DNA of 64,000 nucleotides from Styela clava (taxonomy: Eukaryota; Chordata; Ascidiacea; Stolidobranchia; Styelidae), in assembly GCF_964204865.1 (NCBI RefSeq), contig NC_135250.1, forward strand, positions 16,216,001-16,280,000, in the 5' to 3' direction. The translations under genes and the position numbers were made by a program. Below are positions 1-64,000 of the stretch, piece by piece. The notes beneath the pieces were generated by a model, which saw only the letters and a program-made list of their open reading frames with translations, did no database searches and was not told the origin of the DNA. Position 1 is the first letter of the stretch. Each line of letters begins with the position of its first letter.

Positions 1-45
1 GTAGTATGTTTACCAAGATAGCGCACAACCTGATAACCCCAGCAC
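1..45. repeat. Truncated arm of the foldback MITE
   Basis: The first bases (GTATG, then CCAAGATAGCGCACAACCTG) match one arm of the foldback MITE that is complete at 45,084-45,193 and 32,042-32,155. The partner arm is not present downstream, so this copy is cut by the window edge or truncated. Confidence 0.55.
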
Positions 46-296
46 CCTTTTTTATATCCAAAATTTGGCCAAGTATTCATAATATCAAACCATTTATCCA
101 TAGCCAATGCTGACCAAGAGCTCTGGCCCACCTCTCTGCTGCATCAATCTTGCAGCAGTCTCAGATAGCACCTGGGCTGCATATTTGACACACACTTTTG
201 GGTAGCTTTGTAAGCACAAGTGGGATTCCGTCAATTTGCAGGAGCGGAACTCTTCGGATGAAAAGGATGGTACTGCACGAAAATGGTCATATTTTT

Positions 297-629
297 TTAA
301 TAGGCGAATTCTACCAGCGTGACTCGCAAACACATTATTGCGTACTGTTTGGAGTAAATGAAATGATCAGAACCATTGATACGTGTATATGGGAAAGTTG
401 ACTTCAAATTATTTAACTCGTGGAACATTTGACGGTTTGCACTGGGTCCTTCTGTAATCAGTGCGATGAGCCCTAAACCCACTTCTTTAACACTTTCCCA
501 GAAAATGCTAGCGAGATGGTCTGAGCGGATAACGTCAAGGGTTTGAAAACTTGTTTCTTTCACATCGATCTTATTTAGGACTTCCAATGTTACACTAGTC
601 CAGTCATGATAAATTGCACTGATCTCCAA
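297..629 (-). pseudogene. P-element/THAP9-like transposase fragment
   Basis: A 110-residue open stretch. It reads like the RNase-H-like core of P-element/THAP9-type transposases: a helix-rich lead, then EVGLGLIALITEGPSANRQM, which matches the family pattern of a hydrophobic strand followed by DG.S.NR and a phenylalanine (MFHEL). In the family the second residue of that pattern is a catalytic Asp; here it is Glu-Gly, so the residue looks altered. The flanking reading frames on the minus strand (about 660-940) contain stops and only weak transposase-like text. No terminal repeats were found, so the element boundaries are unknown. This is a dead fragment if the assignment is right; the assignment rests on one motif. 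Confidence 0.4.
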
Positions 630-1868
630 CTCTGAATCAATGTTTATAGCTAAACTTGATTGCTCTGCAGCTGATTAGGGCTTGAGAAAAAAATTTGAAT
701 ATTGTCTTCTAAATCCTGGTATTGCCAGTTGGAAGGTGAACAAGTTGATGCACTTTTTTCAAGTCTTGCAAATTTTTGTGACATATTTTTTCAGCTACTT
801 TCCTCTTTTTTGGAGAAGATCTATTCAAAGTTGGCGTTCATCTTGGGTATTGCACCAATTCAAAGACGCGACTGTGAGGCTTTGTTGAATATTCCTCTCT
901 TTTATTATAAAATTACAATCTTGAACTTACTTTTTTGAATGTCATTTTCTTCCAAGTGCCCTTCACAAATTTTTACTCGTCACGTTAATACAGGTGTTTA
1001 ATATCAGAATCAGCCTGCAGACCAATCCCCTTTTTCTTAAGTTAGTCTGCTCATATAAATTTTCCACCGGAACAAACTCGCTTGGATGATGGCAAAAACA
1101 GGGTGCAAGATCCACTGACACTATCGCATTGTGGAACGCAACATCGATACTCATGTTGATGAATGATGTGAATAAATAGCCTATAACAGTATAATACAAA
1201 ACACAAATTATGCAATTCTAAAAAAAGTAATACAAAAACGTAAAGTAAGAGATAAAACGAGTTGATTTTGAGAAAAGAAATTGGTATACTATCAGACTAT
1301 AGTGCTGGTATGTTAGTCGTAAGTTATAATAGTAGAATTATATCTCCTAGAATGCAGGGTGTGTAACTAAGAAGATTGTAACCCAGTACCGGACTCACAG
1401 AACATAAGAAATAAAGTAGCCTAGGACAGATGCGTAGCTTAGGGGGGGGCAGTGGGGTACATATGCCCCCGGGCGCCAAGGTACAGGGGCGCCAAAATGG
1501 GGCTGGCAAAAATTTCACAACAAAGGTAAAAAACGGTCACAAGCAAGATCGCACCGGCGGCAGACATCTAATCTTAGTACATGGCAAACTGCACACTTGG
1601 TCAGACCACTTACGACTGCCGACGTCATCACGCACATAGCACGGTCAGATTTCCATCGTAATTACATGGCCAAAAAAATCTGGCCATAAAACAAAGCAAA
1701 ATTTGATTTGGTAACGTTAGGTAACAAAATGCACCGGGTTAATTACGTGGTTCTGTATCGTTAAGTTCTTGCCTGCGCACTCGGATGTAAGTTGATATTA
1801 GTACTGTGCTGGAGACAAATGGAAACGGAATTTGGTTGAATGATGTTAATACATGTTTTGAGTAATAC

Positions 1869-2235
1869 GTGGTTTTGTATTTTGTTGTCAAAGTACCGTA
1901 CTTTGCGGCAGAGTTACATAAAATATATTATACTGTGCTAAAAGACCTCAATGCCGTTTTCGACAATTCGTCGAGATTGCACAGATTTTGCAAATCACTA
2001 CCACACGGACATCAATGGCCTCGAACTTTTCACCGAAATTGGAGATCAACCAGAAACTCCTTTGGCTCTTCTTGGTTTTATTGTGTCTTTTGGAGACGAC
2101 GTTTTATTCAATCTGCGAATTTCTCTACAAATTTTGTTAACAATATCAGTTTCAATTGCAAGCTGTGAACGGTCTTTCAGCAGATTGAAACTTATTTTGT
2201 CGTATTCGCGTGCATCAACGGGATCGTCTCCGTGA
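1869..2235 (+). pseudogene. hAT transposase remnant (C-terminal dimerisation region)
   Basis: Two overlapping frames carry pieces of a hAT transposase of the ZMYM/52-kDa-repressor-like type. The clearest is near 2,140-2,210, where TISVSIASCERSFSRLKLI matches the conserved dimerisation motif (hydrophobic strand, then A.CERSFS.LK). Upstream text (FANHYHTDINGLELFTEIGD) fits the preceding linker. The frame opens without the DDE core and shifts, so no functional protein can be made. It lies inside the hAT element with the GCCTAGGA duplication and is the relic of that element's own transposase. Confidence 0.65.
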
Positions 2236-2508
2236 TCTTGCACTTCTAAGTGTTGAAAGAGAAACATTGGAAAAAAACAGATTTTGATGACGTGTTAACC
2301 AGTTTACGACAGTGAAATTGAAAAAATGAATTTATTTTAGACTATGTAGATCATCTTTGACAGTAACTGAGTGGGACATATGCTCTATTTTGTATAGCTT
2401 TGCTTCTTCTTTAAATAAAATGTTCCATTAAAATTTGAATTTACATATACATATATTTTTGAATAAATAATAAAATATATAAATACATATAAATTTGAAT
2501 TCACATAT

Positions 2509-3297
2509 CGTCACGCTAATAACCGAATTGCGTAAGTCATTTTGGGCGGTTTTGAATTTTTCATAAAATAGGTATTTATGTAATGCTGCGCACCTGTCTG
2601 TTAACTCAGATTTTATTTTAAGAATTCCGAAACCCATAAAAATAGAAATTTTGTATGATATGCAAATTTGTTCAATTGTTCCGTCATAATGAATTATCAT
2701 TGTTAACGCAGGACTATTGTGACGTCACAAAGGCAAAATAACCTAGGCGAAGGATTTTCGAGTTTTTGCATCTCAGATTCTAGCTTAGCGCTAATAATTT
2801 TCAATTTATACTACTGTATAGGAAGGCGTGCACTTGTGATATTTACTGTCTGAGTCCAATTCACCATGGTTGACTTTTATATAAGAGTACATTACTGTTT
2901 TATTCTTTATATTTAACTTTAGTCTTATTTCGGTGATGTGCAGAGCGTGTTATATTGATGAAATATATATTTTGAAACATAAAAAATAATGTAATTGAAA
3001 CAGATTAGCTATTTTGGGGATTTTGGATTGTTTGGTTTTCAGGACTGGTACATATAGACAAGTTGCAAAATTGCGTAGGTCCTCTAGCCATAGACACATT
3101 TTTGCCTAAATCACAGTGTGCCATTATGACGTCACATGACTGCGTCATACAAATTAACTTAAATCCGGCTACGATCAAAAAGTTGAACTATGGCAAATTA
3201 AAGACTCTCAATGGCATAGCAATATCATTAGAAAGTTTTTCACGTTTTTCTCAAAACAACTAAAAATGACTTACGCAATTCGGTTATTAGCGTGACG
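2509..3297. mobile_element. Nested element with about 35-bp perfect terminal inverted repeats
   Basis: CGTCACGCTAATAACCGAAT... at 2,509 is matched by the reverse complement ending ...ATTCGGTTATTAGCGTGACG at 3,297. About 35 bases are identical, extending through GCGTAAGTCATTTT. The 789-bp interior has no supported coding region. Both sides also have a GTGACGTCAC / ATGACGTCACAT palindromic motif (near 2,720 and 3,126). No clear long TSD is visible. It is inserted in the hAT element at 1,427-3,416 and is therefore younger than it. Confidence 0.75.
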
Positions 3298-3424
3298 AAA
3301 TATAATTTTTTTTTACATATACAATTAAATGCAATAGAAAACATGATTAAACGTGGGGGCCGGGGCGCCAATTTTATATTTTGCCCCGGGCGCAAAATAT
3401 GCTGGCTACGCCTCTGGCCTAGGA

Positions 3425-5340
3425 CCTAGGTTACGATAATCGAGTAGAATATTGCAGTATTGAGGTGTTTTATAGGAACAAGTTACCATACCTGCGTTGT
3501 CTTGAGGGGGAAATACTAGTTGAAGCCGAAAAGTAAATCTAATCTATCTTGAATGAAACCAAAGAGACCGAGCTTAAGCTGGACAACCAGCATTTGATTA
3601 AAGTATTGAACCAACTTAATGAAATACTATAGGCTGCTGAGCTGAAAATATACAGCGAGACATTTTGTGCACATACCACCGTCTTCACCAATCTCCGCGC
3701 AAATCAAGTAACCGCAATAGAGCGTGAAGCTGCAGAAACTCGTAACGCGAGTAACTTTATTTGTTTTATTCATGTGGGCGTGGTTTTCTAGGCTAGTTTC
3801 ATCCCCCTGTTCTGACCACAGAGATATATAAATAATATATATAAATATAGAGTGTGCTTCTCTCTCGTTTTCGCGTGATCGTTTGAAGCCTCTCTCGTTT
3901 TGACGATATGCTTCCAACTTTTCCGATGCGCGCAATGCATTTCTTATGGGATTTGACAGAAATAAATTATTTGCGTCGATTTTTTTGCATATTCGCATGT
4001 TCTTGATACGTTTCTCATTATATATCAAAAGCTAATATACCCCAGCCCACCATACGGTCTAATTTTGGCAGTTATATGAATATGCGTAAGTCGTGGTAAT
4101 AGATCATGTTAGGTCAAAGGTCACTGAAGATGACTTTCACGCTAGTGAAGTCCCGTGTAGACATGTGGTGTACTAGTATTCTGTGTTTGTGTTAGGCTGT
4201 GTTGGTTATGTGGTGTACTAGTATTCTGTGTTTGTGTTAGGCTGTGTTGGTTGTATGTTAATCTGACTGTTTCTGTTGACTGAAAAGTCATCCGTAATAA
4301 ATGGTGGCTGAATAATATATAAAGCCTCTTTATATATGCCTTATGTGTTTGGCTAGACAACACATAACACGTATCAGTCAAAAGCGAACAAAAACGACCA
4401 CAGAACATCAGTCAAGATGGCTATCGGAATCTATTCCCCACTTGTTTATATTTGGCCATATTTTATCGCCGTGAGTATTTTGCGTGGCCTGGCGCCGTAG
4501 TGGCCTACCCGATATATATTCTACATATAAATAGTCCTAAAGAGCGCTCCAGAAGAGTGTGTACCAATATGGAGGTAATTAATATTGTTCGCCTACTTTA
4601 CATCAAGTTGTGTAAAGGGACTGAAGGGTATATTCACTCGGGTAACACACACAGTACCCGAACTCGTAAGAGAACTAAAATGAGAAAAGTCGGAATAAAG
4701 TTATGGCCTAACCCTAACCTGGTACACAGACCGCACAGACTACGGCAGTATCAACTAAACTTCTCTTCGTCCTGTACTGAAGACTTAGGTGATATCTTCC
4801 CCGTGGAGGTTATTGCATTTTTATGATACAAGGCAAAAACAATTGTTTCCGCTTATATCTATTGTACAATCGCCTGAACAACCAATTTTTTTTAAGAACG
4901 AGATTCACACCAAGCTCCAAAAATACAACTCGAATACAATTGTATTTGAATACCCACAGAGTGTCACATATACATCCATATGCGGCGCACTGGGCAGTAA
5001 AATAGACGAAAGCTGGCCAAAACCATATGCAACACAAAGAAACTTTGGAAGCATAAATGCCAAGATGGCGGCGATCAAATGATCCCGCGGCGAGACACGC
5101 AAAACGAGAGAGAAGATCGTTCCATATATTTTCAGTACAGTGGTTCTGACAAGGTGCTTAACTGTAAATATATACTACTACTAGATGTCCAACTCCGCTC
5201 GCCGTATAATAAACAAACGAAGGCGACGTTGCACCTCCAAGTGGCGGGCGTCACGGTCGGTTTGGTTCTGACAAGGTGCTTAACGACGACGACGCTCCTG
5301 CTTCTCAGCTCGCAAACTCGCCCTGTTCATTGATGACTGA
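3425..5340. other. Intergenic region, no supported gene
   Basis: No protein-coding gene can be supported. The open frames at 3,627-4,028, 4,142-4,408 and 4,452-4,826 have no recognisable domain; the last shares a stretch (around 4,680-4,725) with repeats at 8,985-9,115 and 16,975-17,015. A 45-bp tandem duplication lies at about 4,163-4,252. A short direct repeat (GGTTCTGACAAGGTGCTTAA) occurs at about 5,142 and 5,262. Confidence 0.5.
4163..4252. repeat. 45-bp tandem duplication
   Basis: Two nearly identical units starting ATGTGGTGTACTAGTATTCT are in direct tandem with a 45-bp period. Confidence 0.85.
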
Positions 5341-5555
5341 TCGAAATATTTGCTGAAAGACGTGGAGAATTTGATAAAAATGAACAAATATTTGTGAAAA
5401 TGAAGACAGTCTGTCCTGCAAATGACCAGGATGATGTGACAACTTCCTTGTCGAAAGAAAGCAAGGCATCAAAAATGCGATGCATTGCAAAAAATGTCAG
5501 TCAGAAGAAGAAAAAATATTTGAAAACTTGTCAAAATGCAGAATTACTTGTACTG

Positions 5556-8078
5556 TATTTTTAGACTTGGCTAAAGCCTTTGACACCGTGAACCATGGAA
5601 TTTTGCTTTGTAAAATGTCTCATTATGGAATCCGAGGTTTACCCCTCAAATTATTACACTCGTATCTAAGTGAGAGACAACAGTACATTAAATGCATCAA
5701 TGGCATCTCTCCGCTCGAATATATAACATGTGGTGTCCCACAGGGGAGTACTCTTGGACCGCTTCTTTTTCTAATATATATCAATGATTTACAAGCAGCA
5801 ACTAGCTTAGAATCGACTCTTTGTGCAGACGATACCGCACTCATTGATTCTGCTGCATGCTGTGAAGAACTGCAGATTTCGATCAATAAAAAAACGAGAT
5901 GGTCAACTTATTGCTAAAAAGCAGGGATGGGACGAGTCCGGCATTACAGAGATTCGACGAATCCGAGTAAAAGGTCAAGGGCTCGAATCGAATCTGCCGA
6001 GTCCATGACGTTATAATAGAAAAGCAGAAAAACACGTTTTTGACCATGCTACAGCATCGTGTGCTCACAAACATACGTCGTAGCTCATATTTTTTGCCTA
6101 ATGGTTCCGCAGATAGCTGTTGAATCATTTTAAAAATATATTTTCCTCTTTTTGGCGGCCATAATACATACGTAAACGTGGGTCAATGTGCCCTTTGGCT
6201 GTGAACTGAATTTCCAGCCGACCACCTTGAGTCAATTCTGGTAGGCAATTCAGATATTCTTACATGTCAATATAAAAAATAAAAAGCTCTTGACTACAAT
6301 GCTTTCCCACAATTCCAGATATTTCTAGCCGTAAATTTACTATGTCACGTGCGCATATGGTAGAGAAATGCCACTCGTCGTCAATACATTGTGGTACATC
6401 TGCTTGCAATTTAGTAGTTCATGTAATCGTTCTAAAACTTTCCATGCTTTCCATTGCCTTTTTAGCAAAAAGATTGCACGTAATAAACTCGATTTAAAAG
6501 AGGTATTGATGAGATCCCCCATTGGGTTGATCCAGGGCATGTTTCATTTTCATGCGAATCAAAAACTCAAAAATATTGCGCTAACACATATTTTATTGTG
6601 TACCACATGTATACCGAAAAGGATATGTAGTTTGAAGGCGACTGGCGCAACATCATTGTTATAAGCGACCAATAGTTTTTAACTTGCGTTATATTATCCG
6701 GATATCTGTCGTCGTTTTATTAGGAGTGTTTATAATGCACACGAAGGATATTGTTACAGATCTAACTCTGAATTTTACCTAAGGGATGTAGTGGTATTTA
6801 AAGAGGTAAAAGTACAGACATATGCGTAAATTAGTAAAAACAGAATTGATTATGAACTCGGTAAAAATGCCGTGGACTCGAAATTGAATCCGAGTCCAAA
6901 ACATGCCTGGATTCGACTCGAATCCGAGTCCGGATCCGAATCCCGGCCCATCCCTAGTCCCTACTAAAAAGTAATAAATTATTTTTAAACCTTTCAAAAA
7001 CTAAAATCATGGTTTTTAGTTCAGGCAAACTACTTGGCAGTTCCATCTCCAAATTAACAACAAAAAGATAGAAAGAACAAAATATATTAAGTATTTGGGT
7101 ATAATCCTAGAAGAGAACTTGTCATGGAAACCCCATATTGATCACTTATGTAAAAAAGTTTCACAATCACTCGGAATATTGTATAAATTACGTAGAATCC
7201 TCGGTATCGATGCATTAAAAAATTGTATACTATAGTCTTATATAGGCTCTCTCATCTGAAATATGGCATTATAAGTTGGGGAGGAACTAATAAAACTACG
7301 CTAAAACCACTAGTAATTCTGCATAAGAAGTCAATTCGCTGCATGCTATCTGCGGAATCACAGCATGTTCATAACTCACTCTTATACAAGCAGTGTGGAG
7401 TATTGCAACTGAAAAATATCTATCTTTCTGAAATTGCCAAATTTATGTATCGCTTCGAAAATCATATGCTACCCCCTATATTTCATAGCTTTTTTACAAA
7501 AATTTCAACAATCCATAGCCATGCCAAAAGGAGTGTTACGAAAAAGACTTATTTCATGCCGCGATGTCCATTTTCATTAACAAAAAACGCTCAAAACAGA
7601 AGGCATTCTAATTTGGGAAAACATTCCGTCTAATATTAAAAAAAAACTCACTTGCAACATTCAGTAAGCGATTAAAAATTCATCTACTTGATGACTATGG
7701 ATAGATGAAAACAAGACGACTAGGTTTATTTCCTTACGTATTCGAGTTATATTATTATTGTATTGCTGCTACCTGCTATGTCCATGCTCTATAATTTTTG
7801 CCCAAATCTCAAATAACTTTAATAATAATTTCCCTCATATAAAAAAAAAACAATAGCCCATGTAAACACTAGCTTGACGTATTTGTTTTTAGTGTTCACC
7901 TTATTTATTGTTCATCCAATAATAACGGTGGTACTCCGGGTGTCGCTGCTCGATAACTATTTTTGGTTCCCCGCGAATTCCCTTCCCCAGTAAAACTGTC
8001 TAATATTTTCTTGTAATTTGTGCTTGTGTTATTTATTTATTTTATACTGGTTGGAAAAAAATAAACTTGATTGATTGT
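5556..8078 (+). mobile_element. CR1/Jockey-type LINE remnant, split by a hAT element
   Basis: Non-LTR reverse transcriptase in two pieces. Left piece (about 5,548-5,913): FLDLAKAFDTV (RT motif A), GVPQGSTLGPLLFLIYINDL (motif B and after), and motif C as LCADDTAL, where Phe/Tyr-Ala-Asp-Asp is usual. Right piece (from about 6,964 to 7,640) continues with KTKIMVFSSG, then KYLGIILEENLSW (thumb) and a C-terminal domain containing YGIISWGG. Motif style (YINDL) points to the Jockey/CR1 group. The 3' end reads ATAAACTTGATTGATTG (8,061-8,077), typical of LINEs with short repeat tails. There are in-frame stops (for example near 7,070). The 5' part is missing. A 1-kb hAT element interrupts it. Confidence 0.8.
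5922..6963. mobile_element. hAT element inside the LINE RT, 8-bp TSD
   Basis: A perfect 8-bp duplication CTAAAAAG (5,914-5,921 and 6,964-6,971) flanks a 1,042-bp insertion. The left end is CAGGGATGGGACGAGTCCGG; the right end reads CCGGCCCATCCCTAGTCCCTA, so the inverted repeat is imperfect and the right end has about 7 extra bases. Both ends carry repeated GATTCGACTCGAATCCGAG-like subterminal text. The reading frame of the LINE reverse transcriptase resumes directly after the insertion. No transposase frame is recognisable, so it is non-autonomous. Confidence 0.85.
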
Positions 8079-8211
8079 AAGTAAAGTGGTGACGAAAATG
8101 AATACTTTGCACTTTATATAAAAAAAAACGCGTAGTAGCACAGCCTTTTGGTCTCACTCCATCTCAAGTATTGTAGCTTTTACAGAAGTTTTTTCTCCAC
8201 TTGACCTATAA

Positions 8212-8900
8212 TCAGGGCTGCCATAACGCCCTATTTTTTAGAATTTGTCCTTATTTTGAAGGTCTTTGTTTTAGGAAATATTTTTGTCCTTATTTCAAAA
8301 AAACATTCTTATTTTGACGTGTGTCTTTATTTTTAACCTTATGAATGAATATACCGATAAATTAAACTTTTAATGTAGTTTAGATCTGGAACTTCATAAG
8401 AGATAAAATGAGTAAACGTAAAAACATTTGCCGTGATGATTATGAGAAAGAATTCAATGGCGTCAAATGAAACGAAAGGCCAGTGATTTGCGCACTGCAG
8501 CTTTTATGAATGTGACAACAATCTGGAATCCATAGGTAAAGCAGCAATTTCTGTTAACAATGCAACCCAGAAACACAAGGCTCTGCTCAAGAAATTAATC
8601 AAACCAATCCATAAATAACTTTTTTGAGAGTCAATGTTTATACAAGGGCTATCTCAATACATGCAAGCAGCTGAAACTTATTTCCATCATCACATCATTG
8701 AACATCCGACACTTGATATAAAAGAAAAATATTTGCAAATCATTATTGAGCGAATACCTATTAAACAATGTAACGGAATGTCAAGATGTGACAACACTAT
8801 TTGAAAAAGTATTCAGAAAATTTACAAAAATTAGAGCAAATGTATACGCAAAGTACAGCAGCCAAAATAAAAACAACAAGATGGATAATAGGACTCATGG
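8212..8900 (+). mobile_element. Probable hAT fragment with BED-finger-like remnant
   Basis: It begins with a hAT-like CAGGGCTGCCATAACG. At about 8,408-8,600 broken frames read MSKRKNICRDDYEKEF and, in another frame, GKAAISVNNATQKHKALLKK, which resembles the second half of a BED zinc finger (the H...KHK end) of some hAT transposases. There are several stops and frame changes, and the right terminus is not identifiable. The call is weak. Confidence 0.3.
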
Positions 8901-9354
8901 AATACGAAAACAATTGAAGAAACACAGCAGCTAGAACGAAGATTAAGATATATGTGATCACAGTTAAGTTCCCGTACTCCTGGAGTACCACGTTAGGGTT
9001 ATGCCATAATTTTATTCCAATTTTCCTTATTTTAGTTTTATTATGAGTACAGGGACTAACCGAGTGAGTTTTGTAGTATTTGTACCTAAAAGTATGGCCT
9101 AACCTGGTACACATACTATGTTCCGTTGTCCGTCATTTTGGTACACGTATTTCTGGTGTACCCAAGTTTTTTTCTTAATAATCCATAGAAATACAAATTA
9201 TTATTTTAATTACTAATGTGATTTATGTTTGGTCTAATATGGTATATCACAAGTTGAAGGTACCAGTATTTGGAGCCCTTCATACGCTGGAGAAGCAATG
9301 AAATGATTTATGTTTTATCATCACTGATTTATCACTGTTTTATCATCACATCAA

Positions 9355-9824
9355 ATAAGATTTGACAGCAAATTATTTAGAAATGAATCCTAGAGATTTT
9401 TACCGAAAACATCTCAACCAAGATAACTTTCCATATTTGAAAAAGTCATGGCAATTTTCGGCTCAACATATTTTTTTTCTAAAATTGGCCTTATAAAACC
9501 GCCTGAAAGACAAATACTTGGAAATGGATATCGAATTGCTAGCACTTACAATAAAGCAAATTTGGATAAAGGTAGTCGGGAAGATAATCCAGCAGCAAAT
9601 TTCTTACTCAATTTGTCTAAATTTGAATAAAAGTTTTCAAACATTTTTACATTTCAACTCATCATTTCTGCAAGGACCTCGGATAATGCCATAAAATCAA
9701 TAACAAAAAGACACTATTCTGTGTCTTCAACTAATAGAGAGCCTATGTTTAATGAAGGTGTGGCCCGCGGTTTTACCCAGTCATCGATATCTGGCCCGCC
9801 TATGAAAAAGGTTGCACACCCCTG
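9355..9824. mobile_element. 5'-truncated copy of the 34,068-34,942 hAT MITE family
   Basis: From AAGATTTGACAGCAAATTAT to the right end GGTTGCACACCCCTG it follows the copy at 34,492-34,942 with scattered differences, including the GGCCCGCGGTTTTACCCAG subterminal block. The left end (CAGGGGTGTGC) is absent, so the copy is truncated. Confidence 0.75.
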
Positions 9825-9828
9825 GCTT

Positions 9829-9915
9829 AAGACGATAAGACGGCTTAATTATGTGGCGTACCACGGCATGTCGTCCTGTTGACGGTCCGTGTCGGGTATG
9901 GGATTGGTTAGCCAG
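9829..9915 (-). repeat. Partial tRNA-derived SINE (3' part)
   Basis: CGATAAGACGGCTTAATTAT... through GGGATTGGTTAGCCAGTTAT matches the 3' half of the SINE described at 13,555. It lies directly after the hAT fragment. Confidence 0.65.
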
Positions 9916-10182
9916 TTATTATTTTGCTTCAGATTGACTGACTTGATAGGACAAACTGGTCAACTGTTCGTAGGCCAAATATGGGCAAAGAGGTCTCCCA
10001 TTGGTATTGGCGGGTAAGGAAAGCTCCATATGGGTGTATCCAATAATTACAAATAAGAACCGACGATCCGAACACGAAGAGATGCCAAACGGGACAAAAC
10101 GTTTGATATGTACATTTCGTGTCACGGTTTAACCAAGCAAACCCCGATTATGATATGCAGTTTCCGCGTCCAGCCTATAGGC

Positions 10183-11147
10183 CAGGGATGGCGAACCACT
10201 GACCCGCGGGTCACAAAGTGACCCACCGCGTTTTATTCGTGACCCGCACAAATAAAATAAAGGCGCAAATAAAATAAAGATGCTGAAGTATCAGCGATAA
10301 AAATTGATAAAGTCAGCCCTAAATTAATCTAACTATAACTAAAATGCATCGTCAGTTGGGCAGTCAAGGCTGCGATCGCTTATACGACGTTCCCCCGAAA
10401 ACAGGACTGGGTCTTATTTCAATTTTCTTCCGAAAAATAACACTAGGGCTTATATTCGGGGGATGTCATATATTTTATTTATCAAAAATAATTACAAAGT
10501 AGAGAATCATATACAAGATATGAAAACCGATATCCATTTACTTATAAATAACACGTTTTTATACATAGAATATTAATCATTTGAAAAGTGTAGGATAGAT
10601 TTCTTGCTATCGACTAGGTAAAAAAATTCGCGTTATTGACTAGGTCTTATTTTAAGGGGAGGGCTTATATTAACATCATTTTTAAAATTCAGGCTAGGTC
10701 TAATTTTCGGGGAAACACGGTATACAAATTGTCGGACCGGTATGGTAATTTTCAAAACCCCTAATCTTGTTCGCATGTCTGCACCGCTGTATACCGGTAT
10801 CCGACTATTGACTCTGACATCGTTTAAGGTATAATGATGCAATTGTTATATTCATTCCCTCCAAACTTCTTGGAACCGTAAAATAATTTGCCCCATCATC
10901 CCAAACGATTTTGATAATACATATGCGTGTTTTCGTACTTTAATTTAATAAAATCGAGTGCCATAATATGTCCCTGACTAGACCAAGAGCCCAAAACTAG
11001 ACCAACACCAAGAGAAGCATATAAGATTTGTTTCAGAAGTTTCTTATAGATACAAACATTGATTAAATATCTGTGACCCACTCTCTCCTGTTCCGCGCTA
11101 AAAATATAGCTTTTGACCCACTCATTGAAAAAGGTTCGCCATCCCTG
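10183..11147. mobile_element. hAT MITE, perfect 8-bp TSD
   Basis: Terminal inverted repeats CAGGGATGGCGAACC and GGTTCGCCATCCCTG, with perfect TSD CTATAGGC (10,175-10,182 and 11,148-11,155). The subterminal GACCCGCGGGTCA palindrome is typical of this kind of hAT end. Length 965 bp, no transposase. It is interrupted by an AT-flanked MITE at 10,384-10,721. Confidence 0.9.
10384..10721. mobile_element. AT-duplicating MITE (ACCGTGTTTCCCCG ends), nested
   Basis: The right end, read on the minus strand, is ACCGTGTTTCCCCGAAAAT. The left end is a diverged version (ACGACGTTCCCCCGAAAAC). It is flanked by AT on both sides. Related copies are at 51,869-52,273 and 55,014-55,397, and the large element at 40,041-44,501 has similar ends. 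These features suggest the ISL2EU-type group, but that assignment is from memory of end structure only. Confidence 0.65.
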
Positions 11148-11155
11148 CTATAGGC

Positions 11156-12438
11156 GTAGCGCCGCGACAGATCAAAAATGCTATTTTAGACGTTGTAAAT
11201 CTCCAAAATTTCGTGCGCCCACCGCACACATTGTGATCGGTCCGAAACTATATAGGTACCATAGCCACTAAAGTTGGAACATTCAATTATCCATCCTTAA
11301 AATGCCGTCGGGACGCACACGACTTTCCACAGATTATGTCTTATAAGCTAATCGACGTGTGTGGTATGTTCAATCAACTTTTTATAGAACTATAATACGC
11401 TGTTGTCATTTATCGTCAACCTTGGGATATCTTAAAAATAATCGTGGCAACTCAAATTCCCCAGATCTAAAAACACGTATCATGATATATGTACGCAAAT
11501 TTATTTCCTCGCTATTTCAAAGTATTAACCCTTTTACGTAACGGCGAGTCACATCGAACACGAATTAAAATGGCAAGACGTTTTAGATGCTGTATCGTAA
11601 AATCGTTATAATCCTGAAAGTCTGCTATTTTTACAAATGGCGTAATTTTTGCGAATGTTTGAAACTGTTTCAAGCGAATTTCTGCTTCATATTTTGAGAC
11701 CCCCCCCCTCCTTTTTTTTAAATCCTGGCAGAGTCTATGGTTCCTGGTATGGTATCAAACGGACAGACATCTCTATCGCAATGATAAATCCAAACATCGG
11801 GCATTAAATTCTAGCTCGGTTAATGCTTTCCTAAGAGTCTATATGAGCACGCAAAATCCTTGACTGAATAGCGTTTTAACACACGATCGTTTGCACTTCA
11901 ATTTTAGAGATGACTAGTATATATGTTGAATTGACGATGACAGAGTGCCAACAATCATCCTGATATAGTGATCCATGTTATGAAATGGGGAAAAATTCTC
12001 ATGTGGGATCGCAAAGGCAGGAAAATCCGGTTCATTTACTGCTGGGTTTAAAATATGTTCTGCATATGAGTCTCCGGGCAGTCGACAAAAATAACATGTT
12101 TGTGTACCAATTTGTATTGCAGTTTTAATACTAACCAAAAGATGAGGTCCTAAAACTATAAGAACAGACACAATGGAACTGTAATTAAACATTAAGTGCA
12201 TCACGCTAAAATTGGACAAAAATGTGATGTATATACATATAAAAGGGGAAAAGATATAGGGACAAAATACAACTACAGTTCAGAGCCTGCTATTGGCTTC
12301 AGCTCTGGATTAAGACAACTGGTATGGTGGGGTAAAATTTGAGATAAAATTACAACCATATAATATGGAACTATGCCGAAATATTAATATAAAAAGAAAA
12401 AAATATTCCTGTCGAAAATTTTAGCATTCGATCTTTGC
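11156..12438. other. Intergenic region downstream of the protease gene
   Basis: No gene is supported. A 101-codon frame on the minus strand (11,914-12,219) has no recognisable domain and no family resemblance. A short polypyrimidine run lies near 11,700. Confidence 0.5.
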
Positions 12439-19525
<7,087 letters not shown>

Positions 19526-20271
19526 TTTATTTGAGCGCCTTTCAATATTCCTACAGGTAAATATTAAAAACTAAAACTTTATTTTAAGAACTGTAAACAC
19601 AGACAATATATGGCAAAATAAAATATTCAATCCCTGCACAACTAAATTTCATCCAATTAGGGATCAAATTTCTGTGTCAAAACCTATTTCTTTTTCCCAC
19701 ATTATCCGACAACAACCAATACCAAAATTTTACAGATGACAGACAAAGATACACATGACAACACCAATATTGTATAAACATTGAATAGATTATACATAAT
19801 TCCGAAATAAACAGTAACTGTCAAGTCCTAAGTGCTGAACCACTGAAATCTTTTTTTAATTCGCCAGAAATTTATGTCATCAGCTAGAATTAGGTTGGAG
19901 TACTGAACTATTAAATTGAATTTATAATATTCCTTAACATGAACATGTAGAATCTTTTTTTCACCCTGCATTGTTCGTGCATCAGTGACATCAACCTAGA
20001 ACATTTGTTGCCGAATTATTTTTAGATCAGTATTAATACTCAATACCACAAAAAAATTATATCAAAGATTCTGACGGATTATTGCACATTATTAACCAAT
20101 TTTAACCTACAACAGAATAAATCAAGTTAAACACAGTCAGGAAAATATCCAGACAGCGATAAATGAAATTCTAGAAAACGAAGCACTGATATCTAGAATA
20201 ACTGTTACTAATACTAAGTATAATGATTTCTAATAAATTAAATATATTTGAATTTAACAACAATATCATTC

Positions 20272-20277
20272 TTTATT
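20272..20277 (-). promoter_or_regulatory. Polyadenylation signal AATAAA of the BNIP1-like gene
   Basis: TTTATT on the plus strand reads AATAAA in the transcript, 25 bases after the stop codon. Confidence 0.6.
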
Positions 20278-20301
20278 AGTAAAATTTTATAGGGTTAATT
20301 A

Positions 20302-21033
20302 TTACACAGGCCACAAACGCTTTTTCAAAATATATAGCACTGTACTGAAAAAGAAAGCCAATGCAAGAAATATTAAAAATTTATCAGTGCATTCTCGCCT
20401 ATTATATTTAGTCAATAACCTATGACTGGTCTGGATAACGCCAGACTGGTCTTTCAATTCTTCATCGGTCTGTTTTAAAGAACCAGACGACCTGACTAAC
20501 GTATTCAATGAGTCAGCACTCTGTTGCACGCTGCCACTCATGACCCGACTTATGCTCAACAGACTTTGTGTTACATCGTTCGCAGTTCGTGCAAGGTTTT
20601 CTTGATTTGCAGCAGATGCTTGACGACGACGAACTTCTGAGTTTTTAGCACCACCAAGAAGTAACATTTTCGACTCCTCATCGAGAGCAATCTTTTTAGT
20701 CAAATATGCTTTGCGCAACGTAGAATTTGTGTTCTGAATTTGTTCCTTAAAAAATTTGACCGACTCTTCCATTTCTAATTTTTGTTTCACATCATCAGCT
20801 TCCTGTGCAGCTGTTTCAAAATCTTGAATAGCAGCACGAAGCTCATTAATTTTTCTACGAGCATTTTCATGAATTGTCTGTAAGTTTTCTATTGTGCCAT
20901 CACATCTCCAGACATCCTGAATCGCAGCTTTAGCAGAGCAATCCATTGTAACAATCTTTTCTTTCAAATCAGCATTTTCTGGAACTTTCTTCTTCTCCAG
21001 AGATAACTTACGCACCCAGCTTTGTGCATTCAT
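20302..21033 (-). CDS. BNIP1: BNIP1/Sec20-like Qb-SNARE, intronless
   Basis: A 243-residue uninterrupted frame (human BNIP1 is 228). It has an N-terminal helical region (about 1-120), a Sec20 SNARE stretch (about 130-215) containing LLLGGAKNSEVRRRQ and SLLSISRVMSGSVQQSADSL, and one C-terminal membrane anchor (about 218-238, KFLIFLALAFFFSTVLYILK) with a short basic luminal end. The family is a tail-anchored SNARE of the ER that works with syntaxin 18, USE1 and Sec22 in Golgi-to-ER retrograde fusion and has roles in ER membrane organisation. The start is the first Met of the frame, just after an upstream stop-rich stretch. A polyadenylation signal AATAAA (minus strand) lies at 20,272-20,277, 25 bases past the stop. 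It is 776 bp downstream of the protease start and about 830 bp downstream of ZGPAT's stop, all on one strand. Confidence 0.92.
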   Translation of the reverse strand: MNAQSWVRKLSLEKKKVPENADLKEKIVTMDCSAKAAIQDVWRCDGTIENLQTIHENARRKINELRAAIQDFETAAQEADDVKQKLEMEESVKFFKEQIQNTNSTLRKAYLTKKIALDEESKMLLLGGAKNSEVRRRQASAANQENLARTANDVTQSLLSISRVMSGSVQQSADSLNTLVRSSGSLKQTDEELKDQSGVIQTSHRLLTKYNRRECTDKFLIFLALAFFFSTVLYILKKRLWPV

Positions 21034-21861
21034 CGCCCTATATTCTCAAATAACGCTAAACAAATATTGAACTTATTCTTGATATTGAGAAAATACAAAA
21101 ACAAAAAAATCAAATAAAACAGAGTCACAGTGTGATAGCTAGCAAATATGAGTCAGTATCAAATAATGAAAATTGATTCTTGATTATCAGGCATTGATCA
21201 AAATATTTACGAAAATTAAATAATCAATCAACATCACTTTTTCTAAATCAAGGATTTATTAATGACGATGTAATTTAGTTCAAATGAATAGTCGAATGAA
21301 AAACACTTTTTGAGCACTTTTTTGAATTGTGACTTATTGCTAAAAAACTCTTGGGTCATCACCTGAGAGCAATCAAGCCAAACGCTTTAATTATCTAGTG
21401 AAATAAGAGCCTGCAGTTATGACGTTTTGTTGAAGCTGGCGCTAAGTTCCCCATACCAGCTGGAGCTGAAGCTACTAGAAATTTTCAGTGAGTCCCCAGT
21501 TCTTGAATGTTTACATATTATTTACCTTTTATAATTTTTTTTATATCACACTCCAATAAATAATGAAATCTATCATTCTCAGCATCATGATTTTGAGACC
21601 CACTGCCGTGAAATTTCAGCCCAGCTCAGAGGTAAAAACTGGAGCTCTAGCTGCTGTTTGAACATACTCTGGCTCCAAACCTGGAGTCACGTTGATTTCA
21701 AACAAGCTCTGCTTGCTACAGTGTGAAAACAATTTTACTTTAGTGCGCTATGATAAGAAATCCCAAAATAAACATTTTATAGAAACTACAACTTCATAGT
21801 ATTAACACTACATGGAATTCTTAATTATGTTGTTATCTTCTTTTTAAGTATTGCACACCAA

Positions 21862-23586
21862 TCAAAAACTTGTCATTTTTCTATGAGTTTCCATTCTTGA
21901 CTTATGAATTTTAATATTAGATTCCAGTTCTTTCATGTTTGTCAAATCTTCCTTTAGTTTGTCGAGTTTTTCAGTCAAAGATTTGACGACTGAAGGATTA
22001 GATTGGTTCCTTCGTAATGATTCTTTTACTTTGAGAACTTTTGCTTTAATTTTTTTCATGTCATCTTCATTTTTCATCATTTGTTTATTGAAATTTTTTA
22101 CATTTTTTTGTTCAGTACCAGCCTTTATTCCAAACATATCTTTAGGCATTTCAATTTGCTTTTTAGAGTCTTTTTTAGCTTCACTGACACCTAAAGTCTT
22201 GTTGAGGAATGAAAAAACACATCTGTCACGTTTTTTTCTCCTAAGTACTTTTTCACTTCCTTGTGTATTTTGGTTTGTATCGCCAATGTGTTTTACACCC
22301 TTTTTAAGTCTTACTTCCATGCAATGGTCGAGCGATTTACCAACTGGAAGCATGACAATTGGAACAGGTTCTAAACGGCCTTGACTGCTTTTACCCAAGC
22401 CTTCACCTAATTGATATCCCATTTTCTGCATAAGTTTCGAGCCTATGCCGTTAGTGTGTTCTTCCCATAAGCCTAAACGAGGAGGCATCCCTTTGGAACT
22501 TGATGCTCCATATTCTTTGTATAAATTTTGGGGGGTTATCTCTACTAATATGTCTTCGTCAGAATCTACTTCATTTTCATCAATAATAATATGATTAGTC
22601 TCAGGCAAAAGGTCATGTAAAGCTAGTGTAAGAGTTGGAGATTTGTGCAAAAAACTAACAGAGTAAAGATTGTCTTCAATTTTAACCACAATACCAGGTT
22701 TCCATAATCCATCCTGTGTTTTAGCCAAACATTTATGTCCTTCAGTTAAATTTGAGTAATCTGGAGAGACAAAAGGCCTCAGCTCAAATATATTGACAAT
22801 ATAACCATGCGAATATCGACAGCCAGCTTCATCAAACTTACAATTCCCTTCAAGATAATATGGGCAAGGCTGCATTTCTTTCATAATTGGGTTCAAAAAG
22901 AGTACTTTAACGTTCATTTCATTATCAGCCTTATCACATATACTTTCATCATTTTCCACTGCTACTTGTATCATTGCATTGTGATATTGTGTACCTGACC
23001 ATTCTGTAGAAAACGGTGCTTGACATTTTACACCACTTATGTCATCCACATATTCAATACTGTCCAAAAATATTTCATTGTTTGGATCGGACGAGTCATT
23101 GTTTTCACATTTAGAAATATTTTCACTAAATATTGACAATGAGCTTTCATCAGTCTTATGCAAAGAAGGACATTCTGTATCCAAATTAGATATCTCTGAA
23201 TAAAAATTTGCTAATTCGTTATCCATAGTATGCCCATCAGCATCAACATTATCTGGATTGCTTTGACCTGTTTTGTCCTGGTCATTTTCTGCTTGTGAAT
23301 CATTGTTGTAAAATGCACTCAATTCATCTTCTATATTTGATGTTGTTCCACTCCTTACATGTTGTCTATCAGTAGCTATGTCATATTCCAATGATTCTGC
23401 ATTCTCAATTGCAGTTGTATTTTCTGATGGACAATCAACACACAAACTCAATAATTGAGTCAGATCATCTCGCAACTGCAATAAGTCTTTTACATCTGAA
23501 TTATTCGTTTGACTTTTTAATGCTTCATTTACTTGATCAAGTTGTTTCTTGTATAAATCTGTTGTTATGCTATCCATTGTAATCAT
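21862..23586 (-). CDS. ZGPAT: ZGPAT-like CCCH zinc finger and G-patch protein, intronless
   Basis: 574 residues in one exon (human ZGPAT 531). The N-terminus is a coiled stretch ([13 protein letters not shown]) followed by a long acidic, Ser/Asn-rich linker. A CCCH finger lies at about 240-260 ([20 protein letters not shown]). A Tudor-like segment follows (about 285-325; [20 protein letters not shown]). The G-patch is at about 375-415 ([17 protein letters not shown], with the conserved glycines). The C-terminus is lysine-rich coiled coil (about 495-574). This order is diagnostic of ZGPAT/ZIP, a nuclear RNA/DNA-binding protein described as a transcriptional repressor in vertebrates and linked to spliceosome helicase regulation through its G-patch. 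Translation may begin at the first Met or at Met4. Same strand as, and upstream of, the BNIP1-like gene, with 828 bp between them. Confidence 0.93.
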
Positions 23587-23906
23587 ACCAGAATGAACCT
23601 AACTAAATAAAATATATATCATGTCATCATGGATATACCGTAATTAAAAAAATTACCTATTATATTGCACATATTTTGACAAAATCGATGGATTGGTTCA
23701 CGCCAGCCTGTTACAGACATTTTTAAAACAAATAATGTAATAAAGAAAAGGATGAAGCAAAACCAACAACAACATAGCCTCCTTCTACAGCGTAAAAAAG
23801 TATGATTAGTATGCTATTACAACTTCAAATACTGAAATAGCCTGATACTGATCACAATTACCTTATGTTCTTATTGTTTTTTAAGATGCAGTGTAGTACT
23901 GTAGTA

Positions 23907-24215
23907 CAGGGCTACTCAACTATTTTTACCGAAGATCCGCATACAAAACTTCAAAATTATTTGGGTCCGGTGTTTTCACAAATTATATTTCGGCATCCTC
24001 AAACGCACACTTCCTCGACCGGCTAATGATTTTTAGCTAATCAAGCTTGTTTGTTATGGTGTTATAGTTTATTTCATATATATTCAAAACAATAAAAGTT
24101 ACTTTATAAAATGAAACTTCAAATGTGGGGCTAATGGTCCAAAATAAAGAATTAGGTGCGGTCCGAATCAAGTACTCGAAAGGTCCGGATTCGGACCGCC
24201 AGTTGAGTAGCCCTG
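23907..24215. mobile_element. hAT MITE, perfect 8-bp TSD
   Basis: Terminal inverted repeats CAGGGCTACTCAACT / AGTTGAGTAGCCCTG and perfect TSD CTGTAGTA (23,899-23,906 and 24,216-24,223). Subterminal GGTCCGGATTCGGACC at the right is a perfect palindrome. 309 bp, non-coding. Confidence 0.92.
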
Positions 24216-24417
24216 CTGTAGTAGCCTACATGTAGAACAGTAGTAGGGATAAATAAAATTATATATGACACAAGACAAAAAATACACTTCAATGTTCATG
24301 AATTTTTTGAAAAAACTCGTTTCAATATGTAAAGAGCAAAATTGACATGGTGAAATAATAGCCAATTTATCAAGTTATAATTGCCAATGATGTTGTATCT
24401 TGGGATTTTCAAATTTA

Positions 24418-24570
24418 TCCTGGCAGACAGGAAAACCGATAAGAACAGGTTGGTTTTATCACACGGTGTACCACGACCTCTAGTTTCTAATCCATGTCGA
24501 GTACGACGTTAGTTAGCCAGTTACTTGTTTCAAATGCATGAACTTGATGGTGGTGGAAGCCATATCCGAA
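24418..24570 (-). repeat. Diverged partial tRNA-derived SINE (3' part)
   Basis: ACCGATAAGAACAGG..., TACCACGACCTCTAGT and GAACTTGATGGTGGTGGAAG follow the 3' body of the SINE in the minus orientation with many differences; it looks like an old copy. Confidence 0.55.
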
Positions 24571-25000
24571 TAAATGCTGTAACTGCTTATATTACTGTAT
24601 TATAGGCCTAGCGCTAAACGAAAATGTGTGAAAATCCTTTTTTTAATTTTTAATAAAATTGTCTCTCACGAAATTACTGACAGACAGACATGTTAGATGA
24701 AATCACATCTAACTTACTGAAATAGGGTTTAGTGTTTGCCTGTAACAGACCCTTATTTCAGTATTTGAAAAAAATTGAAATTTGAGTTGTATTTTCACAT
24801 CACATTTTTTGTTTGGATAATTCAAGCAGTTATGCCGTTCATTTTCACATCACATTTTTGTTTGGTGCTATACCTGCATACTGTAAAAGACGAACGTTAT
24901 ACACAAGGTCAATTTATTCAGTGGAAGTTTGCCAACTAGACTATTTAATCAAAGTAACTTTTTTCACTAAAGTTTATAATTTTCACAGAATAATATTTTA

Positions 25001-25270
25001 TCAATTTTTCTGGTCATCAGGATGAAGCATTCCAATAAAATATTCCTCTTGCATTATCAATGCATCCCTCGAATGACCAACATCATTGAAATCAGCTGTG
25101 GCATCTCTTCCTGCTACATCGTTCAAAACAGATTTCCCTCCAGGATGTTCAGAATAGAAGTTTGTAACATCATAGATTTTATTATTTAAAATAATCCACA
25201 AGCTCTTTTTATTGTTGTGCTTTGAAATATCAGCTTTCCGAAATACAGGAGCATTGGCATAGTTCGACAT
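25001..25270 (-). CDS. Soluble cytochrome b5, single exon
   Basis: 89 residues. The whole protein is one cytochrome b5 fold: VFRKADISKHNNKKSLWIIL (first helix and strand), YDVTNFYSEHPGG and NDVGHSRDAL. The two haem-iron ligands are His42 (HPGG) and His66 (GHSRDA), spaced 24 residues as in classical b5. No membrane anchor follows (ends HPDDQKN), so it is shorter than microsomal b5 (about 134) and probably a cytosolic electron carrier, for example partnering a reductase or a fatty-acid or methaemoglobin system; the partner cannot be told from sequence. The Met is the first in the frame. It is intronless, with no evidence of an extra 3' exon in the next 400 bases. The surroundings are transposon-rich. 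Confidence 0.9.
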   Translation of the reverse strand: MSNYANAPVFRKADISKHNNKKSLWIILNNKIYDVTNFYSEHPGGKSVLNDVAGRDATADFNDVGHSRDALIMQEEYFIGMLHPDDQKN

Positions 25271-25349
25271 TTTAGATTAGTAGACTAGACGAAATACTGA
25301 AATTTTAATTTGTGTTAGGTGATTAGCGCACTGTACTGTTGAATTTAAA

Positions 25350-25690
25350 TAGGATTTACATATTTATCCCAGGGAGAGCAAAGTCGATAAGACGGCTTAA
25401 CCATATGACGAACCACGGCCTCTCGTCCGGTTACCATTCCATGTCGGGTATGGGATTAGTTAGTTATTTTTATTAACTAACTAGCATGGACTTGATGGTG
25501 GAGGAAGCCGTAACCGACCAGCGGTTACGTGAACCACCCTATGGCGGCGAAGAGTCCAGCAATCCTCTCGCACATGACCATCCCCGCATGGGATTCGAAC
25601 CTGCGAACCAACGAAGACTAGAAGAGTAATCAGAGGTGCGGTGGCGAGCGTATTTCTAACGCTTAACACGATGAGCCACACAGCCGTGCT
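25350..25690 (-). repeat. tRNA-derived SINE, full copy
   Basis: The minus-strand copy runs from the tail (AGGATTTACATATTTATCCC at 25,351) to the tRNA-like head, with box B (reverse complement GGATTCGAACC) at 25,591-25,601. It lies 80 bp upstream of the cytochrome b5 start codon, close enough to affect its promoter. Confidence 0.85.
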
Positions 25691-25943
25691 GAAATATGGA
25701 ATGTTTTGAAATGATGTCAAATATTTACAGATTTATGGCACAATGTAAAGTTTACATATCTTTATGGAAGACTACAATTCAGACAATTGTGAGATTCATC
25801 AACTCGCTGCCAAGCATTACAGCATTAGGTTACGGTACCGGTAGGCTACCGGTGTACAGGTAAAATCAATCAATCAATTTTATTTTGGTCCCTCTGAAAG
25901 AAACAAAACAACAACAAACGGACAAACAAAATGCAGAGGACCT

Positions 25944-26020
25944 GGAGCAGGGGTGGGCAACTTCTCTAGTCGGCGGGCCATATGTGGGAAAATGAAGTTC
26001 TCGGCGGGCCGGATTATTAC
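25944..26020. mobile_element. Left end of a hAT MITE (39,140 family)
   Basis: CAGGGGTGGGCAACTTCTCT and the following 55 bases match the left end of the element at 39,140-39,443 almost exactly. The right end is missing, so the copy is truncated. Confidence 0.7.
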
Positions 26021-26253
26021 AAAAAATACGGTACCGTCTTCGTATCCAATCTTTGTTAAATGCTCGACACTCTCTGTCAATTTTACGTTTCTTGGAATAT
26101 TTCATGATTAATAAAACCTAATATTAATAATAAATCTAATTTCTAAAATCCATTTATATTTAGAATCTAAATATAACTGATAACAGTAGTGGGGAATGTT
26201 TACAGCGCTCTCTGCTTTGACCTTATATTGGTTGTTTAACAAGTGTGCTAACG

Positions 26254-26383
26254 CAATGGACCTTTAATTGCAGTAGTAAAAAATTAGTGTAGAAATAACT
26301 GTGATAGACCAGGCCAAAATTATTTACCGGTACTTTTAAAAAACATATTATTGTTGTATGCGATGAATCATAATGATGGTTTC
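26254..26383. mobile_element. Arm of an older DNA element, split by the LINE
   Basis: From ATGGACCTTTAATTGCAG to CATAATGATGGTTTC the sequence is the reverse complement of 33,650-33,770. Its continuation (CACATACCCCATTTTACA) is found on the other side of the LINE at 32,541-32,563. The LINE therefore landed in this older element. Confidence 0.75.
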
Positions 26384-26582
26384 TTTTTTTTTTTTTTAAT
26401 GAAAAATAACAAATAAGATATTATCAAAAAGAATTACCAACAGCAACAGTACATTATTAATATGTTATACATGTTATTAATGGTTGTTCCAAGGAAGAAT
26501 TCATCATCGTTCATTTTTTTTCATAATTCCATTTTTTTCATAATCATCATTCATATGATTACAATTATTTTTTACTAATACA

Positions 26583-28010
26583 CTAAACTTGTATAGACAT
26601 TGGTATATATACTTTTCTATACTTTATAGATGATAAAGTAAATAAAAAACGATTTGATTGATTATTACTCTTAATTAATACATAGTTACATAATAATCTT
26701 AGCTCTCTTGTAAAATTAGGTGAATTTCTAAGTTTCTCTACTTTATTTCTACATTTTAAAGCATTTTTAACTGTGTTTATTACACTATTAACACTCGGCA
26801 TAACATTTTGAAAAATTACTGCATTTCGATGCAACCAAATCTTATACCTAGTAATAGACAATAACAAAATAATAGCATTTTTTTCTACTCATAAGAAGGG
26901 CTACTCAAATGCATTTTCATAAATTCAATATGGAGTATAATTCTTATGAGGTTGTAAACTATGTTTGACACTATTATTTACAGATAAACCATAATATACA
27001 CTTAATTGTTGCTCTATGTTGAATTCTATTAAATTTAAAACAGTTCTATTTTTTTGGTTATCAGTATCACTATCATCAAATCTATAATTAATGTATTCTA
27101 TAGCACACATTATATATAAACACATCCCAAAAATTGGTATATTTATAATGTCGTATCCTCCCAATGTCTTTGATTTACACAATGTCTCAATTTTTAGTTT
27201 AATTTGTCTCTCGAAAATAAATTTTTCTATCTGTTCATTAATTTTCTTTCCAATCTTTGGTGGCATGGGTATCCCTCTGGCCAAGTATAGGCACAAAGGA
27301 AGTATTTTCATCTTTACTACTAGACATTTTCCATCCAATGTCAATGGTATTGTGTTGGATAACTCTTCAATCTTCATTTTTATCTCATTGGCACATATTC
27401 CCCAGTTATATTTGCTTGTATCATAGTTTGCAAAATAAACATTCAATACATTTAATTTTTCTACAATATCTATATCTGGATGACTAAACTTTGATTTCCA
27501 TATTCCAATAGTCAGTAATTTTGTTTTCTTTAGGTTTAGTTTCATCCCCGTTGCCATTTCAAATCTTTTCAGTATTTCCAAAGCTTTGTATATTGAATTC
27601 CTATTTCTCAATATAAGGGTAATATCATCTGCATATCCTACATTTTTTATATCTTTATTTCTTGGTATCGATATTCCTCGTATTTCTTTAACAGAGTTAA
27701 TATATGTTATCATGGGTTCTACGGAAATTAAAAATATACTCATACTTAGTGGGTCCCATTGTTTTATTCCTCGTTCAAGTTGTATCGTTTCACTAAGATA
27801 TCCATTCATTATTATTCGGGATTCTGATAAGTTATATATGGACTTCAGTATATTTATCAATTTGTCTTTTATAACAAATTTTTGAAGTGTTCTATATAAA
27901 AATTCTTGATCTACTGTATCAAACGCTCCGTTGAAGTCTAATGATAATAGTGATGACTCACCAACTTTGTTTTGTTCCTGCACCAAAATATCTCTTGATA
28001 TTGTTAACAT
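26583..28010 (-). pseudogene. LINE ORF2, RT C-terminal half and tail domain
   Basis: Reverse transcriptase motif A is SLDFNGAFDTV, motif B reads LERGIKQWDPLS (the usual QGDPLS has Gly replaced by Trp) and motif C is GYADDITLIL. The thumb follows (LNLKKTKLLTIG). After a stop at about 26,925 the C-terminal segment RYKIWLHRNAVIF (26,583-26,867) is in another frame; the same motif is in the fragment at 35,124. The catalytic Asp pair is present, but the frame is broken at both ends. Confidence 0.85.
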
Positions 28011-28025
28011 ATCTGAACTTGATGG

Positions 28026-28712
28026 CTATTGACTATCTGAACTTCTTCTTCCAGAAATTGCTGTTTGGTTTTCGTCTATTATTTTAGGCAATACTCGTTT
28101 TAATCTATTTGCTATCAATTTAGTCAGTATTTTATAATCACAGTTCAATAGAGATATTGGTTGATAATTTTTAATTTCGTCTTGCTCTCCTTTTTTATGT
28201 ATAAGGGTCATATATCCCAATTTCATTTCTTTTGTTATAGTGCACTTTTCAAATATTTCTTCCATTATTTGGAATATGTCATTTTTTATTGTATTCATCG
28301 ATTTCTTATAGAATTCAATACTGATTTCATCAGGTTCAGGTGTCTTGTTTTCTTTAAATGAGTTGATTGTAGCCTCAATTTCTCCAATATTTAGTTGTCT
28401 CTGTAATTCATCAGCTTCAGTTTCATCAATTATCTTTTCACTATTTATGCTATCTAAAAAACAGTTTTTACTATGATAATTAGTTGTCGCCTTGGAATAT
28501 AACTCTTGATAGAATTTCTTTAATATTCTCATTTTATCTACTATTCTTTCATGCTTTATGCCTCTCTCATCTTTCAACTCATTCACATGAGCAAGCATTT
28601 GTCTTTTTCGAAGTTTCTTGAAAAAAGTTTTGTTGCATTTTTCATTTGCATCAAAATTGTTCGCCATGGATTGAATCTTGATTTTACTATTATTTTCATT
28701 CTGTTTTTTCAC
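28026..28712 (-). pseudogene. LINE ORF2, linker and RT N-terminal part
   Basis: 228 codons. FKENKTPEPDEISIEFYK and LIHKKGEQDEIKNYQPISLL match RT motifs 0-2 of L1-like elements (usually K.PG.DG.. and KKGD......RPISLL). A stop after RRSSDSQ separates it from the downstream RT piece by one frame. Confidence 0.85.
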
Positions 28713-28782
28713 TATGTTTTGTTTTATATTGTGAGAAGTTTCTCCCCTGAATGAAGTCTTTTCTTTAAATTTTCCAGCTTTT

Positions 28783-29199
28783 TCAAATCTTTCTCATATT
28801 CTTTTTTGCTGATTTGGCAGATATTACAGAATGTTTTATTACAAGATCTTTAATTTTTTTCTTAATTTCAGTCCACCATTGTGTTTTGGTTTCAAATAAT
28901 CCTTCAAGAGTTTTCCAATTTGCCCATTTCATTTTCAGTTCATCTTGAAACTTCTCTTCTTTGTAAACATTGATATTATTCTTCCAATATCCTTGTCCTC
29001 TTTCCTCTGTCGTTGTGTTAATTTGCATTTCAATTGAGTATATATCATGGTCAGAATACAGAGTGGGTTTACAAACATAATTGATTACTTTAGTTTTATT
29101 TATTGTAGAATAAATACGGTCTAGTCTGGCCTGTGTTAAATCATTTCTCCAAGTAAAAAAATTTCCAGTTTTCGGCACGATCTCATAAGAATCTATCAA
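28783..29199 (-). pseudogene. LINE endonuclease, C-terminal part
   Basis: NFFTWRNDLTQARLDRIYST and LYSDHDIYSIEM carry the conserved RLDR and SDH motifs of APE-type LINE endonucleases. The frame is separated from the N-terminal part by a degenerate stretch (29,200-29,440) and a hAT MITE. Confidence 0.85.
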
Positions 29200-29445
29200 A
29201 ACATTTCATTAATTCGTCCAATGATTCAGAAACATATTCTTCCCGTGGTCTTTTTGGTATAGGTGTTTTATCACGATTGATGTTATGTACGCAGTTTGTA
29301 TCTCCTCCTAATATCACTGAGTACAAATCTATATAAATTGTCATAAAAAACTTCTAGTTCTTGTGTTATTATGTTTGTCCTACAAGGTGCATAAATATTT
29401 ACAATATGCACTTTGTCACCATATATACTTGAATCAGCAGTTGAC

Positions 29446-29700
29446 CAGTGTTCCCTCTAAAGTGCACGCGCACACAGGTTTCAGAGGCATAGATTTACTT
29501 CGCAAAGACGTATTTCGATGTAATGTAACAATGTTCTCGGTTGGCAGGTTGACAAAGTTTGTTGTTGGCCCACCCATTACCCGGTTAGAACGCCAAAATT
29601 TCTTCATTCGTTTTTGCACAAATATTAGTCATTTCCAAAAAAGTGCGCACACACCAAAATTTCTGCGCACACATACTACAAAAAATTAGAGGGAACATTG
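29446..29700. mobile_element. hAT-like MITE inside LINE endonuclease
   Basis: The ends are CAGTGTTCCCTCTAA and TTAGAGGGAACATTG. 255 bp, with GTGCGCACACACC-type repeats next to both ends. The flanking octamers (CAGTTGAC / GTTATGAC) match only partly, so the TSD is eroded. LINE endonuclease text resumes on each side (GRVIT before, IYGDKVHIVNIYAP after). Confidence 0.75.
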
Positions 29701-30038
29701 GTTATGACTCTTCCCTGATTATCCCATTGAACATTATCAAATTTTACTTCAGAAAGTTTGGATTTAAACAATATAGCTACGCCTTTTGAGTTAGATGAGC
29801 CAGAATTCCACAGAGATTTCCCCCATTTCCATTCTTTACTCCAACATATTTCTTTGTCTGGAGTACTATGTGTTTCTTGTAATAATAATATATCTGCTTT
29901 TTGTTTTGATAATTCTTCAAATATACTTTTTCTTTTAACATTATCTCTGAATCCATTAACATTTATTGTAAGAATATTGATATATACAATCATTGTGCTT
30001 ATTAGGATTAATTTTTCAAGTCTAAACTGTCTATTCAC
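29701..30038 (-). pseudogene. LINE endonuclease, N-terminal part
   Basis: ILTINVNGFRDNVKRKSIFE and ADILLLQETHS are the first motifs of an APE-type endonuclease, with the metal-binding Asn and Glu present. It overlaps the 3' end of ORF1 by a few codons. The frame is interrupted by the MITE at 29,700. Confidence 0.85.
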
Positions 30039-31694
30039 TCATGTTTTGTATAAACTGATTTGCTTCTTGTAGCGTCATCGTTTTTGTCTTTTTCGAAGAT
30101 TTTCTCTTTTTAGTTTTGGTCCCTTCCGCCTTGGAATTCCTCAGAAGATAAGGAATAGTTCTTTCGCAAGTTGAGTTACTTTTCGATGTAGTTTCTTCTG
30201 TTACATTCTCGGTACTATCTTCTTGTGAGTTTTCATTGCTTTCGTTGTCTTCACTTATATCTGATATTCCACCAATCATTCCAGATTGAATATCAGATGT
30301 TTTTCTTTTAATAATTCGGGGCGACATTTATTCAGTTTCGGCCTCTGTCATGTTTTCTTTTTGTCTGGTATCTTTATCTTCCGTCCTTGTAAATTCTTGT
30401 TCAGTTGGTTTGCCTTTATCTTTATATCTTATAAATTTTGGTATAAACTGTTCACATGATTCCTTCGCGTGCCCAGTATTTCCACAAATTCTGCATGTGG
30501 AACTTGCCCCCAATATTTTACAAATAAGGAATGTCCTTTAATTTTTACATAGCTTTTTATTGGTCTATTCATTAAATCCTGTTTGTTTATGAAAAATCTG
30601 CGAATGCCATTTTTCAAGCTGAATCTGTCTTTCAATTGCATTATATCACTGATATTACCATGGTTTTCTTTGAAATGAACTTTAACATCCTTATCTTCCA
30701 TAGGTATCGGAACATTATGTATAATCTGTGTAATGGTGATATTTCAGCTCCCGTTTTTTTCATTAAATTGTACTTTTATACATTGCTCTTCTTCTGGAAA
30801 AAGTGCAATCATGTTGGGTTTTGTTGAAATGCTTTTCATCAAGTTTATTTTTTTTCTGTAATTCTCACCACGTTCGGCTTTAACCTTTAAATAGAACAAT
30901 AATACCTAGGAATTTGATAGCAACACTAGAGCATTTCACCAAATCTGCATGGCTCGCATTTTTTTCGAAATATCTATACTCTATCAAAGACTATATTTAT
31001 CACCCTTGAGTGGCGCGACCGTATAGGCACTGCACATGTACCTCCTATATTTCGCCCATTCATATTACCGGTATATGGTCCCACCACTCAAGGGTGCTGT
31101 ATCTACGCCTAAATTTTTATTTTATCATTATGTATATACAGATGGCCTAAAACACAAATGTATTTGGTGTATTGTGTTGTCCCTATTTATACATATTGTC
31201 TTGTCTTATAAACTCCCTTGTATAAACAGTTCTGTGTACTCCTCCCTTACCACTTTCGCCACACCAACCCATTGCCCCACCTTACACAATTGTCTGTATA
31301 AGGGACCATATCATATGCATTTAATCTAACATTTTTTGTTCTGTACTTGTCAAAAGGGGTGCATGTCGCACATTTGTGTTTTAGGCCAGTACGGTCTTGT
31401 GCACGCGTCCCGTCTCCAATATTAATATTGTCAATTTTTTATATTGCTTACTACTACGAGACTAATAAACATACATACATACATTTCCCACAATTTTTTG
31501 TCAATAGTTATTACGTCTGATCTGGTTTTAAATGTAATATCAACAGTATTTTTCGAAGTCATCAAAAATCCTTCTACAGTATCAAATTCAATATTTACTT
31601 TTTTGAAAAATTCCCAAACGTCTTCTCTTCTTACTATTTTATCTTCTTCATCTTTTCTTCTGATATCCTTCAGTTTATCAGAATATAAAGACAT
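30031..31694 (-). pseudogene. LINE ORF1 (nucleic-acid-binding) in pieces
   Basis: The N-terminus is at 31,694 (MSLYSDKLKDIRRKDEEDK...VWEFFKKVN). It is interrupted at about 31,450-30,900 by other elements and resumes as VKAERGENYRKKIN at about 30,885. An in-frame stop is at about 30,745. The CCHC zinc knuckle is CRICGNTGHAKESC (about 30,460-30,505), followed by an acidic Ser/Glu-rich end. This layout (RNA-recognition-like region, then zinc knuckle) fits Tx1-like L1 elements. Confidence 0.75.
31144..31387. mobile_element. MITE with GGCCTAAAACACAAATGT inverted ends
   Basis: GGCCTAAAACACAAATGT at 31,144 is matched exactly by its reverse complement ending at 31,387 (18 bp). About 244 bp, non-coding. 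Just to its left a separate inverted pair CACCCTTGAGTGG / CCACTCAAGGGTG (about 31,002-31,100) marks a second small foldback. Both lie in the composite insertion that splits LINE ORF1. Confidence 0.65.
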
Positions 31695-31715
31695 CTTGTC
31701 ACATGTCCTTAATTC

Positions 31716-32428
31716 CGGTCTTACTACTTACTGAATACAGCGCGAAACACCGCAAAGAGCGCAAAACAGCGCGAAACAGAGGGAAACAGCGCAAAACAGC
31801 GCGAAAGAGCGCAAAACAGAGGGAAACAGTGTGAAGCAGAAAAAAATTTTGCAATGAGTTCGGGGCACCTTGTTTTGAGTTGGGGTACCACGGCAGCAAA
31901 TTAAAAACACAAACCAACGTATGTAGCCAGTAATGCTGTAATGGCAGGTCTGCCCCTGCTGGTGACACATTTTGGGTACCATAATTTAGAACCTTTTCCA
32001 CATGGATATGGTTGGCTTTAGGGTTAGGGTTAGATAAAAAGGGACCTCCAGAAGTATGTGCACCAAGATGGCGCACAACCTGAAAATGGTATATGTGTGT
32101 GTGTGTAGCGGATTCAGGTTGTGCGACATATTGCTGCACATACTTCTGGAGCACCAAAAAGGTAGATAAAATTTCGCATGATGACCTATAATCCGGTACA
32201 TAACCTTGTAAATATGCCGGAAACAGCGCCATAAAACCATGGCGAGAGGCGCCGTGGTTCTTTCGTGGCAGGAGGTGGTAATGACTGCGTCTCCTGTTTT
32301 GCGCTGTTTTCCTCTGTTTTGCGCTGGTTTCCTTCTGTTTCGCGCTGGTTTCCTCTGTTTTGCGCTGTTTCGCGCTATTTCGCGCTCTTTGCGGTGTTTC
32401 GCGCTGTATTCAGTAAGTAGTAAGACCC
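31716..32428. mobile_element. MULE-like MITE, 9-bp TSD
   Basis: Inverted ends GGTCTTACTACTTACTGAAT (continuing to about 45 bp) and a perfect 9-bp TSD CCTTAATTC (31,707-31,715 and 32,429-32,437). Nine-base duplications and long arms are typical of Mutator-like elements. The subterminal arms are built of GCGCGAAACAG / GAGGGAAACAGC-type short repeats in opposite orientations at the two ends. The interior hosts a foldback MITE (32,042-32,155). It sits 22 bp upstream of the LINE ORF1 start. Confidence 0.85.
32042..32155. mobile_element. Foldback MITE, nested copy
   Basis: CCTCCAGAAGTATGTGCACC at the left and GCTGCACATACTTCTGGAGC at the right are opposite arms. A TG microsatellite lies in the loop. 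The flanks share AAAAAGG. Same family as 45,084-45,193. Confidence 0.8.
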
Positions 32429-32563
32429 CCTTAATTCTTTATTGTTTAGATTCAGCTCTATCAAACAGCGATTACGATACCGGTACCCTATTTTGGGCAA
32501 TATCCTATAATCTTAAATCTTAATAGCATAATGATGGTTTCAATCACATACCCCATTTTACAA

Positions 32564-33540
32564 GCTTTTTTTTTTTTTTTTTTTTGCCAAATTCAAATCC
32601 ATTGCCAAATCGGATTTATACAAATGATAGTTTCAGCGTTTTGGTGTATCCAAATAATCAAATATATATTTCAATATTATTGCATGAGGTCCAAATTTTA
32701 TTTCATTTTTTTTTGTGATGTAATTTAGGTGATTTCATACAATGAATAAGTATACAATGAAAATATAAGACAAATATTAAATAATTCAGACCAGATACAT
32801 TTACCGGTACCATTTAATTCCATATGTCAGTATATCCATGAAGTATGTCCATTTGTGCATGAAGTTTAGACATAATTTTCCCATTATCATCAGTTATATA
32901 TATAATATAAATTAACCCATCATTAGCATTTTTATTTTAAAAAAAACAAAATTTTTGAAGAATTAGATACATAATCAGAAAAACACCTATCATGCCATAG
33001 GTGATTTCTACATTTTCCATCTATGTAATCATTTTACACAAATTAGTAAATACGGTAATCTGTTACATAAAATCTGTTACATATTGTCATGAGATGGCCA
33101 GTGGTTGCATTGGAAACTTGATATTATAGCATGATGGATTTATTTAAAACCTCATCAATGTGTTGATCTTGCATAATGTCATTTCTGCTTCCATCGTCCA
33201 TCAAACCCATGCACCCCAATACCTTACATTTAAAAACTGCCCTCAAATTGCATTGCATCCCATAAATACCATCATATTTTATAGAGTTTCAATATTGCCA
33301 GATTGCTGACTTGCGGTTTGTCCCTAAAAACAGTATCTTTAAAAACTAGCAGCAGCTATCGTCACTGTGTCACAGCTTGCCTGGAAATACCGCCTACCCC
33401 ACCGTTAACAGAAAAAGTTCGCCCCTCGTTTCCACGGAAGCTTTGTACGCAAAACAAGAACGAGTCATAAGCACATCGCTACTTTATAAGACGCGGTCTA
33501 GAAAAAAGCACAAATCTTAGAAATAAGCACGATATGGGAG
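32564..33540. other. Non-coding region starting with a T run
   Basis: A run of about 22 T (32,564-32,585) looks like the A-tail of a minus-strand retroinsertion in the older DNA element, but its 5' end and TSD are not clear. No gene is supported to 33,540. Confidence 0.4.
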
Positions 33541-33546
33541 CCCTGC

Positions 33547-34033
33547 CTATGGACCTTTCCCCGACTATTGATCCCCGAAAAATTCTTCCTATACCATTGC
33601 AAAATTTTCGAGTGCTTTTGCGAGTTGGCGCCTGTAAAATGGGGTATGTGTTTCGAACCATCATTATGATTCATCGCATACAACAATCTGTTTTTTTTAA
33701 GTACCGGAAAAGAATTTTAGCCTAGTCTATCACAGCTATTTCTACACTAATTTTTTATTACTGCAATTAAATTAAAACTCCTAGGAGGACAAAGTCGTCA
33801 TTGAATTATCTGATTCCTATTTAAGTTTCCGAAACGCAACAGAAAACTAACGAATAGAGTTCAAAAACACGAAAACGAGGTAATGTTTACGACCACGCTT
33901 GAAAATCTGTCTGAGTGAGAAAAGTGTCTGAGCGGATGCAAAAAGGGAGCATTGTTACGTCACTTTTGCATCTTGCTGATTGGCCAGTGTCACGAAGTAA
34001 ACGAGAAAGTCGATACTCGTGGAAAGGTCCATA
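33547..34033. mobile_element. DNA element with CTATGGACCTTTCC inverted ends
   Basis: CTATGGACCTTTCCCCGACT at the left matches the reverse complement of the right end (GGAAAGGTCCATAG) over about 25 bases with few differences. 33,650-33,770 is homologous, inverted, to 26,263-26,383. 487 bp, no coding region. The TSD is not clear. Confidence 0.65.
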
Positions 34034-34067
34034 GGCTTATATACATATAAATAGAAATACTGTAGAG

Positions 34068-34942
34068 CAGGGGTGTGCAAAGTGCGGCCCGCGGGCCGAA
34101 TTCGGCCCGTGATGACAAACTGTGCGGCCCGCGGAGGAGTGCCAATTTTGAATGGTGTGCGGCAAGCTAAATTTGTTTTTAATTTAGTTTGATCTGGTTT
34201 CCTTTGCGTTGCAAAGCTTATATTCGAGTCCAATTTATTATCTATGCCTATGACGTTACAACGTCCTCACAGCGAAGCGAACAACGCGATTCACAAGGAA
34301 GCTGTCACTTGCCGAGCAGCGAACAATTGAAAGAAAAATGCGGAGTAGACGCTAATGAATTTGTAAGAACGGACAATTGAAGATTAAGCAACTGGAAAGC
34401 AGTTTGAAAAAATGTAATATTAAGAGATACAAAAGCTGAATGAGTTTTGGTTCTAGCCTATTAGTTGATTTTGTTGAAATCTAATCTAGAATAAGATTTG
34501 ACAGCAAAGTATTTGGAAATGAATCTTGGCGTATTATATCGAAAACATCTCAACTAAGATAACTTTCCACATTTGAAAAAAGTCATGGCTTTAAATATGA
34601 CACTTTTCGGTTACATCTTTTTTCTAAAATGGGGGTCATATCAAATTGCTAGCATTTCCATTCAAACAAATTTGGATAAAAGTAGTCGGGAAAAGAATCC
34701 AGCAGCAAATTTCTCCCCAAATTCGTTTAAATTGGGTGTGACAATATATTTGGAATACAGTTTTAAGACATTTATGCGTTTTCTGCAAGGACCCCTTATG
34801 ATGACGACATGAGATCAATAATAAAAAGAATCTATTTTGTGCCTGCAACTAATATAAAGTCTATGTTGAATGAAGGTGCGGCCCGCGATTTTACTCAGTT
34901 ATTGATATTTGGCCCGCCTGCGAAAAAGGTTGCACACCCCAG
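34068..34942. mobile_element. hAT MITE, perfect 8-bp TSD (family reference copy)
   Basis: Ends CAGGGGTGTGCAAAGTGCGG and GGTTGCACACCCCAG. Perfect TSD CTGTAGAG (34,060-34,067 and 34,943-34,950). Subterminal GCGGCCCGCGGGCCGAATTC is a near-palindrome. 875 bp, no transposase. Related copies are at 17,818-18,581 and 9,355-9,824. Confidence 0.92.
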
Positions 34943-35081
34943 CTGTAGAGTGTGCGCTTCGCTGTGGAAAATCGCCGCTCCGTAGCGCCACCCAACCGTC
35001 CGATTGATACACAAAAACTCGCAAGAAGAGTCGCAAGGTAGCATCCTGTGTTAGGAGGTCGCTGAAAATCATGTAACAGAG

Positions 35082-36066
35082 GATAGAATTTACATATTTA
35101 TCCCGGGGCAGAGGAAAGGCAATGTTTGTTTTGGAATTGTGTTTTTACTCAGAATGTCTATGATTATATCTTTTCTGTGGCATTAAAAATGAGTAACTGT
35201 CTGAAAAAAAATAATTATAAAACTTGCATTTTATTGGACTTAAATGACCACTGTTATACAAATTTATCCATTATACAACGTAATGCTATTATATTGTTAT
35301 TTTGTACAGCAAGATATAAAATTTGGTTGGAGCGTAACGCTGTAATATTTCAAAATCATAACCCAAGCATAAATAATGTTATTATGAAAATTAGGAACTC
35401 ACTTCTAATGAGAAGAAATATAGAAAAAGTGAGAAAGGAATTTTGTTATATAAAAGAACTTGCCATGATTTGTAATAACTTGTGAATAATTATAAAATTA
35501 TGTTTTTTCATGCTAAATAATTAAAAATAAACTATGTAATTTGTATTACGAAATCAACAAATGAATTATTGGAACTCCCTGGATTATATGGAATATTATA
35601 TCCAGTATATCTGATGGAATTATCTTGATATTACTGATATATATGTTTGTTCACTTGCGGTACACAATAGGCTATATCTTTATTTATATTTAATTTATTT
35701 ATAATTTACATATTGAATAATCCACATTGTGGATCCATTTATGAAAAAAAAAAAAAGTAAAGGCAATAAGACGGCTTAATCATATGGCGAACCACGGCCT
35801 CTCGTCCGGTTACCAGTCCAGGTCGGGTATGGGATTAGTTAGCCAGTTATTTGTTTTCGGAAGCATGGACTTGATGGTGGAGGAAGCCGTACGGTACGGT
35901 ACCGGTACGTGAACCACCCTACGGCGGCGAAGAGCCCAGCAATCCTTTCGCACATGATCATCCCGCATGTGATTCGAACCTGCGATCCCACGAAGAGTAT
36001 CGGTAATCAGCGATGCGGTGGCGAGCGTATTCCTACCGCTTAGCACGGTGCGCCACACCGCCGAGT
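35082..36066 (-). repeat. tRNA-derived SINE split by a LINE fragment
   Basis: SINE tail at 35,082-35,123 and SINE body and head at 35,759-36,066 are one minus-strand copy. The junction sequence AAAGGCAAT is duplicated on both sides of the LINE fragment, and other SINE copies read continuously through this point (GAGGAAAGCCGATAAGACGG at 56,131). Confidence 0.88.
35124..35758 (+). mobile_element. 5'-truncated LINE 3' end, 9-bp TSD
   Basis: Encodes a C-terminal ORF2 piece (to 35,485) with ARYKIWLERNAVIFQNHN, closely matching ARYKIW-type text of the LINE at 26,583-26,867. It ends in an A run (35,744-35,756). TSD AAAGGCAAT at 35,115-35,123 and 35,759-35,767. Classic target-primed reverse transcription product, related to but distinct from the 26,384 element. 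Confidence 0.9.
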
Positions 36067-36126
36067 TGCTTCCCTAAAAGGTGCCTATGCTTGTATGGGT
36101 CTGGTAGTCGTACCGCACCGGTAGCC

Positions 36127-36556
36127 TATTTGTTTTCGGAAGCATGGACTTGATGGTGGAGGAAGCCGTGGCCAACCAGCGGACAGCGGTTACATGAAGT
36201 ATGAACCACTCTTTGGCGTCGAGTAGTCCAGCAATCCTCTCGCACATACCTACTCAGGTCTTAGGCAAGAAGGCGTCTCACTTCAACACTTTGTAATCAA
36301 ATTATGCAATTTACTCTTACTTCTACTATTAAGTAAAACAGTTACGATAACCTAATACGAGATTACCGGTACCATAGCGACTATATTTGATAAATGAGAT
36401 AGCTAGCATGCAATAGTTCTGTTAAAATGTCTTCCACTTATGTGTCCCAGTTGTACGTAACGATCTCCGCGTGGGATGCGAACCCACGCAGAGTAATCAG
36501 AGGTGCGGTGGCGAGCGTATTCTTAACGCTCAGCACGATAAACCGCCGCGCCGCGT
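36127..36556 (-). repeat. Interrupted tRNA-derived SINE
   Basis: The body (GGAAGCATGGACTTGATGGT, 36,137 onward) and the head (GTGGGATGCGAACCCACGCA to about 36,550) belong to one minus-strand SINE, but about 210 bases of unrelated sequence (about 36,256-36,465) lie between them. The tail half is missing. Confidence 0.7.
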
Positions 36557-36849
36557 AGCATAACCATTTTGCATAACGTTACGTCATTTCGGGTCTGGTA
36601 TAGTTTAGTACCACATTCTTCTTCTAGTTGGCCTGGCTCAACAATTTTTGCATATGTCAATCCTAACCCCCACCTGATTACGTCACCGAAAAATTACGTC
36701 ATTTTGGCGTGATAAGGCCCACCACAGTATGCGGATGGCCGTCCAAAACGCGCAGACGGTCACCCAAAATCGAGCAAGTGATTTTTCTCGTCACAACGAT
36801 CACGATAGGAGAGAGATCGCCGGCTTTAGCGAGTTCGTTATTGGTGGCA

Positions 36850-36955
36850 CAGATGCCATTTCGGGCGATCGTAATTATAATTTGCCAAGCACTATGACAG
36901 GAGATGCCATTTTGGGCGACCGTAGCTTTCCTTTGGCAAGCTCTATGACATGTTC
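36850..36955. repeat. Approximate 52-bp tandem duplication
   Basis: Two units, GATGCCATTTCGGGCGATCG and GATGCCATTTTGGGCGACCG, each followed by a similar TTTGGCAAGC.CTATGACA end. It lies about 500 bp upstream of the MRPL21 start; function unknown. Confidence 0.65.
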
Positions 36956-37439
36956 TATGTTAATGCAGTAATCTCTGGTCCTGACTTCACTACAATGTCA
37001 CCCTCTATCTGTCTTTCAAACTTAAGCCTAACTCCAGAACTCTGTAATTGGAGAGGTAACAAAACACTGAAACAAGGAAGCCAGAAATTACAGTGCTATG
37101 GCTCCTGCCATGCTGACAACATTATTGTAAACTACCGGTATGTGATCTGTACCATTGAAAAATACTGAAGGCCTTGCAGTCAAAAATGAGATACTGTAAC
37201 TGACAAAACTATAGTACTGTTATATTATCAGTCACAGTTAAAGAAGCTAAGTGAGCAACATACTGATTTTCTTATTTCCTGACCTTAGATAAGGTCAAAT
37301 CACACTAAGGTAGTCTATAACTTGACAAAACTTCAATGTAGTGGTCAATTACAATGGTAATCTACTATTAATAATGCTTTTTTAAAAGGTCCAAATTATG
37401 TGCGATTACACAATATTCCTATTTAATTTATGAAGTGAC

Positions 37440-38078
37440 ATGCTGCTGAATACAATGTTTAAATCTAATTTCCGGACAATATCATTGACATATCGATTTT
37501 TGCAAAATACTATATACCCTATGTCCCACCAAAAACCTCATTTAAATGCAAAATTTGGAATAAAAAGCATACATGCGGAAAGTGTGAAGCAAAAAATACA
37601 ATCTGAACTGAAGTCACCATCGAAAACCATACCTTCATACTACGATCGATATGTATTTCCCGAACCTCCTACCTTGATTTCAGAAAATGAACACAACAAA
37701 GTTATATCAAAAGTCAATGAAATTGTCAAAGATCCAGGTAGACTTTTTGCTGTTGTACTCATCAGTGGCCACCAGTACAAAGTTACTACTAATGATATTA
37801 TTAGTACAATTGGATATATTCAAGCTGATTGTGGAACTCGTATCCGATTGGAAAAAGTTGGAATGGTTGGTGGTGCAGATTTTACACTAGTCGGGAGGCC
37901 AATATTGAAAAGGAACATTGTTAAAGTCGAAGCTACAATCATAGAAAAAACTCCTAGCATCGATGTCATTATTAAAAGATTTATGAGGAGAAAGAGTTTT
38001 GAAAGAACATATAAATTTAATTCACTGCACACTATTTTAAGGATTAACAGTATAGAAGTTCTTCAAGATCTTGAGTAA
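37440..38078 (+). CDS. MRPL21: Mitochondrial ribosomal protein bL21m
   Basis: 212 residues in one exon (human 205). The N-terminus is basic and hydroxylated with few acids (FRTISLTYRFLQN), fitting a mitochondrial presequence. The bL21 fold runs from about 100 to 205: LFAVVLISGHQYKVTTNDII, then DCGTRIRLEKVGMVGGADF, LVGRPIL and VEATIIEKTPSIDVIIKRFM, then basic RRKSFERTYKF that contacts 23S-like rRNA in the family. It is a component of the large mitoribosomal subunit. Translation could start at the first Met or at Met6; both keep the presequence. A polyadenylation signal AATAAA lies at 38,136-38,141, 58 bases past the stop. No introns are needed to explain the whole domain. Confidence 0.92.
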   Translation: MLLNTMFKSNFRTISLTYRFLQNTIYPMSHQKPHLNAKFGIKSIHAESVKQKIQSELKSPSKTIPSYYDRYVFPEPPTLISENEHNKVISKVNEIVKDPGRLFAVVLISGHQYKVTTNDIISTIGYIQADCGTRIRLEKVGMVGGADFTLVGRPILKRNIVKVEATIIEKTPSIDVIIKRFMRRKSFERTYKFNSLHTILRINSIEVLQDLE

Positions 38079-38135
38079 GGTTAATTGCTTCGACTTCCCA
38101 GTATGTTTTGTCTCAACCAATGAAATTTGAAGTAG

Positions 38136-38141
38136 AATAAA
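38136..38141 (+). promoter_or_regulatory. Polyadenylation signal AATAAA of MRPL21
   Basis: AATAAA 58 bases downstream of the MRPL21 stop codon. Confidence 0.6.
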
Positions 38142-39131
38142 GTGTGGATGAAAAAATCATAGGTAAAAATTCGCATCTACAAGAAATATGTAAAGTACTT
38201 GGAGAATTCATTGGAATTCGGGTTGGTGTTTGACTACACAAGTAAACAAAAATTAATTGTTTATGGATTTATCATCATCTAATTTATAGTAAAGATATTT
38301 AAATTGATGTGAATTGAATTTCAATTTTTTCAAAAACAATATTCTTCATAATGTCTTGGAAAATGTTTCCAGTATTCAACTATTTTATACTGTTTCTCAT
38401 TGATGAACTGTTCTTGAACAAAAAATGCAAAATTACATTGAATTCTTAAGTAACTGTATCATTGGATAAAATTTTATTGGGATCGCATAACATGTTAACA
38501 TTATGTTTACCATTTTTAAATAACAAATTGTTATTTTAAACTTCTCTTATTTTTGCTGCAATGTAAGTTGGATTTTAGTACTATCTATCGCCATTGAAAA
38601 TAAAGGGTGAATCAAATATAGGTTAATAGTTGATTATTATAATCGATATATTTTTTCATGAGCTCGTATTGCCAACTGAATTCTCTTATCTTCCATGGTT
38701 GTTGGCTATAAAACTGATTTGGTGATTCACCTCCATCAATTATTATACTTGCAGATCAACATTTTATTTTGGTACCTATCTCTGTGAGTTTCTGTATGCT
38801 TATGTGGATATGAAAACCTGCTGTCAGAAATGATCATTTCTAAATATCTATTGGTGTCCTTTTCAGTACATCAGTGTGGATCAAGTGATGATTGTTGGAC
38901 TTGTGCATTAAATTATTGTTGAATTGCAACCCCTTGTTCAATATACAGGCCCTCATCAACCCATAATCCAATTAGTATGATTTGGAAAAGTAAACCACAC
39001 TAAAAAACAACAGTCTAGAATTGTTTACCCTGGATGGTTCCAACAAATGTCTTTGTAGTAGACTAGTAGTCAAGAAACTTGTAACATTTTTTCAGCGATA
39101 TAAACCCATAAATCTGGAACTAGTCGTCTAG
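38142..39131. other. Intergenic region
   Basis: AT-rich sequence. I see no coding frame, repeat end or RNA gene that I can support. Confidence 0.5.
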
Positions 39132-39139
39132 GACTAGTC

Positions 39140-39443
39140 CAAGGGTGGGCAACTTCTCTAGTCGTCGGGTCAGATATGGGAAAATGAAGTTCTCGGCGGG
39201 CCGGATTATAACATGAATAGTATTCAATATCTTAATCACATATTTGTTCGCTAATGCAAGAAAGAAAATTATAAATCGCGTTTAAAGTAAAGTTTAAACT
39301 AGAAAAAAAATAGAGACCAAAAAAAACCATAATGAATTTATCATAATGTACTAAAAGTGTAATAATGTAATATCATAATGTACTGATGTACAGTCAGCGG
39401 GCCGGTCAAGATCTCGTCGCGGGCCGTATGTTGCCCACCCCTG
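39140..39443. mobile_element. hAT MITE, near-perfect TSD
   Basis: Ends CAAGGGTGGGCAACTTCTCT and TGTTGCCCACCCCTG. TSD GACTAGTC / GTCTAGTC (39,132-39,139 and 39,444-39,451), 7 of 8. Subterminal GGCGGGCCGG blocks. 304 bp, non-coding. A truncated relative is at 25,944. Confidence 0.85.
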
Positions 39444-39475
39444 GTCTAGTCGGCGATTTTTCGGGATGATTCGAA

Positions 39476-39890
39476 ATTCACATTTTACAGAAGTGTATTG
39501 CAGACTTTTCTGGCCCCGCCAATTTTCCAAAACGTATGAAAGTCCATGTCATTTAGATACGAGTATATTCGTATGATGAGATATGCTATAGTATTGTACG
39601 AATAAATTCACATTTTACTAAAGTGTATTGCAGACTTCTGGCCTCGCCAATTTTCCAAAATGGATGAAAGTCCAAGTCATTTAGATACAACGAGTATATT
39701 CGTATGATGAGATATGCTATAGTATTGTACGAATAAATTCACATTTTACTAAAGTGTATTGCAGACTTCTGGCCTCGCCAATTTCCCAAAATGGATGAAA
39801 GTCCAAGTCATTTAGATACAACGAATATATTCGTATGATGAGATATGCTATACTATAGCAGCTATAGTATTGTACGAATATATTCAATTC
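39476..39890. repeat. Three tandem copies of a 131-bp unit
   Basis: Units start ATTCACATTTTAC at 39,476, 39,606 and 39,737 and include TGTATTGCAGACTT and ATTCGTATGATGAGATATGC. Identity is high; the third copy has a short extra TATAG repeat near its end. Confidence 0.88.
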
Positions 39891-40218
39891 ATACCAATTT
39901 TTTCATCAGCAATGTATGGAATCCTATTCGAAGTGAATTCCTAGTTTTAAGTAAGCGTTATTGATTAGTCTATTGTAGGCGGAACAATTGGCCCTCGTAA
40001 TAAGCACAGCCATATTTAAATGAATTTCGGCAATTGACATACCGTATTTCCCGGCGAATAAGTCTACTCTGTAAATAAGACAAGGCCCGTTTTTAAGCCT
40101 GGAAAAATGGATTTTTGCATATAACCTTCCAATAAGACGGGCCGAATCGGAATCTCAAATTACCACGAAAGGCTCCTGAGCGGTCGAGCCGCAGTATGTT
40201 CCCCAGCTTTTCATTTTA

Positions 40219-40232
40219 GGGGGGGGGGGGGG
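40219..40232 (+). repeat. Poly(G) tract
   Basis: Fourteen consecutive G following TTTTA, followed by TGTTTCGAAGTTTAGGGGG. Related G-rich text occurs at 41,345-41,410 and 50,711. All may belong to one diverged repeat split by the insertion at about 40,330-41,230. Confidence 0.8.
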
Positions 40233-40329
40233 TGTTTCGAAGTTTAGGGGGTGGAAAATAATCTGCTATTGCGATGAAACTATTTGTACTTTCAAAAAAA
40301 TGGGTATGTATTTAAGAAACAATGTACAT

Positions 40330-41232
40330 GAGGGGTCTCCCAAGTTGATTGACGGCGAGCCAAAATACACAGCAGAATAAAAATGTAGGGCCAGAAAAGG
40401 CGAGCGAAAAGTGCGCGACGACACGGCTGGGGTTCAGGGCGCGCACTTCGTATAATGCTAAAAACTCAAGATGAGAAAATTTTGAGAAATAGGCACCAAA
40501 ATAGGCTATAAGCTTGATTTTAGATTAACCTAGCATCGCAGTTTGTTATGTAATGAAATTAATATTTATAATATTTAGCTGATAGAATTCACGGGAAATA
40601 AATAACAAGCACGGCTTTTAGCAAGTAATTTACAACTTATAGTGACTAATGAAGTTACCTGCTCATCTAGCATATGGCATCGTATGAATGGCTACTTATG
40701 GCTTGTTTTGTTACACATTTTACATTTTTTGAACATTTTTGTTTGACTTTTGTACGAATCAAGCAATGAATTAAATTTTGAAATACGCGCGTCGACTGAT
40801 CATAATGGCGCATAATGTTGTATTCCTTCAGAACTGAAATATTTTGTTGGCAAGGAAGACAAATCGCTGAAGTTTGATTTTTTCCAATAAAGAAATAAAA
40901 ACACTGCCATTCATCTACAAAATGTCTGTTTACAGTGCCTAGTTTTCGTTTTGTGACATCTTTAAGCTTTCTTAATATATATATGGCTAATACCTAAAAT
41001 ACTGCGGTGTGTAATCCTAATACCCATACGTATACATAAGATACCGGTATAATTCAACAGTTACGAAATAAACGTGCTTAAACTGTGATAATGATGTAAC
41101 GATAGACGGAATCTAAAACTCAAAAGGTACCACATGAAGTGTTAAACTATTTCACTCAAGTTCGGCGGGCCATTTTAAATCGTTACGCGGGCCGTAATTG
41201 GCCCGCGGACTGCGGTTTGGAACACCTCGTCT
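40330..41232. mobile_element. Probable hAT MITE with GGCCCGCG subterminal end
   Basis: The left end AGGGGTCTCCCAAGTTGATT and right end (minus) AGGTGTTCCAAACCGCAGTC are hAT-like but differ from each other. GCGGGCCGTAATTGGCCCGC marks the right side. No TSD was established. On both sides the sequence follows the repeat found intact at 50,711-50,891. Confidence 0.5.
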
Positions 41233-42101
41233 ACACTGAAAAATATTCCATAGTCGTTATATTTGAATGTAAATATAATTGAGTTAGGAATTACAGTGTG
41301 GACTGTGAAATCGCACCTGGGAATAACAGTGTCGAATCGCACCTCAAAATTAGGGGGGGGTGTTTGAAATTTTAGGGGGGTGTTCACCCCCTATAGGGGG
41401 GGTGTAGGGAAATCACTGGGTCGAGGTGTTTGCGCATTCGTTAAAATAACCCATAATGACTTTTTCTTGTAGCGTAATACTCAATCCATGACAAACTACG
41501 GGAATTCAAACTGTCTTTCAATTTTAATCCAATTGTGCTCGACGTAACACGGCAATCTGTGGACATAATAATGTGAGATTAACTGCCTAATTATATTTAG
41601 TTTTGATACATATTTTTGCGCTCTTGCGAATTCGTTATCGCCATTATAAAAATCCCAAGATCTGCTATAAAATCCCGGAAAGTACAATTTAATTAAGGGC
41701 AATAAAAAAAATATATATGTATGAAGTATATATATCAAACATACATATATTCATCATCTCGAAGTCTCCAGAAACGAAATGTGTTGCTTCATTAATTTAA
41801 TAGTGATCAATTTAATCTGCGATTGAGACAATATAAATAGTAGACATAAACATGTACTTATATGTTGTTTTGATCCGAATTTTTGCAAATTAAAAAAGCT
41901 GAGCTGTTGCTGCAACACTTATTCCGCTCCATCGCAATGCTGTCACTCATTATTTTAAGAATATTACCGTAAGAAAAAAAGCTTAAGTCAGCGATAATAT
42001 CCGACAGAGTAAACTTATTTTAAAAAATGAATAAATATACTTTGCAATAATTATTATACATATATCATAGTCGGCCAGGCCCCGTCTGTAGTTGTGTCAT
42101 G

Positions 42102-44272
42102 TAGGCTTGCACGTAATTTACTGATTTACGGAATTACGTAATTATTTGGAGTTACGGAAGGGAAGTTACGAATTACGTAAAGTCGTAATTATTGCATTGA
42201 AACGAGCTTTCTTCAAAGCAGTCAATTTCGTCGATTGCGAAAAATGAAAGTAGAAGAAGTTAGAGTTCCGGTATTCGCAGCCGTTTTTCTGCTTTTCTCT
42301 CTCTTGTTACGTAGGTGAAGGAAGGCATGACGCTTTGCCATTTACTGACCTATTATCAACGGCATGGCCAATGTAAATTATTAACGTAGTTAAGGGGGAA
42401 GAACTGAGTAGGGCCGTTTGACGCCAACACAACTGTTTTTAACTTCTCCCGTAACTTAACCGTAGATAAGGGATAGAATTGCGTTGAGACCGATTGACGC
42501 CAACACACCTGGTTTCAACTTCTCTTCCATCTTATCTAGCATGGCCATGGCCAATGTACATAATAACCGTAGATAGGGGGAAGAATTGTGTTAAGACCGA
42601 TGGACGCTAACACGCCCGGTTTCAACTTCTTCGGGTGAAATGACTAATGAACGCAGGAGATCAATCTTTCAAACATGGTCTATCAAACATTTGTATCCAT
42701 TTTACTTTTATTCATTATTTACTTGTTCCAGTTTTCTGTTACTTATGGTATATATGTTCCGTTTCTATTTTATTCTATTTTATAGTCACGCGTTTAAATA
42801 GTGGGAATTCCCCACCAAGTGTGGATTAGCAATGCTTAACCATTCTTTATTGTTAATATCAACACTTGATATATGAACATGGAATATCATACTGTTTTTG
42901 GCTGTTTTATTTCAGACTTGGGGTATAAACAGGAAAATATCCATAACCTTTCAACACGACGATCTTGTGAAATTTAACGAAGAGCTTTCGCGACGAATTG
43001 GAACCAAATAAGCGAAAAGAGCGATTGATCACTCGCGCCAATACCTCGCCGTGATAATTAATGTCGCGCTAATCAAATAGCAATATGACGACAAAAGAGA
43101 GATTGCGTAATGAACCAACGCAACTTCGTCTTCTCGGCATCGGTAAAGCGATTGAGACGGCAGAGAAACAGTAAAACGACAGATTCCTCGCGGACCGCTA
43201 AAAATTTAACTGCTATCATATATAATCAAATATGAGCCAGTGTGTTTATTCTGTGCGAGATCCATTTTCTATTACAAAATCTTGATGTTCTGTTAACGGT
43301 TTTATCGTTGTATATCAGTCCAGACTTGGCCTTGCTCATGATGTTTTTCACAATTCCTCTCAATATTTCGGCCATATATGATTAACTGTCTTACCAAATA
43401 ACAAACTTATTTTGATTTATCGTCGACTTGAATACCACCGGCACTCGACCAAACTTGTATCAATCTTGGCCGATAGGATCGCCGACTTGAGTTAGCAAAT
43501 AAATGTCGTGAGTGTAAAATAAATGTCACAAAATGCATTGTTTTGCGATATAACTTTGTATTTTCGGAGAAGGCATATCATATAAGTTCGATATTTAAAT
43601 TATACTCAAATAAATAATATTTGATCTAAATTTATCGCAAATAATGTTATAAACATTCAGTCCGTGAAATGATTAAATGTAAAATGAAGCATGGTAATCG
43701 GAATATCGTCAATAAGTCGACATCAATAATTATTATTATAAAATGCTAACAAGGCAGTAATGTCGGATAATGCAGAAGACGCTGCAAAAACAAGTCTTCG
43801 TCGCAAGGAAATCGCAAGTATAATCAAACGAGAGAATACGCTCGTCGTTGGTTAATAAATTAGAAACCCGTAATTTTTATTCAGTACTAAGGTGGTTTTA
43901 AAAAACTATCGTTTCCATAAATATCCGTATACCAGTGTCGGTAATGATAAAATAAAATTGATCGCATAAAAATGGGACGGTTAATTTGCGAAGGTGATAA
44001 AGGAAAACCAAAGCTAACACAAAAGATAAAAATCAGAATAAAATTAATTTGAATTCACTCCTTGATATTTGTCTTTAACATCTGCCGACGGCGTGTAGTA
44101 CTGCCAAGAATATGAAAACACAACTTCAATGTCCCATTCGGAAAAGAAGTGGATTCAATTGGTTGTTATGATAGGTTTAAATGCGTGGAAAAATATCGCA
44201 ATTACGGGGTCATTACGTAATTGATTTTGTCGTAATTACGGAATTGATTTTTGTCAATTACGTGCAAGCCTA
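42102..44272. mobile_element. 2.17-kb hAT-type element, perfect 8-bp TSD
   Basis: Ends TAGGCTTGCACGTAATT and AATTACGTGCAAGCCTA are perfect 17-bp inverted repeats. They continue into subterminal arrays of TTACGTAATTACGG-like motifs at both ends. The perfect TSD is GTGTCATG (42,094-42,101 and 44,273-44,280). The interior has three diverged copies of GGGAAGAA.TG.G..GACCGAT (42,390-42,620) but no transposase, so it depends on a helper. It is nested in the 40,041-44,501 element. Confidence 0.9.
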
Positions 44273-44417
44273 GTGTCATGCACACACAAATGCCGCAACT
44301 TCAAATATGATATTCACAGCGTTGAAATTCCAGATTCACAGCGCGTAACTGACCTGATGGGGACGTTATAAGGATGCTATCGCGGAAGATATTTTATGGT
44401 TCAAATTGAATAATAAG

Positions 44418-44442
44418 CCCCCCCCCCCCCCCCCCCCCCCCC
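44418..44442 (+). repeat. Poly(C) tract, 25 bases
   Basis: Twenty-five consecutive C just inside the right end of the 40,041-44,501 element; the complementary strand is a G25 run able to form G-quadruplexes. Confidence 0.9.
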
Positions 44443-44840
44443 AAAAAATCAGGTAAAACATTTGGGTCTAGAAAAGCGACTTATTCGCTGGGAAATACGG
44501 TATTAGCGTGTAAAATGTTGACTAAAAATAGCCCGTATGGTAGACGAGATATCGTGGTCTTCCATGGCTGTAATGTTACTGTACCACCGGAATAATATAT
44601 ATACATCTTACATGGTGCGTTCGCGAAACATGGTACATCGGTTTATTTGACAAATAAGAAATTTAGGTTACAGGCAATATACGTGTATCACCCAAGCAGA
44701 TTGAATGCTAATAATTTCGAAAGATTCCAGTTCGTTGCCTCAGTGTGGTTTGCTGAGTAAACGCGTCGGTGAGTACCACATTCGTAATACGATTCCAGAC
44801 TTTGTTTGAGTGGCATAATAACAAATTGCTTAATATATAT

Positions 44841-47800
44841 CTAACGTCCTAATATAGGAGTGGACCACGATGGAATTTCGTACAAGTGTGAATCAGTATC
44901 GTGATCTCCATCCGAAGTTAGTCTTTCAGCTTCTGTTATAACGGATTGTGCCTGAAAGTCAGATAGGACATTAAATATAAGTTTTTGCGCTAAACAAGAC
45001 TGTTTTCAAAACAAGTAAACTTGCTTCGTTCGTCAATAATTATCCGTTATTGAGATATAGGGATATTTATATATACTAAAATTGGAGCTCCAGAAGTATG
45101 TGCACCAAGATGGCGCACAAACTGAACATAGTATGTGTACCAGATCAGGGTTCAGGTTGTGTGCCATCTTGGTGCACATACTTCGGGAGCGCCCTAAAAT
45201 TTATGATTTTTTTGTTAAAAAGCTGATATTTGCATAAATGTTTAGCAAATTCAGATCAGATCACAACATAATTTTAAAATATGTGTTTGGTTTTCTCTGA
45301 TTTATTGAAGTGGCCCAGTATGACGTCATGAATCATATAGTCTCGCCACAAATAAGTTTTTCGGGGAGATTCTGAAAGTGCAAATTTTCGTCAGTTTAGA
45401 AAACATCTTTTTACCTTATTTTAGGGGATTGTAAGCAATAATACAATAATAATATATATAAGTTCAACTCACGAATGTGTAAAACACCGCCAGGGCTTCG
45501 CTAAGCTCTCTGATGGAATTTGAGTCGAAATTAGCAAGAAGCGATTTTGCCATTCGTGCATGCATTATATCAATTCTAGACACTTCCATGTCACCAATTC
45601 TTCGGCGAAGTCCTTCTCGACCTGTTTTCCCCATAAGTGCCTGTATTGCTGTCCAACTCTGGTATACAAATGCGATATGATATCCAACTTTACTACTTGG
45701 CATATAATTGGCATGCGCATTTAGGATATCAAAGTCTAATACAAATAAGGAAAGGGGCTTCAAACGTCACATAGTTCAACCTTATTAGGAACACAAAAAA
45801 TTGGGTAGATTTGTAGAAATATCCAGAATAATTTAACAAAAAACAGCCCAATAGAAAAACGGACGAGATAGAAAAATACCTAACATTTAACAATACCTAA
45901 TTTATATAACAGTAGCTAAATATCCCGTGACTTGTTCGAAAAGCAATAAATCACTTTATAAAAAGATAGTAATACTAATGTGTTAAAAGACTATTCAGTA
46001 TTCAGTATAGTTTGTCTTATTTGTACACTATTTTAGTCAATTCCACCCGCGTTTAACTTTAATGAGCTTGGATGACGTTCAAAAAAAATTCCAATATGTC
46101 GCACCTAAGAATAACATGCAACAACAAGAGGCCATGTATTAGTCACACTCTGCATTTGAAAAGTATACACTTAAAAATTGTGGCCATGTACACATTGCGC
46201 AATCACAGGTTGCGAGTAATCATACATAACGTCCCCTACCTGCAGTTGTGTTGGGTGATATCCGAGCAGAAGATAAACTGACATCATGACTTCAAGTAAG
46301 CCAGGTGGTGGTGAAGAATAACTTTTGATTTCTGCCACACTACTCTGTTTCAACCCCAGCACATTACTGCGGGCCTGTAATTTGGGTAATACACAAATAA
46401 TCACATTAACCACAAAGATGGTCAGTTTATTTTTCGTGTTGTTCTGTTGTACAATATTGTCTATCGTATACTATAGCAAGGAGATGAAATTTTCTTATCT
46501 ATTTCGAAAGAGACGCCCTGCGGCCGCGAGGAGGCCTACCATTTTTACTGCTATTCACAAATATGCGGTAGATAATATATCCCGTTGTTTATTCCAACGA
46601 ACCTGCTCCATTGCTGCCAGATCTTTCAGTATTTTTCTCGCTTGCTTCATTTCCGATGCCAAATCTGGTTCAAAACCTTTCTCGGTTATTCTCGCTATAC
46701 TTTCGTTAATAGCCGCTATATCTCGTCTTTCCATAGATTCCTCGATATCTGAAATTGTAAATTTCAGCTTGTTAGAGTGATTATTTTCCACGCGCAGTAA
46801 TTTAATTTAACATATTAGCAAAACGATTCATAGGTTCATTTCGTGTCCAAAAACTTTGGCGTATGTAAATATCCTTCAATAGACTGTTAAGAACGCTTAG
46901 TGAACGTAATGATTTTTTAGCATTCGTGTCACATTTGGGCTGGGGTACCTGCGCCCGTACCTAACCGATTTCAAATAATATCATATATATATATATATAA
47001 TTGGCTTCCAAATTGCAATTTTTTTACGATTGACGAAATGTTGCGTCGTTGTGCTTATTTTACAGATATTATAATAGACTTTGCTATTCTGAACATTTGG
47101 AACCGGTCCACAGCCCTTTATTCATCATCTTCAGTTTTACGTCAGTATTAAGCTTGTACATCAACGTGTTAGAAGTATCCAAACCTAATGTTACAAAATG
47201 CAGGTTGTATTAGCCCATTATGCCAGGGGAACGGGCTCGATTTTGACCACAAGCTTGCGCATTCTACGAGGCACAATAAATAGTGATTTATTACCCAACA
47301 TTAAGTAAATATTTAGGCAATATTACCGTCTCTGTGTTGAAATATTTGAAGCATTCTATCAACCATAGCTTGATCACAACCTTTGAGTACTCTTAATTCC
47401 GCAGTAATAGCCTCAGCTGCTGCTAGATCACCGGCGTCCATCGCCCGTTTCAATCGTCTCAAAAGATTCTAGGTTTACAAAAATTTGCCGTGTTGATAAA
47501 ATATCGGAAGCTGTTATTTCAGATTTTGATTTGGAGGTAATTTAAACATTGTATACAAACAACTAGCATGCTCCATAACCAATTTGGTCGCCGGAAAATG
47601 TCGTGTAGATACGGACCTTCGGCATTTAGGCAGTAGGCCTATACGCCTCAATAAAATAACTTTTCACACGATAAGAAACGGAATGCGCGTATTAACTATT
47701 TATTCAAACTTATGAAATACTATGGTGGATAACAAAAAATATTTCTCATAGAAAATATAAGGAAGAAAAGAAAAATTCATACGTCTGTCCTTTTCAAATC

Positions 47801-49672
47801 TTGCAAGAGTATTTCAGCATTCACTAGTTCCATTTTCAATTCTATATCATATTCCATTCTTTTCCCACGGAAAATAGCCTTTTCTAGTAATTTGATATTT
47901 CTGCTTGCTATCGCTCTTGTAATACCTGTAGAGTATAAATAGTCTTTCAAAATATTTTCTTTTCTGTTTGCACATTTTAGAACCGTTTTCTCCGATAGCA
48001 TCAGAGTCCTCCTATATAGATTGTTTTCCCATTCACGAAGTTTCATTGACAGTTTTATTTAATATGTCCCAATGATTAGCAAGATTGCTAAGCAATACAT
48101 GAACTACATCACCTTCTTTACATTGCTGTATAACAAGCATCCGTTGAGCTGTTACGAAATCTCCAGTATAGTCTTCCATTCTCAAAGCCATAAAATCTTC
48201 AACAGCATCTGATATATCGTTCATATCTCGTCTTTTGATAGCACTCTGCAGTCGATCCCGAACGGATACTTCCAGACGTTTTTGTTGTTCTCTGGAAATA
48301 TAAATGGAGAATGTGGAGTTTTTGTTAGATAAATATCAATGTTTGTATAAGTTACAATGAAAAATACGAAATGGTGAAGCAGAGTTTCTCAAACTGGGCA
48401 CTGGATTCCTCGAGGAAGCCACGGAGCGCTTCTCTATGAGCCACGAGCAGAGTCCTTCACCAGATTCGCGGTTACATTAATTTAAAGTAAATTTTGATTT
48501 GCTTAATTCTATGACTATAATGCATTTATTTATTTTTTGCTTTCGTTTTTTTTTCATTATTAAACGTGGCTAATAAAACAACCGAAGGAACTTCGATAAT
48601 AAACAAAACAAAAACTTTTATAGTACGGCAGGGGGCCACAAGTGTTGGAAGATTTGGATAAGAATCACGAATCATGAAAATGTGAGAAACACTGTTTTAG
48701 AGTGATTTTGGTCAGTCGAAATCACTTTAACTCGCAACACTCGCAAGACGCAACAACATTAGAAAGCTTGCGGAATATGTTGAAGATTGAATACCGTACC
48801 CACAAGCGTACCGTATCTCTTACTGCAGTTTAGTTCATTTGTTGATTGTGTTACGCGATTGCAGCAACAACAGTCAGTTATAAATATCCTTACAAGCCAT
48901 CTATCAGTTTGGTTGACGTGCGGAACTGATTTACATTTATTTTTTTGCTCGCCGATATTTGAATTGTTGAAATCACTAATATATACGTCCATACGAAGCA
49001 TTAATGTTATATTTGGGCTGAAGTACCTGCGCCCGTAATAAACCGACTGTACAGAACAATATCAAATATTATATGATTGACTTCCAAGCTGCAAACACTT
49101 TACGATCGACGAAAAATTGTGTCGTTGTGTATATGTTACAGATATTTCAATAGACTGTGTTATTCTGAATATTCGAACCTCTCGAACCTTAGTCTCGCGC
49201 CAATTGGTATTCACCACCGCGCAATTCTGCACTATAATTCCTCATAGTCTCTGTAACTTTTGGCATTTTAGTGCTGCCCGCAATTTCGCTCGAAAATCAA
49301 TCTCCTATATTTCTGACTGAGTGGGATCTTGCTTTGAGCAAATTTCGTTTAAACAATGTTTATGACCGTTTATATTTTTTTGTGTAGGAATAGTCACATT
49401 GGTTGACCCTTGACACCAGAAGTCTTAAGATTACTATACAACGCAATATCAAACATATTTATCACAAAGCAACTTTTACGCATATATATATTATCCGGTT
49501 AAGCTCTATAGCCATACTCGTTAAATACTAGCATGTTGTGACAACTACTGGCTTTATATTTGTAATAATTATGTGTTCAGAATTTGATTCATTAATACCT
49601 GCAATTGTATTAGAATTAGCTAACTTAAATACTTACCCTGCTGGAAATTCCCCATTCAATCTCAGTTGTCCA
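44841..49672 (-). CDS. Helical-repeat protein with dynein-stalk-like C-terminal module; probable 3' part of the VWA receptor gene
   Basis: Exons: 49637-49672 (tentative), 47783-48291, 47327-47468, 46603-46748, 46240-46374, 45473-45658, 44841-44951 (stop). The junctions are GT/AG with matching phases. The first exons encode diverged helical units of about 55 residues (LQSAIKRRDMNDISDAVEDF; DAGDLAAAEAITAELRVLKG; DIEESMERRDIAAINESIAR). The end (46374 to 44841) reads SSVAEIKSYSSPPPGLLEVM, then SWTAIQALMGKTGREGLRRR and SIRELSEALAVFYTFAQ, resembling by eye the second half of the coiled-coil stalk of dynein heavy chains, without any motor. No start codon fits exon 49637-49672, and its phase accepts VWA-gene exon 50575-50612, so these exons are probably that receptor's cytoplasmic part. 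A 1-base frameshift in a T4 run (48053-48056) must be skipped for a continuous frame. Confidence 0.65.
45084..45193. mobile_element. 110-bp foldback MITE, perfect 8-bp TSD
   Basis: Arms GGAGCTCCAGAAGTATGTGC (left) and GCACATACTTCGGGAGCGCC (right) pair over nearly the full length, including CACCAAGATGGCGCACAA. Perfect TSD CTAAAATT (45,076-45,083 and 45,194-45,201). It lies in the last intron of the helical-repeat coding unit. Other copies: 32,042-32,155 and a partial at position 1. Confidence 0.9.
48379..48694. mobile_element. Probable hAT MITE (CAGAGTTTCTCAAA ends)
   Basis: Left end CAGAGTTTCTCAAACTGGGC; right end GTGAGAAACACTG, whose reverse complement begins CAGTGTTTCTCAC. About 316 bp, intronic position upstream of exon 47783-48291. 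The TSD is not matching, so it is an old copy. Confidence 0.55.
49006..49178. repeat. Diverged repeat, pair with 46,928-47,100
   Basis: TTTGGGCTGAAGTACCTGCG... through GATATTTCAATAGACTG aligns with 46,934 onward (TTTGGGCTGGGGTACCTGCG...) over about 170 bases. Both copies are in introns of the helical-repeat unit and lie in the same orientation. Either a duplicated intron piece or an unclassified interspersed repeat. Confidence 0.65.
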
Positions 49673-49759
49673 CTGATTTAAATAAATTAGTACAAACACT
49701 CATGAAGCGTAATATTATAAGTTAATCTCAAAACCCCACGGCATTCGACATACAATTAG

Positions 49760-49765
49760 TTTATT
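49760..49765 (-). promoter_or_regulatory. Possible polyadenylation signal for exon 14 form
   Basis: AATAAA on the minus strand about 155 bases after the stop codon at 49,919. It would end transcripts before the helical-repeat exons. Confidence 0.4.
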
Positions 49766-49918
49766 AGCAACAAAAAACTAAATAATAAAAATTGAATTTT
49801 TAATATTAATTGTCACGTGGAAGAATTTTTCAATGTTTTTTAGGCAGAACAAACGCGACAAACTTAAGCGTCATTAATTTACATCGTGACTTTCGATCAC
49901 CGCGAAAAATTAACAAAT

Positions 49919-52900
49919 TTACTCCTCGTTATTCTCTTTTTCTTCGGACGTATCTTCATCTCCTGGACGCAAATTGATTTCTTCGACAGGAGTCGATTCT
50001 TCAGTCACTTTCGGCATTTGTGCTTGCATCAGCGGTACAGGCTGATTGAAACCTGTTTCTATTCTTTCGATTTGTTTGACTGTAGATGGCCCGGTATCAG
50101 GACTGCTACAACTCACAAACAAGTCGATCGTAAAATATAAATACACAAACAAGAATCGAGGAAGATTTCTGGTTTAAAATCTTTGATGCTAGAGTCGAAC
50201 AATGCCTCGAGGACTTTGACAAACTTAATGAGTGTTCTAAAAGATCCAAAAAAGCTGAACATACGTGTGTATATTGACTTGTCAGGAGCGACGAGCATAA
50301 GTAGTCAACAAAAAGATTTGCTGGAGAAAAGGGGATGACCTAAGGTTATAAATTTTATAGATGACATGGGAATTCTTGCAAGCAGTTCTAAAATAATTGG
50401 ACAAAAGCCCCTTTCTTTTAAATTGAACACTGGTTGATAAATAACAATTATTCCAACTCTCTAAGCATTTAAGTCGTTCAAACCTAAAACAGGCTAATGA
50501 CAGCACAAACACAGAGATATGAAAAACTAAATTTCACTAACACATCAAAATGATTTTTATGCGATGTATCTTACCTACTATCCATCGGACGATCTATTCT
50601 GCCTCTGTGAATCTGAATATGATTAACATTAACAGTGTCATAAATGGTTGTATAAATAGCTATATCAGTCCTGATAATAAAGTTGTCATGGTTTGATTGG
50701 TCGGTCCAAATTTGGGGGTGGTAGATATTTTGCTATTAGCGATACGACTATTTGTAGCTTATAAAAGTGTGCACTAGTATTTACGCCACCCTCGGGCTAT
50801 TCAAATACAATTATATACAGTATATCCAAATTAGGAATTAGAGTGTGGAATTTCTGTGTTCACCCTCTGTAGGGGTGTGGGGAAATCACTGTTGCACAGC
50901 CTTTTTTAGGTAATAAGGTTACACAAGTCACATCACAATTCACAGCAAATGGCCTGCACTATATAGATGTCATATTGCTGCGTTCAATTCCTCACCAATG
51001 ATTTTTTCATCCTATTCCCGTAACCTCCAAATCTGTAGTATACAGTTGCAACAAGCACAGCACAGAATACGATAAGACATGAAAAAACAATTCCAGCAAT
51101 TTCTCCCTCTGACAAACCGCTACTTGAGGAGTCGGTTGGTAATGCTGTGCTGTTGTTCACAGACACTACTACCGTGACAACTGTGGTAAAAAGTAATTGG
51201 TTCATATTCGGAGAGAATTTTTAAAACACAAAGCAATTTAATTTCCTAAGATTTACATTTATATGCGGCACGTTGTTGAGGGGTTTTTCAAAAGCATATC
51301 ATATAATATTTTAAAATATTGTTTATTTATATAAAACTTTGTCACACAAGCAAACGATATAGTGTATACACATTCCTCAAATAGGGTCATGTGAATATAG
51401 GTTTAAATTAAAGAACAATGAAATAGTGTATGATAGATCAACATACCTTCTTGAATTTGTATAGTGAAGGTAAACTCAGTCGAGACGGATGCATCACCTT
51501 GCAACGTGATATACAAATACACTGTGTCCCCGCCGCCGTGATGGTCTACTTCTTCAAGAGTCGGGACGTATTTAAATTGAACTTCTTGATTTGGACTGGG
51601 CACTGATAAACTGTAAGATATTTATACAAAATTTTTTTTTATTAAAACCAGCGTATTTTTATAAGAGATGTACATCATTTTACCCTGCATTCCTTTTTTT
51701 ATTATTAATAAGCACTTGCTTACTAAAAGTATCTATAAGTTTGTTTTCAGAAGTTCCGAGGATATAGTTGTGGTATAACATAGACACTGCCACAAATTAT
51801 TTTTGGTGATTCTTTGTATCTTTCGAATGGAGATTACTACTCTGAATTATTCCAGGTGTACTATATATACCGTGTTTCCCCGAAAATAAGACCTACCCTG
51901 AAAATAAGACCTAGCCTGAATTTTGAAAATGATTTTAATATAAGCCCTCCCCTTAAAATAAGATGTAGTCGAAAACGCGAATATTTTTTTGACCTAGTAC
52001 TAGTCGATAGCAAGAAATCTCTCCTACACGTTTTAAATGATTGATAATCTATGTTTTGCAGTTATTTTGAGTTAAAACGTTGAGTTAAAATATTTATAAG
52101 TAAATGGATATCGTTGTTCATATTTTGTATATTTGAAAACTTTGTATTTCTCTACTTTGTAATTTTGTTTTTGATAAATGAAAATATAAGACATCCCTCG
52201 AAAATAAGCCCTAGTGCTATTTTTCGGAAGAAAATTGAAATAAGACCCAGTTTTATTTTCGGGAAAACACGGCAGCTACTGAAGTTCTGATGTAGGCTAT
52301 GTTTGTACGTGAGTTTCACATATTTTTTCAAATAATTCAATCAAGTTTTAATTCTCAATCAAAAATAGGCTTGCGACTTGTTCATGTTCTACAGAAAAAC
52401 GGAGTCTAAACTTGTGAATTTCAATGACCTACGGAGTATAGCATAATTTTTTTTAATATCAATCGCCATTGGTTCGTTGTAGCAAGCTGGCATTTTGGCT
52501 TATTCTAATAAACCGTTCTACATTGCGTAACCTTGATTGTGAAGCATATTTTAAATCACTTATCATGCTAATAAAGGTGATGAAACCAACTATAGAAATT
52601 TAAAAAAAAGTGTACGTGTAATCGTAGTTGGCAGATGTTGGCTCCGTAATGATTGCCGAGTAATATAAATCCATCGTTCCCTGTGTTGTTGCTACGTTGG
52701 TATCGATTCCAGTTGAATTTACGAGCAACCTAATTGATCTGCGAATTATAAAATGCTAAGAGTGCTCGGAGGATAAAGATTTTCGAGTTAAAACTTTCTA
52801 GTTTCTAGTATTCACTATTTTACATAGAGCGCTTGAGAATCCAAGAGCTACGGTAATTAGTAAATTACATAGTACAAAAACAAACAAACTGCGATATATA

Positions 52901-55900
52901 TATAAAAAAAAATTGCAATATATATATTAATATCAACAACACCATATCCCATATTGACTATTTTACATAGAGCGCTTGAGAATCCAAGAACTACGGTACT
53001 TAGTAAATTACATAGTACAAAAACAAACAAACTGCGATATATATATATATAAAAATGACAATATATATATATATTAATTTCAACAGCACCATATCCCATC
53101 CATAAGATTTTGACCGAGATTCGAATATAGATTTTTGACTGCTGCCAAACAAGGCCCCGGAATGCGATAAAAATACTACCTTGTTTGTCCTGGATCGATG
53201 GTTCCTGAAATTACCGTTGCATCCGATGGTACAAGAGCAGTATCTGTTGAAAAGTAGCAAAGCATGGAGATAGTAACAATATTAAGATGAGACAACAACT
53301 TTAAACATGAAGTAGAATTTTTAATTGATGTTCACTAAAACAACAGAAGCAGTAAGGCTATCTTGTGGTCGGAAATACATCATTTTGCACTTTTCGCCCG
53401 GACGATATAATGATAGCCGCAACTAACAATAAGGTTATTCAAAATATTCTTGCGTTTTACAACTAATGGTTTCCCTGCTACCTGGTAATGACAGCAAGAA
53501 TACCTTCAGATCGTGATTTAGTTATTGGCCTGAATATGAATTTTATATGTAACCTGAAACTTGCGCTCCAAATAAAACGGTTATAACTTTTGTGCATTTC
53601 ATTCATAAACATGTATACGCAACTTCGAAGCATAGATAGGTCGCAGTTCACCTGCACAAATCCGCCGTGTAATGGCGTACTCCATATCAGTAGCTGTCGT
53701 AAAAGTGCTTCGTTGAAACACATGGTCAGTGACTTGCGCTGTTGCTGTCAAATTCAGCTCAGCCTAGAGTAATAATATAAAAAAGTGATGCGCAATATCC
53801 AATGCTGTGAATCAATAGTGACAGTTGTTGGGACTTGTTTGCAAAAAAAATGATTTTTTAATAAAATTAATGTCGTCGAATTGGTTCATGGGTATTACAG
53901 TAGCTCTGTTACATACTCACCAGTGTGGCAGCACCGGTCATTCCCACTGCAATAACATTGACGGCCGCTGACGAAGCTGCTGATGCAACACTTTCTATGG
54001 AGTCAATACTGTCACCGGCTGTAAGCAGACAGAGCACCTGGAATGTAATCATTGATGATTTTTAAATTTATTTTCATTTTTTATACCTATGCGCAATATT
54101 GCATTTAATACGGTGCACTCTTCAAACCTGCGGAGTGCCCGTATCCCATCCTTTGGCGCCATTTGTATTCGAGAAGACACTAGGGAGAACGCTAGAAACG
54201 GATGAACCGGTCACACGCGATCCAGAAATAAGTTGCAAGGTCGAAACAATAGATACAATATCAGCTTCCGATGCAGAACCATTGAGATATGCTGCAACCT
54301 TGAAAAACAAAAATTAGAAGTACCAAGGTGATTCATTTTTATATTAGTTTGTCGCACATCGCCACCACCACGTTGCTCCCGCAACGTTATCAATACATCA
54401 CGCCCTGTTTAGGCTGCTACAAACCTTGACTTACATTTCTTATTGGAATGCGGGTAATAACAAACAAAAAAATTTACAATAAAAATCAGTAACATACATA
54501 TAGGCATATTGACTCACCTTTACGAGACTCGAGTATTGGGCAACTCCAACCACCGTAGTGTTAGGATTTGAATCGACTTTCAATTGTTTTATGACGTTTG
54601 TCGTAATAGTTTTTGCACTGGTAAAATATGTCTCTCCACTGATCAGAGAACTATCAATAAGAAATACAACATCTCTTTGTGGTTTTGAACAACCTGCGAA
54701 GATAATGTTTTATTAGAAATACTGATGTTTGCATCAATTACTCTAAGTCAGCGGTTCCCAAACTATGGGTCGCAAAAGGAATCTTAGTGGGTCGTGAAAA
54801 GATGTGGAAAGCTTTGATTAATTATACTGGGTATTAGGATCGGTGCCGACTCGATTACTTAAATCTTCAAAAAAAAATTTAAATTGAATTAAAATTCTAA
54901 TCTCTGAAAGTTTCCTTTTTACGATCTTCTCAGAGAAACAAAATTTGCTACACAAAGAATGACCATGTGAATTTTTTACGCATAGCAGTTTTGTACATTG
55001 TACAGCTCTTCTTACAGTGTTTCCCCGAAATTTAGACAGGATTTAGATTTATTTTGAAGAATAACACTAGTTTTCTTTGGAAGAGGCCTTTTGGGTTTTT
55101 TATCAAAAATAAAATTACATTGTAGAAAATCACGGGGTTTTTTAATGAACATTATATAAAAACCGACATCCGTTGTTTTTATCCTATATATATACAAAAA
55201 TCAAGTGACAAATATCATAATTGTGATTGTGACATCACACAATCTTGAATAGTGGTGTGGTTACCTCAGGTAATTGAACCTTTCCTCTCCTACACATTTT
55301 AAATTTATTTTATTGGTAGAGTTTAATTAAAATCATTTTAAAAATTCGAATTAGGTCTTTTTTTTCAAGCCAGGTCTTATTTTCGAGGAAACGCGGTAGT
55401 TTTGCGATGATTAGCCATTGCTGTGTTCTGTGTTATGTCAATTTGTTTCCTACATCAATGTTTTATTAATTTAGTTAAATGGGTCGCCATAAGCTGTGGT
55501 AATAAATAGTGGGTCGCAACCTAAAAAAGTTTGGGAACCACTGCTCTAAGTAGTTCTTTGTATATTGGTATATATACATTTAGTAAAACTAAACCGACAT
55601 GTTTACGTTGAGTGATTTTACAAAAATCTGAGCTTGATCGCATATAATTGAATTGATCGGACCAGTAATATACCGAACATGACAGCAAACACAAGAAACA
55701 CATAGATAAACAGGACTCGATAAATATTACCTTTGCCTTCATTAACTGCATCAAGGGCATTTGCACCTGCAGGGTTTTGCATCCACACTTTTTATCATCC
55801 GCAAATATTTTGCACCCATGAACATTTGCACCCGTAATTTTCACGCATGGACCTTTGCACCCGTAATTTTAAACCCATGAATATTTATTTGTGTTTCAAA

Positions 55901-58900
55901 CGAAACGAAATTTCAGTTTTTTATTAAATATAATGATATATATATGTAATGGTTGCAGTCGCGACGTTTATAGTAATTATTATATGGAATAGGTTTTCCC
56001 AAACTTTCTGTTAATCGGTAGCCTTTGGGCAATTTTTTACCCACAAAATTTTCATATTTTACTGCGCTACTAAACTAAACCTGCTTCAGTGTTGAAGGAT
56101 AGGATAGGATTACATATTTACCCCGGGGGAGAGGAAAGCCGATAAGACGGCTTAATCATATGGCGAACCACGGCCTCTCGTCCAGGTCGTGTATGGGATT
56201 AGTTAGCTAGTTATTTGTTTTTCGGAAGCATGGACTTGATTGGACAAAGTCATGTGAACTGCAAAAATAGACTTCAATTTTACTGTAGTTGTAGTTAAAG
56301 TTTCTACTAGGGTAAAATGTGATTTTCCAAAGACTTTTTAAACTCATGTATTCAAATTTTTATTGTCGGGAATAAAAGTTAAGAAAAATATATCCATATA
56401 CTCAGTCTAATCCACGCCTTTAACGGTAAATGCACCTCAGTTTGGGAACCACTGATATATACCATTGATATATATATTAGTGGAATCGATTAGAATCGAT
56501 TTCGATGCATTGGAATCGATTCTTAGGGTTAAAAGTTGGTTGCAAACACGGTATAACGTTTTGTCTCAAGTCCTTCACATACATGTATAAACTGCTATGT
56601 TGAGTTGCTACGACGCCGGAAACTTCATTATATTTTTACAATCTCCTCTCACTCGCTCGTTTGCGCGAATGAGGGACGCATGCCAACGGCAACAAAAAAA
56701 CTTATCAAATATCACAGTTGTCGCCCAAAAGTACCTCTGTGTCCCAGCAACATCCGCTGCATCAGAAAGGGCATTAATCTTCGCGGAGCTTATCGTCTCC
56801 AAATTACGATCCAGACTCACAGGAAGACATGTGAACGGATTGAACTTTTTAAATTGCAATAAATTTTCGCTATGACAGTAATTATTTTAACTTTAAGTGG
56901 ACATATAGATCGTTTTTTTATTATGTTATTATTATTAGAATTCATTTTTTTGTTCTCATCATGATAAAATATATGTTCTCATTACCTACTGCACCAATTT
57001 CTTTGAAATTTTCAGTGGTTAAAAATTGTATTTTTCTTTAGAAGGCTATTGCGTTTATGTATTTCAAAAATGTCTGTGGGCTAAAAGGGATACTTTTTTG
57101 ACACGTAGTCGACATAACGACCGTTTCAATAATATGTTGTTATTATTGCTATTTTCGTCATCATCATTATAAAATCGCTTTCGCTTCGAATACTGGACCA
57201 ATTGCTTTGAAATTTTCAGTGGTTAAAGTTTGATTTTTTTCCAGAAGGCTATTATTTTTATTTATTTTCGCACTGAATTTTCTATGAATCCTATGAGATC
57301 TGATATTTCATTCAAAATTTTGCCGTTCTAAAATTTACTCATGGGAACACTGTTTTAAAACTTATTTCAAGCGGTTGCGTGATCGAGCCTGCAGGTACGG
57401 TACTGCTAAGTTGATAAGAGCAAATTGAATTGAGTTTTTAAAGGCCAGAAAAGAACCGTTCCACGCTCGAATAGCAGGCCTACAGTACAGCAACAGGTAA
57501 GGTACCGTACGGTACCTCTGTGGATTACGCTCTCATCTTTTCGTTACAGTTCTGATGTGAACAACATAAATTTTGTAGCCTACCTTATTTTTTTTTCTTG
57601 ATAAGAGGAAATGAATTGAGTTCTTGATGACAAGGAAGAACCGTTCCGCGAACGAATATCAGGCACTGGTAAGTTACCGTACCGTACCGCATATGATTAT
57701 CGGGGAATCGATATTTTCTTTTTGTTTAGCCCTGGTGCCGTAATGGAGAAGTGACTCGGATCACTTGGTACTTCCATTCCCGTTGAAAATTGGATGGAGA
57801 AGAACAGATCATTACCGCAGGAAATGAAAGAGCTATGAAAGTCCCTGTACCGTTATTTCTACCCCGATTCAGGTGCTGGTAAGTTAAAGCATATGATTTT
57901 GGGACGTTTTTACGGGAAATGTTTGACCATATTTACGGTTTGACTGCGGTACCTGATCCGATAATACAGAAGTGACTCAAATCATGTGATATTTGAATTG
58001 ACATTCGCGGTTTGACTTTGAATTCACGGTCTCCCGATACAGGTACTAGCAAGTTACCGCATATATATGAGTTTTGGGGAATTGGTCTGTGTGTCCATAT
58101 ATTTGAGCATTGCTCTCTTGTTTGTTTGTGTGATTTGGTCGACTGTGACAGGTGGAATATCCATACTACTTAGATTAGGCTTTCGCGTGCATATATTTGA
58201 ACATCGCCCATGTGTTTGATTTCATATGGTATTGTTTAAGTGGGTATTTTTTCTCGGTAAGCTATGTCGAGGAATCGAGAATCGACAATTTAGGAATCGG
58301 ATAAGAATCGAATGCTTCTAAGTAATCATACTTAGCATACTTACTGATATATAACCATCAGCGTACACGAAAGGGATCGTTTTGGTAACTTATGTAGGCT
58401 TTCTTACCACCATGTTAGCAATGCTGGTTGTGTAATTACGATTTATTGGACAAAGTCTGGTATCTGATGCATAAAATAATACATAGTTACCTGTTAGAAT
58501 GGGTGAGATCGCTGTTGTGAAATCAGAGATTAACATATTCTCATCAGCTGTATGGAGATAAATGGCCCACCAAATTCCCTGGAATTGAAGGAATTGTGAA
58601 TAAAAATTAAAGTAGATCAGCAGAACCCATCTAAACTATAAAACGTAGCCATACAGCTATAAATAGTTTAGTTACCAAGTTGTCGATATCATCCTGAAGA
58701 GTGTCACCAATTTCCCAATAGGCAATATGTAGTCTCTGAGCAATCGCTGAATACAAGGGAATGTCTAAATCAGCATAGGTTACTTGAGTCCAATCAATAT
58801 TGAAAGAAGTTTGTATTCCAGAATAGTAAGATGAAACATCATAAGTAGAGTCTGATATTGCTGTGAATGCATCGCTGTTGACCTGTTATTTGAAAGATTG

Positions 58901-60407
58901 AATGAAACGAATCGATCAGTGTTAAGTGTATTTAAACGTGTTTACTGGACAAAATGTTGCGACTGCAACGCTATATTATTGGTAATATTATAATTCTATC
59001 GTTTCTGTGTATAAAACTGGTAGTCGAATGCGATAGGATAATAACTGGATTGAATACTGATTAGCTCCTTACGGATACTTGAGAAGTAGTCGACCATACT
59101 TCAGACAATAAAATTCACCAAAGCATAACGTTACGAACGGTTCCATTACATTTGAACCCACGTACATTTGAGCCCATGACAATTGCACCTGCATACTATT
59201 GTACCTATGGTAAAAAAAATTGTTTTACGAATATCTGAACCCATACTAACCCATGGGTTTTAGCACCCGCATATAGATTGAAACCGCGGATATACACATG
59301 GGTTCAAATGTACGTTGGTTCAAATGTACGGTCACCGTTACGACTTACGTCCTACCCCATTGTTCATCCTTCACTAATATTATTCATTGTTTATTATACC
59401 AATTTTCTACATATATGGAAAATCTATCTATGTATATAGAGCTTTCGGTGAACATTACAAATCTGCCCATCCATGCCCCAAGCCCCAACACCATGATTTT
59501 GATCAATAAAATATTTATTTACAGCCCAGATGCCTCCGATATTTTGTGAAGCAAGTTCGGCTCCGTCTTTTGTGTCAGCATATGCCGAGTAGCGTATCAA
59601 ATTGAAATCCTCCTTGAAAATTCCTGCAAAAGAGATGGCAAAAGCCCTTATTTCACATAAGTGAATGAATGACATGAAAATTTTATACCACCAAACCGGG
59701 ATATGCCTCTTTAACCTTTTTATAGCTTGTGTACGAGTAATCGAGTATATATAGGATTTACGTATTGCATTAAAATGGCAGTTCGCTCCAATTCTAAATC
59801 AGCATGGCCTGGTGGGTTTGGCGAAAAACCATGTTATATTCCCGAATATGAAATTATTGCACGCTGGTATCACTGCTAAAAATTCCAATAATGCGTCATA
59901 AATATGAAGGGCGTGGTGGATTCACCGCAAAATAACGTTCCACTAATGCGTTGACGGCGAAAGAATTATTCCGAAATAGCATAAAAATACTAATGTGATA
60001 GGCAATAAATTTTACCATGATCGTATCTAATTGGGTAGGCCTACATATGACTTTCATTATGACAAATCAAACCAAAATGTTGTCTACATTTATTATGCTT
60101 AACCACAACATCATTCGATTACAAAAATTGCAATGCCACAACGCCGTGTTGATAATTTGTGGTGAACACATTCTATGCAGAATATTTAGTTAATACAAAG
60201 TAAAGCGGTTTACTCACCTGAAGCGTAGATTTTTGAGACACATGACTCCACAACCGCTGTCCCAGTAGAACCCTTTACAAGAGTATTGTCCACAGCGAAA
60301 CATGGGTTTGAAAGTATCAATACGACGAACAATGTACTCAATCTTGGACTTTTTGTGGTCATTTCAATATGGATAAGATCGACAATTCCCTCAAAAAGTT
60401 TGGACAT
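49919..60407 (-). CDS. Type I membrane protein: lysozyme-like domain plus VWA domain, 14 exons
   Basis: Exons: 60218-60407, 59523-59623, 58676-58882, 58491-58578, 54518-54693, 54128-54298, 53921-54037, 53652-53763, 53180-53243, 52616-52738, 51447-51610, 50996-51180, 50575-50612, 49919-50105; all GT/AG, phases agree, 640 residues. Signal/leader about 1-39 (LSTLFVVLILSNPCFA). Lysozyme-like domain about 45-165 (NIGGIWAVNSDAF, FNIDWTQVTYADLDIPLYSA), a module I know from other invertebrate VWA proteins; the position of its usual catalytic Glu holds Asp80. VWA domain about 196-387 (RDVVFLIDSS ... LLTAGDSIDS) with a degenerate metal site (Ile213, Ala318). A beta-rich membrane-proximal region (388-504) is followed by a TM helix 532-553 (IAGIVFSCLIVFCAVLVATV) and an acidic cytoplasmic tail. 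Exon 12 can instead read through its donor to a stop at 50984 (569 residues). Likely an adhesion or recognition receptor; ligand unknown. Confidence 0.82.
50711..50891. repeat. Intact copy of the G-rich repeat seen at 40.2/41.4 kb
   Basis: GGGGGTGGTAGATATTTTGC and GTAGGGGTGTGGGGAAATCACTG match the two outer parts of the sequence interrupted at 40,330-41,232. It lies between exons 12 and 13 of the VWA gene. Confidence 0.65.
51869..52273. mobile_element. AT-duplicating MITE (ACCGTGTTTCCCCG ends)
   Basis: Left end ACCGTGTTTCCCCGAAAATA; right end TTATTTTCGGGAAAACACGG. 405 bp. Left flank is AT; right flank has diverged. Intronic in the VWA gene. Confidence 0.75.
52811..53101. repeat. Two tandem copies of a 146-bp unit
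   Basis: ACTATTTTACATAGAGCGCT starts at about 52,811 and again at about 52,957. Both units contain a TATA-rich tract of different length and end CACCATATCCCAT. Intron between exons 9 and 10 of the VWA gene. Confidence 0.88.
54749..55543. mobile_element. hAT element, perfect 8-bp TSD, carrying a nested MITE
   Basis: Ends CAGCGGTTCCCAAACTATGG and TTTGGGAACCACTG with perfect TSD CTCTAAGT (54,741-54,748 and 55,544-55,551). Subterminal GGGTCGC on both sides. 795 bp, of which about 384 belong to the nested MITE. It lies in the long intron between VWA-gene exons 4 and 5. Confidence 0.92.
55014..55397. mobile_element. AT-type MITE nested in a hAT element
   Basis: Left end ACAGTGTTTCCCCGAAATTT and right end TATTTTCGAGGAAACGCGGT. 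Same family as 51,869-52,273 and 10,384-10,721; the flanking AT has eroded. Confidence 0.65.
55735..55885. repeat. GCACCC-type internal repeats
   Basis: Several units such as ATTTGCACCCGTAATTTT and TTTGCACCC(A/G)T in direct array. Similar text is in the MITE at 59,148-59,327. Confidence 0.6.
56096..56236 (-). repeat. Partial tRNA-derived SINE (3' part) with GGATA tail
   Basis: The tail GGATAGGATAGGATTACATA and the body GCCGATAAGACGGCTTAATC are from the 3' half of the SINE. The tRNA-like head is absent. Confidence 0.8.
56478..58320. mobile_element. Decayed hAT element with AATCGATTCTT-type ends
   Basis: The left end TAGTGGAATCGATTAGAATC resembles the right end on the minus strand (TAGAAGCATTCGATTCTTAT). 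A transposase C-terminus is at 56,700-56,875. The interior contains a duplicated block of about 210 bp (TTGAAATTTTCAGTGGTTAA at about 57,001 and 57,209) and several GGTAAGTTACCG-like repeats. The TSD is not clear. Confidence 0.5.
56597..56875 (+). pseudogene. hAT transposase C-terminal fragment
   Basis: 92 codons. ITVVAQKYLCVPATSAASER, then ALIFAELIVSKLRSRL and a terminal VNGLNFLNCN, is the ZBED-type hAT dimerisation domain (A..YL..PATSA.SER...A..I....R..L......L.FL..N). The catalytic part is absent. Relic of the surrounding hAT element, inside an intron of the VWA gene and in opposite orientation. Confidence 0.8.
59148..59327. mobile_element. Short MITE with ACATTTGAACCCACGTACAT ends
   Basis: Left ACATTTGAACCCACGTACAT and right ATGTACGTTGGTTCAAATGT are near-perfect inverted repeats (about 24 bp). 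The interior has CCCATG / TGGGTT repeats. 180 bp. Located in the intron between VWA-gene exons 2 and 3. Confidence 0.7.
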
Positions 60408-62637
60408 AATAAATTGAACTAGAGTTTTAAAAACAATAAAATTATTTAAATATAGGAATTGCTATAGGCATATATTTTCTATTCAATACAATGACTCTGG
60501 GACACCTCAAATTTGCATTTATGGACACCGAAAAAACAACAACAATCCTATATTTATTTTTATATACACAATACATATCCATAAGCAAGAATACAGCACA
60601 TGTGCTCGGTCCTAGTTCTTTTGGACCTAAAATGCACAGCCAGCACATATACCTGACATTTATTCCTTTAGAACCCATGAGTGTACCCATTAGTTGAATT
60701 GTGTACGATTCATTATGTATAATTCCTGACTCAACACAGCATCCAACGTACTACTCGAGTCTTCTTTAAAAATAAAAAGATTTATCATACGGAAAGGCAT
60801 AAATAAAAATCAATATTTTCATAACGATGACTTGGGTTACACAACGCACAACAAGACAATAGCAAAATATAATGTTACATGAAAGCCATAAATAACAGAG
60901 ATTTCATTGTGTATCAACTGACTCGGATGGAGAATGTCTAATCATAATGAATGTTGAATATCAATGTATTTATATATATATAGAAATTTGTACAGAGGCT
61001 TTGCGTTTCTGGTTTTTAAGCATCAACGCCTTGCCTGTAGATCCAGGTGTGTTGAGCCAAAACCGATTTTCTATTCATTTTCGGACACGACGTGTGTATA
61101 CTGTATATAAATTGTATTGCTAAATGCTTGTTGTTGCTTGTTTTCAAAAATGTTATTGTTTTTAATTTTTGTACATAATCCGTCATTACACTTATCATCA
61201 GGTCCCCGCGGTTTTCGCAATTACATCGCGGTGATTTTATGTTTGCAGGTAAAAGTCGTACACGCTGTGACCTTTATTGAGAACTCACTACAGCTCATCC
61301 CACAACCGATTACATAGTGCAGCCCGGTTTAAAGAAGATGCAGTTTGTAACAACACTAGTCGTCCACCTTCTCCACCGGTTGCTTCCATATATAGCGATC
61401 TCCTATTCCCAAGCATATCCCGTTTGGTTAACACGCAAAATCCAGCTAGCGCTTTGTGTCGTATCCACGCAGATGCTGTTTGTTCCTCGAATCTGTGCCG
61501 CTAAATTTACGGATGAAACTTACCTATAATGGGAAAAGCCAAGTTTTCTGACCCCCGTTGCACGTCAATTTGAAACGTTGGAGTCAATAACTTGATCCGA
61601 TCACCAACATGAAGTAAAGTTATGGTGCGCAGAATGATTATGCCATTCTTGTAGAATTTCTTTTGTATAATATAATGCTCCTACCGCAGCATAAGTAAAT
61701 AAACCGTAAAACTAAAACTGGGTGTCAACCAGCGACAACGAAAGTCGCAACCTTGAAAGCATATAACTGAAATATGCGCATAAGAGCAGAGAATTTTGCA
61801 TTGCAGAACCTACAAATTACATCTATCTATTGAGCATTATTTCCATCGCAAGCGACAAGTGCAAAAATGGCTAGTTTGCAAAATCTTCGCCTTCCAAACA
61901 CCCGCCTGTATTGATTTAACTCCACAAACGTCCTCCACCACAATGTCCCTACATATATATATATATATGAAATGATAAGAAGCAGTACTCTAGGATTACG
62001 GAAACAGTTTACAAACTGGTTTCCTGGTTAAAAAATAAGTTTATTTCAGTATAGCAACGAAGGCCCCAATCTCCTCTGTTTGACATATTTTGATGATTAG
62101 AATTACACAAAGCATATTAATTCCAAGTCAAGCGAACGATGTTCAGGATTTTCCATTCGAGAAAGGTAACTGGATATCGTCCAGTTTCCATAACAGACTG
62201 TTGCGTGTATAGTTACGTGGTTTGTCCCTATACAGTCAAAAATACGACGAAAACCTAATTAGTGTGGCATGGAATTTGAGTCTGAGCCTAGTGGCGCCAT
62301 GTTCGATGAAAGATCATACAATTGAAGAATTCGGTGCGTTTATTGAGTAAATTATGGTGATATCTAACAAGGCATAAAATGTGCAGGGAAAAGTGGGGGA
62401 AGTTGGGACACCTTGTTTCATTTTTTGAACTCTATAACCTGTATAATATCCATTGGATATTACATGGCTAATGTAGAGGCGACACTCCATTCTACCACCA
62501 AAATGCTTTGAAAAACTTTTGTGAAGTGTCCCACTGCACTTCACAGGTGGGGCACATTTGGACTCAGCCCGGCGCACTATTGGGCAGTCTATTAAATTAA
62601 ACAATATATGTCGTTAAAAAATAGCAATAAATCAGCA
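60408..62637. other. Upstream region of the VWA gene
   Basis: This region should contain the receptor's promoter and any 5' UTR exon, but no core promoter motif can be assigned. Frames at 60,442-60,690 and 61,277-61,529 have no domain. A TA microsatellite lies near 61,955. Confidence 0.4.
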
Positions 62638-62645
62638 TCATTATC

Positions 62646-62918
62646 CAGGCTTGACCATGGGACATATTTTTCTGTCTCATTCTCATCCCATAGCAATTAT
62701 GCCTGTCCCATCTCATGGGATTCCCATTGGAATAAAATTCAATAAAAATTGTTAAATTTAGATTTAGCGTCCACTAAATAGGAATAGGACACGAAATCCA
62801 TAACGAAATGTTTTACCATCATTTCCCCGAAAATCATACGGTTTTCGTGTCCCATGGGAAATACAAATGTGTGTTATCCCATCCCATGGGACGTTTCCCA
62901 TTCCCATGGACAACCCTG
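62646..62918. mobile_element. hAT MITE, perfect 8-bp TSD
   Basis: Ends CAGGCTTGACCATGGGACAT and CCCATGGACAACCCTG. TSD TCATTATC (62,638-62,645 and 62,919-62,926). The body is built of CCCATGGGA palindromes. 273 bp. Confidence 0.88.
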
Positions 62919-63552
62919 TCATTATCTAAAGAACTGTGGGACTTCAAATTTGAGGATTGAATATTTTTGAAATCAGTGTTGAACCAAAATATTTCAGATC
63001 TTTTCCAAAAAATTCCTAAAACAAATCTTCCGCATTGGCAACATAAAGCCACTTTAGCGACATACGTATCTAAAGAGCCTGCCATTGTCAGATTGTAGAA
63101 CTAATCGCTGCATAATATGTTAGATTCATATTATCAAATCTGAAATAAATTTATCGTTTTACTTCTGGATTATGCCCAATTTTAACCCATTGAAATGAGT
63201 TTCAAAACTCCCTTTCTCGACGATGACAGTTCTATGTTAAAAGCCATAAACATCAAATACGGGTTTTGAGTGCTAAAAAGCGAAAGTGTAATTTTTCAAT
63301 CACTAAACTGTTCACTGCGTTCAACAAGGCAACCAAACCAACATTTATTTATTAACAAGTAAAATGTCCAATTACGACCAAAAGCAAATAATTTACTTTT
63401 CGAATCTAGAATATATTCTATATTGAGCCATGGGGTAAAAATATAACCCAAAACTCGGTCTTTGAGCACTCATTGAATAAAACGCTGTCGAATTGTGCCC
63501 AGTGGAGCATTTCCAACTGAACTCCGGTCTATTGTTCTCTACAAGCATAAAA

Positions 63553-63590
63553 GCTCATCCTGTCCCCCCATCTACGGGGACAGGATGAGC
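63553..63590. other. Perfect 15-bp stem-loop
   Basis: GCTCATCCTGTCCCC, an 8-base loop, then GGGGACAGGATGAGC. The stem is perfect and G/C-rich in an AT-rich setting. Confidence 0.8.
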
Positions 63591-63921
63591 GCTGTAAGTT
63601 CTCCCATCATTTTATGAGTATAAAAACCATTCCATCGGTAACAACCAATCGGCAAAAGCGACAATTTTTAACGATAAGAAAGTGTCTTTAAAACCGGTCC
63701 AAGTCAAGGGATTAATAAATATAGACATAGTTTATTTTGAAACCTCTTTCAAAAGGAAAGGCAATATTTACCCAGATAAATACAATGACATATTAACAGA
63801 AACTTCGGGAAAGCAGACAAAACCTAAAATAAGGTTTAAAACGTTACTATGAAGAAAGGAAAGGTAATGCAAAGATGAGGACATGCGTCGCTTACTCATA
63901 GATATATATGCTGCTAGACTT

Positions 63922-64000
63922 CTACTGCTTGAACATATATGCAACACGCTGCGGTTTCTTGGAAGCAAAATGCTCAATAACGTGCTGATTAAAGTCATGC
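63922..64000 (-). CDS. Possible terminal exon of an unidentified gene (partial)
   Basis: The minus-strand frame from the window edge reads HDFNQHVIEHFASKKPQRVA then YMFKQ and a stop at 63,922. The composition looks like a real protein C-terminus rather than random frame. An acceptor-like TTTAATCAG (about 63,983-63,991) could begin the exon. I do not recognise the family. The gene would continue beyond position 64,000. Confidence 0.35.
   Translation of the reverse strand, partial: HDFNQHVIEHFASKKPQRVAYMFKQ

Follow-up and report, generated by a model that had tools for sequence, protein, structure and literature searches.

The locus analysed here raises the question of whether the stolidobranch sea squirt Styela clava possesses a single receptor gene that joins VWA, membrane and dynein-stalk-like parts, as proposed in a preliminary description that also called for an HMM search of each part and for structure prediction. 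The window, i.e. the whole stretch of 64,000 nucleotides that was analysed, corresponds to C1:16216001-16280000 of the 376.6-Mb assembly, and the gene lies on its minus strand, as do all the features given below. With the receptor part of the window as query, a protein search retrieved the NCBI gene LOC120325398, for which we compared two proteins, both NCBI predictions: P0002 (925 aa, isoform X3) and P0001 (986 aa, representing three sequences). P0002, whose annotated assembly is slightly different from that of the window, with a contig of 32,746,820 bases against 32,742,855 for C1, maps exactly onto 20 exons, running from 60407 to 44841, with every intron GT-AG and with scores from 0.7 to 13.2 for its 19 splice donors. 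The proposed joining is already present in this public gene model, although the chain of 3,000 nt and 999 residues initially put forward has to be replaced by one of 2,778 nt with stop (the 925-aa product) or by the 986-aa product. Beyond their splice difference, P0001 and P0002 differ in seven positions, and both stay open.

As deduced from P0002, the protein would start with a leader and an N-terminal domain, followed by one VWA domain and a membrane-proximal segment; past a single transmembrane helix, its cytoplasmic side would consist of a four-repeat rod and an MTBD fold. Exon 1 (60218-60407, residues 1-63) contains the start codon and a hydrophobic leader near residues 26-44 by hydropathy, likely a signal peptide. 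Exons 2 (59523-59623), 3 (58676-58882) and 4 (58491-58578) encode the N-terminal domain through to its end; exon 2 lacks any family match and holds the part that had been described as lysozyme-like. For this domain we obtained no Pfam match at E<=10, a single non-significant PDB line (E 0.019) with no stretch passing, only a weak unnamed PHROG match (0.046) and no further copy in the genome at E<=1. The lysozyme-like head is therefore unsupported by the Pfam, PDB, PHROG and genome searches; these null results are compatible with a distant lysozyme relation, which the domain may have.

The VWA domain, on the contrary, is real. It is encoded by exons 5 (54518-54693), 6 (54128-54298), 7 (53921-54037) and 8 (53652-53763), where it ends, and Pfam PF00092 matches residues 203-377 of P0002 with 4.8e-26 and 92.5 bits, above the cut-off of 23.8. 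PDB matches at E<=0.001 comprise 37 sequences, which are chains of collagen VI, vWF and integrin alpha-M/X, a few of them bearing just the name integrin or CD11B. The domain is thus of the type found in these adhesion proteins, with values of 2.7e-83 for the multi-VWA collagen VI alpha3 and 1.8e-10 for vWF, but neither these two nor the integrin alpha-M and alpha-X I domains have the tail of the Styela receptor. A TDG-type motif is usual in VWA domains at the place where the receptor shows LLTAG, in exon 7, and from the sequence (DSSLI, LLTAG) the metal site looks degenerate. A fish VWA protein (n=1) matched 26% of the receptor query in the protein search.

The membrane-proximal ectodomain is encoded by exons 9 (53180-53243), 10 (52616-52738) and 11 (51447-51610), the last of which gave no Pfam match above cut-off; the predicted structure of the ectodomain is a poor model. 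Exon 12 (50996-51180) encodes a Ser/Thr stalk, the transmembrane helix and a basic stop-transfer. The membrane module of the preliminary description corresponds to the one strong hydrophobic segment, at about residues 532-553 of P0002 (19-residue windows at 532-535, peak 2.74), so that leader and transmembrane helix, both judged by hydropathy alone, predict a single-pass receptor.

Exon 13 (50575-50612) encodes the juxtamembrane cytoplasmic linker and leads into a tail that begins with four related two-helix repeats, with one exon per repeat: 48113-48291, 47783-47925, 47327-47468 and 46603-46748, the fourth continuing into a CC1-like helix. By eye, they follow the pattern LxxAIxxRDIxxLxxAI...AxxLLxxL, and similar repeats were seen in the relatives on C9 and C10; the predicted model shows helices at low confidence over residues 581-760 (ten-residue means 36-72). 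The frameshift previously placed among these repeats does not exist, because the two frames are split by a GT-AG intron (47926-48112) between the first and second repeat exons. The repeats precede the dynein-MTBD-like module, encoded by two exons at 46240-46374 (SSVAEIKSYSSPPPG...LLLGYHPTQLQ) and 45473-45658 (SWTAIQALMGKTGREGLRRR...SEALAVFYTF), after which the last exon (44841-44951) adds the C-terminal tail and the stop.

The dynein-stalk-like resemblance of the SSVAEIKSYSSPPPG stretch proved to be stronger than claimed, as both profile searches and a fold match indicate that this stretch belongs to a whole dynein MTBD fold. The resemblance might reflect nothing but a shared coiled-coil composition, and single-sequence scores are indeed weak: Pfam MT (PF12777) reached 13.1 bits in P0002 and 17 bits with the module alone, missing the cut-off of 24 bits, and phmmer against PDB gave 0.013. 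However, in the profile searches dyneins are listed across the globular region, with the conserved prolines and the last helix covered, and the predicted module matches a dynein MTBD at 3.0 A over 140 residues, with a globular helical head after the CC1 proline turn and a last helix bearing conserved aromatic residues. We thus consider the dynein MTBD ancestry of the tail near certain, and an origin of the likeness in coiled-coil composition extremely improbable.

A separate question is whether this head would still bind microtubules. Work cited in a 2016 study (PMC4987762) has two arginines of helix H6, mouse R3382 and Dictyostelium R3469, touching alpha-tubulin glutamates, and in the simulations of that study the H6 arginine stays near them. 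In our alignment the H6 contact position lies 11 residues before the conserved W, which is replaced by F in the window, and is designated -11. It was equated with mouse R3382 because the alignment of human DYNC1H1 extends to residue 3396, close to its W, using what we take to be the numbering offset between human and mouse dyneins. The window has Glu at position -11, and the six relatives that contain this part have D, A, E, D, D and D, which makes the position acidic in 6/7 copies and Ala in 1/7; an eighth sequence, L035, is devoid of the H6 part and outside this count. Among ten dyneins, -11 is R in Styela L001, yeast and human DYNC2H1, K in DNAH6 and 2rr7_A, and T, S, G, N and T in DNAH9, DNAH17, 7kzm_B, 9y6s_5c and Styela L006, respectively, indicating that the H6 Arg is not universal among dyneins. 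The comparison was widened from this single residue to two positions, which left our estimate of microtubule binding unchanged: position -10 is Lys in the five dyneins without Arg or Lys at -11, and I, L, M or V in 7/7 family copies. A basic residue at -11 or -10 is thus found in 10/10 dyneins versus 0/7 family copies.

These residues bear on a reading in which the module truly binds microtubules and the protein would thereby anchor them directly to the plasma membrane. The acidic or Ala residues at -11 and the aliphatic ones at -10 speak against it, and with the basic residues of H6 missing and an acid at the tubulin-contact position, a repurposed protein-docking domain appears likelier than a classical microtubule grip. 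Another mode of tubulin binding is possible given the basic GRExLxRR stretch common to the relatives, with a basic final residue in 6/7, and a head whose net charge is +1 to +6 in the family versus 0 in L001; R occurs at position -12 in two family copies, those of the window and C9:11572k. We regard direct microtubule binding as rather unlikely, at about one chance in four.

The junction between the receptor and tail halves takes two forms. P0002 joins 50575 directly to 48291, and P0001 passes through an acidic linker exon (49923-50105), whose translation matches the window except for one polymorphic residue, and then reaches 48291. The spare AG at the end of exon 13 had been said to fit in frame both the exon starting at 50105 and a 36-nt exon (49637-49672), and we verified both phases. 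Nevertheless, the 36-nt exon, although open and in phase, is used by neither model, so that the 50575-49672 junction initially proposed is skipped in both. The name X3 implies further isoforms of LOC120325398, of which we compared two of at least three, and the 36-nt exon may consequently still exist; several NCBI-named isoforms usually mean that there is RNA evidence behind their junctions. The donor at 50575 is good (8.8), that of the 36-nt stretch strong (10.5) and that at 49923 weak (2.2; GA, then GTAAAT across the splice point). The latter lies within the last codons of its exon, such that splicing deletes the stop TAA at 49921-49919, at which the receptor would terminate if this donor is left unused. 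The exon could toggle, as an isoform switch with its donor overlapping the stop codon, between receptors with and without the dynein-like tail.

Three genome queries retrieved relatives of the tail, besides the window, on C9 (near 11195k, 11223k, 11230k, 11246k, 11572k and 11607k), C10:15178k, C14:9866k and C16:16176k; taking these counts as lower bounds, the window gene is a member of a family that has about ten loci in Styela, with helical-plus-MTBD-like tails related to each other. For five relatives (C14, C9:11195k, C10, C16 and C9:11223k), both halves of the module were read and aligned, and they are in separate open frames that break where the window has its exon junction, before the W. 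The C10 locus has an exon that encodes a hydrophobic helix (FAIIAGVVGIILGICVVFAVKK...) and closes in phase 0; the helical exon after it, likewise in phase 0, is 421 bases away, across an intron with two ATTAAA and no AATAAA. A simple 12-exon chain starting at this transmembrane exon keeps its frame open across the repeats and as far as the module, with a start chosen by hand and part of the module mis-spliced, and upstream there are, by eye, SGDETT-type repeats and not VWA. The helical exon of C9:11195k is preceded by a VWA-like stretch (0.004, below cut-off), with no transmembrane segment shown in the same gene; MAM/EGF/TM exons further upstream terminate at their own stop and are probably another gene. 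The transmembrane scan, which covered C10, C9:11195k and C14, gave no convincing match on C14. The helical-MTBD tail is thus a family feature, whose joining to a membrane exon is supported in the window by the public models and moderately on C10. A further weak match, C4:7727k, probably represents a dynein, since PF12777 also scores there, at two sites. Protein searches for relatives of the tail outside Styela, each scoring only about 8,000 candidates, found none.

The window could alternatively hold two adjacent genes that the gene predictor, or read-through transcription, has fused: one for a VWA receptor, with the acidic tail exon up to 49919 as its last, and one for a cytoplasmic helical/MTBD-like protein. 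This would agree with a good terminal exon with its stop and with the AATAAA at 49765, 154 bases past that stop, which would fit a separate gene end, a signal that we estimate to occur about once per kilobase at the local base composition. It would also agree with the long helical open frames of the C9 and C14 paralogues, for which no membrane exon is shown. The claim that the helical unit has no usable start holds only in part, since there is an ATG in the 36-nt stretch, with the strong donor just downstream, but its frame requires another acceptor, 2 nt further downstream. Besides, both NCBI models join the parts, via different junctions, and the order of transmembrane helix, helical repeats and module is repeated in the C10 paralogue. 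All considered, one gene is the best reading, which we hold with good confidence, and two genes seem improbable.

The preliminary description is partly supported: its reading of one receptor with VWA, membrane and dynein-stalk-like parts has two NCBI predictions (possibly not mutually independent) and the in-phase transmembrane exon of the C10 paralogue on its side, whereas the lysozyme head, the frameshift, the junction with the 36-nt exon and the count of 999 residues lack support. It is probable that this one gene encodes a single-pass surface protein, with a VWA head and a four-repeat rod carrying a whole MTBD fold at its end, which would act as an adhesion or recognition receptor with a docking head. 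At the cell surface, the VWA head would bind a ligand outside the cell, and the rod would present the dynein-like head, putatively a repurposed docking domain, to an intracellular partner. Among the open-licence PMC papers listed on dynein stalk, domain architecture and ascidians or tunicates, we found no description of a receptor of such architecture, and LOC120325398 was mentioned in none of the open-licence PMC papers searched. If true, a surface receptor whose cytoplasmic end is a dynein microtubule-binding head would represent a novel link from outside recognition to intracellular machinery, the stalk head would have evolved outside motors in animals, and the family would be a ready test case for the function of the MTBD fold after loss of the tubulin contact. 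It is a good deal more speculative, and on balance doubtful, that there is a tunicate family of transmembrane receptors with exchangeable outer parts (VWA, or the SGDETT type on C10), a shared dynein-stalk-head tail that wires surface recognition to the microtubule or ciliary machinery, and a stop-overlapping splice switch.

The module shares with the dynein heavy chain MTBD and distal stalk (PF12777 MT) the full fold, the CC1 proline turn, the conserved W and the last helix. Unlike dynein heavy chains, the protein has no AAA+ ring and linker, none of the families listed for P0002 at E<=1 being of the AAA type, and its basic H6 residues are replaced; it also has helical repeats at the place of CC1, and in the model the last helix is followed by only about 23 residues and thus by no long CC2 return coil. 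Compared with dynein-2 of the same genome, its H2-H3 region is three residues longer. An MTBD-like fold also occurs in a microtubule protein of a protist, for which we know of no receptor part. This fold, outside the dynein rows, is that of chain L in the entry for Toxoplasma intraconoidal microtubule 1 (9ya2; PMC12819142). Its residue numbers and its 162 residues suggest that chain L is ICMAP2.

In the receptor gene (LOC120325398, minus strand), at window positions 49923-49919, the donor GT of the alternative acidic linker exon overlaps a stop codon, and splicing would therefore decide between the end of the receptor and its continuation.

Two relatives with helical and MTBD-like tails, L062 (C9:11223k, plus strand) and L050 (C9:11246k, minus strand), contain open frames of 556 and 545 amino acids, respectively; each frame reaches into the MTBD-like module and ends within its first half. 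They show 90.8% identity and lie in opposite orientation and, as judged from these sequences, the pair is a recent inverted duplication within a local cluster. Directly upstream of the VWA-like/helical/MTBD-like gene on the same contig lies a neighbour (L072, C9:11176742-11183630) whose exons, as judged by eye, resemble MAM and EGF domains, followed by a stalk rich in Thr and by a TM exon that carries its own stop.

The genome also encodes a dynein-2-like heavy chain (G000:C5:15092126), whose best PDB match is human DYNC2H1, in one uninterrupted open frame of 4,311 residues, whereas matches to the remaining Styela dyneins fall in short open frames.

Elsewhere in the window, open frames at 26928-30038 (minus strand) and 5435-5914 (plus strand) resemble, by eye, LINE-type reverse transcriptase and endonuclease. 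Also by eye, we take three others to be SEC20/BNIP1-like (20305-21045, minus strand), similar to a CCCH plus G-patch protein (ZGPAT-like; 21865-23598, minus strand) and similar to mitochondrial ribosomal protein L21 (37434-38075, plus strand).
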